Positions 1 through 64,000 of a stretch of 64,000 nt of DNA are shown here, one piece after another (position 1 is the stretch's first letter; each line of letters opens with the position of its first letter). The notes below the pieces were generated by a model, which was not told where the DNA came from, made no database searches, and worked only from the letters and a program-made list of their open reading frames with translations. Both the position numbers and the translations under genes were made by a program. Location: positions 392,501-456,500 of the forward strand of contig JAODUP010000353.1 in NCBI GenBank assembly GCA_025642065.1, given 5' to 3'. This DNA comes from Paralvinella palmiformis. Its lineage: Eukaryota > Annelida > Polychaeta > Terebellida > Alvinellidae.

Positions 1-150
1 TTGTAACAATAAAGATTTAATGAAGGATAAATTGATATTCTGTTTAAAATATTAGTTATAATTGAATAACATATGCCTCTTATTGTTCTCAAGAAATTAA
101 ATTATATTTTATTTAGAACTTATAAATACATATTTTCTTATATATTTGTT

Positions 151-195
<45 letters not shown>

Positions 196-393
196 TACAA
201 AAAAGTAGCCCAATTAATATGGCATTCAAAGCATAAAACAGATAACAGTAACAAACATAAATAGATACAAGTGAAGATTTTTAATTAAATATTTATAATT
301 AGAAGTCAGATGAAGAGATCACATTTAAATTGAGTCCCCATAGTAGATGTGTTTGGATCAGTGGATGTTACCAATGAAAGCTTCAGGTATTCT

Positions 394-583
394 ATCATAT
401 GCCTTTCTAAATGGGCAATATATCATGTGCCTCTCTAAATGGCCATTCTATCATGTGCCTTTCTAAATGGGTATTTTATCAGGTGCCTTTCTAAATGGGT
501 ATTCTATCAGGTGCCTTTCTAAATGGGTAATATATCATGTGCCTCTCTAAATGGCCATTCTATCATGTGCCTTCGTAAAGGCC
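394..583. repeat. 28-bp minisatellite, about 6.5 copies
   Basis: The unit is ATCATGTGCCTTTCTAAATG followed by eight variable bases (GGTATTCT, GGCAATAT, GCCATTCT). Copies 1-2 and 5-6 share variants, a sign of a longer-period duplication. Confidence 0.9.
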
Positions 584-1753
584 TTAATTTCTAAAGGGCA
601 CTGTTATCTTTTTTCTTATCTTCCAAACAGATCAAAACACATGGAAAATTCCATCGTGAGATAAATGTGTTTGTTTTATTATTAACTTACTGAATAATAT
701 TTGGTATTTAATTGGATTTTGTCCTGATTTGGTTGTATTAGTTGTACTAAATGTTGTTCTCGCTGATGCCGTTATTATATGAGCTATTTTTCTGTGCTAC
801 TTGGTTTTCATACACCCAAAGACACATACACATACATAAACAGACACACACACACACACACAACACAGAGAAAAGAGAAGCGCAAAAGCTGAAGATGATC
901 AAAATGTATCTTTTCTTGTGACCCTGAATGTATTTCTTTTCGAATTATTTATTGATCTGATATTAGCCACAGGAAATTTGCATGTTTTACAAGAAGTACA
1001 TGCATGTTCTGAATTGTACAGTATTTAATATGTTTCCCCCCCCTTTTATTTAACCATTGTTTTGCATGCTTTAATGTTTAAAATTTTAAACTTTTCTTGG
1101 TTATTTATTACGATAAAGTGGCTGACCCACTTTTTCTTCTTATATTAATAGCTGGATTTTTTTATTACATATTTTTATGCCAGCTTTTAGCCTTTTTGTT
1201 TTTGATCTGGCTTGATAAAATTTGTTAGCATATTTAATATAATTTTAGATTTGATACACGTCTTTGATATCATGTTGTACTATATCTATGAACACCGAAG
1301 GCAAATATTCATCTAATTGCAATTTAGTCACCTAAAAGGATACTGTATAGAACTGTAATATCCCGCTCCCAGATAATTATGTGATTTGTCCAAGAATTAT
1401 TTTCCATCTACTGTTTTCTAGAGGAAAACAGGGTAAGGAATATGCCATTATAGTTCACAGCTGATTGTATTTTAGACCATTTCCAGACACAAGTTAACTA
1501 AATCTGTAAATTGAGATATAACAAAACACATCGGAGTGAAAAGAGACCAATAGATAAAGCCGATCTGTGGGCCTTTTAACAACAACAACAACAACATGAC
1601 CTTAAATCTCAAAACTGATTAATCTTTTAGAAAATGCCTGAGAATTTGATCAGATAATTAATTATTAAATTATAGTTGTTCTGCTGATATCAACAACTAG
1701 CCAAATGTAATTTGGATATAAATTAGTTCCTTATCCTTATGATTGAGTCTCGA

Positions 1754-1800
1754 CCTACCATCAGTGGCCGTAAAACATCAATCATCATCATCATCATCGA
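1754..1800 (+). mobile_element. SINE family A 3' end fragment
   Basis: CAGTGGCCGTAAAACATCAA followed by (TCA)n is the 3' end of family A; the head and body are missing. Confidence 0.5.
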
Positions 1801-2701
1801 CCTACCATCATCAGTTTTGTTGATGTAACAGGTTGTTTGTGTAATTAGTTATTCCGTTTTGTTGCACGCCTTAATGGTTAGCTATGTGATATATGGTGAT
1901 AAAGATCACAGTTTAAAGGTCCTAAAGGATTGGTAACTATTGCACCGACTAATTTCCAACCTGCGGTAATGTCGATGGGTGTCTTACCACAATAAATGAA
2001 CCTGCTGCCAGACTGCATTAAATATTCACCATTTGAAAACTGAACTTTTCAAACTGGCTTCTCCCTCCTGAGTTTCCCAAGTTTCCACTGCATCCGATCA
2101 TTTGTTGATGAACTTTGCATCGTAGCTTGAGTATGATATTGTTCGACCCCTCTACTACTTAGTGCGCCACTGAGCTCAATGCTTTTTTAGGATATTGGTG
2201 CTATAGAAGCTATTGTTGCGAGGGGTGAATCAATCCACATCTTCGAAGATGCAGCAGCACTTTATACAGTATCTCTATATGAAAATTTGTATTTCTTCAG
2301 TTTTGATTAACGTCATATAACTAAAATATTCCCCTCGTGATGGATCAACTCGAAAAAATTTTAACCTGTAGTATTTAAATTTTTAATAATCTCTGGATTA
2401 TAATCTTGTTGAGAGTCAACTGGAGATGCACAACTTCAGCTTTTGCTAATTCACCTCACTGTGAATGGATTTCTCTTTGTTCCCCCCCCCGACATCAGAC
2501 AGCAAAAAAAGAAATATACCTACTCTTGTAGGCCAATCGCAGAGAATAAATACCAGAGTAACAGTGGTGTCGAACCTTGGACGGATTCGCAGCCGACACC
2601 GGTCAGAACCCAATTACGAACAGAATACGAGATGAAAGAAAATGGTAGCGGAGAATCTCTTATGCAGGAAAATACGCATCGGGTAAATTATGGTGTATGT
2701 T

Positions 2702-2733
<32 letters not shown>

Positions 2734-5398
2734 GAATAGCCTTTTCACCATCAACCCATAAGAGATTTCTTGATTGATTGTCTATTATTAATGTAGATAT
2801 GTCATTAGTATCTGGATTTATTCGCTGAGATTCGTAACATAACCGGAAGTGAGAATGACGTAATTCTGTTGATCATCGCGTTGTCAGATTTGTTAACAAT
2901 AACAAAGACTATCTACACTGATTACACTTTAGCTAATGTTTGAGCATCTCGTAAACATCACGTAAACATACGCCATTCCCATTCTAGACGAGCCATTCAT
3001 CATCGGGTTCTGGGTACGAGTCAACTCCGGGACGTCAAGGTGTAGAGAACCCAGCTTACAGTAACACCGGAGATAATAAACAAATCAATGTATCAGGAGA
3101 ATACTTCTGAGTGTGGACTATTGTTGGCATCAATATCATCTGCATGTATGATCATTTGCTGGTGATTTCATCATATTTTATTTATTTCTCTTTAAAATGA
3201 AATTCAGTAAAAACCAAATGTTTATATTAAATGGGATGTTATAAGCTTGTAGGTAGTACATTAGAATTTATGTAGTTCATTATTATCTATTTCAATATTT
3301 GAGGAAGTTAAAATCTTCACAGAGAAGATTTAAAATAAATCAACAGCATCTTTTAGTTGACAATCTAGGAGCTTAACACAAAATCTGGGCTAAAATTAAA
3401 TAAAATACTGCCAAATATAGTGGCTAGACAAGTCTATGGAGTGGCCATTTCAGGGGGCCAACAGCTGATGTGGTCACACTAAATTGTAATACTGTTGTTG
3501 TATTATAAATGTATAACTGTCGATATATTTTTATATCTAAATCTCTGCTTCCTGTAAATATTTCCATATAAATCGCTAGAAAATATGGTAAAATGTAGGT
3601 TTAGAATGAGAAACATTTGACGTAAATTCGATATGTTCGGTAAATTATACACTAATTTTAGATTAATTTGCTATTTGAATGTTTGCTTTAAAATAATATA
3701 AAATCTTCTGCTGGCAGACTTAAACCATTTAATTTAGAATTTAAAGTAGGTATTGATAATATAAATTATGCGTGGGACAGATAGAAAAATGCTTGCCACA
3801 AATTGAAGTCGGTAGCATTTCTGTTGATAATTTGGATCTGTCTTCCTCAAAGAAACGATGTACTGGCTATGTGACCTTTTTGAAGGACTGGTCGGACTTA
3901 GCCGGATGAACAGTGTGCAATGTAATCCGTATCATATAGAAGTAATGTTCCAGATTCGGAAAGACGCATATAACTGTTCTACAGGATACAAATATCCGTC
4001 CTGGTGATGGTATCTAGTCTGTTGATGTATCATCAATAAATGCGACAGTAGATAGTCATTTAGTGGTACATCCTGTTAGTCACCTCTTACAATAGGCATG
4101 AAGGGCATTCTGTTGAGGCATTTGTCGTGTTCGTAAATCTATGTCAGTACGTCGATTCATGAATATGTTGAAAGCCTCTCAGCGTTCATGAATCTTCATT
4201 AGTATGTCTTGTAAATTTCAGGTCAGAAAAGTAAAATTTATTGTTGTAGAAATTAATGTGTTCCTGATAAATGAATCTCATACTGGTTGCGAAGTGATTA
4301 ATCTCACAAATTAATCTCACAACAACAACAATATACATTTTCTAAAATATTTGTTTTTGTGTGTGCTTAGTTGAAGACACTTTTATTTGGTGTATCTATC
4401 ACAAGTGTATGCTATATGACTAATTAATATTAATATCCGTATCAGAATGAGATTCATCGGTTCTTTCTATAACATGTATATAATTAGCATTTTTAATTTG
4501 CCTTCTAAGACAGATGATGGGTTCGTTATTTAATTGGCTTCACCGGCAGATATACGATTAGTTGCTGACTTTATATCAATGTAACGTTTAACTATGACGT
4601 GATAAACCATTTCATTGTTTCAGTTGATGTTTAATTCGTTTCTCGGATGGGCATAAAGGTACACTAGTTGCTAACTGTTGTGGTTGTTGTTAAGACATAC
4701 CTGTAATAAACAACGCTCAGCGGTTGCCATTCATCATACTCTACCAGGGCGTGATGTTTAATGGACCATTTCCAATCGTCTTTGCCAAATTCGCGCTTCG
4801 TATTTATTTATTACTCAGAAATCAAAGGCCAGCGAATAAGAAACTCCTGTACTTAGTGATCTCAGTTATTATCGCGCTATTATTGGCTGTAATTTTCATA
4901 ATGGCAATATTAATAGTATGGACATGTTGCTTTTCGTTTGGTCTTAGTTCTATGTCCGAGATGAAGCTTTTTATCTGTCGCCGTATTCTTTATTTCGGTT
5001 ATTCATTACAAACCTTTCAGTTCCAAATCGGAGCTGCTTAGCGTGACATTGTTCAAACTAATTCCTATAATGAATAAAAGTAACAGGTATGTTTCATGTT
5101 TTATTCTCCTAGCTTCACTTATTTACACTATACACTGGCAGTGGGTAATAAACCTAACCAATTTCGGATAGGATGATGACGATGAAGCTTGCATATGAGA
5201 TGAATTTCTTTTTTCAAAGTTATTTATTGTTTAATTCTGGTAATAAATTTTATTTTCACAAGCATACTTGTGCGGTACATTTGATTGCAACGTGGTAAAT
5301 ATTCTTGGTTTGTCGGTACTTTTGTGCATATTCGTGAACATAAATGGACCAAGCGGGCAATCTTCGAAGACGGCGAAATATAAAATCAAAGATGAAGT

Positions 5399-5478
5399 AT
5401 TCAGTCATAGCCAGGCAAGGGTTTGAATCCAGTGCTAGAGGCTTGTGGACAACTGCACTACCAATTCAGCCATGATAA
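5399..5478 (-). mobile_element. tRNA-like SINE head
   Basis: The minus strand gives ATGGCTGAATTGGTAGTGCA then GGATTCAAACCCTTGCCTGG, spaced like tRNA boxes A and B. No CCA-side stem pairs well, so it is a SINE head rather than a working tRNA. Confidence 0.45.
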
Positions 5479-5600
5479 ACGCCTACATGTGTTTTCAATG
5501 GATGTTCAGGAGTATTGATTGAGTGTAAATTTTTTGCACCTATTAATGATCATTCATTTCTTATTATTACAACATTTTATGAAATCTTGTAATTTTAGCA

Positions 5601-5637
<37 letters not shown>

Positions 5638-6044
5638 TCCTCCACTTTATAAGTAAGTATTCACCTGCTTTAACCTCAAATTTTGGTGTTTTAGTTATTT
5701 CATTTAGGTACTCTCATAACATATACTACTTAGCCTGGTCTCGTTTCATAAGTAGTCAACTCTTGGTAAATATGATGTTTCCGATATGATGAGCACTGAA
5801 ACAAAATAATTCAGAAACCCATTTAAAATACAGTTTCATATGAAATAATTTCTCACTGATTGTCAAATAGGTTTGACTCTGTTTTTCGCATTAATTCATT
5901 TTATTTCGTTTACACTTTCAATCGTGTTTATCATTATTATATAACCTTATGTATATAATACACCAATAATGGTTTCCTCCACATTAAGTACTTCCCATAA
6001 GAATGACTTGTAATTAAAGTCCTCCCGATAGCCTGATAAAGCTA

Positions 6045-6085
<41 letters not shown>

Positions 6086-6221
6086 AATATATAAACGTCA
6101 CACGAAAAGTGTTAGTGTGAAGTATAACACACGGGAGTGATATTTCCTAGATTCTTAGAAAACCCCTTGACACAGAGGAGACTGATTCAAATGTGGTTGC
6201 ACATACATATGTAAAACTGAC

Positions 6222-6530
6222 TTATAATAATAATAATGTATATTTAATAAAGCGCCCTTACTTAACTAGCAGGAGCCATTCAAACGCGCTGTAGAAATAA
6301 TATGTAATATAATAATACCCCAAATAATAGGTCTGTTAAAAGAAACTATAAGAGATTAAAAAAATTACTATTATTTATCTGTGAAAGCAACCTTGAACAG
6401 GTGTGTTTTTAGAACGGATTTAAAAAAGGGGCTGCATTTCGTAATATAATTTTTCATCCGAACCAAGGCTGTTTCAGTGCTGTGACCACTTTTAGGAAAA
6501 ATCGAGGTAGAACGTGAAAACAATAGCTGG
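6222..6530 (-). mobile_element. LINE 3' fragment, second subfamily
   Basis: The minus strand gives PFFKSVLKTHLFKVAFTDK, then the same 3' UTR as the 19.2- and 31.3-kb copies (ATTTAATAAAGCGCCCTTAC region on the plus strand) and an (AAT)n tail. Upstream coding (GHSTETALVRMKNYITKC) differs from the other two copies, so it is a diverged relative, truncated at its 5' end. Confidence 0.75.
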
Positions 6531-7409
6531 CACTTGTTTACAACCTGTGAAATATACAAGTCCATATATGTAATGTATTTGTTAAATAAGTAGCTAGAAT
6601 ACGTATAGTTGTAACAAATAAGTACGGACACGCACACACACACACACCTGCGCCTCGCGATATAAGACTTCCCAGTAGGAACAGTTGATGCTATGGATTT
6701 ATTCTGCTGATGAATGTGGGATTATTTGTACAGGGGATTTGTACAATCCGACCATATCGCACACACTGTAAAGTGTACTGCCTGAAGCGAAAGGGTACAA
6801 TTGCCCGTATGCGGTTTACAAGACCTTTGACACTTGACATAGACAGGTTTTAGGGTGATAAGGTTGCGTGGCCGTTAACATCATAAGGTATCACAGATTC
6901 TGGTGTATGGATGAACTCCGAAGATACACTTTATGTTGCCTCTGTCGAGACCGAAGGTACTGTAGCTAACTGTAACAATGATGATAACACACCGATAAAT
7001 CATGATCTATTTCGCTCTTAACAAATACGGATATCGACCAGACGTCCATAAAAAAATGTGAGTGTTGATATGGTGACTGAACGACAAGTGCTGGTACCTG
7101 ACAATCTAACCGAATTGATGCGGAATGTTAGTGTCCATGGAAACATCGCTAACACTCGTACCAACCATCATTCAGGAACAAGAATCCCTGAAACATGATA
7201 ACGAAGCTCTAAAGAATATTATTAAAAACTAATTTCAGCAAAGATAACGGAACATGGTAAAACATGGAAGGACCGGGATTTCACTATGATAAATTTGATG
7301 GAATCTTCAGACAGAAAAGATAAGGAATATAACGATTTCATCAAGACAGTCACAGACTTAATGTCACAGAATGCCGAACTCTTCGTTTCGTAACAAGTCC
7401 CTTCATCCT

Positions 7410-7900
7410 CGAACTACCCCCATCGGGTCAAGAAATGTCAAGGACATTGATCAGAATAAACTGATAAACACCGTTGTTACGTGCCTGCCTGGTGCTAAGG
7501 TGGTCACTGACCGAGGAGCTAGAGAAACTATATGATAGACTGGTGATGTCATTTGGTAGCGAAACCCCTATTGACGTGACAACCTTTCGGAGAAATAAAG
7601 AAAAGACATCGCGAGAAAAGTATCCAAACACTAACTCTATATCTCAGATGAGGGGAACTAACGCTAGTAACACATCCACATATATATCAGCATCCCAAGA
7701 CCAATGTATGTCATACGCACGAACACCACAACGGGTCAATAACAGCAAATGACGATGTGCGTCTTGCACCAAGCCACACTACGATACGGACAGATGTCGT
7801 CATCAGCGCTTAGTGCAGTACTACAGTTGTGGTCAGACTGGACATAAATATAAATAGTGTGACTCGGCCAACACTAATTGATGGTCAGCCCAAGAAAGGT
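7410..7900 (+). pseudogene. LINE ORF1 remnant: esterase-like block and zinc knuckles
   Basis: One frame reads NVKDIDQNKLINTVVTCLPGAKV, cut here to the key part DIDQNKLIN..CLPGAKV, and another reads EELEKLYDRLVMSFG. Such a pair recalls the SGNH-esterase-like domain of some CR1 ORF1 proteins. Further on, CASCTKPHYDTDRC and YSCGQTGHKYK resemble two CCHC zinc knuckles, the second with its first Cys replaced by Tyr and a stop before the last Cys. Inference from motifs; several frameshifts. Confidence 0.5.
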
Positions 7901-8032
7901 GTGCCACTCGTCAAAATCATATCGCTGATGAAACTTCTGATGCCAATGTTCATGATGTAATTATAGAACCACCAGAAATTGTTGGTTTTTATAGTAAGAA
8001 TGTAAAATTTGCACATATAAATAGTAAGTGTG

Positions 8033-8240
8033 TGAGGCACAAATTTACACCTTTTGCCGAAATTTTAAATAGTCTTATAATAGATGTTGTAATGATACAG
8101 GAAACAAAGCTCAATTAAACGTTTCCAGTAGCCCAATTTTCCGTTGATCGTTTTAAAATGTATTGAAGTGATTACACTGAACATGCGGGAGGACTGACGA
8201 TGTATGTCAGGGACGATCTGCCTCGGAGAGGGGCGAGATG
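8033..8240 (+). pseudogene. LINE endonuclease (APE-type) remnant
   Basis: Translates to FTPFAEILNSLIIDVVMIQE, TKLN, a stop, TFPVAQFSVDRF and HAGGLTMYVRDDLPRRG. Q/SETKL followed by FPxAQFxVxxF and GGGLxMYVRxDLP is typical of the APE-like endonuclease of non-LTR elements. The catalytic Glu of ETK is retained, but the frame is broken. Confidence 0.7.
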
Positions 8241-9218
8241 ATTTGGGAGGATATGTTTATGATTCGGATAGAGTAAAATACATTGTTACGGAAATTATGA
8301 TCCGGGGTTAAAAGTGGTTAATTTGGAATTTTTATAAACGACCAACTTTTACAAATCGACATTTTCGTGATCTAGTGGAACAAATTCTTGCTGACTGTAA
8401 CAAAGATGGTTCTAAAGCTATCATAGGTGGATACCTAAATGTAAATATGCTAAATTCTAATAACTGTATACGTTATATATGGTACAAAAAATATTGTAAC
8501 TAGTCCTACTTGTTACAAAGGGGACACCGCAACATTGCTTGACATTGTAATTACAAATGTCCACAGAAATTTGCAAAATACTATACGTATTGAACGTGTT
8601 TTGCGCATTTTTCACCATTTGGTATGTTTTACCACGAACCAATATTCTCCAATCAGAACAAAACGCACCATCGTGTACAGAATTATAAAAGTTTAATGAG
8701 GTAATGTTGCTGAGGAATTTGGACAAGCTCCATACCGTGTATGAGAGATATTTGAAGATGTAAATGATTCATATTAGTTTTGTGAAACATTAACTCGGTC
8801 AATTATGGATGACATGCACCGATTAAGAACAGGTTTTTTTTTAAATAACCAAAACATGTGCCATTATCTCCGTTAACAGACAGTCAAGAGTAATGGTTGT
8901 AAGGATTTCTGAAAATCTATTAAACCTTTGATTTGAAATAAGAGTAGAAATAAATCACCCGAATGAATGTTAGCAATATATTAAGTGAAGACTCCGTACT
9001 AAGAAGGCTCCAGTGTACGACTACATATCGCCCAAAGTTGCAAAAGTTGGTACCAATGTCCTCTGTCAATCACTCACATATATCAAAAACCAATGCTTAA
9101 AAACTGACCTTTTCCAAATTTCTAAAATGTGCAGAGGTTGCTCTAATTTTGATCCATTTAATCCATCCTAATTGAATAAAGGCAACAGTTTTGTTTATAG
9201 TAATTATTCTCTGAAAAT

Positions 9219-9716
9219 ATGTCTGGATTCAGAAAACGTTACTCCTGTGAACGTGTATTGATGCACTTGGTAGAAACGTGTAACTTAAATTTAGAAAAAC
9301 ATGGCGTAAGTGGTGCTCATTTGACTGACCTATCAAAAGCGTTCGATAGTCTCTCCTACAAGCTAGTTATATCTAAATTAAAGGCATATAGTTTTGACAA
9401 AGATCCATATATGTTAGTGGGAAATTATTTTACGAACCGCCAGCAAAGGGTTAAAGTCGGAAGTGCACGCAGTAACTGGTTTTACTTAAGCAAGGGCTTC
9501 CTCACAGTTTCCATTTTGGTCCCCCCCCCCATTATATGTAATGTTCTCTCTTATGATCTGTTGTATTTAATTGTTGACCAATGCGATATTTTTAACTATA
9601 CTGATGACAATTCTATTTGTTGCCATAGCACCAATGTACAGGTTGTAATCATTAATATTGAAAAGGTGTCAAATGTTAACACGGTTCAAGCAAAATTACA
9701 TTCAGCCAAACCCTGA
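9219..9716 (+). pseudogene. LINE reverse transcriptase remnant
   Basis: Starts SGFRKRYSCERVLMHLVE, then LTDLSKAFDSLSYKLVISKL, YFTNRQQRVKVGSARS and NYTDDNS. These match RT motifs of CR1/Jockey elements: S/QxGFRxxYSCE, M/LDLSKAFD, NRxQRVxxG and the catalytic Y-A-D-D, here YTDD. The GSILGP motif is destroyed around a C10 run near 9521-9530. The first residue of the open frame is not a true start. Confidence 0.85.
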
Positions 9717-9719
9717 TAT

Positions 9720-10440
9720 GTTTCAATTTATTTTATTTCGCAATACTGCGCTGTCTTCGGATAAGTCAAGGAAAATAGGCGATACTATATTGAAACCTTT
9801 AGAATCGGTGAAACGTCTTGGTATATTTGTAGACCGCCGTTTAAACATTAATGTATATATTTCGGAATCCTGCAGGAAGGCAAGAAAACAACTAAGTGCA
9901 CTAGATGGGCTAGCGAATAATATTAGTACGGATGATAAATATGTTTTATTTGGATGTTTCATCCTCTCGCATTTCATTTTTTATTGTCCAGTTTATAGCA
10001 CTGTTGCAATATATCAGACACGAAGAAAATTGAGTACATCCAAAAGAGGATTTACGTTATGTTTTTAAAGATTATTCCTCGTTATATAAATAATTACGTC
10101 AAAAAGCAAACAAACCACTATTGTATGTGCAACGACTCAGACAATTATTGTTAGAAGTGTACAAAATCGTTAATAAGATAGGGCCAATGTATTTTATATG
10201 AAATGTACAGTTTCAGAGAATTATCAGACGACTTGAGAACTAATCATACTATTATGCCATTTAAGTATAAAACAATGCCCCATTGAAAATAATTCCTCAA
10301 ATTTGTAGGTGCAAAGCTATGGAATAAAATGAGTAATGAGCTAAGAGAAACAATGGCTTTTAATGCTCTTAAACGATTTGTTATGATATGGCAAGGTCCA
10401 AAATGTACATGTTTTAATTGTGAATTGTCTTCTTTAAATC
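9720..10440 (+). pseudogene. LINE ORF2 carboxy-terminal remnant
   Basis: Continues the RT in shifting frames: SVKRLGIFVDRRLNINVYIS, FGCFILSHFIFYCPVYS and later KLWNKMSNELRETMAFNALK then WQGPKCTCFNC. VKxLGxxxDxxLxF, HxxYCPxVW-like and WxGPxCxCxxC are standard for the end of this type of ORF2. Confidence 0.75.
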
Positions 10441-10884
10441 AAATGCGATGATGCTTTATACACATCTTGTCATGTTTACGTAAGTCTAGTCTGACTTAAT
10501 GCCATATATGTATGTCTAGTGATTCATCTATCAGCATCTATCGCATCATTTCACACTTTCACGTTTATGATCATCATGTTAACAGTTTCCAGCTAATGTT
10601 TGTATATATACTTTACCGAGCTTAAATACATCTTATCTTATCTTAAGTTTACCTGAACCTTGAATATAACTATTATCCTTAAACAATGAAGGATACTATT
10701 TTCATTTCACAAAAAAAAAACTTCACACGTGTTCTTTGTTTACTTCGGATTTGTAAGTTTAATTTTGGACTGTCAGACTCTGTACACTGGTACGTGGGAC
10801 TCCTCATCCATGGTCATGGCGAAGGTAAGGTCAGATGTTCAAATTCTCTACCGAATATACAATCTTTACTTACTTAGGTTTACT

Positions 10885-11640
10885 TAGGTAGATACTTGAC
10901 GTAGGTTGGTAGTCCAGATCCTCATCCGATTTTGAGTAGACATTTGGGGCTGGTAGTTCATAAATAGCTTTGCGACCCAATTTCAGAGCTTTCTCATAGC
11001 TAAAAATCAGATCCTGATCCCTGCAGTGTTTATCTAGTCTCTTCTCAAACGATTGTATACTAGGTTTTGTTGTTCGGGGAGAATCCCCAGGCTGTCGCTT
11101 AATCAGCAGAGCCTCTATGTTGGAGTGGTTGAGAAACCTCCTCCCCCACCACTCACAGGGGAGCAGTACGGAAAGATGGAGCCGAAATACCCGAGGGTGG
11201 TCACTGCCGGAGTGTTTTACGTCCTCATGGGGTTTTTAACGTCCCCCTCTATTTTAAATAATTCAGTGGAGACGGCAGCGCCACTTAACTTGGTCAGCTA
11301 CCCACGGAAAAATTTCGACCTCTTACGGTGGTCGAACCTGCGACCGACCGTTGGCACCAAGTGCCGGGTGCATAACCGCTAGGCCACCGGAGCTCACTGA
11401 TTGTATACTAGGAGCCTCCACTACTTTACCAGGAAGCTGCGTTGTCTCAGTCGGGTCTTGTTATGGTTTCGTGGCAGGTTATAGCTATCATAGCTACGCC
11501 CTCTTGTTTGATAGAAACCCTCTTATGTTGTAACTATAGTTGGCATCGCTTGCTCATCATATGCCCCAGAGACCACCTTAAACATTTCAATCATATCGCC
11601 TCTTAGGCGTCTATACACCAAACTTAACACGACATTTGGA
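10885..11640 (-). mobile_element. LINE ORF2 end remnant interrupted by a SINE
   Basis: On the minus strand, 11640 to 11413 gives RRLRGDMIEMFKVVSGAYDE and frame-shifted RGRSYD..RLRQRSF; 11050 to 10890 gives QSFEKRLDKH-like sequence ending near an FSYEKALKLG block. RRLRGDxIExFK followed by RxxFF and SFxxRLDKHW is a common carboxy end of LINE reverse transcriptases. The SINE at 11065-11398 sits inside it. Confidence 0.65.
11065..11398 (-). mobile_element. tRNA-derived SINE, family C, with 14-bp target duplication
   Basis: The minus strand begins GAGCTCCGGTGGCCTAGCGG (box A-like) followed by a GGTTCGACCAC box B-like stretch. Its body is about 330 bp and ends with GAATCCCCGAACAACAAAAC-like sequence. 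GATTGTATACTAGG occurs at both edges (11051-11064 and 11399-11412), a perfect target-site duplication. Confidence 0.85.
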
Positions 11641-11819
11641 ATAAATTTAAGCATCAAAATAATCCTTAAACAGAAATAAAATAATAAAGCAGACATGGCA
11701 GTTTTCGGACACTTAACACATAATTAAATACAAAATTTTATGTTTTCGTTTTAGAAAAGTAGAATCCATTTCAAAACATTTATCCAACTTCAAGCTTTCC
11801 ATAATTGTGCATTTCGTTC

Positions 11820-11864
<45 letters not shown>

Positions 11865-12820
11865 GCGCCATAAATTTTCTGAAAATGAAGCATGGGTCAC
11901 CAGGCAGAAATCAGACACTTCCCGCAGAATTCAGACACTTCAGTATTTTTTTAATAAATTGCAAATTCGAGAAAACAACCAAAGGAACTATTAATAAATG
12001 TCATATACCATTTAAATAAAATACAAGAACATTAAGTCCCCACAATTAGAATGACAATAAGCACAATCTGGTACTAGCTCATCTTTATGATGATAGTTTT
12101 TTGGTTTTCTGAATATACTAAAGTGAATTTGTTAATTATCAAATAATATTTTGTGTCTGTACATGCAATTTATTGTGTTATTCATTATTTCTTTAACTAA
12201 TTTCATGTCATTGAACTCTATTCAACTTTATTGTATTTATTGTAAAGCTGATATTTCAATTTAGTGCGGTGTCCGAAAACTGAAAGGTACGTTTAATTCA
12301 CATTGCATTATTCGGACACCTTCAACGAATCATATTGCGTTTGCGATTATATTAAAAATGGCAGTATTTGAATAAATCGTACCTTAGTCAATACGTTTTG
12401 GCTAAAAACAGACGAAATAAGACTAATAAGAGACTGCGAGATGGTTCAAATGAATGTGAATATGTCACACAGCACACACACACACACTCACAAACTATTT
12501 CTCTCTGCTGACATCTTTTCAAAACAAGTACACAGTTGTTTATATAAATATATTTAACGCCTGGTGGGACACTATACAACATTATCTATTATGTGTTTTA
12601 TAAATATCATTTCACAAAACAAATTCCATTTTTAATAAACAGTTTTGACGTGAACACAATTATTCGTATTTTATCTAGCGATGTACAAGGCCATTTGTCT
12701 GACTTCGTTCTATATATAGCTCATTAAGACATCTGGCAGGTGATGTTTCTTCCCATTTAAGGTCATATACGGATGTGACGCGTGTCTGGTTTCTGTCTAT
12801 AAATAAACCCGACCCAGATT

Positions 12821-13150
12821 CACCCGGCACTTGGTGCCAACGGTCACAGGTTCGAACCCCGTAAGAGGTCGAAACTTTTCCAGGGATTAATTTCTCGGCT
12901 CACTACATCGTGGGTGGCTGACCACGTTAAATGGCGCTGCCGTCTCCAATGAATTATTTAAAATAAAGGGGGACGTTAAAACCCCCCTGAGGACGTAAAA
13001 CACTCTGGCAGTGACCACCCTCAGGTATTTCGGCTCCATCTTTCGGTACTGCTCCCCTGTAAGTGGTGGAGGAAGAGGTTCCTCAACCACTCCAACATAG
13101 AGGCTGTGCCGAATAAGCGATAGCCTGGGGATTCTCCCCGAACAACAAAA
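12821..13150 (+). mobile_element. tRNA-derived SINE, family C, second copy, opposite strand
   Basis: Same family as 11065-11398, read on the plus strand from CACCCGGCACTTGGTGCC through box B (GGTTCGAACCC) to GATTCTCCCCGAACAACAAA. The first part of the head is missing. With the first copy it makes an inverted pair 1.4 kb apart. Confidence 0.82.
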
Positions 13151-13957
13151 CCAAGATCAGCCACACGCCGACATTCGACCTATACACGGCAATATATCAG
13201 ACTTGAAGGGAATTCCGGAAATCAATCATGTCTTCACCAGAAATATTGTGAGTAGATCAATAGCTAATATTACAATTATAGCAGCTTTAATTGTTCCTTG
13301 TCTCGCGTCATTCTAGTGTATATTTGGCTTTCTGACCTTTGGCCTGTTACAAGTTCAACTGACTAGATCTAATTGTAATTATTAGATGTATTTGTCGGTC
13401 CTTTGTGTTAAAGGGTTTTCTAAACTCGCCATATATTGATATATCCTATAAGCGCGTTATCATCCCGAACGATCGTAGTAAAACACGGAAAAAACATTTA
13501 GCCTATATAAACTTTAAAGTAGATCTACTTGTACTTTACTTGCAATATTTACTCAGTGATTTGTGCGTGTATTTTAAATTAACAACACCCAGAGTTTAGA
13601 ACACTACCTGTTGATAATCGGCAACAAGTAAGGGCCGATGTAAGAAACACGTGTTTATTTGTGTTATGGCCAGTTGTAGTTTTGTTGTTTATACTAAGAT
13701 GATTTAATCCCAAATCAAAGGAGAGGATTTCGGTATGTTTATACCATAATTATTATTAACCGTGATAGTATCACTTAGAAACATTATAATAAAGTAAATC
13801 CATGGTCTGCAGCATAAACTATTTTTATATGAATCTAATTTAATAATTTTTAGATATAAACAATAGGTAGACTATTATATAATTGATTTCGTAATCCAGT
13901 TTCTTTTTTATAATATAATACTTATTGGCAATAACTTTAATTAATGCCACAATAGTA

Positions 13958-14264
13958 GGGGAGATTCGACCACCTTACACTTCAATCGTTTTATTTTAGT
14001 ATACCGCGATACGACAATCGGTAAGAAGTACTTGTCTGTCGGGCCCTTAATGTTTAATGTTCCTAATAAGGCAATGATCACGTGATTTGTGACCCAATTC
14101 AATGTCGTAAACGTTATTTACGTAAGCAAAGTGGCGGGAGGGGTGTAATAATCGACCAATTTTGTTTGCTATGTGGACACCGTTTTCAATTAAAATTTGC
14201 TGTTTCTTATTATTCTTAATCTTTCAGTATTCACTTTTAGTTTCTTTTCATGATTCACATATCA

Positions 14265-14298
<34 letters not shown>

Positions 14299-15283
14299 CT
14301 TTATAAATTCATGGATTTACAAAAGACGTAAAATTTGATTATATATCTATAACATCATTTATAATATTTAGCATGGTACATCGATGATTATGATAATTGA
14401 TGTTTTACGGCCACTTTTGTGCACATGGTAGGCTAAATGGGCCGAGCGACCACCCTTCAGATATGTCTACGCCAAGATTCGAATACGGGTGGTAGTGATC
14501 TGTGGTCGAACGCTCTACCAACTAGACCACGGAGGCGCCCCTTCATCATTTCATAAAACTGCTAATTCTTCATTTCAGCTCGTCCATAATTTGATTAATT
14601 TATTTGCTATAAATGAAGACCCATATTTACAGCATAACATAATATTACTATTTCATTTGTACAAAGAAAAAAAACTAAATATGCATAGCTAACTAACAGC
14701 AAGTCAGAGAAAAATCGACCACAATACTGGGCTTTGGGTCTGATGTAAATTAGGCTATCAAATGTCACATGATTCAGAAGGCTGTACCTGGAGAAAATGA
14801 TCGTACTAACAGTTTATGTAAATTAGAAATACGTCACATGATCTTTATCCGATGACCCATTTAGGATAGTGACACAGAAATTATAGTCTGTAAAGAGAGA
14901 ATCGACAAAATGGAGGGGCGGATCGACCACTTTTGTTTTCCTTGTTATTTCTAAATTTATTGACCTAAGCTTACATAAAAAGTGCACTTTATTTCTACAT
15001 ACATTAATTGGTCGAAAAGATACCACAGAAAGTTAATGAAGATCAAGCACCGTGAAAATCTAACACAAACCGAAAGGCGCGAATGTTGCTTACATACTTC
15101 AAATGTTGACACCTAGTGGCAAAAGTTCGCTAATTGTTTTTTGATAGTGTATTGTTGCAAAGTAAGCATAAAACAATTAATCAGTGATATATTATGTCAC
15201 AACCTAAAACTATTAAGTGTAATAAATAAAGAATAGGGTTTTAATGTTGTGGTCGAACCTCCCCACCTCTCCCCTATAGATGG
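13958..15283. mobile_element. Possible inverted-repeat-bounded element
   Basis: The left end reads TAGGGGAGATTCGACCACC. The right end, on the other strand, reads TAGGGGAGAGGTGGGGAGGT then TCGACCAC, the same ends with a ten-base insertion. ATCGACCA recurs inside near 14150, 14714 and 14925. The SINE at 14382-14540 lies inside. No transposase and no clear target duplication. Confidence 0.3.
14382..14540 (-). mobile_element. tRNA-derived SINE, family A
   Basis: The minus strand reads GGGCGCCTCCGTGGTCTAGT (box A), then GTATTCGAATC (box B), and ends GTGGCCGTAAAACATCAATT. The box spacing is like a tRNA gene and the (ATC)n-type tail is shared by the other copies. A deletion in the body shortens it. 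Confidence 0.82.
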
Positions 15284-15289
15284 GCGTGG

Positions 15290-16600
15290 ACGTATATATT
15301 TCATACAATCTTCATTTATAATAATAACAGATGGCGATCAAGTCTCCGTACACGCCGTCGATGTTCCTGTGCCGTATGGTAGAGCTACATGTATAATGTC
15401 TGGATCACTCCCGTCAGCTGAGCTCATAGTCCAACACTACGGTTAATTATGTCAACAACAATTGAGAAATATTTAGTATACTGATTAAAACGCGTGTTTG
15501 TGATTAACTACACAAACCTCACGCATTATTACTGCTATTATGCCACATTTAACGTCAGTTTAGCTTCTAATAGCATTATACAAATATTACACAAACAACT
15601 TTTGAGAGCTGTTCCAGATAAATGTTTTCCGGGTTGCGAGGTATCCCGATGAGATCAATCTTTCGCAATGCCGTCATACCGTACTACGTTTGTATTCATT
15701 CAAATGCTCACTCTTATTTTTAAATCCAGGCCAAGCAGCTGCGTAACAACTTAGTATGCTAGGATCTGCATATTACACAGATGAATAGTCGACAACGTGT
15801 TATGCTTTTAGGTGTCTAGTCTATTTTATTAATGCTAGTTCGCCCTCAGATTATATTATTCAATTGTGCAATACATTTTACATAAAAATCGAACACTCCT
15901 TGTTACAAAATAATTGTCACTATATAGTTTTCTTTAGTAACAAATGAAGATATTTAGGCCAACTAAGCCTATACTGTCATATTCGTAATATGATTTTTGT
16001 CCAAAAATATTTGGCTGGTACAGGTTTACATTGTCATGACTGGTTAATACAAACAACTTGTATTAAATGACAAGATTTCAGCAGCATTATGTCTCCAAAA
16101 TGACAGCGCCAACAAACCATTATCTAGCACTTTGAACCAGATTATTTAATCCGTGGTTAAGTGTTCGTACTTTCACATAATTTAGTGAGCATATTTGTCC
16201 TAGTCCTGATATTTTGTAAGGAATATGAACCGTTCCTTTAATAAACAAAAACTGCTCACCTATATAACATAAAACAAATTATCATTGGCTAAATAAATTG
16301 TGAACTAGAAAAATCAACTGCATTGTTTTCAGGTAAATTTAATTGGCACTGAACACAATACAGCCTATAACTGTTACAGAGAAACACTTTCTGGGCTATT
16401 TATTTATTCAGTATAACAAGGTTATAAGGAATGTTTAAAGCTTATTATACATGGATAATTGACAACAAAAGAGTACCTATTTATTTATTGATGTAGTTAA
16501 AGGTAACATATTGCTAATACAGCCCATTCTACATGTCAAATATGCCAATAAATATTGAATACAAATAATAAAAACTTACAGAAAATTATTAATCTTTAAA
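15290..16600. other. No gene recognised
   Basis: AT-rich sequence downstream of the metallothionein gene. I see no repeat family, splice-consistent exon or RNA gene in it. Confidence 0.6.
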
Positions 16601-16603
16601 ATA

Positions 16604-16609
16604 TTTATT
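16604..16609 (-). terminator. Metallothionein polyadenylation signal candidate
   Basis: TTTATT on the plus strand is AATAAA on the gene strand and is the first perfect signal after the stop, giving a 3' UTR of about 220 nt. More AATAAA copies follow at about 16.40 and 16.48 kb. Confidence 0.5.
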
Positions 16610-16822
16610 CAACAATTTTGGAAACTGAACACATAATGAAGGCTATATATATATACATACAAACACACACACTATTACACACACAAAGCACAGGTTTATA
16701 AGTGAACAAATACTGTCTTTTGAACAAGATTTTGTTAAATAAAACTGAAGTGCTTGGAAACAGCCATTTTTCATACATCCCCATATCCGATCACAAAATC
16801 ATGAAGGGGTTCATTTGGCGTC

Positions 16823-16878
16823 TTAGCAGGCACACTTTCCTTGTTCACATTTGCAAGGTGAACACTTGCAGTTGGCAT
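16823..16878 (-). CDS. Metallothionein exon 3 and stop
   Basis: Acceptor TTTCCAG, then NANCKCSPCKCEQGKCAC and TAA. Six cysteines in three C-x-C pairs form the carboxy-terminal metal cluster. It lies 227 bp from exon 2 and shares its phase. Confidence 0.9.
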
Positions 16879-19800
16879 CTGGAAATAAACATGGAGCCAT
16901 TTTATAATGGGATAGCACAGGAACGGAAATAGATATGCTAACCAAATCACTAATATTAATAAATAATTAAATCCACAGTATCCTTGAAAAAATATAATTA
17001 ACGTTGCGTTCATATAACCCACCATAACACATAGAAAAGGACCCACAAAGAAATAAACAACAGGTGATAATTCATTAATAAGAAAGAAAATACGAGGGTC
17101 CTTACTTCCGCATCCCTTTGCCACAACTTTTGCGACACACTTGCATCCAGGTCCACACTTGCAGCTCGACCTGTCATTGACGCAGTTGCAGTCTAAAAAT
17201 GAATGGAGTAAATATGAGCATAAAATCCGATTTGTATTTCGTCATCAGGCAATACCTGGCTGAACTGTGAAACAATATGTAGTCAAGCAGTTATCTAACA
17301 TCTTATTAAATGAGAAGGAAAGATGAGCTGATTATCTACTGGAAGACAACACACGCAATAAGGTATACACACGCGAATGGGCAGCGATTATCTACCGCTA
17401 ATTATGGGATATTAAAGGGATGAAGGAAAGCATAAACCGCTTGATGCTCACATCTAACAAACACCGGAGCTTTCATCAGGTTATTTAAGGTTGACAACTG
17501 CTATGCTGTAACTATCTAAGCTGGAGCATCTGTCACAGCAGGGAAAAACTACTTTTGGCCATCTGCTAAATAGTAGTCCTTCAAAACATAGTACTATAGG
17601 GTGGAAATTTCCACCGAGATGTCAATTCAGGTCAGGTCAACAGTTCTTTTAAATAGTAACATTCTACTGAGCCAGTATTATAATAACCAACTCACATGTC
17701 TACAACAGAGTGCCAATCTAGGCTATGTTACACTGAACCACTGAGACCCTCCTCATCATCAGTCTTTGGGTTTTGTGATCATTTAACAACTAGGTTGTTC
17801 AAAGCTGTGTAGAATAAGCTGACCATATGGCATGGACTATAGTTGACTAGCGGAAAATGGAATAAGCTGACCATATGGCATGGACTATAGTTGACTAGCG
17901 GAAAATGGAATAAGCTGACCATATGGCATGGACTATAGTTGACTAGCAGAAGATGGAATAAGCTGACCATATGGCATGGACTATAGTTGACTAGCGGAAG
18001 ATGGAATAAGCTGACCATATGGAATGGACTATAGTTGACTAGCGGAAGATGGAATAAGCCGACCATATGGAATGGACTATAGTTGACTAGCGGAAGATGG
18101 AATAAGCTGACCATATGGAATGGACTATAGTTGACTAGCGGAAGATGGAATAAGCTGACCATATGGCATGGACTATAGTTGACTAGCGGAAAATGGAATA
18201 AGCTGACCATATGGAATGGACTATAGTTGACTAGCGGAAGATGGAAGTTTTTACAGTACTACATACAAACCAGTAGGTTATAAAAAAACGACTATCGATG
18301 ATACCCAGAGACCAGCAAGTATGTGACATGTGACATCACTGAAATTAAAAACCAGTTGCTCCCTGAATTTGGTGCAGTGTTTCTATATGGCCACGTAGCC
18401 CATTAAAGTGACATCTGGTATAGCTCAATCATTATTCATAAATGACAATAAAACAAGAACATTTATAATTCATCAGAGTGTTTACTGTACATTTTTTTCA
18501 AATAATTACCAATAATATTCCGAGGCCTCTCTAAACTTTAAATTAATATAATTCATTGTCATGATATAGCCTAAAATCTATCTAATCTGTCAGAGAGAGA
18601 GAGCATAGCCAGAGACTGAGAGAGAGAGCGTAGCAATTTATATATAAAACACTCGGATAGATGTTTATATATTTTTGCTAATATATCTGTTTGTCTTTGG
18701 CTTCTTCTGGTCCCAAGCCTTAGGTCTTCTACATACTACATCTACAAAGCAACCGGATTTGGCGGGCCGTTGCAAAAAGACTAAATTTCGAACAGCGGAA
18801 CAATAATGGACACAGTGACAGTTATTTAATATTTTACTAAGCAACCACCCTACGTTTCTGATTTCCAAGCCGGTCACAGTGAGTCTGGGTCAGTGCGACA
18901 CATTAGGATCTATATCCAGTAGATGTATGATGATGATGGATGTTTTACGGCCACTTTTGTGCACATGGTTAGGTTTTTGACTTTGGTATGATGTTAGGCT
19001 AAATCAATAAATTGGCCATTTTTAATCTTAGAGCCTAGACAATCACGAGTCGAGATAATACTAGATCTAGATCATCTAGCCTCTAGCCCCCTAGGGTGTG
19101 GAGTAATAAGCATTACGTCATACTAGACCCTCTAGTCTAGCTCTACTGATTGTACTCAATACTGTTAATAACTTATAAATCTATTAATGATATGGCGCCA
19201 GAATACCTGTGTGAACTGGTCTGGTGTCCATTAGAAAGTCATCCCGAAAACTCAGGTCATCCAATCAGATACTATTGCAGGTGCCAGTGTCTCGGCTCAA
19301 GTCATATGGTGATTGTGCGTTTAGTGTTGCAGCCCCCACTTTATGGAATAAGTTGCCGGCAAATATTAGAAATTCGTCGTCTCTTGAAAATTTTAAGTCT
19401 CTTCTAAAAACACACCTATTTAAGGTCGCTTTCACAGATAAATCATTATTATCTTTTAAATCATTACAGGGTTTTTATAGACATTATTTGGGGTATTATT
19501 ATATTACATATTATTTGTACAGCGCCTTTAAATGACTCCTGCTAGTAAGGGCGCTTTATTAAATATACATTATTATTATTACTGTTAATTGTTATAATAC
19601 TGTCTCTAGATAGACCAACCAAACACCTGTTCGCGATGGTACTGGAATACCGTAACCATGACAACAGTTATAAATAGATCTACTCATCCACTAGTCATTG
19701 GCGGCCATAATCATTTATTTTAAAATAGAGCCTACTGTAAACAAATATAAATGATCGGCGCACATTATAATGATTACTGATCTTCTTCATGAAACAAGCA

Positions 19801-19952
19801 CCTGGCGAATAACGAAAACCTGGCACACCGCCAATATTTACTAGCTCAAATAACGCATGACCAAATCGATAAAACAATAAATCCGAGATAGCAAAATCCT
19901 ACTCGAGTCTAATATTCTTACCTTCTCCGCACTTGCATGGATCGTCAGCCAT
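16823..19952 (-). CDS. Metallothionein, whole gene (three coding exons, 57 residues)
   Basis: Read on the minus strand: exon 1 19922-19952, exon 2 17106-17192, exon 3 16823-16878. Both introns are GT-AG in phase 1, giving 174 nt including TAA. The product has 57 residues with 15 cysteines (6, 8, 12, 14, 21, 23, 27, 29, 38, 43, 45, 48, 50, 55, 57), mostly as C-K-C or C-N-C, many lysines and no aromatic residues. Metallothioneins are cytosolic metal-thiolate proteins that bind Cd, Zn and Cu for detoxification and homeostasis. Three exons with the last one starting just before an N-C-K-C block fits molluscan genes. Many gastropod forms have 18 cysteines in two domains; this one is shorter. Three metal-response cores lie upstream. 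Confidence 0.9.
17106..17192 (-). CDS. Metallothionein exon 2
   Basis: Acceptor TTTTTAG, donor A|GTAAGG. Encodes DCNCVNDRSSCKCGPGCKC followed by VAKVVAKGCG. The first part has the regular C-x-C spacing of the family. The VAKVVAKG part is odd: the next frame reads KSCGKG, a usual metallothionein block (see findings). Confidence 0.9.
17812..18245. repeat. 48-bp minisatellite in metallothionein intron 1, about 9 copies
   Basis: The unit begins GGAATAAGCTGACCATATGG and includes GACTATAGTTGACTAGCGGA. Copies differ at a few positions (GGCATGG/GGAATGG, GAAAATG/GAAGATG). On the minus strand it stays open as a 16-residue repeat (MVSLFHLPLVNYSP...), because the unit length is a multiple of three; I see no sign that it is a gene. 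Confidence 0.95.
18924..19002 (-). mobile_element. SINE family A, 3' fragment in metallothionein intron 1
   Basis: Plus strand GATGGATGTTTTACGGCCAC and TTTTGTGCACATGG match the 3' end of family A. The tRNA-like head is missing. Confidence 0.6.
19158..19580 (+). mobile_element. LINE 3' fragment in metallothionein intron 1
   Basis: Translates to ITYKSINDMAPEYLC and, after a frameshift, SYGDCAFSVAAPTLWNKLP, RNSSSLENFKSLLKTHLF. This is the end of the reverse-transcriptase ORF of CR1/L2-like LINEs, followed by a 3' UTR and an (ATT)n tail. Compared with the copy at 31.3-31.9 kb, an extra TCTGG near 19220 causes the frameshift. It is in antisense orientation to the metallothionein gene. Confidence 0.85.
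19922..19952 (-). CDS. Metallothionein exon 1
   Basis: Encodes MADDPCKCGE plus one base of Asp11. The donor on the minus strand is G|GTAAGA. The ATG is the first one downstream of the TATA box and gives the expected short acidic start before the first C-x-C. Confidence 0.88.
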
Positions 19953-20068
19953 TATTGTTTTCGTCGACAGAGCGCAATAGATCTAGATGTGAAGCAAATA
20001 ATTAATCTTCTTCCCCAACGACTACTTCAGCTCCAAATTATTTGTTACGCGCCAAATGCTAGCAGCTG

Positions 20069-20080
20069 GTTTATATAAGC
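20069..20080 (-). promoter_or_regulatory. Metallothionein TATA box
   Basis: Read on the minus strand: CTTATATAAA, about 120 bp upstream of the ATG. It sits between the start codon and the metal-response elements, as expected for an inducible metallothionein promoter. Confidence 0.65.
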
Positions 20081-20084
20081 CGGT

Positions 20085-20091
20085 TGCACAC
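20085..20091 (+). promoter_or_regulatory. Metal-response element core 1
   Basis: TGCACAC fits the core TGCRCNC bound by MTF-1 in zinc- and cadmium-induced genes. It lies about 5 bp upstream of the TATA box of the minus-strand gene. Confidence 0.6.
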
Positions 20092-20123
20092 GACACCTAA
20101 AATGCTATTCGGGGCTAGTAACC

Positions 20124-20130
20124 GTGTGCA
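20124..20130 (-). promoter_or_regulatory. Metal-response element core 2
   Basis: GTGTGCA on the plus strand is TGCACAC on the gene strand, a full match to TGCRCNC. Second of three in 97 bp. Confidence 0.6.
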
Positions 20131-20174
20131 AACAGCGCGTCACGGAAAGTTTCCGATTTAGACTCCCATTTAAT

Positions 20175-20181
20175 GTGCGCA
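20175..20181 (-). promoter_or_regulatory. Metal-response element core 3
   Basis: GTGCGCA on the plus strand is TGCGCAC on the gene strand, matching TGCRCNC with G at the variable position. It is the most distal of the cluster. Confidence 0.6.
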
Positions 20182-20319
20182 GTTTTTTTGTTTTTGTCAT
20201 TTAGTCCGAAAAGTACACGTCTCCGCAGCCATTACAGCGGATGGCCTTGGGTCAGCAAGTGTTCTTTATTTACAATGTGGTGGTAAGACCTACGCCTCTA
20301 GACTTGTGTGGGGCTTAGC

Positions 20320-20640
20320 CTTGATTTTTTTGGTGGGGAAATTTTAAAAGGGCCTTTAAAATTTTTGAAGTTTAAAATTTTGTTGTTTCTTGGGCGTGGA
20401 AAGGGTCCAATTCCAAACCCCCTTTTAATTAGGGAGGGGGGGGGGGGGAAATGTATCAACAAAAACCCCCCAGTTTGGGGGAAAAAAAATTTTTAAAAAT
20501 TCCCTTTTTCCCCGGGGAAAAAAATTTAATTTATTGAAGAAATACAATAATTAAAAAAACCAATTTGGGGTTTTAATTAAAAAACCCCCTTTTAAAATTT
20601 TTTTTTTCCAAAAAAATTTTTTTTTGTTTATAAGATCACA
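20320..20640. other. Homopolymer-rich stretch, probable low-quality sequence
   Basis: About 320 bases made almost only of runs of A, T, G and C of 3-12 bases (for example a G13 run near 20438-20450, and AAAAATTTTT- and CCCCC-type blocks). Flanking DNA is normal. It looks like poor base calls carried into a consensus, and any ORF in it should be ignored. Confidence 0.6.
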
Positions 20641-21739
20641 TCATTAAACATGAAGTGATCATTATTATCGGGGGGGGAGAGGTCTGTAATGCTGTAACTG
20701 TTGGTATGGGAACAAATGTTTTCAATTACGTTTAACATCAGCTTTAACAAAGCTAGTCTCGTCAATGTGCTATACTAGTATACTACAGTCAATACAGTAG
20801 ACAGACTAATTGTCACTGATCATATGGATCAATGCGGTCAAAATTCCAATACATTAACAACAAAATAGAAAACGCGGTGTGGTAAATCAATTTTTGACGC
20901 AAGGTGGCTATGCCGCGCCGATTAATGCAAAAATGAAACAATTCGTTGCTTTGTAGTTAATTCAGTCCCAAGAAAGGGCGTAAATTTGAAATATTTTTTT
21001 TTACAAATTTCACGAGGAAAATAGGGTGTCATTCACAGATCACGAAAAAAATATATATGAAATAAGGCACCAGGGAGATATATTTTTTGCGGTTCACGAA
21101 AATTCACATCTCCCAGAATGTTTTAAATTTCAGATGACGAAAATATCCGCTGTATCCGTTCATCATATTGTGGTTTAATGTCGTCAACTTAATGAAAGGT
21201 GATCAAACTTTTCATTCAGCATTAATTAAAGTGGCTGCGCGGGTGCATGCACGAATGCACACATACACACGCTCGCGCGCGCACACACACCATTGTATGT
21301 AACAACATATGTCGTTACAAAATAGCTATTGTTGTGTACGTAGGCCCCTATATCATTAGTGATCTGCGACTATTCTAAAACCTGTTATCACTATATTGAC
21401 TGGTATAATACCTGTCACTTAATTTGGCTCTAAATTTAAGCGTGTTAACTTTCGTGTTGTAAAAGCGTGTTCCTTTATCAAATGGTCTGCTCCTGATAAA
21501 TGGCTGTTGAATATTCGCGATGATTCCAACTGGGCATGTTGGGTAATTATGTGTGAAATATTTATATTGTTTACGCGTTTAAAAAAAAACAGAAATCAGC
21601 CAAAGTAAATCTGAAATAAATACACAGCCATTTAATCCGAACCCCGAGCGACTTCGAGTTTCCCGGGACAGTGCTTGATCGATTATTTTACATGTACCCA
21701 CTCCACAACCTCCAGAAACTTAATATCTCATCGAAAATA

Positions 21740-22310
21740 AATGGTTAATAGACCATCTCCGCCACGCACGCACGCACGCGCAGTCCGTGATCCAGAGATC
21801 TACTGTGATTTGCGGGTCAATGAAGCCGTGTACATAGTGACGTAGTAGCATGGAACAAGTTTGTAAATTTACTCTATGGAGATTCGCAGTACTAAATCCA
21901 TCTACGATCAAGTTCTTGTAGCAGTTTCATCTTTATTACATATAAAGTAGAATTTCTTTTCTAATAGAGAGGATTATTAGTATGGGGGAAAGTCAACTTT
22001 CATCAATTCGAGACGGATGAAGCTGGGAAGTACAGACTGCCGGACTGTAAGTTAGATTTTATGGCAATAAACTAGAAATATCTGCTGAAGAACGATATGA
22101 ATTCAGACATTAGGAAAATATAATTATCTTAAATATTTGAGTTTCAATATAATTAAGTCTCTTGTTCTAACAAAACAACAAAACTGTCTTTTTTTAGATG
22201 CTTTATTCAGACCTTCCAAAATATAGTTAATGGCCATTTTCCCAACGGCTGTCCAAGTTACAACTTTTCACTCGTACTATATATGGTACTAAATATTATG
22301 TACTAAAATT
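21740..22310. repeat. Dispersed repeat, 5' part (shared with 57.4 kb)
   Basis: CACGCGCAGTCC..ACTGTGATTTGCGGGTCA and TTCTTGTAGCAGTTTCATCT..GGGGGAAAGTCAACTT are recognisably related to 57380-57545. The homology continues into the duplicated unit (22379-22610). Likely a non-autonomous mobile element of unknown class. Confidence 0.55.
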
Positions 22311-24389
22311 AAGGGATGGCTATTTTTAAACTACAGTTATGTATGCAATCAAATATAAAGTTGACAGCTTATTTTTTGAAAATAAATCATCAATTTGGGA
22401 ACCGTAATAGACATGTTATCAATATTTGAAACAGATTGTGGTCTCATGATTCGTAAAAGGAATGTTTTTATCAGATGGCTCAACACGATAACTATATCCT
22501 ACCAATAATTTAGCGCACAGATGCCAAACGTTGTAGCGAACTCAGTGAAACGAGAGCCGCAAACGGAGTTTCGCTAGATGGCGCAGTCGTCGCGAAAATC
22601 GTCTGTTCGGCATCTGGTGCGATCGTAGTTGTGTCTGTAATCATTCCATCATTTCAATCGCCGCGAAAAAAACAGGGACAGTAAGGGAGTAAATGCCTGG
22701 CTTTAAATATATAAATATTTAAATTAAACATTTTTAAATTATGACCGTCGGTTAAATATCTCACGAGTCGAAGGATTTGAGCATTAACGGGACAACCCAC
22801 CTTCATTTCAAATTTTCAGAACTCATACGGCTACACTCACAAATATCACAACTGGTGTCAAAATGTGTAAACGATCACCCACAGGTTAAATAATCCAGTT
22901 CAAACTCCTCATTAATCAACTTTTAATGGCCCGTAGGCGCCGCTATATTTGAAGCTAGACCAGAGACCGGAAGCTCCCGGATGCTGACGTCACTTGAACG
23001 CAACAGTTTCGACCGGAAGTCTGCAGAGCCCGTACAAAAGCATGTAAACGAGCGTGAGCAAAGAATTAGTCCAGAACTAAACGCAATTATCTCGGTAAAA
23101 TTACGTCATGAACGCCGTACAAGCACATATAATTTTGAGGCTGAAGGAACCTTAAAAGAGGAAGATGATCAAACATGGCTGAGATATTAAGATAAGATAA
23201 AATGTAATTTATTTAAATTCGGTAGGAGTACAATAGGAATCATTAGCTAAAAGCTATTGACCGAATTGCATGATGAAGGAAGACGATTACAGATGAGTAT
23301 GACGTCAATAATAACAGATGATTATATGAAATGTGTGGTTTTTTTTGTGTGTTTTAAAACGACATAGTTGACAAGGAAATTACATACATCTCAATGAGCA
23401 ATGCGTGCAGTTAAAAAAAAGAACACGTTGGTCCATTCCATAACATAATAAACCTTGTAGCGAACCCAAGAGTAACCATAATCGGCGTCCGTCTAGAGAG
23501 CGCTCAAGTGACGTCAGGGCATTTGAGTTTCTCCTTCCCGCCTTCGAATCTGGCATCCGGTGCAGCCTTAAAAAGGCGGCCCTCCAGTAATTTGGATTAT
23601 TTCCCTATATCTACGATATCAGGTATATCCCGTGATTATTATTGTGGATTTTTTTAGTACCGTTCAAAACATGACACATTTAAGAAATATTTTCCGGGCG
23701 TGAACTGTCCCTTTAAATAAGTAACTAAAACACGGAATGTTTACGTACTGCGTCGAAACATATGTTTCAGGCTGGATTCTAGTTAGCGAGTGGGTGCAGC
23801 GAGAGTGCCGCACGGTCTCGGGTTAGAAGCCTGAGAATCACAAATTGCCCTTTACATCTATATTAAATATTTTAAAAAAATCTTCATTAAAATGAATTAA
23901 CATTCAGCTAAAAGTAAAAAAATTTCAGCCGAAATACTAGTCTCAGTCTTCCTATAATATTAATTAATTCGCTGAAAGATTTCCAGTATTTACCGTTAGC
24001 GAAAAGATGCCATCCCCTAATAATAGCAGCGGGCGCTATAATTGTTTCTAACCCGAGACCACAGTTGGTAACCGATGCAACGCATTTCGCCTGGATCCTT
24101 CTATTAATCGCGATTTTCTCAAAAAATTGTCCACTCAATATTTTAGCCCTTCTGGCTAATAACACGTATTCAACTAGTCCTCACGTATTTATATTTGCTC
24201 GGGGCTAAGGGGCTAGCACTTATTTCGAACCCTATATATATATATATATATATATATGCAGGTTCAAATGCAACACATGATCACGATATAGAAAATCTCT
24301 GTAGAAAACCATTTTAATCATCGTACAGCTAACGGAGAAATAAAATCTATCACAAGTCAAGTGATTTGAATGTTAGTTTAGTTTTATTT
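22311..24389. repeat. 2,079-bp tandem duplication, unit 1
   Basis: The whole segment recurs directly at 24390-26479 with only a handful of differences (for example in the GAAAAAAACAGGGAC region near 22665 and in a (TA)n run). It starts AAGGGATGGCTATTTTTAAA and ends AGTTTAGTTTTATT. Both copies carry the same 69-codon plus-strand and 85-codon minus-strand open frames, which look like chance ORFs. Confidence 0.95.
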
Positions 24390-26307
24390 AAGGGATGGCT
24401 ATTTTTAAACTACAGTTATGTATGCAATCAAATATAAAGTTGACAGCTTATTTTTTGAAAATAAATCATCAATTTGGGAACCGTAATAGACATGTTATCA
24501 ATATTTGAAACAGATTGTGGTCTCATGATTCGTAAAAGGAATGTTTTTATCAGATGGCTCAACACGATAACTATATCCTACCAATGATTTAGCGCACAGA
24601 TGCCAAACGTTGTAGCGAACCCAGTGAAACGAGAGCCGCAAACGGAGTTTCGCTAGATGGCGCAGTCGTCGCGAAAATCGTCTGTTCGGCATCTGGTGCG
24701 ATCGTAGTTGTGTCTGTAATCATTCCATCATTTCAATCGCCGTGAAAAGAACAAGGTACAGTAAGTAGTAAATGCCTGGCTTTAAATATATAAATATTTA
24801 AATTAAACATTTTTAAATTATGACCGTCGGTTAAATATCTCACGAGTCGAAGGATTTGAGCATTAACGGGACAACCCACCTTCATTTCAAATTTTCAGAA
24901 CTCATACGGCTACACTCACAAATATCACAACTGGTGTCAAAATGTGTAAACGATCACCCACAGGTTAAATAATCCAGTTCAAACTCCTCATTAATCAACT
25001 TTTAATGGCCCGTAGGCGCCGCTATATTTGAAGCTAGACCAGAGACCGGAAGCTCCCGGATGCTGACGTCACTTGAACGCAACAGTTTCGACCGGAAGTC
25101 TGCAGAGCCCGTACAAAAGCATGTAAACGAGCGTGAGCAAAGAATTAGTCCAGAACTAAACGCAATTATCTCGGTAAAATTACGTCATGAACGCCGTACA
25201 AGCACATATAATTTTGAGGCTGAAGGAACCTTAAAAGAGGAAGATGATCAAACATGGCTGAGATATTAAGATAAGATAAAATGTAATTTATTTAAATTCG
25301 GTAGGAGTACAATAGGAATCATTAGCTAAAAGCTATTGACCGAATTGCATGATGAAGGAAGACGATTACAGATGAGTATGACGTCAATAATAACAGATGA
25401 TTATATGAAATGTGTGGTTTTTTTTGTGTGTTTTAAAACGACATAGTTGACAAGGAAATTACATACATCTCAATGAGCAATGCGTGCAGTTAAAAAAAGG
25501 AACACGTTGGTCCATTCCATAACATAATAAACCTTGTAGCGAACCCAAGAGTAACCATAATCGGCGTCCGTCTAGAGAGCGCTCAAGTGACGTCAGGGCA
25601 TTTGAGTTTCTCCTTCCCGCCTTCGAATCTGGCATCCGGTGCAGCCTTAAAAAGGCGGCCCTCCAGTAATTTGGATTATTTCCCTATATCTACGATATCA
25701 GGTATATCCCGTGATTATTATTGTGGATTTTTTTAGTACCGTTCAAAACATGACACATTTAAGAAATATTTTCCGGGCGTGAACTGTCCCTTTAAATAAG
25801 TAACTAAAACACGGAATGTTTACGTACTGCGTCGAAACATATGTTTCAGGCTGGATTCTAGTTAGCGAGTGGGTGCAGCGAGAGTGCCGCACGGTCTCGG
25901 GTTAGAAGCCTGAGAATCACAAATTGCCCTTTACATCTATATTAAATATTTTAAAAAAATCTTCATTAAAATGAATTAACATTCAGCTAAAAGTAAAAAA
26001 ATTTCAGCCGAAATACTAGTCTCAGTCTTCCTATAATATTAATTAATTCGCTGAAAGATTTCCAGTATTTACCGTTAGCGAAAAGATGCCATCCCCTAAT
26101 AATAGCAGCGGGCGCTATAATTGTTTCTAACCCGAGACCACAGTTGGTAACCGATGCAACGCATTTCGCCTGGATCCTTCTATTAATCGCGATTTTCTCA
26201 AAAAATTGTCCACTCAATATTTTAGCCCTTCTGGCTAATAACACGTATTCAACTAGTCCTCACGTATTTATATTTGCTCGGGGCTAAGGGGCTAGCACTT
26301 ATTTCGA

Positions 26308-26351
<44 letters not shown>

Positions 26352-26479
26352 GGTTCAAATGCAACACATGATCACGATATAGAAAATCTCTGTAGAAAAC
26401 CATTTTAATCATCGTACAGCTAACGGAGAAATAAAATCTATCACAAGTCAAGTGATTTGAATGTTAGTTTAGTTTTATT
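24390..26479. repeat. 2,079-bp tandem duplication, unit 2
   Basis: Second copy, abutting the first with no spacer. It is about 11 bp longer, mainly because of a longer (TA)n run at 26310-26347. Near-identity means a recent event or an assembly duplication of two haplotypes. Confidence 0.95.
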
Positions 26480-26707
26480 ATTGTCGAATTAAAAAAAACC
26501 CTCCCGTATATTAATGGAGGGATCCGTCCAGGTTTAGGTCGGAATGTATTCGATGTGTTGTAACGATAATTTACAGTATTCCATTCTGTTGATGGTGTTA
26601 GTTAATATGTCGATCTAAAATAAACAGACAAAATAACTAGTCGTGAGAGATCGATATGTTCTAGCTGATTGGTTGATCGGACGGATATAATTGTTGGTAG
26701 AATATCT

Positions 26708-26708
<1 letters not shown>

Positions 26709-26755
<47 letters not shown>
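26709..26755. repeat. (AAT)n microsatellite
   Basis: About 15 uninterrupted AAT units. No LINE 3' end is recognisable beside it, unlike the similar run at 31.2 kb. Confidence 0.95.
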
Positions 26756-26759
26756 TCAC

Positions 26760-27441
26760 ATTAGCTGATATCCTGATTATCTCTCAATGAAGCAGTTGAA
26801 TATTTATAATAAATATTTATCACGTAGATTAATATACCAGATTACGTTGAATATCTTAATAGACGTACGTATTGGCCTACGGGATGATTTCTTTCTAGTT
26901 TCTAATTTTCATGATCACTTTCAACATCTCAGATGGTTAGAGTGTTGCACCCTAATTTGCAGATTAGATTAAACACCTGTCACACCTGTAATTTTGGAAT
27001 TGTTTGTCTCCACTCCGATTAGACACAATGATCGACAACACTATATGATGGATAATTGATTTGAGATAATTGATTTCTTTAGGTTCGGCGCTGGTCACTA
27101 GTGGGACATATGACGGAGGGGCGAATTGCACGGGAAACATATACCAGAAATACAGCTGTGGGTTAGACTTGAACCCATTACCCGGAGGTTTGCAGCATCT
27201 TGTGTACGTAATCTTTAACAACGTCATACGTAATGAGAACTTTCTTTGCAAAGTTAGCCATCGTTAAACGATATTAATATGAGTTGAACCACCCACTTCA
27301 AAGAGCTGAAATATTTTGTAAAACCAAATATGGCGAGTTAAAGGTGATAGTGTACATTACATCCTTTTGAGTTGAAATAAAAAACAGTATTAATGTGACA
27401 TATAAATAAATATTCAATGAAACCATTTACACCCGAATGTG

Positions 27442-27480
<39 letters not shown>

Positions 27481-29040
27481 TTTCAGCTTCGCTGATTATG
27501 GAAAGGATTACTGCTAGGCACAAAATAACACTAAACACCCAACATCCATTTCGTACGTATTAATAACATTAAGGCTAATGAATCCATATGATAAACCATT
27601 TCTCAATTAAATAAACCTTTTAGGAATAAATGTATATCAGGCGATAAATTAGTATCAGCGCTTACACGATGTTATGTCAACGAAACGGGAAAACATGTAA
27701 TGGATAGGTGATTGCACAGAAATACTTAATTGATATACAGGTAACGAAATACCGCCCGGAATGGGTTGACAGCGTGGCCATTAATGGAGTAATGGGCGAG
27801 GCGGATTGGTGTCCCTTTTCAAAGCGTAGCTTTTAGTAGGAATTGAATGCATAATGTTCGTCGTCATGAGCTCTGTCGTTGTTCAAGGTATTCAACAAAT
27901 GGAATATACAATATTTGTCATCAATATCAGAATGATATCTGATTTTATATATTTGTATTCCTATTTATTGTTGCCAATATTACTGTCGTTTCTATACTCG
28001 TCATAATGATAGCCAGATACTGGTTCTATTTACCAGACATGGGGTCGATTCCAATTCCGGAATTGGAATTGATTATTTCAAAATGAAATTGGAATTGGTA
28101 AATTACGAATTGGAATTGAAATTTCCTACAAAAAATTAAAGCCACAATTTAATTTACCATTTAATTTTTTAATTCGGGAAATATTTCTTCCGTGACAATC
28201 CTACTTGGAATATAAAATACTGGGAGTACGTATTCCAAGTAGGTACTCGGAGTAGGTACTCGGAGTAGGTACTCGGAGTACTTACTCATGGTAAAAAGTA
28301 GTAGATAAAAAGAGTCGGCAAAAACGGAATTGGAATTGAGACATTTGGAATCGGAATTGATAAATTTGATGCGGAATTGGAATTGACGAAATCTGATATT
28401 TACAAAGATAATAATTCTCTACCAATTGCGGTTTCTCGTGTTTTTTCCTGGTAACAGGCTTTTCTCGAAATACGTGTATATTTAATAAGATTGATAAGGG
28501 CGAGATAGGCCATTTTAAAATACAGTTGTATGTCGTTTATTTTTCATCGTGACGATTGTTGGCTGTTCCAATTTGTGTTTTACTAATAACAGATTTTAAC
28601 ATCAAATACTGGTCAATAAAGTTCCGAAAGGTTACTGCAGACGTCAGAGTCTGGTTTTTGCGGGAAATCAAGCCATTAAATCGAGCATGTTAAACGTATC
28701 AATCAACCTTGTTATCCCATAGAAACCTAAGATTAATATCTTTTCTTCATAACTACCTGTAGATTTCACAATTCCAATCCAGTACTTGATCATTTTTCAT
28801 TATTGATTAGCTATGATTACCGTTATTGAAAATAGGTCGGGTCATTTCAGAAGCTAAATGCAGGTATTTCCATTGCAGAAATGTAAATCGTATCAAAGTT
28901 CAGATTTGCCGACATTATTTCAACATATCCTCTCCATTAGTCGATTTAAAAGTAATGAGTGTAGCTGGTACGATATGTCAGTTATCTATCAGGTTTGGTT
29001 AGTTCAATGTTGTTCTTCTATTGCATTAAGGCTAATAAAG
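26760..29040. other. Intergenic, no gene recognised
   Basis: Contains a (TA)n run (27444-27476), the GGAATTG cluster, and a tRNA-like box A near 26925 without a matching box B. The frames at 26964-27267 overlap on opposite strands and look non-coding. Confidence 0.55.
28045..28395. repeat. Cluster of GGAATTGGAATTG motifs with a perfect 22-bp palindrome
   Basis: A palindrome with half-site ATTCCAATTCC lies at 28048-28069. GGAATTG or GAATTGGAATTG then recurs about eight times to 28395. In the middle, at 28225-28282, are units of GTACTCGGAGTAG. It looks like a non-autonomous element or a degenerate satellite; class unknown. Confidence 0.55.
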
Positions 29041-29072
29041 AGTCACGATAGCGCCGTTAGTTAGAGTGTGGG

Positions 29073-29262
29073 TGATATGATGATTGATGTTTTACGGCCA
29101 CTTTTGTGCACATGGTAGGCTAAATGGGCCGAGCAACCTCCAAAGGTAATGAGACGAAGTGAAAGACGAAACAACCTTCAGATATGCCCACGCCGGGATT
29201 CGAACACGGGTGGTAGTGATCTGTGGTCCAGCACGCTACCGCTAGACCACGGAGGCGCCCCT
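29073..29262 (-). mobile_element. SINE family A inserted in SINE family B
   Basis: The minus strand has GGCGCCTCCGTGGTCTAGCG, then GTGTTCGAATCCC (box B) and the CATCAATCATCA tail. On both sides lies GATAGCGCC..TAGTTAGAGTGTGGG (29048-29073 and 29275-29300), the start of the family B SINE, so the insertion apparently duplicated its target. A short (TAGA)n run lies on the head side. Confidence 0.85.
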
Positions 29263-29274
29263 AGATAGATAGAT

Positions 29275-29580
29275 AGATAGCGCCCATAGTTAGAGTGTGG
29301 GACTCGTAGCCGAAGGGTCGCGGGTTCGAGGCTCCGGGAGCTTGAATGTCGTCACGTTTGGACGGGTTCACTCATCCATCAACTGAGAACCCGACAAGAC
29401 GCGAAGGCTATGCGTTTGAGTAACGCTTGGCGCCTTTAATGGCGGCATGCGTTGTACGCTCCCTTGGGAGTTGAGATGTGTGCCGGGTGGAAACAGGTCC
29501 GAGTCGGGGATAATAATACTGTACCAGGTTACCTGGTTCCGGCGTTATATAAACATGCATTTTTATTATTACCCTAACAT
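29275..29580 (+). mobile_element. tRNA-derived SINE, family B
   Basis: Head: GCGCCCATAGTTAGAGTGTG, GACTCGTAGCCGAAGGGTCG and box B GGGTTCGAGGCT, in tRNA-like order. The body follows to about 29580 (GAGTCGGGGATAATAATACT, then ATTTTTATTATTACC). It is a distinct family from A and C. Confidence 0.65.
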
Positions 29581-30018
29581 AATAATGCCACCTGATTAAT
29601 ACTTGTATTGTTATAGGCACTGAACATCAATCGTGTTATGGCGTATGTTTTTATTTGTTTATATCATCCTCCCGATCTCTTTCTTTTAGTAGAATTTGTT
29701 TTGATCGTTTCTAGTCCGGATGTTCGTGATTCGCTAAAATAAATCGGGAACTTGCTATTTGTAATTGCTAAAAAAAGGTATTCCTCAAATATCTGTTTAA
29801 AAATTGGAGAACAGTGAAATTAATATAACTTTGGGGGGTGGGGGTGGGCAGGCAAAATGTTTAATGCACTTCGAGCGATTTAAATACATTTAGGATCCTA
29901 GGTGGGCCACCCACCTAGGATCATTCCATTTCGTTACTAGTCTGCGGCCTCATCAACGTCGGGCCGAACCAAAATTGCCTTCTTTCTAACCTCTAAATTA
30001 GTTATAGATCAATATCAT

Positions 30019-30021
<3 letters not shown>

Positions 30022-30080
<59 letters not shown>
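30022..30080. repeat. (TA)n microsatellite, about 58 bp
   Basis: Uninterrupted TA pairs. Others of 20-45 bp lie near 153-193, 5604-5634, 11824-11861, 14266-14295, 24232-24256, 26310-26347, 27444-27476, 32104-32136, 33970-34012, 40086-40112, 48906-48943 and 58096-58122. Confidence 0.95.
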
Positions 30081-30082
<2 letters not shown>

Positions 30083-31225
30083 GGACGATACTATTTATCA
30101 CCTGAAATTATATGTGGATTTAGAGACAAAAAAGACGTCAAAAGTGATTTGTATCCGTTCTACCTAGATAAAGATTATTGTGAAATAACTAGTAATACGG
30201 ATTAATTTAACGTTATTGTTTTTTGAGTCCAGATAATAGGACATCCGGATATTTTCCTACAATACGAGTGCTGTTTATTCTGATTGGAATACTATTTAAA
30301 GTCAACAAATTTCTTGCTCTATTTTATTCGTTTGTTTGATTTTTAGTGCGAATTTAATTCGAGTTCGGGTGTTTTATTTCAAACGTAGAGTTTCCGTAGA
30401 TACCAAACTTTACGGTACCCAACTTTTCGTTGTTCCATCAGTATTTAACAGTTTCCTGCCCTAATCTGTTTTTTTTTTAAATAGATATTTTGTTTCCGCA
30501 ATAATTTTATGGTATCATTGCGAAAATCATAGCAGAATAAATAATACGCTACACGAGTTGTTATAAACTGACCGTTCTGAGAAGTTTGTTTATATCGTCA
30601 CGCTTTTAGTGTCCTTTAAAGAATAACAATGGATAACATTCAAGTTTCTTTTACCATAAAATGAACATAAAATAAAGTGTAAAACGTACTATTTATGTAT
30701 TTCCGAAGAAGAAAAAAAAAGTTTTAAAATTTCTGTTTGTGAAGTTCATCTTGAATAATATCGCATAAATTTATGCTGATATTGATTGTATATACGTGTT
30801 AATTATAACAGAAAACTACGTGTATTACGCTTATGATCTATAAAAAAAATTTCAATGGTTAATTAATTACCTGTATTCATATATATATTTTTATTAATCA
30901 ACTATATTTCTATATCACAGCTCAGAAAGATTGCCTAATACCTGAACAATTAATGTTGACTAAATTACGTCTTCATTCCAGGTTTACATGACAACACTAA
31001 AATGTTGAAGCGATCAGACGTCGTGTTATAAACAGTAAGGTGATAATTAAATACAACAATTCTATCTATTGTTTGTTTTAATTAAAACTAACTTAATAAA
31101 AGGTTATGGGCGAATGGAAGGGAAAGAAATGATAATTCTGTATTCGAGTTCCCAACCTGAAGAACAAAATATAAACTAACACGTAAAAAGTATTCTACTT
31201 ACCTGTGTACAACATCATTTTCTGA

Positions 31226-31226
31226 C

Positions 31227-31302
<76 letters not shown>

Positions 31303-31330
31303 TAATAATAATAATAATAATAATAATAAT
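31226..31330. repeat. (TAA)n microsatellite, about 105 bp
   Basis: About 35 TAA units with one TGA interruption. It directly abuts the 3' end of the minus-strand LINE fragment and is best read as its expanded tail. Confidence 0.95.
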
Positions 31331-31882
31331 GTATATTTAATAAAGCCTCCTTACTAGCAGGAGTCATTTAAAGGCGCTGTACAAATAATATGTAATATAA
31401 TAATACCTCAAATAATGTCTGTAAAAACCCTGTAATGATTTAAAAGATAATAATTATTTATCTGCGAAAGCGATCTTAAACAGGTGTGTGTTTAGAAGAG
31501 ATTTAAAATTTTCAAGAGACGACGCATTTCTAATATTTGCCGGCAACTTATTCCACAAATTGGGGGCTGCAACACTAAACGCACAATCACCATATGACTT
31601 GAGCCGAGACACTAGCACCTGCAATAGTATCTGACTGGATGACCTGAGTTTTCGAGATGACTGTCTAATGGACACCAGTACACACAGGTATTCTGGTGCC
31701 ATATCATTAATAGATTTATAAGTTATTAACAGAATCTTAAAATGGATACGCTGTCTAACAGGTAGCCAGTGTAGTTTTTGAAGAATTGGGGTGATATGAT
31801 CATATTTTCTAGTATTTGTAACAATGCGAGCTGCACTATTCTGAATTCGCTGAACATGTTTAATGATAAAGTGCATTTCCTA
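31331..31882 (-). mobile_element. LINE 3' fragment with open 140-codon frame
   Basis: On the minus strand: VQRIQNSAARIVTNTRKYDH, LQKLHWLPVRQRIHFKILLI, then the same end as the 19.2-kb copy (CAFSVAAPNLWNKLP, SLENFKSLLNTHLFKIAF). HWLPV and the AAPxLWNxLP block are hallmarks of the carboxy end of CR1/Jockey-group reverse transcriptases. It is 5'-truncated, without palm motifs, and its 3' tail has grown into the long (TAA)n array next to it. Confidence 0.88.
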
Positions 31883-32103
31883 AATATTAGTGAAGAAAGA
31901 TTGGCACTAATTACACGACATGTTCAACAATGAAAGAACAGCGTAAAAAAGATACCGCGTAAATAACGCAAACTTGTGAACAAGCGTGCTCATGCGTGCA
32001 CGCACTTGCATAAAGGCATGATAAACAAACTCTGAACAAACGAAGACTGAACATGATTAGAATCTGTGGTACTAAACGTAATCTATATATACCACAAATC
32101 TAT

Positions 32104-32136
<33 letters not shown>

Positions 32137-32139
<3 letters not shown>

Positions 32140-32250
32140 GGGCTCGTCTATGGCCTAACTGGTAGAGCGGTTGGCCACAGATCTATATCAGCTGGGTTCA
32201 AATATCGGCCATGCTGTTCCAGAAGGGTGTTTCATCTTTGAAAACTAATT
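32137..32250 (+). mobile_element. tRNA-like SINE, relative of family A
   Basis: GGCCTAACTGGTAGAGCGGT (box A-like) and GGGTTCAAATATCGGCCATG (box B-like), then AGGGTGTTTCATCTTTG, which also occurs in family A. It follows a (TA)n run. The 3' part is lost. Confidence 0.6.
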
Positions 32251-33218
32251 TTATGAAACAAGTGATAAAACCAAAAATGAGCAGACGGATGTAAAATAAA
32301 TGGTATTAAAGTTTGGTTCAATTCAGGTTAAAACATCTTGTTTCCCATGACCGACCGATCCACGTTTGAAGACCGACCCGTTGTAATGTTCTCTACTAAC
32401 AATATTTCCGTAATTTCATCCTCAAATAACATAATTGGCTGTCAGAGAACATCTCAGTTCGTGGTATGATCGCAACATAGCATGAATACAGTGTTATTAT
32501 AGCACTAGTCTGGTCATACACGAAAACATAGCGTTTGTATGAAGATCATACAACTGTTTACTCATGCTTATAATTATTAAAAACAGAGATGTCATTGGGT
32601 ATACAAAATGTAATTATGCCTGAAATGTTGGAAATAAATTATGAAAAATAAAAACCTACCTACCTACCCGTTTTCAGACAAGAAAACAAAACGGAAATAA
32701 TATATTTATTTTACGGCGCCTCGTGGGTAGTGCAATTGCACATTTGTAAAATTAAAGCCCTTTTCACATGTTTAATCAACTTGAATTACCTTTTCCGTGA
32801 AGCTATTGATGTACTAAATGTAGGCGTATGTTAGATCCAACATGAAAATTAATAACTAAACCAGGTAGAACTAAAAATTAAAATATTTAACAACTTCAAT
32901 AAGAAAACGACATTTCCTATACCCAAACATATTAAAAACGTTATATTTCTTGATACCTTGGTATAATATTCACATAAAAAGGTCCTGGGTCTCTGGGGCT
33001 CTTAATACAAAAGGTATTATAAATAGGCTAAAGGAAACCCTTAATATTATTAATGAGTAAGCTGGATTAAAAAAGTTTAAAATAATATGAAGCGTTTCTT
33101 AATGTTGAATTAAGAGTACAATAAACATTCGAAATATTTCTCGATGTTAACATTTAAAAAAAGAACAGAAAGTTAAATAATCTATGAACATCGAGATTAA
33201 ATTAATATTTTAAGTAAC

Positions 33219-33668
33219 TTATATAGACCTTCCCTGCATCATGTGTACTGGGCTGCAGGCCTTCAATTCGAAGTTTGAATACATCTTACGTTTGAGCGTA
33301 GGATGTTTCAACTGAGACCCCCCAATTTTCACAGTGAATAGCATCCCGCAGATAAATTTAACGGTATTATTGGATCCCAGCACCTGGAAGCCAACTATGG
33401 TACGGGATACCAGGTGAGATATCCTCCAGTAAAGGTTAATTAACGCGATCATTAGCACTCCTGGTATTAATATGAATGGCAAAGATATCCACATTAAATA
33501 ATTATCTGTATAATTTGTTTTAAACATACGAACCAGCCATAAATCTGTATCGGGTTTTGGAAAGGGCATCCCACTGACATCCCGAACAACGCATTGTAAC
33601 ATAATAGCGTCTAGAAATATAATTATCACTCTACGAAGTAGAAACAAAAGAATTCGTAGAGTGTGCAT
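33219..33668 (-). CDS. Hypothetical membrane protein ORF, possibly XK-related
   Basis: From the ATG at 33668 the frame gives about 149 residues and ends with a stop at 33219-33221. Hydrophobic segments lie near the start (LRILLFLLRRVIIIFLDAIM) and in WISLPFILIPGVLMIALINL. The stretch DTDLWLVRMF..YLMWISLPFILIPGVL faintly resembles the second helix region of XK-related proteins, but the length is a third of that family. No splice partner was found, and no polyadenylation signal is close. It could be an exon, a relic or chance. Confidence 0.25.
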   Translation of the reverse strand: MHTLRILLFLLRRVIIIFLDAIMLQCVVRDVSGMPFPKPDTDLWLVRMFKTNYTDNYLMWISLPFILIPGVLMIALINLYWRISHLVSRTIVGFQVLGSNNTVKFICGMLFTVKIGGSQLKHPTLKRKMYSNFELKACSPVHMMQGRSI

Positions 33669-33966
33669 CGAATAGGTAATTATGAACACATTCTGTGCGT
33701 ATTACCTTAAAAACTCGGTTAATACACATATTACTGTGTGAATATTATCGCGAGAATATTGCTACTACAGTAGCCAGACACGGTTAAAAGGGGTTATTTG
33801 GTGACAGAGTGTACACATCATTTCTTGGTAGTTTCAAGAACACTCGTGGTCTAAATAAATAAACTGGATAGTGATTAGTTTATTATTATATCTATCTTTC
33901 TAATAATTTATGAGATTAGATTCTATTGTTCACATTATATACGTTATTGTTAATCTATAGAGTGAG

Positions 33967-34016
<50 letters not shown>

Positions 34017-35471
34017 GTAATTTATCCAAATCCTGGCCACTTTTTAATCAAAAAGTTCCCAATAACTGATTATTCAAGAGAGCTAATTCAATTTTCTTCA
34101 CTAAGAACATTACGTTAACCTAAACCTTGTCACCAGGTGTACCGTCATTGTTATTGGAGCGTTATGATCATGTGTTCTAGGCGTTTGAAACCAAATCTAG
34201 GATTTCACCGTATCCTGGCTACATTTTACCCAATCCGGGCCAGTGTCTATGTACTTTTCACCTAAGCCTGGGCTAATAATCTTCACCGAAAGCCCTACAA
34301 ATGGAAAAATCCCCCAAATCTAAGGTAATTAGATCCCTGTACATTAAAATCTAAAGACCGGAGAACAAGTCCCATTCCAGCCCCACACGTACATGTTTGA
34401 TGAATGGTCTATGTACCAAGCCCATGGTCAGCTTCATTGAGCTATTTTCAATCGGAATAATGAAATGATTGTTCCACAGAGATGAGTTGGTTTGAACTTC
34501 TCGCCAAAGAACATACACAACAGTCAACAGCCAGATTATATCAGCAGCGGCGTAGCGTGGGTTCTGGCTGTAGCCAAAACGCCCCCCCCCCCTTCCTTAA
34601 CGTAATACACCTTCGACTTCAGCAAACACACGTATATATAAAAGGTTGACATTTTATTTATTAATTGATTAACAAAATTCAGCAATTTGGGAAAACAACG
34701 ATTACCAAAAACCTCAGCATCACACAAAAGTACTACGCTACGCTACTGTATAAAAATACAATGTTTTTTTCTTTTCATCTCAGAACACTTAACTGTTAAT
34801 AAATGGTTTGTCTCATATGTCGAGCAGCAAACGCGAAGCATTAATCACGAAGTCCGTCAGCATAACATCCGACAAAATCTCAACCACATCTATTAAAGAC
34901 TCATGAAACATTTGGGTATCACACGTGGAGGAATGAATATACGACGGTCAGGTTGAGGCGAAATTGACTGCATACACATTCTAGCATAGAACGACACGAA
35001 GGGATCGTTTTCACTCAAAAACCTACCTAGAAAGCTATTTTCTAAATGTTTTGAAGCCTATAATTACCTTACGTGTGCTCTATAATATACCACCTACTTA
35101 GTGGCAATATTGGGAACAGTTTAAAGGTGACATTTTTATTAAAAACGCGCTAATCATGCACCAACTTACCGCGCGTCCTAATTCAAAATACGACGTAATG
35201 ACATAGGGTGTCACGTGTCGAAATAATAGTACCAGTAGATGGCACCAGAAAACATATCCATATCCTGTACATGAAGGGAAATGAGTGATTTCTGGGCCAT
35301 CAAAGGTGGCCAGCTTTAGGGAGGTCGCTCGATTTAAGTGAAATTGCTATAACCAGGTTTATCGGGTAATATGGTGATTTTGTTTAAGCACCATAAAATA
35401 AATGTCTTGTTTCCTATAGTTTTGTTTTCCTTCTTCTGAAAAGTAGGTAGTCTGTAATAGTTGTTGTAGTA

Positions 35472-36556
35472 GTGGTAGTCGTAGCTGTAGTAGTAGTTGT
35501 TGTTGTAGTAGTAATAGTAGTTGTTGTAGTGGTAGTTGTAGTAGTAGTTGTTGTAATAGTTGTTGTTGTAGTGGTAGTAGCTGTAGTAGTAGTTGTTGTA
35601 GTAGTAGTTGTTCTAGTAGTAGTAGCTGTTGTAGTAGTTGTTCTAGTAGTAGTTGTTCGAGTAGTAGTAGCTGTTGTAGTAGTTGTTGTAGTAGTAGCTG
35701 TTCTAGTAGTAGTAGCTGTTGTAGTAGTTGTTGTAGTAGTAGCTGTTGTAGTAGTAGTTGCTGTTGTAATAGTTGTTGTTGTAGTGGTAGTAGTAGCTGT
35801 AGTAGTAGTTGTTGTTGTAGTAGTAATAGTAGTTGTTGTAGTGGTAGTTGTTGTAGCAGTAGTAGTTGTTGTAATAGTTGTTGTTGTAGTGGTAGTAGCT
35901 GTAGTAGTAGTTGTTGTAGTAGTAGTTGTTCTAGTAGTAGTAGCTGTTGTAGTAGTTGTTCTAGTAGTAGTTGTTCTAGTAGTAGTAGCTGTTGTAGTAG
36001 TTGTTGTAGTAGTAGTTGTTCTAGTAGTAGTAGCTGTTGTAGTAGTTGTTGTAGTAGTAGCTGTTGTAGTAGTAGTTGCTGTTGTAATAGTTGTTGTTGT
36101 AGTGGTAGTAGTAGCTGTAGTAGTAGTTGTTGTTGTAGTAGTAATAGTAGTTGTTGTAGTGGTAGTTGTTGTAGTAGTAGTAGTTGTTGTAATAGTTGTT
36201 GTTGTAGTGGTAGTCGTAGCTGTAGTAGTAGTTGTTGTTGTAGTAGTAATAGTAGTTGTTGTAGTGGTGGTTGTTGTAGTAGCAGTAGTTGTTGTTGTAA
36301 TAGTTGTTGCTGTAGTGGTAGTAGTAGCTGTAGTAGTAGTTGTTATAGTAGTTGTTGTTGTAATAGTTGTTGTTGTAGTAGTAATAGTAGTTGTTGTAGT
36401 AGTAGTTGTTCTAGTAGTAGTAGCTGTTGTAGTAGTAGTTGCTGTTGTAATAATTGTTGTTGTAGTGGTAGTGGTAGCTGTAGTAGTAGCTGTAGTAGTT
36501 GTTGTTGTAGTAGTTGTTGTTGTAGTAGTAGTTGTTATAGTAGTAGCAGTAGTGCA
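35472..36556. repeat. GTN trinucleotide array, 1.1 kb
   Basis: Almost every triplet is GTA, GTT or GTG, with scattered GCT, ATA, CTA and a single CGA. It therefore reads as a 360-residue Val/Ala/Ile/Leu frame, which is a by-product. The pattern of variant triplets recurs over some hundreds of bases, showing a higher-order repeat. Confidence 0.95.
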
Positions 36557-37010
36557 GAAAGTTCATTACGCATTTTAAAAACAGACTCCATTAATTCAAT
36601 ATTAATATACTTTTTTTTTAATTTCCTCTGATAACATCAATTTCGAAGAAGAAGGAGGAGGAATGTTAATGGTCAAATATAGATTTACTTTGAAGATTAC
36701 TTGTGTAGTATTTCTGTACTAACCAGCCTTTTGTGTACTTTCTGATAATTAACCATCCTAGCTGTCGGCTTTATCAGGACAACCTTATCAGATTTACCCC
36801 GTATTTATGTTGTATTGAAGTATTATTTTTGTACAAGAACACGTAATTATCATAAATGCTTTCACGCCATATATATTAAAGTAATGTAAACGTGTCCTTC
36901 GTGTCAATAATACGACATCAAATTCTGCCGTATTAACTGAATGTGACATATATCCTTTATATGTGAACTACTTTACTAAATATATCCAATTTTGGCTGAA
37001 AATAATCGGT

Positions 37011-37424
37011 ATGAATGATAATAGATTAGTTAAGCAATGCTGTATGATGGAGTATAAGTTAGATGAAATGGATCGTACGACATGATGTACAAAATTTGAT
37101 AATTTATTAAGTAGATGTGGCTATAATTATGTTTTGATGACCCAAGGAGTTGGTAATGAATCAGCATTTATGTTTGAATTTAAGCAACGTATTAAAGATT
37201 GTTATCTTCAGGAATGGACTGAATCTGTTAACAAAAATATTAAACAATCGCCTTTTAGGAATCTTAAAATTGAAATAACCCCAGAATTATATTTATCAAG
37301 TATAAGAGACAGGAAATTTATATCGGTGATTGCAAAATTTCGATGTAGCAGTCCTGGATTAGCGATTGAGATTGGGATACATTGTCAAAATGTAATACCT
37401 AAAGAGTATTTGTTTATGCTGTAG
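37011..37424 (+). pseudogene. LINE ORF2 carboxy-terminal fragment with internal stop
   Basis: In one frame: NRLVKQCCMMEYKLDEMDRT, TGA at 37083-37085 where the family usually has Trp, then NLLSRCGYNYVLMTQGVGNE, FKQRIKDCYLQEWTESVN and KFRCSSPGLAIEIGIHCQNV, ending IPKEYLFML and TAG. The blocks QGVGxE, FKQRxKDxxxQxW, KFRxSSxxLxIExGxH and IPxE are common at the end of LINE proteins in molluscs. It is therefore a mobile-element relic and not a host gene. Confidence 0.75.
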
Positions 37425-37988
37425 CAAATTTCAGAATAATTATGTAATAAAATGTGAATTTCATTTTTCTTAAGCTGTGTCCAGCAAATAATGAACTGCG
37501 AAATAAATATTTGTCAACTTTTTACAGAAGTTTCAAGATATTAACTCAACGTATACGATTTTAAAATCAAGAAATGAAACATGCCTCAAAATAGTTCGCT
37601 TATTTTTGCGCTATGCTTTTATCGTACGTCGCAACATAATTGAACTACCGTAATGTATCTTAAAATGTACCGAGATAATTAAGTCTTCGTAATATTGATC
37701 AAGGTCCTGAATTTTAGTTTGTAATCATCATAGGGTCTTTCAATTTCATTCACAAAATATTTTACATTCAAGTGCCTTTTTATATGCAATATTTAATTTG
37801 TTCATCCTTAAAACCTCTTGTTGATTCACGCTGGCCATATTTTAAACGTTATGATCTGCCCCGCTTCTCGTATAATGTTTGTATATCTGCTAACATTAAC
37901 AGTAAATACAGGTAAATTGTTTGTCTAGTGTCGTCATAGGCAATTATAATCACGATATTTCTCACTAATTTTCGATTCTTCAGAAACG

Positions 37989-38204
37989 TCACAAATCCAG
38001 AAAGCTTCTCGTATTGGACAAAGCATTTTTATATTCACAACACAGTTTCCCAATATCACCCATCGGGTCTGCTAAAACGGGATCTACTTCGCAGTACGCC
38101 AATGTCTTTATCCATTCGGTGAAGTTTTGACCTAACCCAAATCTAGAGTTCACCGGCAATTCACTGTATATAGGAGTCGACCAGTAAACATACAAACATC
38201 GCAT
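37989..38204 (-). CDS. Hypothetical small ORF or terminal exon
   Basis: From ATG at 38204, 71 residues: MRCLYVYWSTPIYSELPVNS, then FGLGQNFTEWIKTLAYCEVD and DPMGDIGKLCCEY. It is less AT-rich than its surroundings and has a protein-like composition with five cysteines, but no recognisable domain. It might be the last exon of an unseen minus-strand gene. Confidence 0.2.
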   Translation of the reverse strand: MRCLYVYWSTPIYSELPVNSRFGLGQNFTEWIKTLAYCEVDPVLADPMGDIGKLCCEYKNALSNTRSFLDL

Positions 38205-38209
38205 CAATC

Positions 38210-39820
38210 AGAGATCTTTAAACGGTTCCAGTAAGTAAATAATATTGTCTACAGTGTGGATAAATGATAGTATCGATTTATTTCGCATAAATAGCCATCA
38301 TCGATCTGCCAAGTTATAGTAGGCCATACGCCACGTGTACTTGTTATCGTGGGCATGACGTCACACAACAGTCGTTCGCCATACTCTATGACCTGATGGG
38401 TAAATAGTCCACCTTAAAAATACCAAATTACTATGAGTCATCCACTAGAAACCAAAAACGTATTGCACATCAGCTGATTTGTTGTCATCTGAATGTTAGT
38501 ATTTGAACAATAAACCAATTACGTGAACAATTCTAAAACAACTATACACATACCACCAAACTCTATTCTCCAGGTGTGTACATTGGCGTACGAGTAGCTC
38601 GTCCTCTTTTCTTGTTAGTAATTATTTCCCGTGGTATTTCTGACAATATTTAGGAGTAAGTTCATATTTCTGGTATCAACTTTAAAATACATATAATACA
38701 TAAAATACATATAAAATAAATTCTCCTGAACCGTATTAGTTACATATCTGTATTTTATCAAGCTTTCAAGTATACATATATACATAATATATATATATAT
38801 ATATATCCTAGACCGGTTTTACATTACAGTAAGCTGTTTTTCATTCTCACTCTTGCACGCACGCACCCCACACAGTGAGAGAAACATTTCAATAAACATT
38901 TATAAAATTACACATACTCGTAAAGCATCAACTGTACCGTGACGATATAATTATTTATCATAAATCAATTCTAAAAAGCCATCTCGTCATAAAATACATG
39001 ACAATATTTATTTGGTCGAACGTTAAAATGAAGCTGAATTACTTTGTTAGTCGTTATTATTATACTGCCAGTAGTAATAATTGTAACAACAATAACAACA
39101 GTAGTAACAGCAACAACATTAACAAAAATAACAACATTAATTAGTACAATTAATTCTCATTACAGGTAGTAATGTAGTTATCTCTTATCATAACTACCAG
39201 ATTACTAGAATTTCCTCGCTACTACTTCCTCGTATGTAGTGGTAGTAGTATTAGTAGCACAGTATTAGTAGCACAGTATTAGTAGCACAGTATTATTAGT
39301 AGTAAATTTGGTAGTATTTGTATTAGCAGCGCCTGTATTACTGGAAGAAAGTGTTAAGATGTCCGTTTATAAAAGTGTATCCCCAATAACAATGTTAGTA
39401 AAGTGACACCATTTTATCAAACAGACACAATACATCATATTGGTAGAGAGTCGGTCAACCGCGACCTACCCACGTTACCAATCGTCAAGCTGAGAAAACT
39501 TGGCTTTACAATGGTGGTAAATTACTGAGGCGTGGAATGTCGCTTGTATTACCTAAGAAGGGCCCTACGTCATAGGAATATGTGTATTTCTCTCTCTGTG
39601 TGTGTGTGTGTGCGTGTGAATCACAGACCCACGAACGGTGAGACATACCAGACAGGACAATCGCTGACCAGTCTCTCTCTACGCTCGTTTCAGGAAGCAG
39701 ACACGGTTCGATAGAGTCACGCCGCTGGCCAGCCTCATACCAACACACGCACATCTATGAATAGGACACGTTGGTTAGGAAAAATGGCCGAACTCCAGCA
39801 GTAGCGTCATCGACACAGCA
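38210..39820. other. Upstream region of the lectin/WSC gene, no gene recognised
   Basis: Holds an AAC/AGT-type trinucleotide patch (39050-39130), three AGTATTAGTAGCAC repeats (about 39250-39300) and a GT run (39596-39612). A TGACGTCA octamer is at 38356-38363. No exon found. Confidence 0.5.
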
Positions 39821-39824
39821 TTGA

Positions 39825-39834
39825 CTATATAATA
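39825..39834 (+). promoter_or_regulatory. TATA box candidate of the lectin/WSC gene
   Basis: CTATATAATA lies about 125 bp upstream of the first ATG. A transcription start 25-35 bp downstream would give a 5' UTR of about 95 nt. The UTR would contain a short GT run (about 39918-39937). Position and match support a core promoter; no transcript evidence is available. Confidence 0.5.
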
Positions 39835-39956
39835 ATCCGTAGAGTTCCGTCTGAACAATCCTTCATAATCTGGAGTTTACGTACGTGGAACGGGAGACAA
39901 AACGACGAGTTGACGGTGTATGTGTGTGTGTGTGTGTATTATATAAAGACACCGAC

Positions 39957-40017
39957 ATGTCTGTACAGAAGTTGTTAGTATTCTTCGCATTTGCGTTTCT
40001 AGTCAGCACCGCCTCCG
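39957..40017 (+). CDS. Lectin/WSC gene exon 1: signal peptide
   Basis: Encodes MSVQKLLVFFAFAFLVSTAS, a classical secretory signal: a Lys at residue 5, a Leu/Phe/Ala core and small residues before the cut. The donor is G|GTAAGT at 40018, leaving one base (phase 1) that joins exon 2 to make Gly21. The open frame continues upstream without an ATG, so 39957 is the start. Intron 1 is the longest, 6846 bp. Confidence 0.75.
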
Positions 40018-43000
40018 GTAAGTTTATGATCACTAACTGGTTTAGCCCAAACTTACGCTATCTAATTGTTTGCCGTTGTCTTGTATGTATATATATATAT
40101 ATATATATATATGCCCATGTTGGTTTCTTGTATTAACGTGTATTATCCCGAAAATCGTTCATTATAAGCCCAGTTCGTGTATAACTCGGCGTCCCGTAAG
40201 ATTTTATCTACCCAGATAAATGATTAGGTTTCGTTTATTTATAGATTTGTTTTATTATTATTCCACGTTTTGTGTCGATCCTACTTCGACCTGTAATAAT
40301 GTCGTATTCTGCATTCTTCCCGAGACATCATTAAGCATCGATTAGCGTTATTAGCTATCCAGCTAAATGAAATAAGTTTTATTTGTGTTCCAAGATGTAG
40401 TATGTTCTAATAATGTGGTGTACTTAAGTCTGACGTAGTATAAGAATGTAAAAATACCCCATCGGGTTATTCACCTTTATAAAGGTAACACCATTTTGTC
40501 AGTGTCCCTTGATGTATACAGTCAACAGAAGGTTTGACCCAGTTGTTAAATGTTATTTATTTATTACGTCAGTCTGCTAATTCCAGAACATTTCCAATAA
40601 GTGCCAATAATTAATAAATCAACCAATTCTCGGTACAAATATTCAGCAGATTGGAATTACTAGTTCTGTTTCCGTATTCACGTTATATTACATAACCCGC
40701 AACCCCTCCCCGCATGTACAGGTACGAGCACAAACAAGTTAGCCAACTGCATGGGATTATAACGTTTGAAATTGGCCGCCTCGAAGACAATGGAACGAAT
40801 GCATATTATGTTTGTTTTTTTAGCAAGGGGGCGTATCCACGACCCAAATGGTAGTACGTTAGCCAATGAACTAATTACACGTGGATTCATATCTTGACCT
40901 AGTTATGTCTGAAGGATGTGTCATCTTTGGTTTCGCCCCGTTCACTTTAGAGGGTGCTCGTCCAATGTAGTACACGAGTGTACGTCAAACGGTCACATTT
41001 CACTCGCACCTTAATTGTCTAATGTACAGCCCGCATCACGTCTTGGAGCTACAATCTCTTTGTTTCAATCCGTCATATTCACCTTTCATGGACAAATCCA
41101 ACTTTCGGCGGACCATCTAATAATTTATTGACGACACTTTATTGAAATGATTTTGTTCCCTGATCGGGTATGAAGCTTGTACGTTGAGAATGGTGTGGCA
41201 TTGTTTAATATTGAACAACGACAAATCCTGCCGTTGACATCTCGGTCTAGAGTAGCAAGAGGGACTATCATAATGTACGTATCAGCTGACAGATGGGGTT
41301 CATTACTGATGCCTTCTAGACTTACGATACCGTTAGACCAATGTTAATACAGAGAAAGTCGGCATCTCGTTGGAATATGATTTATTTACAGACTCTTATT
41401 GTTTGAATTGTTAATGACCAAACTAATAACATTTAGTGTTATTGATTGGCTTTCTAGACGTCTGGAGTATATTTTCTGCCTCAGAGTTTTCTCTTACGAC
41501 ACCAAAATGGACTAATTGATACCTACTGTTAACCGTCTTGACATCGAGCCATTAAACAGTTTTTGTACGTCTCTGTTTCTCTCACATGAACATCTTACAG
41601 TTTTGAAAGTCTTACACGGAATACGTCAAGCGTGCTCAACCGGTGCCACCCTTATAAAGATACCATCCTATGGCGGGATAGAGCCAGGACGTTATTTGGT
41701 TCTGTGAATGTTTCATCCTTCAGAAAAAAAAAAAGATGACGATGATTGACGCTTTACGGCCACTTTTGCGTACGCGGTAGGCTAAATGGGCCGAGCGACA
41801 TTCAAAGGTAATGGAGCGAGGTCAAAGATGAAACACCCTTCAGATATGTCCTCGTCGATATTCGAACTCGGGGTGGTAGTGATCTGCGGTCCAACGCGCT
41901 ACCAAACTAGACCACGAGGCGCCCTCCTTCAGAAAAAAACGAAACCTCGGTCTTGTCATTTCATCAACCACCACCCCCCCCCGTAATACGTTCTAGGCAT
42001 AATCAACATCAATGCTAAACAAACTAATCCAAGCTAACCTGGACTCCCAACTGACTCATCCATCCATCCCAACTGACTTCACCAAATTATATCGTGTACA
42101 ATAATCCGTGTTCACCTCAAAACATAGAATCGTTTCTACAATTAGTCTATCCGTATTGATAATTAGTATTTCTCCGGTATATAATGTAAACAATTTTATG
42201 TTTTAAACCCTGCATTGCTGAATCTAATACGTAAACACCACGACAAGGAAATTAACCACATCCAGGACATGCTACATCCAGGACATGCTACATCCTGGTG
42301 TTACATTTGTTCTTTAGTCCGTAGAGCTATGATAAACCGGCTGTATGTATGAATGACTAATGCGACGTAAAACTAACCGAAAATAGAACAGAATACAGTG
42401 AAAACTCCTTTGGTTTAGGGATAAAGTCGACGGGAGTTCCAAGTGATCCGGAACTCGTTCACCGTCAATTGGAGATAGTGCTAGTACAGGAAGCGCATCG
42501 TTAAGACGTTACAAAGGTTTTCTTACCGTAAACGATGAGATAGAATGAACTCTAAATGTTGGCCGATGTTTCATCCTACAATATATGCCTATACCTAGTT
42601 CATAGAACTAACAATATATCGGAAATCACAGTTAACAGTATTGAAGTAGACTTACCAACGTTAACTGTATACAGACTCGTGTCTTGTTGAGGTTTTGGTA
42701 CCTTGTTTTTTTTTGTCCCGTTGATAGAACGGATATCAAACCAGTCAAGCGGAACATGAGGAATACTGTTGTCAACTTTTTATCTTTTGATTACAAAATG
42801 GAGCTCTTTTGGTCAGATATTTGGTGTACATTTAGTGATTGTAATTGAAGGTTATCGACAATTGCGTCCACGGATAACCTCCTATAGTGTATACCTTATG
42901 TTGACATTATGTGCTAAACAAATAGTCAAAAAATATACACATATAGCTTGCTGTTGTGTGTCTGTGTATGTGATAGTATGTATTTAGCACAAACAAGTTC

Positions 43001-44912
43001 AGGTGTAATAACTTGTGATGTTTAGTGTATACATAACAATGGCACACCTCGTCGGTTATCTCTGGTCTAGTGTAAATATTTACATGTTTAAAACATGCAG
43101 TACATTTGAGATATTTATTAGTATAATTTCGCAATCTTCTGATTCCTTTTTGTTAAAAGATTTTATGATTCTGAAACGTCCACTTGTCCAGTTATTGAGC
43201 CTAAACCGTCGTCATATAACTCATTATAATAGCGTTGACTGTAAAGTCTGTCTCCGTAAAAAGATTCGTTCAGTTTTGTTTACAAAGAAATTAATTACAT
43301 CGAAATGATAACAAACAAAACAAAAAATCGGTAAAAGTCGGTGAACTCTCAATTAATAACTTATTCCCGTTAAAGTCTTTCTTGTATATCATGTACACTC
43401 GTCCTTATTCCAGTTAAAGTTTTTCTTGTATATCATACACACTTGTATTTATTCGTGATTAAGCATTTCTTGTATCGTGACCATTTTCTTACGGCTTAGC
43501 CACAACTATTTAAATTTCTATTTTTATTCACAATGACGTCATACCGAGATATACGAATTAGACACCAGACTGTTCACCTTGTTTCTAGTTGTCACGACGA
43601 CTGTTTGTGAAGATAACTAGATGCGATCAGTCATATAGTGTGACGGAGTGGTTTATAGCGAGACTTGTTAGCTTTGACTGGTTTGTTAATTTAGAAGTAA
43701 AGATATGCATATCCATCAGCTGCATTTAGCCACCCAAACTAATAATAGGTTAATACGGACCCCGTAATTTAATAAAGAAGCCATATACGGGTATCAGGAA
43801 ATAATACGATGCTAAGTCAATATTAGGTGGGGTCAAGGGTGGTGATATATTAAGTCTTCGCTTCCGGGTTTTTTTGGGGGCGATGTTTCCTGTTTGACAA
43901 ATTAGTGTAAATATTACTATGTTAACATAGTATATGTAATATGTGTGCCCACTTACGCACACAGGCTGGTGTACACATGCACGCACACACACACACACAC
44001 ACGCCCTATAGTTGCTTGGACTCGTACCTGCATTCAATCAGTTTCGTTTACGGCCTTTATCATGAGATCAATCCGCGTGGTGACAAAAAAGCGACAAAGG
44101 GTCGTCGAATGTGGCCCTCGGAGTAACTTATAATTGAAATGTACCAGAATAACAAACTCCGTCGCTGTTACCCGAGACCGGTTCAGATTGAACTTGGTGT
44201 TATTGTATACTAGAGAACCGAATGCCAAGAATCTGGTTGTCGCACGAGATACTTAGCTACGCCATATCAGTTTATTTGTGGTGTGAATCTTATCTTTGTC
44301 TTTGTTTTGGAATGAGGTCCCTTTATAGATCTAATGGAGTAAAATAGTTAGCCTCAATGTAAACAACGATAATAATATTAAAGGAGGCTAATTAATCCTA
44401 GGTTTTGTTTTTATTTTGTCAACTTGGTCACGTGGTGTTGTTGTTATTATTGAAACTGGTTGAAATCAGCCAATTTAACGACTAAAGAGTGTGCCTAATA
44501 AGAGATGTTATCTTCTCAGTTGATTAACATATAAAGTACTTCAGACTCCCAACACAGGTGTTTATTATTCCAATTAATGATAGTATCATTCACGCACTGA
44601 AGCACACACACACACACCTGTGGTGTTGAAATGTTTTGGTGTATAGGTTACTTGTGAAATTATGACGTTAAAGTTACTATCTTGTATATGCACTAACTAA
44701 TCACTGAATTATAGATATGGACACGTCGTTTACTGCCAGCTGTGGTGTCAGAAGATGTTTTATGTGCTTCCACTTTCTGTGCGTAGCTTACGTAAAAACT
44801 CTTCCCCTGCGGGCGTAACAAATTTGTCATACGAAAAGCGGATTAGCCGGAACCCACACACTGATGGGTGTGTTTTATGTATGTCTCTCTCCCCCTCTCT
44901 CTCTCATGCACA

Positions 44913-44952
<40 letters not shown>

Positions 44953-45138
44953 TGTAGGTGTATGTATGTTTAGGTTATATGTAGATTTGTTATTCATGAA
45001 TTGATGGATCCAAGATTTCAGGGATGTTGATGGTTCTGGGCCAGTGTCACCATATATACGTATCATAAAACACACAACCGCGGAAAGTAGCCTTAACTTA
45101 GGAATTTATTTAATATAAGATATTTCAAAATAATTTAT

Positions 45139-45169
<31 letters not shown>

Positions 45170-48100
45170 TTTGATGACATTTAAAAGGTTTACAAATTTT
45201 ACAATGTAATCCGGAAGAGGATGCATCTAATACTTGACTTCCATATGCCAACGGGTCAGATGTATTAACATAAGAAGCTTAGTTAGACACACACCTAACG
45301 AGTCAGTTTAGCATCATAATCCAGGTATTATTAAGTGGTAATACCTTTCAGTACATTGCTCTATACGGTAACTCAATCTGTGCCAAATATCTTTGATTTC
45401 TAGGAATGTTTTTATTTCACGTTGTAGCAATTATTCATGTTTAAGTCGGTGTTGAGGATTAGTTATTCAGGATAAGTAGCCAAATATTCACGGAATTGAC
45501 ACCAGCTGGCATTTTGTGTTGATGTCTGGTATTTAATACACTATAACTTTGGTTTCACATCGGTTAAACATACACCTGCCTGTACACCTGTCTGTTCGCC
45601 TGCGGTTGCTCGTTCGTTTAAGTGGAGGCTTCTCTTGTAGCGTAGCGGTTAAAACATTGAGTTATAAACGCTCGGGTTCTCGCATCGAACGCGGCTTATG
45701 CCTGTGCTTGTGGAATGTTTATCTGGCATGTCGTCCTATATTCATATACCCCAGTTGTGACCAATGCCGAGATAAAAAAAAACCGAAGTAACAAACCGAT
45801 CGTTTAAATTACAAATGTCTGTATAGTTAATCAATTAATTAGAAATATACCATTTAATTTAATAAATGTGGTTTAAATGAAAAAGATGATTATTTAATCT
45901 TGTAATACGTAATAATCAGAGATAAAATACGTTTGTGTATGACATCACCAGAGACACAAATATGACATATTTTAGGATACTGCGTGGTGTAATCATCTAA
46001 TAATCTTAGTTTCCTAAAGATAGTTTTGTTTAAAATTGTCATTTATATGTTTGTTTCGTCATCAATAATATTAGTCATTGTTTAAATTGTTTTTCATAAT
46101 TTATCATAAACCTGTTTATGTTACTCAGTATATCTCATAAAGCGCTGTCGTATAAGACGAGATGTGTGGTCTAGCTTGTAATACTACGCGGTGCCGCTTG
46201 TTCGATTATATACACATGCCATCCGTGCTTTTTAAGTAGATGTTTAAACGATTTGTAGCGCATCATGGATACCAATCTCATTTCTGATTCTGTTCTACTC
46301 GTTTATTATGCATTGTATGGAAAAATCTTGTATTGTAAAAATGAATAGCTGATCCATAGACGTTGTAATACTAGAAGAAACATTTAGGATGACATACGCT
46401 TATTTGTACGATAAAAAATGAACGTACGTCAAACCTCACACCAGTCAGACTTCTACGACGGCGTGAATTCTTCCAGTTAAAGCAATTGTACACAATAGTA
46501 ATTCAAAAGTAGATGTGTTTGAGCAAAGAAGTTTTACTTCAACTTTCTGACTCTAGATCAATTGGTAATATATACTGTGATTTCTCATTCTCATGACTAA
46601 CGATTGGAATATCAGAACCTACCCCGAAGGATCACCTCGGTTTAGAAAATGAAATAAACCAACACAACACGATCTAAGGTTTTCTATAACAGAGTTGTTA
46701 TAGCGCTGCGCTGCTAACCTCTAGATTGTGGGGTCTGATCCAACTCGTATTCGTGTTAGTGTGATATGTTTCCTTGGTTTTGTCTGATGTTCTTTTCTAG
46801 ATGTCACAATTAGAGAAGCATCTTCATATATCTATAATAATGCTATTTGGTTTAATTATCCAGGAGAAGCCGACTGTCCAGTTAAATTTGATGTCTATGT
46901 ACCAAGTACCAGAACCTGCTATGCCGTGGTCAGGGAGTTTACTAGTACATTCACAGAAGCCAGAGAGTAAGTAGTTATGTTAAGTTTACACTGAATGAAC
47001 TCTCTTTAGGTAAGAATCTCTATATGTTAATTTATTTACAGCACAATGAGGAATTAAACAGCAACAAGAGTTTATTGATAAATATTTTGATAACAATTTT
47101 AATTTGTGTACAGTCGTTGACCAATTGATAATTTATACAAAGCTGATCGAACATCCGCATGCACACCTGTGTGCATGGAAACATGCCTGTGCAGTGGCTG
47201 GCATGCATCCACTAATGAATATACAGACACAGGCACGTAAGCACACATGCATACACAAAGCGAGCAGATGTGTATGTGATGCGTACCTATCGAACAAATT
47301 AAAATATAAAACCTGAATAAATTTATGCAAAACTAAAAAACTAAATTAACATAATTTATTTTGAGAAACCTCCTTTTAAACGTATAAGAATATTGCCATG
47401 CTAATTACCCAGAATTACCTGTCAGAAAGGGTCCCTGGTGTCATTAAGTTCACATAGATTAGCACATTATTATATAATTCTGGCAATTAAAGAAGTTCTT
47501 ATCTGAACAAAATACTCTTTTTGGGGCTCCATGAAGGAGATTTTAGTTCTGAGAATTTCCCAAAACAGGTGATACTACCTGCGCTCATAGTAGTGGTGAT
47601 AGTAGTAGTAGTAGTAGTTGTTGTTGATAGTAACAGCAGACATATGTTGCTGTAGCAGATATGCTACTGTCAGGCTACAGAGTGCCACCATTGCTTGTTC
47701 TTAGTTGCAGCTGTTGCAAACAACCAACGCAATATTTAAAATAATATTCGGAAAGAAATTCAGCCAACAAATCTATAATTAATGCCTTCGATATATTGTT
47801 ACTAAATTCATGTTGATATATTGCGTCATTATCCAGGTGGTGCCAGAATCAAGCGACGTTCTACGGATACTCCACTCCGGATCTCGCTACAGTCGATACA
47901 CAAGACGTCCAAGAAAAACTGAAATCCGCCTTATCCGGATCACAAGTTGAAAGACTTTGGATTGGACTAACTGAATCCTTTACGGATTGGATTTGGGTTC
48001 CCAGTGAGTATTTCAGAGATGATTTGTTTATGGATATACTTGTTTACATTCTGTGTTTAAATGGTGTTTATTCTAAGCGCCATCTTCTCCTATCTAATGC

Positions 48101-48905
48101 TTATTTGTATAGTATTTTTAGCCAATCAAATTTCTAGATTTTCTATGCTGCTTTTATGGTCAGTCATCTCATACATACTCGGTTTAATATTATTATTTTA
48201 TTACGGACAGTATGAGCATGTATATAATTAATGATTCCTCCTCTTACCCCCCCCCCCAACCCCTCCATCACTTGTAGCTGCTAAAGCGCTTCGTCCGCAG
48301 GGCTGTTTCAATCTGGCCAGCTTGTCTCCAAACAGTCTAAAGATTAACATGAATGGGCAACTAGTCGACGTTACCAACACCAAATGTCAGGAAATTTGTC
48401 AACGAAATGGCTACACATACGCCGGAGTTTATATGATTGAAGTGAGTATCCCATAGAATAAATTAGACCATATCGTAACATAAACTGATGTTGTTTACAA
48501 AATATCGGGTTGTTCATTAGAAGTTCACATTTATTACTTTCAGCGGTTGCTATCTACGACGTGGTGTGAATATATTTGGATAGAACCTTGAACTAATCTC
48601 ATTTTAATGTAGCGTCTCGTCTCATTATTCTAAAATATACTAAGAAGCGATTCTATGTTTGCGTTAGTTGGGAGGGGGGAGGGGGGGGGGTTAGAGCAAA
48701 CAAGTTATTTACATAGTTCAGCATAATAACATAATATAGATTAATAATTAGATGGCTATATATGTACAACAAATGATTATGAATAATGGGATTAACTAAT
48801 ATTAATAATAATAATATTAATATAACAATAGCCTCTTTCAGAATGTATCCTTAATAAGAGGCTCTTTTCAAATACACTGAACATTAAAATTAGATCGAAC
48901 ATAAA

Positions 48906-48949
<44 letters not shown>

Positions 48950-49478
48950 TAAATCATGATAACACATCAGTATTCGTTTAAATTACAGAAAATAAATAAA
49001 TAGGTGGTAGTTATAAGGAAATTTAGCAGACATCGCCTGGACCATTTAATTTATTTCCTGTTTTTTGTTAAGCACAAAACAACAAAATATAATCCCAGCT
49101 ACCTTTAAATATTTCTTAACTCAAAGAAATTATTCATCCCAATAACAGTTTATTACAGCACCATTCTGTAAATCTCCTGTTGACAGTTTGAGCTTTATTC
49201 GTATCTTAATTTGTGGACTATTTTTTCTATAGAGTTGCCTCTCAGATATTTATATTATTGTAGCGAGATTAAGCCATAAACATTCGCAGTTGTAGCTACG
49301 ATTTACATAAGTCACGTTATAATGCTAATAATGAAACTTGAACTTAGTAATTAAAGGTGTGTATATTGTTTCTAACCTGATTAATAAGCAAGAAAATTAC
49401 AATAAAACCTAAAAGCGTTAACATTTTGACTTCTTTAATACAGGAATATAACATATATCCATACAAGGTGAGTTTATG

Positions 49479-49546
<68 letters not shown>

Positions 49547-50323
49547 CCACTTCAATTGTCTACTTTTCAACTTGAACTAGTGCCATGCTGACACTCTCAT
49601 CATCTAAACTCTTGAACTACACAATTTTTTCCTACCAAAGAATGTTTATTTGTTTTTCGCTTTAGGGTCTTTATACACAAATTATTTCTGCTGATGTTTG
49701 CAATATTTGTCACCAGATATTCCCGCGATACACAACTGGCTCAGTCTCGTTTGAGTGCATCCTAAAAGACGAGCTTAGATCCACCTGTTCAAAACAATTA
49801 CCCTTTTTTGTTAGTAATGGTGTCACGAGTTCTCTTTTCTTAAAAGTTGCGCTTTTCCAGAAGACGCGGTTCAGTCATTCGTTTGCCAAATTCTCTTAAT
49901 ACGGCAAATTATTAATCTTCATATTTCATAGCTAATGTTTTGTTATATATATATATTTAATACATATTTCTTCTATGTACTAACGTTTTCTCCGTACAAA
50001 ATTGTCCTCTGACCTGTTTATGCTTTCAGAATTGGTTTACAATCAACCTCATCTTTGTTACGTAATTTTTTTGTAATGATTTCTGATAGTACAGGGGTTA
50101 GCGCGGCTTACCACAAACCTCCAGGATGTGGATTCGAATCTGTCTCGTATCTGTGTTTGTGGGGTGTGCTCACGTTTTGACAGACATCCCTCAATAAACT
50201 CCTTCGTTATCTTTCTTTAAGTTTAGTATTTCATAATCTATAGTTAACCTTCATGATTCACTTTTTAACCTTCAGACATCTGCATGCCTTCTGACCTGTT
50301 ATTCTTACTATATATATACTTAT

Positions 50324-50379
<56 letters not shown>

Positions 50380-53300
50380 TAAATTTTTCAGGAAAATAAC
50401 ATGGATTATATGTAACAAATTCTAGAACTATTATTAATATTTAATTCATTTGTAAACTTGTTAGCCCAAAATGACGCATCATTTCGGCTCCGAAGATATC
50501 AACGCGCAATTTATCAATGTTTCGTCATCTTAATTTTCAGAAGACACCGCAATGTCAGTGCGGTAATGAATTCCAGTGGAAGTTTGAGAACAGCATCCCA
50601 ACAGAATGCGATGCAAGGTGTCCCACAGACCCGAGTGAGAAATGCGGAAACAAAGACAAAATCTTAGTTTATAGAATCGAAGACAGTAAGTCATGTGACA
50701 TATATATCTGAGGGTGATCCTTTTTTTTTTTACTTCGGTTCATCACCATTGGAGGTCCCTTGGCCTACCGTTTGGCCAAAAGTGGCCGTAAAACACAAAT
50801 CATCAGCATCTCGACATACGCCTCGGTTGCGGGTGGCGATCAACTAGATCACTTTCGATACATGTTTAACGCATATTGAAATTCTTTACAAATATTCGCG
50901 TTTGAAACTTCCGTGTAGAATTTTAAAATTGAATACGTATGATCTAAAACTGAATAATATTCTCAAACATATTAAAATCCTTTCATAAATGGGTTTCAGA
51001 CGCATGTCAAAGTTATTTATTTATTTACTTAAATTTATTCATGTTCAGATTGGAAAAAAATGGACAATATTCAAACATTTTTAAAAGTTTAAGGTAATGC
51101 TTACCTTGGTTAAAAGCCGTCACTTGTTTTTATTATAAATTAATGTGTATATGGAACAAGGTTAGTGTAATATAGTTGATATGATCGCGGTTAGTTAATG
51201 ATGTATTTAATATAATCAATACATATATTTAACATTTGCTTATTCAGCTTCAAATACTGACTTGTGGTTGTCGAATGAGCCGAACAATTATGATGGATAT
51301 GCCAAATGTCTGACCTTGACTTCGTGGTCAGCGAGGAAGTGGGATGACCGAAAATGTGGTGAAAGTCAGCAAACAAGTCACATCTGTCAGTATGGTAAGT
51401 TGAGTCATATCTGTCAGTACGGTAAGTTGAGTCATATCTGTCAGTATGGCAAGTCAAGTCACGTCTGTCAGTATGGTAAGTCAAGTCACGTCTGTCAGTA
51501 TGGTAAGTCAAGTCACATCTGTCAGAATGGTAGTCACATGGGAGCGTTGAATCCCAGTCTGAGGCTGGGTGTGTTTTATTTCTTTTCATAAAATTTCCCG
51601 ATTGTTTGCTAAATTGAACTAAACATAATATTAATCATAAACTGCAAACATTTATCATTTGTGTGACTTTACTAGGTTATCAAGGTCAAGATTATAATAG
51701 CTATAATGATGTCGCTAGCTATCAGTAATATTATCTATTGTTGTCCAATCAGATACTCGGTTTTATTACAATTAGTCAGTAAGTGATGTCGATTGATCTT
51801 CCTTCTTGGAGTTATCAACAGAATAAAGCGATGTATACCTCAAGTCGGGGCTGAGTGAACTACTTTTATTCTATACTTGAGTAGAAATAAAAGTAAGCCT
51901 CATCAAAATTACTTGAGTGGATGTAAAGCTAAACTTGTAAAAATCTATTTGAGTAAAAAGTAAACTACTTTCTAAAAGTAATTGAAGTAAAGTATAAGTA
52001 GAAGATCGAATTTATTGTTACGCAAGATATAAGAATTAAATATGCGGTGCACAAGAGTGCACAAAGTTCACTGCGTCCACAGTCAGGTGCTGCCACCTTC
52101 AGTTTATTGCATCCACAGATGTGTGCTGCCACCTTCAGTTTATTGCATCCACAGACGTGTGCTGCCACCTTCAGTTTATTGCATCCACAGACGTGTGCTG
52201 CCACCTTCAGTTCACTGAACTAAGACCTCGTTCAACTTCAGCAAAAGCCGACTCAAAGTTGGTGACACAAATCTGATTAAATATTTAATTACAGTGAATC
52301 TTTGAAAACAGTTCGCTCCGCCTGAAATATTCTATGACAAAGTCGGCCTCCAACAATAGGTTGGTAAAGTTATGACAAGTCTTGAATATCAGTGAGCATC
52401 AGCTGAAACGTGTATACCAAATGTTAGTTTTCTTACAAAACTCGCTTGAATGTCACGCCGTATTGAAATATATTTGTTTACCATAAATTTATCAAAGATC
52501 CTCAAGTTGGTGACATTTCTTCTAATTCTCCCTTAAATCCTAGGCTAAGTTATGACCAAACAAGTAATGAAAATATTGCAAAGTAAATGAAAGTAACGAA
52601 GTAAAAAGTAGCCTTTACCACAAATAAAACTACTTTGTTAGAAGTAAAAAGTAGTTGGTCGAGATCTTACTTCATTACTTCTGGTTACTTTGAAAAAAAC
52701 CCTACTCGAGTAGAGTAATGAAGTAGTTTTACCTCATTACATGACACCCACTGCCTCTAGGTCATGGGCTCAACTTCCTGTTGTTAACCGGGTCAATCTG
52801 ATGTTTTCTTAGAAACTGAATTACCTCAATTAGATCATTGAATTTTTTGTCATTTCTGTCTGCGAAATGTTTCATAAGATTATTCTCATTTCTCTTGGCC
52901 ATATGTCCCTCACTCCACTGGTCAAATCACGGTCACCGGTCAAATCACAGTCACCGGTCAAATGACAGTCATCAGTCAAATGACAGTCATCAGTCAAATG
53001 ACAGTCATCGGTCAAATGACAGTCATCGGTCAAATGACAGTCATCGGTCAAATGACAGTCATCGGTCAAATGACAGTCATCGGTCAAATCACAGTTATCG
53101 GTCAAATCACAGTCACCGATCAAATGACAGTCATCAGTCAAATGACAGTCATCGGTCAAATGACAGTCATCGGTCAAATGACAGTCATCGGTCAAATGAC
53201 AGTCATCGGTCAAATGACAGTCATCGGTCAAATGACAGTCATCGGTCAAATGACAGTCATCGGTCAAATGACAGTCATCGGTCAAATGACAGTCATCGGT

Positions 53301-53903
53301 CAAATGACAGTCATCGGTCAAATGACAGTCATCGGTCAAATCACAGTCACCGATCAAATCACAGTCACCGGTCAAATCATAGTCATCATCAAATCACAGT
53401 CACCGGTCAAATCACAGTCACCGGTCAAATCATAGTCATCATCAAATCACAGTCACCGGTCAAATAACCAGCACCAGTCAAGATCAGAAATATATATCAC
53501 CAACAATAGAAATTGACTTAGTAATTGTCACATCAGTCAGTCATCAATTAGTTGATCTCGTGTTATCTTGTTTTATTATCTTCTCTTCACAGCTAAAGAC
53601 AAGTCACAATGTCGAGGTTACTATTTTGAAAAAACAAGAACATGTTTCAAGACCTTCCAAGGCAGTTCATTATCATGGTTCGATGCCAGAAATCGATGCC
53701 TGATTGATGGCGGTGATCTGGTTGTGATTGATTCTCCGGAGCTGCACAAGTTTGTTATTGAGGTCCCGGATATTAAGGACGAGAACAAACCGACACATTG
53801 GTGGATTGGTGCACAATCCAGCAATTGGACTTGGACTAATGGTGAGGGAAATATGGAAATGTGTGTGTGAGTGAGTGAGTGAGTGAGTGAGTGAGCGAAC
53901 GAG

Positions 53904-53939
<36 letters not shown>

Positions 53940-54222
53940 TTCGGTCAATTCAACTATACACATACCTGTACTCCACATAGTAAATATCTCCATGACCTCA
54001 TTTTACAGGACAGCCACTGTCAGCCTTCACCAACTGGGATGTAAACAATCCATCTAAGCCAAAGGGACATTGTGTTGTGATACACGTCAACTCCGGCGGT
54101 GGTAATAACGCTGATGAAAACAAAAAATACAAATGGGAAGATAACGATTGTAATAGAAACTACAGCTTTATCTGTTCTACAGGTTGGTAAATGTATGGAA
54201 AGGTATCAAATCTAATCTCATA

Positions 54223-54269
<47 letters not shown>

Positions 54270-55563
54270 ATAGAAGTATAGAGCTGGATGGTACTGCAAT
54301 ACAACTTCGTTAAGGGTACCCTGCCCACCTTTTGCTAAATTGGAAAGATTTTATGATTTTTGCAAATTTTTGCAATCCAAAATTCTACTCTCTACAAAAA
54401 ACCCACAACAAAGCAACATAAATTTTAATAGACGATCAAAGAACTAGTCGATCAGTGGACTACTTTCAAGGCCAAAAGGTATATATAGAATCCACCAAAT
54501 CTTGACAAAATATTCGGAGAACATTAAGCTCCCTAGTTTTGAGAAATACCAAATACCACAAAGTGTAATGATAGAATTGAACTTTTAATGTAGCAATCCC
54601 TTCCCATCCCACAAATGATATAAAAGAAAAAATTGTTATTTATTAATTATGAACATGTAGATGTTTGAAATATGGGAAACGATATTTTAGCACGATGCCG
54701 ACTTTTAGATGATTGCGGAACATTGCCACTTTAGATCAATTAGTTTATATCTTCTGTCATTAGATTCATCGTAAGTAATACGTTTAATTTATTGATTCTG
54801 CATAATTTATGATATTTGGGGAAAATAAATTCACTTCCACGTTATTATTTCCTGCGCAACCCAAGTTTATCATAACGTAGTTGAATAGCAGTGCCATCTA
54901 GCGAATTGCGCATGTTTATTTAAGACGTAACCTTGTATTTCTGTTTTATCTGAAACATTTCAAGAATAGTGATGGTATATCTGAATATGTTGATCCATAA
55001 TAATCGATTTGTAAACTATTTAAGATCTTATCATATATACTAATGGGTAAATGATAATTGTTTGTTTACATAATATTTCGATCCTGTTTCACGAGTCCCT
55101 CAAACGGCTGACAGAACTCTTACAAATAATTGGCACCAAAATAAAATCAGTACACTTCTATTCAAAGAAGTGTTATTTTCGCTTTCTGATTTATGCAATT
55201 CGGACTTGATACTGGAATGCAAACTACTTATTGAAATGATTTGGCTTGAAGTTGCTCCATTTTTGAAAACTGGTATTAATTTAACATCGGAGTTGAATCC
55301 CTGTTGAGCGGTCAGTGTTTGTAGAATACTCTAATGACGTGGGCTGGTTTATAATTTGGTTGAAGTACTACATAGAAATGTTTAGATATGCCTTGCACGT
55401 AAGAATAGACTTTGGAAAAAGGGAGAAATCCACCCATAAATGTATGACTACTTGTACACACATATACATGGCTGCATTAATGCAAATACATATTGATGCA
55501 CACGCACGCACGCACACGCACGCATGCACGCACGCACGCACACACACACACACACACACGACA

Positions 55564-55639
<76 letters not shown>

Positions 55640-55736
55640 TCAGTTTAGCCAAATTAAAACTTCCATACTAATCCCATTAGGCGGTCTGATCTTGTGTGAT
55701 ATAACTAGCTGATGGGATTATGTTTCTTGTCAATTA

Positions 55737-55811
<75 letters not shown>

Positions 55812-58091
55812 GTGCATGTGTGTGTGCATGCATGCATACGTGTGTGCGTCTATATCAATATTTACACATATTAATAAGTGCACTAATATTCCTCAATCTA
55901 ATAACCCTTCTACGCTTACTAATATTTGCTTGTAGTAATACTTGTAATTATAATTTAATTATTTTAAGTGAAAAATTTAAAGAAATTTTCCCAAAAGAAA
56001 ACATTTTCTTGGCCAAATCTATTTTATCATATTAAACATTATGCTTTAGTCATGTCTGCTCGAGATACTAAATTCTGCTTTTTCTTGCTCTCTTTCTTGC
56101 GCAACAGCACGATTACCTAAAACTAATACAACCACGTCTACAATATTAACTACAACAATTCCTATAACTGAAACAGCTTCTACAACAACAACAACAACAT
56201 CACCGTGGCCAGATATAAAAACAACAAAATTTGCAAAAACAGAAAAAACAACAAAACCAACTCCGACCAAAACAACTTTCAAAACCACGAAAGCAACAAC
56301 AAGGATTAAGACTGCCGCAGTCGGCAGGGTGGCTGCAGTAACCACAAAGTCTTTGGTTGCGCAGCCGGACAGAAATCCAGGGTGGCCACATAAAAATTAC
56401 AAAGTTACCAGCCCCACATCTTCATCCACAGCTGCCCCACAGGCCCAAACCACCGCAACTCCCGTCCCAACAACCAAGACATCAACCGAAGCACCAACGA
56501 CACCGGAAAAATCATCTCCAGCAACAGTGACCTTGCCAAAACTAACGACAACGGCCGTCAGGATTGGGAATCAGTCCGACATTGGTGAGAGAACATCGGA
56601 GAGCAAGGCTAATATTGTCTTCACGAATGGTAATTATGTTAGCTTTGACTCGTGTATTTGTTAGCTTTGACTCGTGTATTTGTTAGCTTTGACTCGTGTA
56701 TGTTAGCTTTGACTGGTGTATGTTAGCTTTGACTCGTGTATGTTAGCTTTGACTCATGTATTTGTTAGCTTTGACTCGTGTCTATATAGAGTGGTTATTT
56801 CTTAATTAAAATGGAGCCGAATAAATATTTACACTGTGATTGAATTATAGTAAAATTTTACGCTTTCTTTAGTTTAAGAATTATCGCTATTATTAGTCAT
56901 AATAATTAACCTGTTGATTCCGTTTATTTGGCAAATGGTTGTCATGGTGATTCGTGATATACTATTTATGAGATTCGTGTACAGTCGTGACGTGGACGTA
57001 ATTAATATCGTAGAGAGTGTCAGTGGTTTTGACCTCTTATCCCTATTTATTCTGCACATCAACGGCAACGACTGTGCTAATATTACCTGACGTCTATTTT
57101 TTTATTACCAGGTGTAATCGTTGCCATAGTGATAGCAGCAGTAGCTCTACTAGTCGCCTCAGTAAGATTGTTTGTTTATTGTTGCCATCGACGTAGGTCA
57201 CCGTGAGTACATATTCTATCATTTGCGATTTTACTAACGAGGCAGTTTTTTTATCGTCTTTGGAGTAGACCAGTTTGATCATTTTATAAAGATACCACTG
57301 TGTACTTTGTTATTGCTACGAATCTATTTTGATTTATTTGGGGAATTAAAAAAAAATTATAATTTAAATGGACAACTTCCGCGACGCATGCGCAGTCCAC
57401 TTCTGTGATTTGCAGGTCAGTTTTGGGGGATTCACAGAACTATTTCGATCTACAAATTCTTGTAGCAATTTCATTTTTATTAAATATGATGTAGACTTAT
57501 TTTTACCAATAGATAAGATTATTTGTATAGGGAAAGTTGACTTAATTTTTGCCTGAGAAAATGACATCTTCTCGAAAATAAATCATCAAGTTGGGAACTT
57601 TAATAGACAGGTTATCAATATATGAAACGTGTTGTGATCTCCGCGATCTCGCCATTAGCAAAAGAAAGTTTTTATCATGTGGTTCAGCGATCCTGGTGAA
57701 ACGCGACCCGCAAACGGACGTTCGCTAGATGGCGCTGTTGTTGCGAAAATGTCTATTATTTGACTATTTCTAAAAACTGTATTTCAACCATAATTTAAAT
57801 TATCATACTATATCAATAATTCAGTTGTTGCTTCATTTTTTGAGCATTTTTTAAATCGCGGAATAAATATATGGCTCCGTGGTTTAACGGTGGCACATTG
57901 GAACACAGATCACTGCCACCCGAGTTCAAATCTCGGCGTGGGCATATCTGAAAGGCGTTTCATCTTTGACTTCGCTTCATTACGTTTGGAGGTCGCTCGG
58001 CCCACTTAGCCTCCTAACAAATGCACAAAAGTGGCTGTAAAACATCAATTATCACCTTGAAATTCTTATTAATGTTGACTACTATATATAG

Positions 58092-58125
<34 letters not shown>

Positions 58126-59206
58126 AGTATATAGCATAATTATCACAATGACAAGGATTTTCTTCATGTCTAAAAAAGGTCAAAGAATCATCTTTAGACG
58201 AGTACCTTTGTTTTAATTTTAATATTTTAATTTTAATATACAGTTCTGAGGACCGAAGAGGTCTGTCTCCTTAGAAAGCTAAATTATAATAAGTGAGTTG
58301 GTTGTTGGTTGGTTTAATCTTTTACTAGGTAGCTAGTCATCATGCGATATCTGTTATTGTCTATCGATCGTTGTTAGTTCACCTCATCAAAACATTTAAT
58401 TAATATTGTCTCTGAAGTGTTGATGATGTTATAGAAGTAAACCGATTGATGGCTAATTATCTATCAGCTGGTAATGGGCGAGCTATAGCTTGATGGTAAT
58501 CTTTAACTGTAGTTTTTCCTGCTTTTAACTGTATTGCTTAATTCTAATATCAAACAGTTCAATTATTTCGCTTTGCTTTATAACTCTGAAAATAAGCGAA
58601 CCGCAGTTAACCCGACGTTTCTTTTATGACGTAGTTTTCTGTAACCAATAGGTGTTACAACGTCTGATTACACCCGATCGATTGCCTGTCTTTTATAATG
58701 ATATATTTACATCTCTTGATAACGTAACGGTATCGGTTTGCCAATAAAGTGTATTTTCACGCAACATTGTATACAAATCGATAGAATTAATGTAAACAAA
58801 AGAATACAATGTATTTGTGTAAGTTAGAATGACCATACTCCCTAACTAAATTATTAAAGATGATTAACTCATAACGTAATGTTTATTTAAAATTCCATAA
58901 ATAGTTCTTCAATTGTCAGAGGTTGACTTACCATGCAGCGATGAGGGGTTATTTTTAATATGATTGTTCATATATCATTGTGATATAATATCTGCCCTAA
59001 TACTTGTTGTTTGCAGACGTAGTGCCGTGTATAAATCCGAAAATCTAGGATATGTATTCGACGCTCGCGATGAACTGCAAGGAGGTCGTGGGAACAAACC
59101 ACTCGAAGACATTGAAATCGCAAACGAGACTTACGCCAAGGTGAACAAACGAAGCAGTCCGGATCCCGTATCCGCGGACAACAACAGCGCCGCTTTTGGT
59201 TATTGA
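39957..59206 (+). CDS. Transmembrane C-type lectin / WSC receptor, whole gene (11 coding exons)
   Basis: Exons inferred at 39957-40017, 46864-46966, 47837-48003, 48278-48441, 50541-50685, 51248-51394, 53593-53841, 54009-54182, 56108-56629, 57112-57202 and 59017-59206. Joined they make 2013 nt, encoding 670 residues plus TGA; every intron is GT-AG and every phase matches. Order: signal peptide 1-20; CTLD1 first half 25-111; WSC domain about 118-213; CTLD1 second half 214-262; CTLD2 269-403; Thr/Ser-rich stalk 404-577; transmembrane helix about 578-602 ending in CCHRRR; cytoplasmic tail to 670. Each CTLD has the six cysteines of the long form (25, 39, 57, 234, 250, 260; and 269, 280, 298, 367, 393, 401). 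CTLD and WSC families bind glycans, so a plasma-membrane pattern-recognition or adhesion receptor is the likely role; the ligand is unknown. I do not recognise a named orthologue. The internal exons are secure; the first exon rests on a good signal peptide, matching phase and a TATA box. Confidence 0.85.
41735..41924 (-). mobile_element. SINE family A with 15-bp target duplication, in lectin/WSC intron 1
   Basis: Same body as the other A copies, including CTAAATGGGCCGAGCGAC on the plus strand and box B rc GATATTCGAACTC. TCCTTCAGAAAAAAA occurs at 41716-41730 and 41925-41939, a perfect target-site duplication. It is antisense to the gene. Confidence 0.88.
45625..45790 (+). mobile_element. tRNA-like SINE in lectin/WSC intron 1
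   Basis: CTTGTAGCGTAGCGGTTAAA and CGGGTTCTCGCATCGAACGC resemble boxes A and B, followed by a body ending in an A-rich run (GATAAAAAAAAACCGAAG). It is more diverged than families A-C. Confidence 0.45.
46864..46966 (+). CDS. Lectin/WSC gene exon 2: start of CTLD1
   Basis: Acceptor TTATCCAG and donor GA|GTAAGT (phase 2). Encodes residues 21-55, beginning GEADCPVKFDVYV. It holds the extra amino-terminal cysteine pair of long-form CTLDs (Cys25 and Cys39, the latter in RTCY) and the FTEA helix that precedes the first canonical cysteine in exon 3. Confidence 0.85.
47837..48003 (+). CDS. Lectin/WSC gene exon 3: CTLD1 first half with WIGL motif
   Basis: Acceptor TATCCAG, donor CCC A|GTGAGT (phase 1). 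Encodes EWCQNQATFYG, a LATVDTQD strand-helix and RLWIGLTESFTDWIWVP. WIGL is the most conserved core motif of the CTLD family. The sequence stops right after the W-x-W strand, where a normal CTLD would run into its long loop; the gene instead goes into WSC exons. Confidence 0.9.
48278..48441 (+). CDS. Lectin/WSC gene exon 4: WSC domain first half
   Basis: Follows a C-rich polypyrimidine tract and TTGTAG acceptor; donor GAA|GTGAGT (phase 0). Encodes QGCFN, a Leu-rich middle, then KCQEICQRNGYTYAGVY. The G-C-F/Y start and the C-x3-C-x3-GYxYAGV block match the WSC domain (yeast Wsc proteins, polycystin-1, Kremen), a predicted carbohydrate-binding module. Confidence 0.88.
49474..49542. repeat. (TA)n microsatellite in intron 4, about 68 bp
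   Basis: The longest TA run in the window. Another of about 50 bp follows at 50326-50376 in the same intron, shortly before exon 5. Confidence 0.95.
50085..50205 (+). mobile_element. tRNA-like SINE in lectin/WSC intron 4
   Basis: AGTACAGGGGTTAGCGCGGC and GGATGTGGATTCGAATCTGT give a box A / box B pair, then GTATCTGTGTTTGTGGGGTG. A similar but poorer head lies at about 46690-46760. Confidence 0.5.
50541..50685 (+). CDS. Lectin/WSC gene exon 5: WSC domain second half
   Basis: Acceptor AATTTTCAG, donor GAC A|GTAAGT (phase 1). Encodes PQCQCGNEFQWK, then ECDARCPTDPSEKCGNKDK and ILVYRIED. QCxCGN, Cx3C and the closing CGx(n)VY are the second half of a WSC domain. Exons 4 and 5 together have phase-1 ends on both sides, forming a symmetric module. 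Confidence 0.88.
50741..50810 (+). mobile_element. SINE family A 3' fragment in lectin/WSC intron 5
   Basis: CATTGGAGGTCCCTTGGCCT, then AAAAGTGGCCGTAAAACACA, equals the last part of family A. It is truncated on its 5' side. Confidence 0.6.
51248..51394 (+). CDS. Lectin/WSC gene exon 6: CTLD1 second half, EPN motif
   Basis: Acceptor TTATTCAG; first donor TAT G|GTAAGT (phase 1). Encodes DLWLSNEPNNYDGYAKC, then RKWDDRKCGES and SHICQY. EPN (residues 224-226) is the calcium-site motif linked in vertebrate and invertebrate CTLDs to mannose-type sugars; WDD replaces the usual WND. Cys234, Cys250 and Cys260 complete the disulphide set begun in exons 2-3. The exon end lies inside a 27-bp tandem repeat that offers further in-frame donors, so the real 3' end may vary. 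Confidence 0.85.
51385..51535. repeat. 27-bp tandem repeat spanning the exon 6 / intron 6 boundary
   Basis: About six units of AGTCATATCTGTCAGTATGG plus TAAGTTG. The unit contains the last codons of exon 6 (SHICQY) and the donor. Donor-like sites fall at 51395, 51422, 51449 (GC type, GCAAGT), 51476, 51503 and 51530 (weaker, GTAGTC), all in the same phase. Confidence 0.92.
51844..52760. mobile_element. Possible non-autonomous hAT-like element in intron 6
   Basis: The left end has many AAGTA / ACTTGAGTAGAAATAAAAGT motifs and the right end has the same in reverse (TACTCGAGTAGAGTAATGAA, GAAGTAAAAAGTAGT). Sub-terminal repeats of AGTAAAAGTA type are usual in hAT elements of animals. No transposase is present. 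Exact ends and the target duplication are not clear to me. Confidence 0.4.
52090..52215. repeat. 36-bp tandem repeat inside the hAT-like element, about 3.5 copies
   Basis: The unit is CTGCCACCTTCAGTTTATTG plus CATCCACAGACGTGTG, starting at 52090, 52126, 52162 and 52198; nearly identical. Confidence 0.92.
52918..53475. repeat. 18-bp minisatellite in intron 6, about 30 copies
   Basis: The unit is CGGTCAAATGACAGTCAT, with variants CACAGTCAC at both ends of the array. Since it has no stop codon in several frames, long repeat ORFs appear on both strands (NDSHRS, MTVIGQ, DDCHLT); none is credible as a gene. Confidence 0.95.
53593..53841 (+). CDS. Lectin/WSC gene exon 7: CTLD2 first half
   Basis: Acceptor CTCTTCACAG, donor AAT G|GTGAGG (phase 1). 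Encodes SQCRGYYFEKTRTC, SWFDARNRC, a DLVVIDSPEL strand-helix and THWWIGAQSSNWTWTN. WIG and W-x-W define the CTLD core. The exon ends at the same structural point and in the same phase as exon 3 in CTLD1, so the two lectin domains share an ancestral intron. Confidence 0.9.
53866..53939. repeat. (GTGA)n(GT)n run in the short intron 7
   Basis: Seven GTGA-type units, then about 15 GT pairs. It begins about 25 bases after the exon 7 donor and fills much of the 167-bp intron. Confidence 0.95.
54009..54182 (+). CDS. Lectin/WSC gene exon 8: CTLD2 second half, NNP in place of EPN
   Basis: Acceptor TTTTACAG, donor ACA G|GTTGGT (phase 1). Encodes GQPLSAFTNWDVNNPSKPKG, then HCVVIHV, KWEDNDCNRN and SFICST. 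The calcium-site tripeptide is NNP rather than EPN or QPD, and there is a Gly/Asn-rich loop (residues 374-380). Sugar binding may be altered or lost in this domain. A second GTAAAT donor four bases downstream would break the frame and is not chosen. Confidence 0.88.
54222..54268. repeat. (TA)n microsatellite in intron 8
   Basis: About 46 bp of TA pairs that start some 40 bases after the exon 8 donor. Confidence 0.95.
55498..55808. repeat. Compound (CACG)n(CA)n and (CT)n(TA)n microsatellites in intron 8
   Basis: A CA/CACG run covers 55498-55635 and a CT run followed by a TA run covers 55738-55808. They are separated by about 100 bases of normal sequence. Confidence 0.95.
56108..56629 (+). CDS. 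Lectin/WSC gene exon 9: Thr/Ser-rich mucin-like stalk
   Basis: Acceptor CGCAACAG, donor AAT G|GTAATT (phase 1). One 522-nt exon encodes residues 404-577, very rich in Thr, Ser, Pro, Lys and Ala, with blocks such as TTTSTILTTT and TETASTTTTTT. Such stalks are usually heavily O-glycosylated and hold the binding domains away from the membrane. An NQS sequon lies near the end. A GWPHKNY patch marks the middle. Confidence 0.82.
56636..56785. repeat. 20-24-bp tandem repeat after the exon 9 donor
   Basis: About seven units of GTTAGCTTTGACTCGTGTAT with or without TT. The array starts about six bases into intron 9. Confidence 0.9.
57112..57202 (+). CDS. Lectin/WSC gene exon 10: transmembrane helix
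   Basis: Acceptor TTATTACCAG, donor CC|GTGAGT (phase 2). Encodes GVIVAIVIAAVALLVASV, then RLFVYCCHRRRS. A hydrophobic helix of about 20-24 residues followed by two cysteines (possible palmitoylation) and a basic stop-transfer cluster gives type I topology, with the lectin domains outside. Confidence 0.88.
57369..57765. repeat. Dispersed repeat copy in lectin/WSC intron 10
   Basis: Related to 21740-22610: shared blocks include TTCTTGTAGCAATTTCATTT, AAAATAAATCATCAAGTTGG, AATAGACAGGTTATCAATAT and CGCTAGATGGCGCTGTTG. Internal deletions make it shorter. No protein is encoded. Confidence 0.6.
57871..58058 (+). mobile_element. SINE family A in lectin/WSC intron 10
   Basis: Plus strand: ATGGCTCCGTGGTTTAACGG (box A), GAGTTCAAATCTCGGCGTGG (box B), then TCATTACGTTTGGAGGTCGC and AAGTGGCTGTAAAACATCAA. 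No clear target duplication. Confidence 0.85.
59017..59206 (+). CDS. Lectin/WSC gene exon 11: cytoplasmic tail and stop
   Basis: Acceptor TGTTTGCAG; TGA at 59204-59206. Encodes residues 608-670, including SAVYKSENLGYVFDARDEL, IEIANETYAKVNK and the end NNSAAFGY. Four tyrosines (613, 620, 647, 670) sit in acidic surroundings and could be phosphorylation or endocytic sites; none is a strict ITIM or ITAM. The sequence before 59017 in this frame is intronic. Confidence 0.85.
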
Positions 59207-60405
59207 GAATATAGGATTACGTTATGATTTAATATTGTTCCATCGCCGCCAACGAAGAACGCTATGACATTAAGGAAACTCACCCCCCCTGGTGATAGTC
59301 GGGGCTCTGATGTGTACATTTCCAGCCCCGAAACGGGCATTTGTTGTCTGTATCAAACGCGTGAAAACTCGCGAGATTTGATGTTTTTTTCTTACCTTTT
59401 CATTTTAGTTTCACCGAAGCAGGTTTCGCTTCCTAGTTAGTTCAGTTATTGATTAGTTAATGCTCAAAGATGGTTTGTTTTTGTCTGAGAGATGGTTTCT
59501 CTTCAGTTTAAGATGTAAATAGACATTGATTCTAATGAGAGAATATAGAGAATCATCTCGAGATGTAGGTGTTCATTAATTAAGTGATAGTTTAGTGTCA
59601 TGATGATGATGATGATGATGATGATCCTGTGCGCAGTAAATATTATCCTATTTTCCTAGAAGATAAAAAGGTAACTCGGTTGTCGCTTGGCGAAGTTGTA
59701 TTTATTATAATATTTTCGAACACTTGTTTATGATGAATGAACAGGTGTTATGCAGCTGATTATTTGTGCGTGTGTGTACGACAGACAGAGAGACAGAGAG
59801 AGAGAGAGAGAGCTTTATTTCATGCAATATACGTGTTAGAATTAATGTAGTTGTTAGTCGAATTCAAAGCATAATTCCTGTATTTCGGGGACCCTAGTAT
59901 AGTCGAATCTCGCTCATTTCTGCGTTTCAGGGATAAGTTTACCTTGGCAGTCGTCCATTGAGCAGTCGCCTATTGTGCAGCCGTCCATTGGTCCGACACA
60001 TATCACCACGACTAAACAACTCCATTCCTTGACTCAGTCAGAAACTAATGTCATTCCTGTCTATCATTTGTATTTTTATTTAATTTTTCACAAACGAAAG
60101 AAAAATATAAACTTTACCATTTTATTTTATTTTTGGGAATATCTTGTTTGGATCTGTTCAATAGTTTATTATCGTGAACGTGTATGTCCACGTTTTAAGC
60201 AATTTGTTTAACTGCGAAGAAATTCATTCCGTTAATAGAGCATTATCCTTATCCGAAGGATTACCAATCTACGCACGACGGTATCGCTTGTTGTATGTTT
60301 GTAATCTAAGGCTTTCCTATTGTTGTTAGTAACAGGGTTTTGTTTCAGTAATTAGCTGGGTTAAAGCTGGGCTTTATAATTCAAATCGTCTTGTTCAGAA
60401 ATAAA
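59207..60405 (+). other. 3' UTR of the lectin/WSC gene
   Basis: No coding frame continues after the TGA. The first AATAAA on this strand is at 60400-60405, so the UTR would be about 1.2 kb. It holds a (GATGAT)n run at about 59600-59625 and a GA-rich run near 59785-59812. The end is inferred from the signal only. Confidence 0.45.
60400..60405 (+). terminator. Polyadenylation signal candidate, lectin/WSC gene
   Basis: AATAAA, the first perfect signal downstream of the stop codon at 59206, followed within 30 bases by GT/TTGT-rich sequence (TGCTTCTTTGTTTGTTTATTG). A second AATAAA-like site occurs about 65 bases further on. Confidence 0.45.
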
Positions 60406-61226
60406 TTATAAAAACATTGTGCTTCTTTGTTTGTTTATTGTAGTAAATGTGATTAGTGATGCGTATAAAATAAACGATTTTGGCAATCGGTGATTTGCAT
60501 CGGTATTTAATTATTAATTAAAAAAAAAGGAAATAGGACTATTGAACACCTGTTTATGTTAATTTATTGATTAAACGCCAATCAAACCTAAAGATCACGT
60601 GATAGACTTGTGAACAATGGATGATGCGAGGAGATCCATAATTAGAATGACAAGAAGTTATTGTTATAACACAATAGTAGAGATATCAACATATTTAATT
60701 TCCGACTATAAATATTTCCTACTGTCATGACATCAGAATGTAGATGACAGATATAATCAGTTATTTTATAACATTCACAAATTATCAATCGACTATCTGC
60801 GTTTAAAAACAAGTATTTTAACAACATAGTTTTAAGCTTTGTGCCAAGTGTGCCTAAAGCCCCCCCCCCCTCTAATGTTTGGCTTTTACAAAGGAGATGT
60901 CTGTTCTACTTTCGGCATTGCTGTCTATTTTATGAACTAATTCCCTTAATGTGTTAGTCATTTCATTTCCTTTTTTTAAAAAGAAACTCGTGACATGTAA
61001 TGTTATTCCTGTAGATGAGTGTGGGCTTAATTGAATATTGTGTTTACCTGAAATGGTATGACATTACCACACCAGGTAAACTCCCGGAGATTGTTGTCAT
61101 TCCACTCGTGATGCGCGATGTTTACTTAAAGTGTTACCGTTGAGTCGTTCAAGACGGGTAGTCTTTTAAGTCAGGTGGCCAACCAATTAGAAGGATCAGT
61201 TTATAGAGATCATTTTCAGATAGATG

Positions 61227-61409
61227 ATGATTGATGTTTTACTGCCACTTTTGTGCACATGGTAGGCTAAATGGGCCGAGCGACCTCCAAAGGTAATGAA
61301 GCGAAGTCAAAGATGAAACAACCTTCAGATAGGCCCACGCCGAAATTCGAACACGTGTGGTAGTGATCTGTGGTTCAACACGCTACCGCTAGACCACGGA
61401 GGCGCCTCC
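61227..61409 (-). mobile_element. SINE family A with perfect 17-bp target duplication
   Basis: Full head and body as in the other A copies. TCATTTTCAGATAGATG flanks it at 61210-61226 and 61410-61426. Identical flanks point to a fairly recent insertion. Confidence 0.9.
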
Positions 61410-61539
61410 TCATTTTCAGATAGATGTGTGACTTAAATAAATAATTGATATTACAGTTATAATTGTAGAATATACTACTTTTAGCTGTAAATGGAGTGAT
61501 TTATATTCTGTGATCAATAAATTTTAATTTTTTTACGTC

Positions 61540-62710
61540 TGATTGAATACTGAGTCTTGAGCACTTTTAGTGTGAGTCATTGCTAATACCTTCCCGAGAA
61601 CGCGAGAACCCAACGTCGGATTGAATAATGAGTCTTGAGCACTTTTAGTGTGAGTCATTGCTAATACCTTCCCGAGAACGCGAGAACCCAACGTCGGATT
61701 GAATAATGAGTCTTGAGCACTTTTAGTGTGAGTCATTGCTAATACCTTCCCGAGAACCCGAGAACCCAACGTCGGATTGAATAATGAGTCTTGAGCACTT
61801 TTAGTGTGAGTCATTGATAATACCTTCCCGAGAACCAGAGAACCCAACGTCGGGTTGAATAATGAGTCTTGAGCACTTTTAGTGTGAGTCATTGCTAATA
61901 CCTTCCCGAGAACCCGAGAACCCAACGTCGGATTGAATAATGAGTCTTGAGCACTTTTAGTGTGAGTCATTGATAATACCTTCCCGAGAACGCGAGAACC
62001 CAACGTCGTATTGAATAATGAGTCTTGAGCACTTTTAGTGTGAGTCATTGATAATACCTTCCCGAGAACGCGAGAACCCAACGTCGGGTTGAATAATGAG
62101 TCTTGAGCACTTTTAGTGTGAGTCATTGCTAATACCTTCCCGAGAACGCGAGAACCCAACGTCGGATTGAAGAATGAGTCTTGAGCATTTTTAGTGTGAG
62201 TCATTGCTAATACCTTCCCGAGAACCAGAGAACCCAACGTCGGGTTGAATAATGAGTCTTGAGCACTTTTAGTGTGAGTCATTGCTAATACCTTCCCGAG
62301 AACCCGAGAACCCAACGTCGGATTGAATAATGAGTCTTGAGCACTTTTAGTGTGAGTCATTGCTAATACCTTCCCGAGAACGCGAGAACCCAACGTCGTA
62401 TTGAATAATGAGTCTTGAGCAGTTTTAGTGTGAGTCATTGCTAATACCTTCCCGAGAACCCGAGAACCCAACGTCGGATTGAATAATGAGTCTTGAGCAC
62501 TTTTAGTGTGAGTCATTGCTAATACCTTCCCGAGAACCCGAGAACCCAACGTCGGATTGAATAATGAGTCTTGAGCACTTTTAGTGTGAGTCATTGCTAA
62601 TACCTTCCCGAGAACGCGAGAACCCAACGTCGGATTGAAGAATGAGTCTTGAGCACTTTTACTGTGAGTCATTGCTAATACCTTCCCGAGAACCCGAGAA
62701 CCTAACGGGC
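61540..62710. repeat. 78-bp minisatellite, about 15 copies
   Basis: The unit contains ATGAGTCTTGAGCACTTTTA, GTGAGTCATTGCTAATACCT and TCCCGAGAACSCGAGAACCC. On the minus strand it stays open for 397 codons as a 26-residue repeat (GSRVLGKVLAMTHTKSAQDS...). Variants are few (CGCG/CCCG/CCAG; GCTAAT/GATAAT). Confidence 0.95.
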
Positions 62711-63204
62711 ATTCGTTGTTTATCAATCTTTCATTTACGGTAAGCGCCGTTGTATGTATTTAGATGTATAATTGCTCATTTAATAACGATAAGGAATGGT
62801 CTTGACTCGGCTTTGATCAATTTCTCCAGTGACTTAATGGAAATGCCGTTTCCTGAGAAATATTCCTACAACACTGTCACAGAACAGAACAATGGAGTGA
62901 AAAGAACGTTACCTTTATTTACATTGTGAAGAAAGATGTAGACATATCGGACTACAGTTCTCCTGTTCTCATTTCGTCACACAACCAGTGGTCTACCGTT
63001 TACCGGGCTAACTTTGTCTACAGACCTTTCAATATCTAATATGCCACCTTTACGACTGAGCCATCGTGACGCTTTCGCCGTGGAATAAATATATGTATTA
63101 CGGGAGTGTTAGAGCTGTCTATCCGGTTGGTGGCGCTCTGAACGTCTCTTGCGGTACTTAAAGGTAGGGGATGTTTCAAGGTCAACCATCTGTAAATGAC
63201 AGGC

Positions 63205-63425
63205 TTGGCGACGGTGATATGCGATGACATATTGATGATGGTGATCTATGATGCCATATTAATGACGGTGATGTACGATGTCATCTTGATGATAGTGCTC
63301 TATGATGCCATCTTGAGAATGGTGATGTATATTGTCGTCTTGGTGATGATGATGTATGATGTCATCTTGGTGATTGTGATGTATGATGCCATCTTGATGA
63401 TGACGATGTACGATGTCATCTTAAA
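63205..63425. repeat. 27-bp minisatellite, about 8 copies
   Basis: Units of the form GATGGTGATSTATGATGYCA plus TCTTGAT or ATTGAT. They are diverged from each other by several changes. The open frame over them (MVIYDAILM-like, nine residues per unit) is a repeat artefact. Confidence 0.88.
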
Positions 63426-64000
63426 GGTCACAGGAAAAGGTTTCCCAAATTAGTAAAAATTTTAGTATTATATATTAAAATCAATTTCAATCAGAGATAT
63501 ATTACATTTTTTCCTAGAAATAAAGTTACAGTGATTTTAAAACTTGTTTTGCTAGCATCTCTTATGGCTTTAATCGAGAATCTTCGGAAAACGTTGGAAT
63601 GTGACGTCATCTTTGCCAAACAAAGATCCCAAACACACCTGTGTTGAGTATTCCATATTGTCTTTATTAAAGATATAAAATGGTGTATTCCATATAATTA
63701 TGGAAAGAAACATACATCAAATACCGGTGATTGTATCCGACTTGTAAGTGCCGTCAAAACCCGGCCCGAAACAACAATCCCCTCGCAAATTACCATAAAA
63801 AATGGCTAAAAATGGCTAATGACGTCACACGATAATCCCTTGCGAGTGTAGTACATACTAGCAATGGCTCGTGAAGGTTAGGAAATTAAGCATTTTGGGA
63901 TAATTTTAATGGAAATATGACAGCTGGTGGTTAGAATTGTTTTGATTGGTAGTGCATCTTATAGGGAATTAAATGTATTGTTTGTTAAGTTATATTTACT

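Follow-up and report, generated by a model that had tools for sequence, protein, structure and literature searches.

The window (the whole stretch of DNA analyzed, 64,000 nucleotides) from the hydrothermal-vent annelid Paralvinella palmiformis contains a gene for a predicted single-pass receptor in which a WSC domain is nested inside a C-type lectin domain (CTLD1). Taken as a whole, the following account is probable: the WSC arrived in this receptor by module insertion, CTLD1 serves as a clamp around it, and the protein has a role in recognition. The nesting itself, with exons 2–3 and 6 encoding CTLD1 around a WSC encoded by exons 4–5, was put forward in the original prediction and is supported here, most strongly by paralogues in the same genome.

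Gene Structure and Predicted Protein Layout

The gene has 11 exons on the forward strand, complete and in frame, and is predicted to encode a signal peptide, CTLD1 enclosing the WSC, a second C-type lectin domain (CTLD2), a Ser/Thr-rich stalk, a transmembrane helix, and a tail. Exon 1 (39957..40017, ending in phase 1) encodes the predicted signal peptide MSVQKLLVFFAFAFLVSTAS; it was the ATG exon with the highest hydrophobicity and a phase-1 donor in a scan of the upstream region, and the public model P0001 starts identically. With the signal-peptide exon fitting at this position, CTLD1 and the WSC together occupy residues 21–262, which matches the numbering used previously. Exon 2 (46864..46966; phase 1 to 2) begins CTLD1 with Cys25 and Cys39, based on the sequence and P0001, and exon 3 (47837..48003) contains the front half with Cys57, LWIGL, and WIW, identified by profile matches, and ends with VP in phase 1. 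The N-terminal part of the WSC is located on exon 4 (48278..48441; phase 1 to 0) and its C-terminal part on exon 5 (50541..50685; phase 0 to 1), both identified by PF01822. Exon 6 (51248..51394; phase 1 to 1) carries the back half of CTLD1 (EPNNYDGY, Cys234, WDD, Cys250, and Cys260), as recognized by a back-half HMM of the paralogues. The coordinates previously given for exons 3–6 proved exact, with AG/GT borders and a single open frame.

Downstream, exon 7 (53593..53841) encodes the front half of CTLD2; its end, at WTWTNG and in phase 1, falls where CTLD1 has the WSC. Exon 8 (54009..54182) encodes the back half, and the two exons were identified together by Lectin_C and PDB matches. The Ser/Thr-rich stalk on exon 9 (56108..56629) was read from the sequence and starts later in the public model. 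Exon 10 (57112..57202) encodes the predicted transmembrane helix (GVIVAIVIAAVALLVASVRLFVY), also from the sequence, and exon 11 (59017..59206) the predicted cytoplasmic tail and stop codon, with a C-terminus identical to that of P0001. The type I receptor features of the protein (signal peptide, one helix, and tail) are read from hydrophobicity and sequence alone.

The protein has already been deposited, labelled as a hypothetical protein, and the public protein LSH36_353g04005 is 100% identical over residues 21–263, exons 4–5 included. The window WSC is an exon pair bounded by phase-1 introns, and it is possible, if rather unlikely, that this pair is an alternatively spliced cassette giving rise to both a plain CTLD-CTLD receptor and the nested form. 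The flanking introns and a frame that stays open when the pair is skipped would allow such splicing, but the insert is present in both public models (P0001 and P0002), which may themselves be predictions only. A cassette would be compatible with the nested receptor preferred here.

A WSC Domain Within CTLD1

As judged from the sequence, the insert is one complete WSC in the long-loop region of CTLD1, between the W.W and EPN motifs. The window WSC matches PF01822 with an E-value of 2.4e-10 (residues 119–201, profile positions 3–81 of 82), and its eight cysteines are flanked by Cys25, Cys39, and Cys57 on one side and Cys234, Cys250, and Cys260 on the other, which bears out the proposed 3+3 split of the CTLD cysteines. 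When the two parts of CTLD1 were joined without the WSC and compared with the PDB using phmmer, the macrophage mannose receptor was matched at 7.1e-5 over query residues 23–137 of 138; the same joined sequence had no Pfam match even at E ≤ 10. Exons 2–3 alone matched Lectin_C over positions 3–58 of 107 at E 0.0027, which is below the curated cut-off, and the back half alone had no Pfam match. Against a profile of the joined CTLD1 from three paralogues (P0002, A, and B), the window's joined CTLD1 scored 58.4 bits, compared to 9.0 for the top of 1000 shuffles, and the front and back halves scored 22.3 and 36.4 bits against the corresponding three-paralogue HMMs (top of 1000 shuffles, 10.0 and 10.9, respectively). 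The identity of the window CTLD1 is settled because the paralogue profile scores it far above shuffled sequences.

Paralogues in the P. palmiformis Genome

At least five further genes in the same genome (P0002, A, B, E, and F) contain all of the nested pieces, and a seventh, G, is partial. P0002 (contig C1929), found at 4.8e-17, has the domain order and the intron phases (1/0/1/1) of the window gene, and order and phases likewise match in A and B (both on contig C666) and in F (contig C1828). Gene E (contig C1929) has every piece in order, although one CTLD cysteine is lost and one splice phase is not reconciled. Gene G (contig C2094) has the WSC and the CTLD1 back half, and no CTLD1 front was found in the 3 kb preceding its WSC. 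The six nested genes share 23–47% identity. In their alignment, 14 cysteine columns span the CTLD and WSC, of which 13 are kept in all six genes and one in five; the eight WSC columns are invariant, and five of the six CTLD1 columns are kept throughout, with the remaining one in 5/6. The first cysteine column is complete in the six-gene alignment only, as a four-gene alignment sets it apart in A and B. Phase 1 into the WSC, 0 inside it, and 1 out of it are common to 5/6 genes.

It is exceedingly improbable that the arrangement is an artefact, whether from a misassembly or from another gene whose WSC exons lie inside a CTLD intron. TA microsatellites do occur between exons 4 and 5, in an intron of 2.1 kb, the kind of place where an assembly may go wrong, but order and strand are alike at six places on four contigs, with matching phases in five of the six genes, and the window contains no N.

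The paralogues also bear on whether the CTLD pieces could be two broken halves that do not pair, leaving a linear string of domains without nesting. The failure of Pfam to report the window's joined CTLD1 would fit this, as would the lack of a usable structure (an AlphaFold2 model of P0001 and P0002 from a two-row alignment had a mean pLDDT of 31.5). However, the joined CTLD1 of A, B, and P0002 is a near-whole Lectin_C (5.8e-13, 2.1e-12, and 1.5e-15, over profile positions 2–106, 7–106, and 2–106 of 107, respectively), and the 3+3 cysteine split is maintained in five of the six genes despite their divergence, the sixth being without one cysteine. Broken halves are thus very unlikely. The nested reading is also supported by leave-one-out profiles of the window, P0002, A, and B, in which 16/16 real pieces scored above the best of 1000 shuffles. 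Profiles built from these four genes matched in the PDB a macrophage mannose receptor chain (7jub, 1.4e-20) for the joined CTLD1, and Kremen1 (1.3e-11) and yeast Wsc1 (7pz2, 1.2e-7) for the WSC. The WSCs of A and B match Pfam at 1.6e-18 and 1.2e-18 over positions 1–82 and 2–82 of 82, and that of P0002 has no Pfam match. In a tree of twelve CTLDs (without E, F, and G), the nested CTLD1s require two label changes, and a single origin was recovered in just 28% of the bootstrap replicates.

Genome queries were of low sensitivity: gene B's WSC gave 12 matches, missing the WSC of the window, P0002, and E, and the window's back half gave five, missing B, E, F, and G. Several matching sites were left out of the count, namely six for the WSC (C2184, C1615, C2008, C427, C2508, and C1964), two for the back half (C2020 and C149), and one front-like site (C1881), and the family count is therefore a lower bound. 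Apart from two weak matches to the back half (E 0.23 and 0.33), nothing matched in the 19.8 kb on each side of the window. No WSC was present at E ≤ 0.05 in four loci with CTLD matches (L010, L011, L013, and L014). Locus L012 was a similar short tandem array. The original prediction pointed to molluscs, whereas the source is an annelid. Searches of one protein database gave no nested relative outside P. palmiformis, nor did they list A, B, E, F, or G; the matches were P0001 and P0002, both from the P. palmiformis genome, and a fungal WSC protein (P0003).

Calcium-Dependent Sugar Site of CTLD1

A complete calcium-dependent sugar site II was defined by EPN or QPD, a Glu eight positions on, and WND, with reference residues from PMC7618208, where the residue eight places past EPN is Glu176 in mincle. 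The window CTLD1 lacks this full set. Of the EPN calcium site proposed earlier, the EPN motif stands (residues 224–226), but the position eight places on is A232 and not Glu, and WDD (residues 245–247) replaces WND. Two of the seven genes read EPN at this motif, three QPN, and two QTN, and only one retains the Trp of WND. The calcium site of CTLD1 is incomplete. On the functional reading that goes with the original prediction, the protein would be a mannose-type, calcium-dependent lectin carrying a further WSC glycan module next to its EPN site; EPN and WDD speak for it, but with the two substitutions, and QPN or QTN in 5/7 genes, we regard it as unlikely.

Comparison With Known Proteins

The nearest solved CTLDs by sequence to both CTLD1 and CTLD2 are those of the macrophage mannose receptor and the related PLA2R, FcRY, and DEC-205, which are membrane receptors with tandem CTLDs; to our knowledge, no mannose receptor-type CTLD contains a WSC or any inserted whole domain. 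In polycystin-1, the WSC and CTLD lie side by side, and the family is characterized by PKD repeats, REJ/GPS, and many transmembrane helices. In contrast, the window protein has one predicted transmembrane helix, had no Pfam match to PKD, REJ, or GPS over its whole length at E ≤ 1, and falls outside the polycystin-1 family. The extracellular WSC and CTLD of polycystin-1 are both reported Wnt binders (PMC9672506). Kremen-1 and yeast Wsc1 resemble the window protein in their eight-cysteine WSC, with profile matches. In both of these proteins the WSC lies within a linear chain. The WSC cysteine spacing of the window is close to that of Wsc1, with a largest neighbour shift of 5 (Wsc1 from PMC9024836). 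Bivalve-specific CTLD proteins include WSC among their additional domains, according to passages of PMC10140915 that leave the arrangement unstated. No described protein with the nested CTLD-WSC layout was found in the open-licence literature searched, in agreement with what had been stated earlier.

Origin and Potential Function

CTLD2 (exons 7–8) matches Lectin_C at 2.8e-17, and its best chain in the PDB is FcRY (7.4e-19). A phase-1 intron at the site matching the CTLD1 insert is found in the CTLD2 of all five genes mapped (window, A, B, P0002, and F), that of F being read from the donor only. The non-nested CTLD of L014 also has a fitting donor at this site, the non-nested locus L013 has no intron there, and L010 and L011 have a CTLD1 exon that extends a few codons beyond it. 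The CTLD2 intron makes it likely that the nesting arose when a symmetric exon module inserted into an intron that was already present: the long loop would have been divided by a phase-1 intron, as it still is in CTLD2, before a 1-1 WSC exon module entered there.

As expected from the fold, the CTLD may close around the insert via Cys57-Cys260, Cys234-Cys250, and Cys25-Cys39. The WSC may fold independently with four disulfides of the Wsc1/Kremen type (120–188, 147–170, 151–172, and 192–200). CTLD1, its own calcium-sugar site having decayed, would act mainly as a clamp and keep the WSC extended at the ligand end. With CTLD2, the tail, and the mucin-like stalk added, the whole would be a receptor that recognizes glycans or glycoproteins, perhaps of microbial origin. 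A broader proposal, offered tentatively, is that the long loop could be a port for whole domains: in this worm family, a phase-1 intron would have opened the calcium-sugar loop to a WSC, and the CTLD would have become a disulfide clamp displaying the WSC on the ligand-facing side of diversified surface receptors.

Most of the variation in specificity of the C-type lectin fold comes from the long loop. If the account is true, these genes would provide a natural template for two-module binders and a clear record of exon shuffling inside, rather than between, domains, since CTLD2 of the same proteins retains the phase-1 intron with no WSC in it. The long loop would also tolerate insertion of a whole domain, kept through the deep divergence of the paralogues.

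Gene structure

The window corresponds to 392501–456500 of contig C1870 in a 594-Mb assembly. The predicted gene spans 39957 to 59206 of the window and comprises eleven exons encoding 670 residues and a stop, with AG/GT borders and consistent phases throughout. The mention of molluscs in the original prediction was wrong; the matching protein, LSH36_353g04005 (100% identity over residues 21–263), is from the alvinellid annelid Paralvinella palmiformis. Following a putative signal peptide in the first part of the protein, the front half of the first C-type lectin domain (CTLD1) is encoded by exons 2–3, the WSC domain by exons 4–5, the back half of CTLD1 by exon 6, and a second domain (CTLD2) by exons 7–8. 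A Ser/Thr-rich stalk, a transmembrane helix (predicted, like the signal peptide, from hydrophobicity), and a tail complete the protein.

The public model of LSH36_353g04005 has 696 residues, with four additional 9-residue units after exon 6 that are SHICQYGK-like and carry extra cysteines. These units arise because a later copy of a 27-bp minisatellite (51374–51536, 6.1 copies), which repeats the exon 6 end and splice donor in frame, was used as the donor. The two models also diverge where exon 9 begins, and again between exons 10 and 11.

Other repeats in the window include an 18-bp minisatellite (52920–53465, 30 copies) in the exon 6–7 intron, a simple repeat tract (35362–36628) with several frames open for more than 300 codons on both strands, and a long tandem array (61536–62759) whose 408-codon minus-strand open frame is most likely a repeat artefact. 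A reverse-transcriptase fragment at 9204–9713 (RVT_1, 9.6e-6 over the first 150 residues) falls below the curated cut-off.

Nested domains and paralogues

Within the window gene itself, the match for the WSC domain was clear (PF01822, 2.4e-10) and those for the CTLD1 halves were weak. CTLD1 joined without the WSC domain was not reported by Pfam, and it matched the macrophage mannose receptor across both halves in a phmmer search of the PDB (7.1e-5). The AlphaFold2 model was too low in quality for use.

At the level of predicted genes, the decisive evidence that the nesting is real is the paralogues, which bear out the proposed layout of a WSC domain inside a CTLD. Gene P0002 (LSH36_399g00001) has the same domain order end to end, and profiles built from it and the window gene identified tandem genes A and B on contig C666. 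Contig C1929 carries the P0002 locus and the adjoining gene E (3722–8147 of stretch L053), while genes F and G are on C1828 and C2094, respectively. All nested pieces are present in six genes over four contigs; in the seventh, G, the WSC domain and CTLD1 back half were found, and a front half was sought in the 3 kb before the WSC domain and not seen. The family thus has at least six genes with all nested pieces and one seen in part, a floor because the genome searches missed known members. No nested relatives from other species occurred among the protein-database matches listed, where five paralogues from the same genome (A, B, E, F, and G) were equally absent, and no nested CTLD-WSC layout was found in the open-licence literature searched.

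Genes A and B are arranged head to tail, the last CTLD2 exon of A being separated from the first CTLD1 exon of B by about 635 bp. This gap contains Thr-rich sequence as well as a short hydrophobic tail and its stop; a signal-peptide exon for B was not found within it.

With the WSC domain left out, Pfam recognized a nearly whole Lectin_C domain in CTLD1 of A (5.8e-13), B (2.1e-12), and P0002 (1.5e-15). Complete WSC domains were detected by Pfam in A and B and not in P0002. When the front, WSC, back, and joined CTLD1 from the window gene, P0002, A, and B were each searched with a profile of the other three genes, 16 out of 16 pieces scored above the best of 1000 shuffles; the best profile matches in the shuffled window were 5.2 to 7.3 bits.

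Identity across the nested region is 23–47% among the six genes, and 13 of the 14 cysteine columns (six CTLD and eight WSC) are kept in all six. The remaining column, a CTLD1 cysteine, is kept in five and is Tyr in gene E. Border phases agree in five of the six genes (window, A, B, P0002, and F): 1 at front/WSC, 0 inside WSC, 1 at WSC/back, and 1 after the back half. In gene E, no in-phase acceptor could be assigned to the second WSC exon, and the gene may therefore be degenerate. In G, the inner WSC and WSC/back borders agree with these phases.

Proposed origin of the insertion

The WSC exon pair is a symmetric 1-1 module. At the corresponding W.W..G site, CTLD2 is split by a phase-1 intron in every one of the five genes for which this was mapped: the window gene, A, B, P0002, and, by its donor only, F. 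Among non-nested CTLD loci, L014 has a fitting donor at this site, L013 lacks the intron, and the CTLD1 exon of L010 and L011 extends a few codons past it. As judged from these gene structures, the simplest account would be that the module entered a pre-existing phase-1 intron already splitting the CTLD long loop. In a tree of twelve CTLDs, the nested CTLD1s required two label changes, with one origin in 28% of bootstrap trees. L010 and L011, which lie on C2202 near 231 kb and 247 kb, are closely similar copies of a non-nested two-CTLD gene in opposite orientation, about 16 kb apart.

Potential function

As described in PMC7618208, three elements make up the canonical sugar site in the long loop: EPN, a Glu eight positions further along, and WND. 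The EPN of the proposed calcium site is present in the window gene, but the other positions are Ala232 and WDD. EPN also occurs in G, with QPN in A, B, and F and QTN in P0002 and E; the Trp of WND is found only in the window gene among the seven. A working calcium site in CTLD1 therefore appears doubtful. The WSC domain has eight cysteines in all six genes, with spacing close to Wsc1. According to the Wsc1 paper, direct glycan binding by yeast sensors had not been demonstrated, but SiWsc3, with three WSC domains, binds beta-1,3-glucan (PMC9024836); sugar binding by WSC is not proven in every case. We read CTLD1 as a clamp that would display the WSC domain, and these proteins may have a role in recognizing microbes or host glycans.
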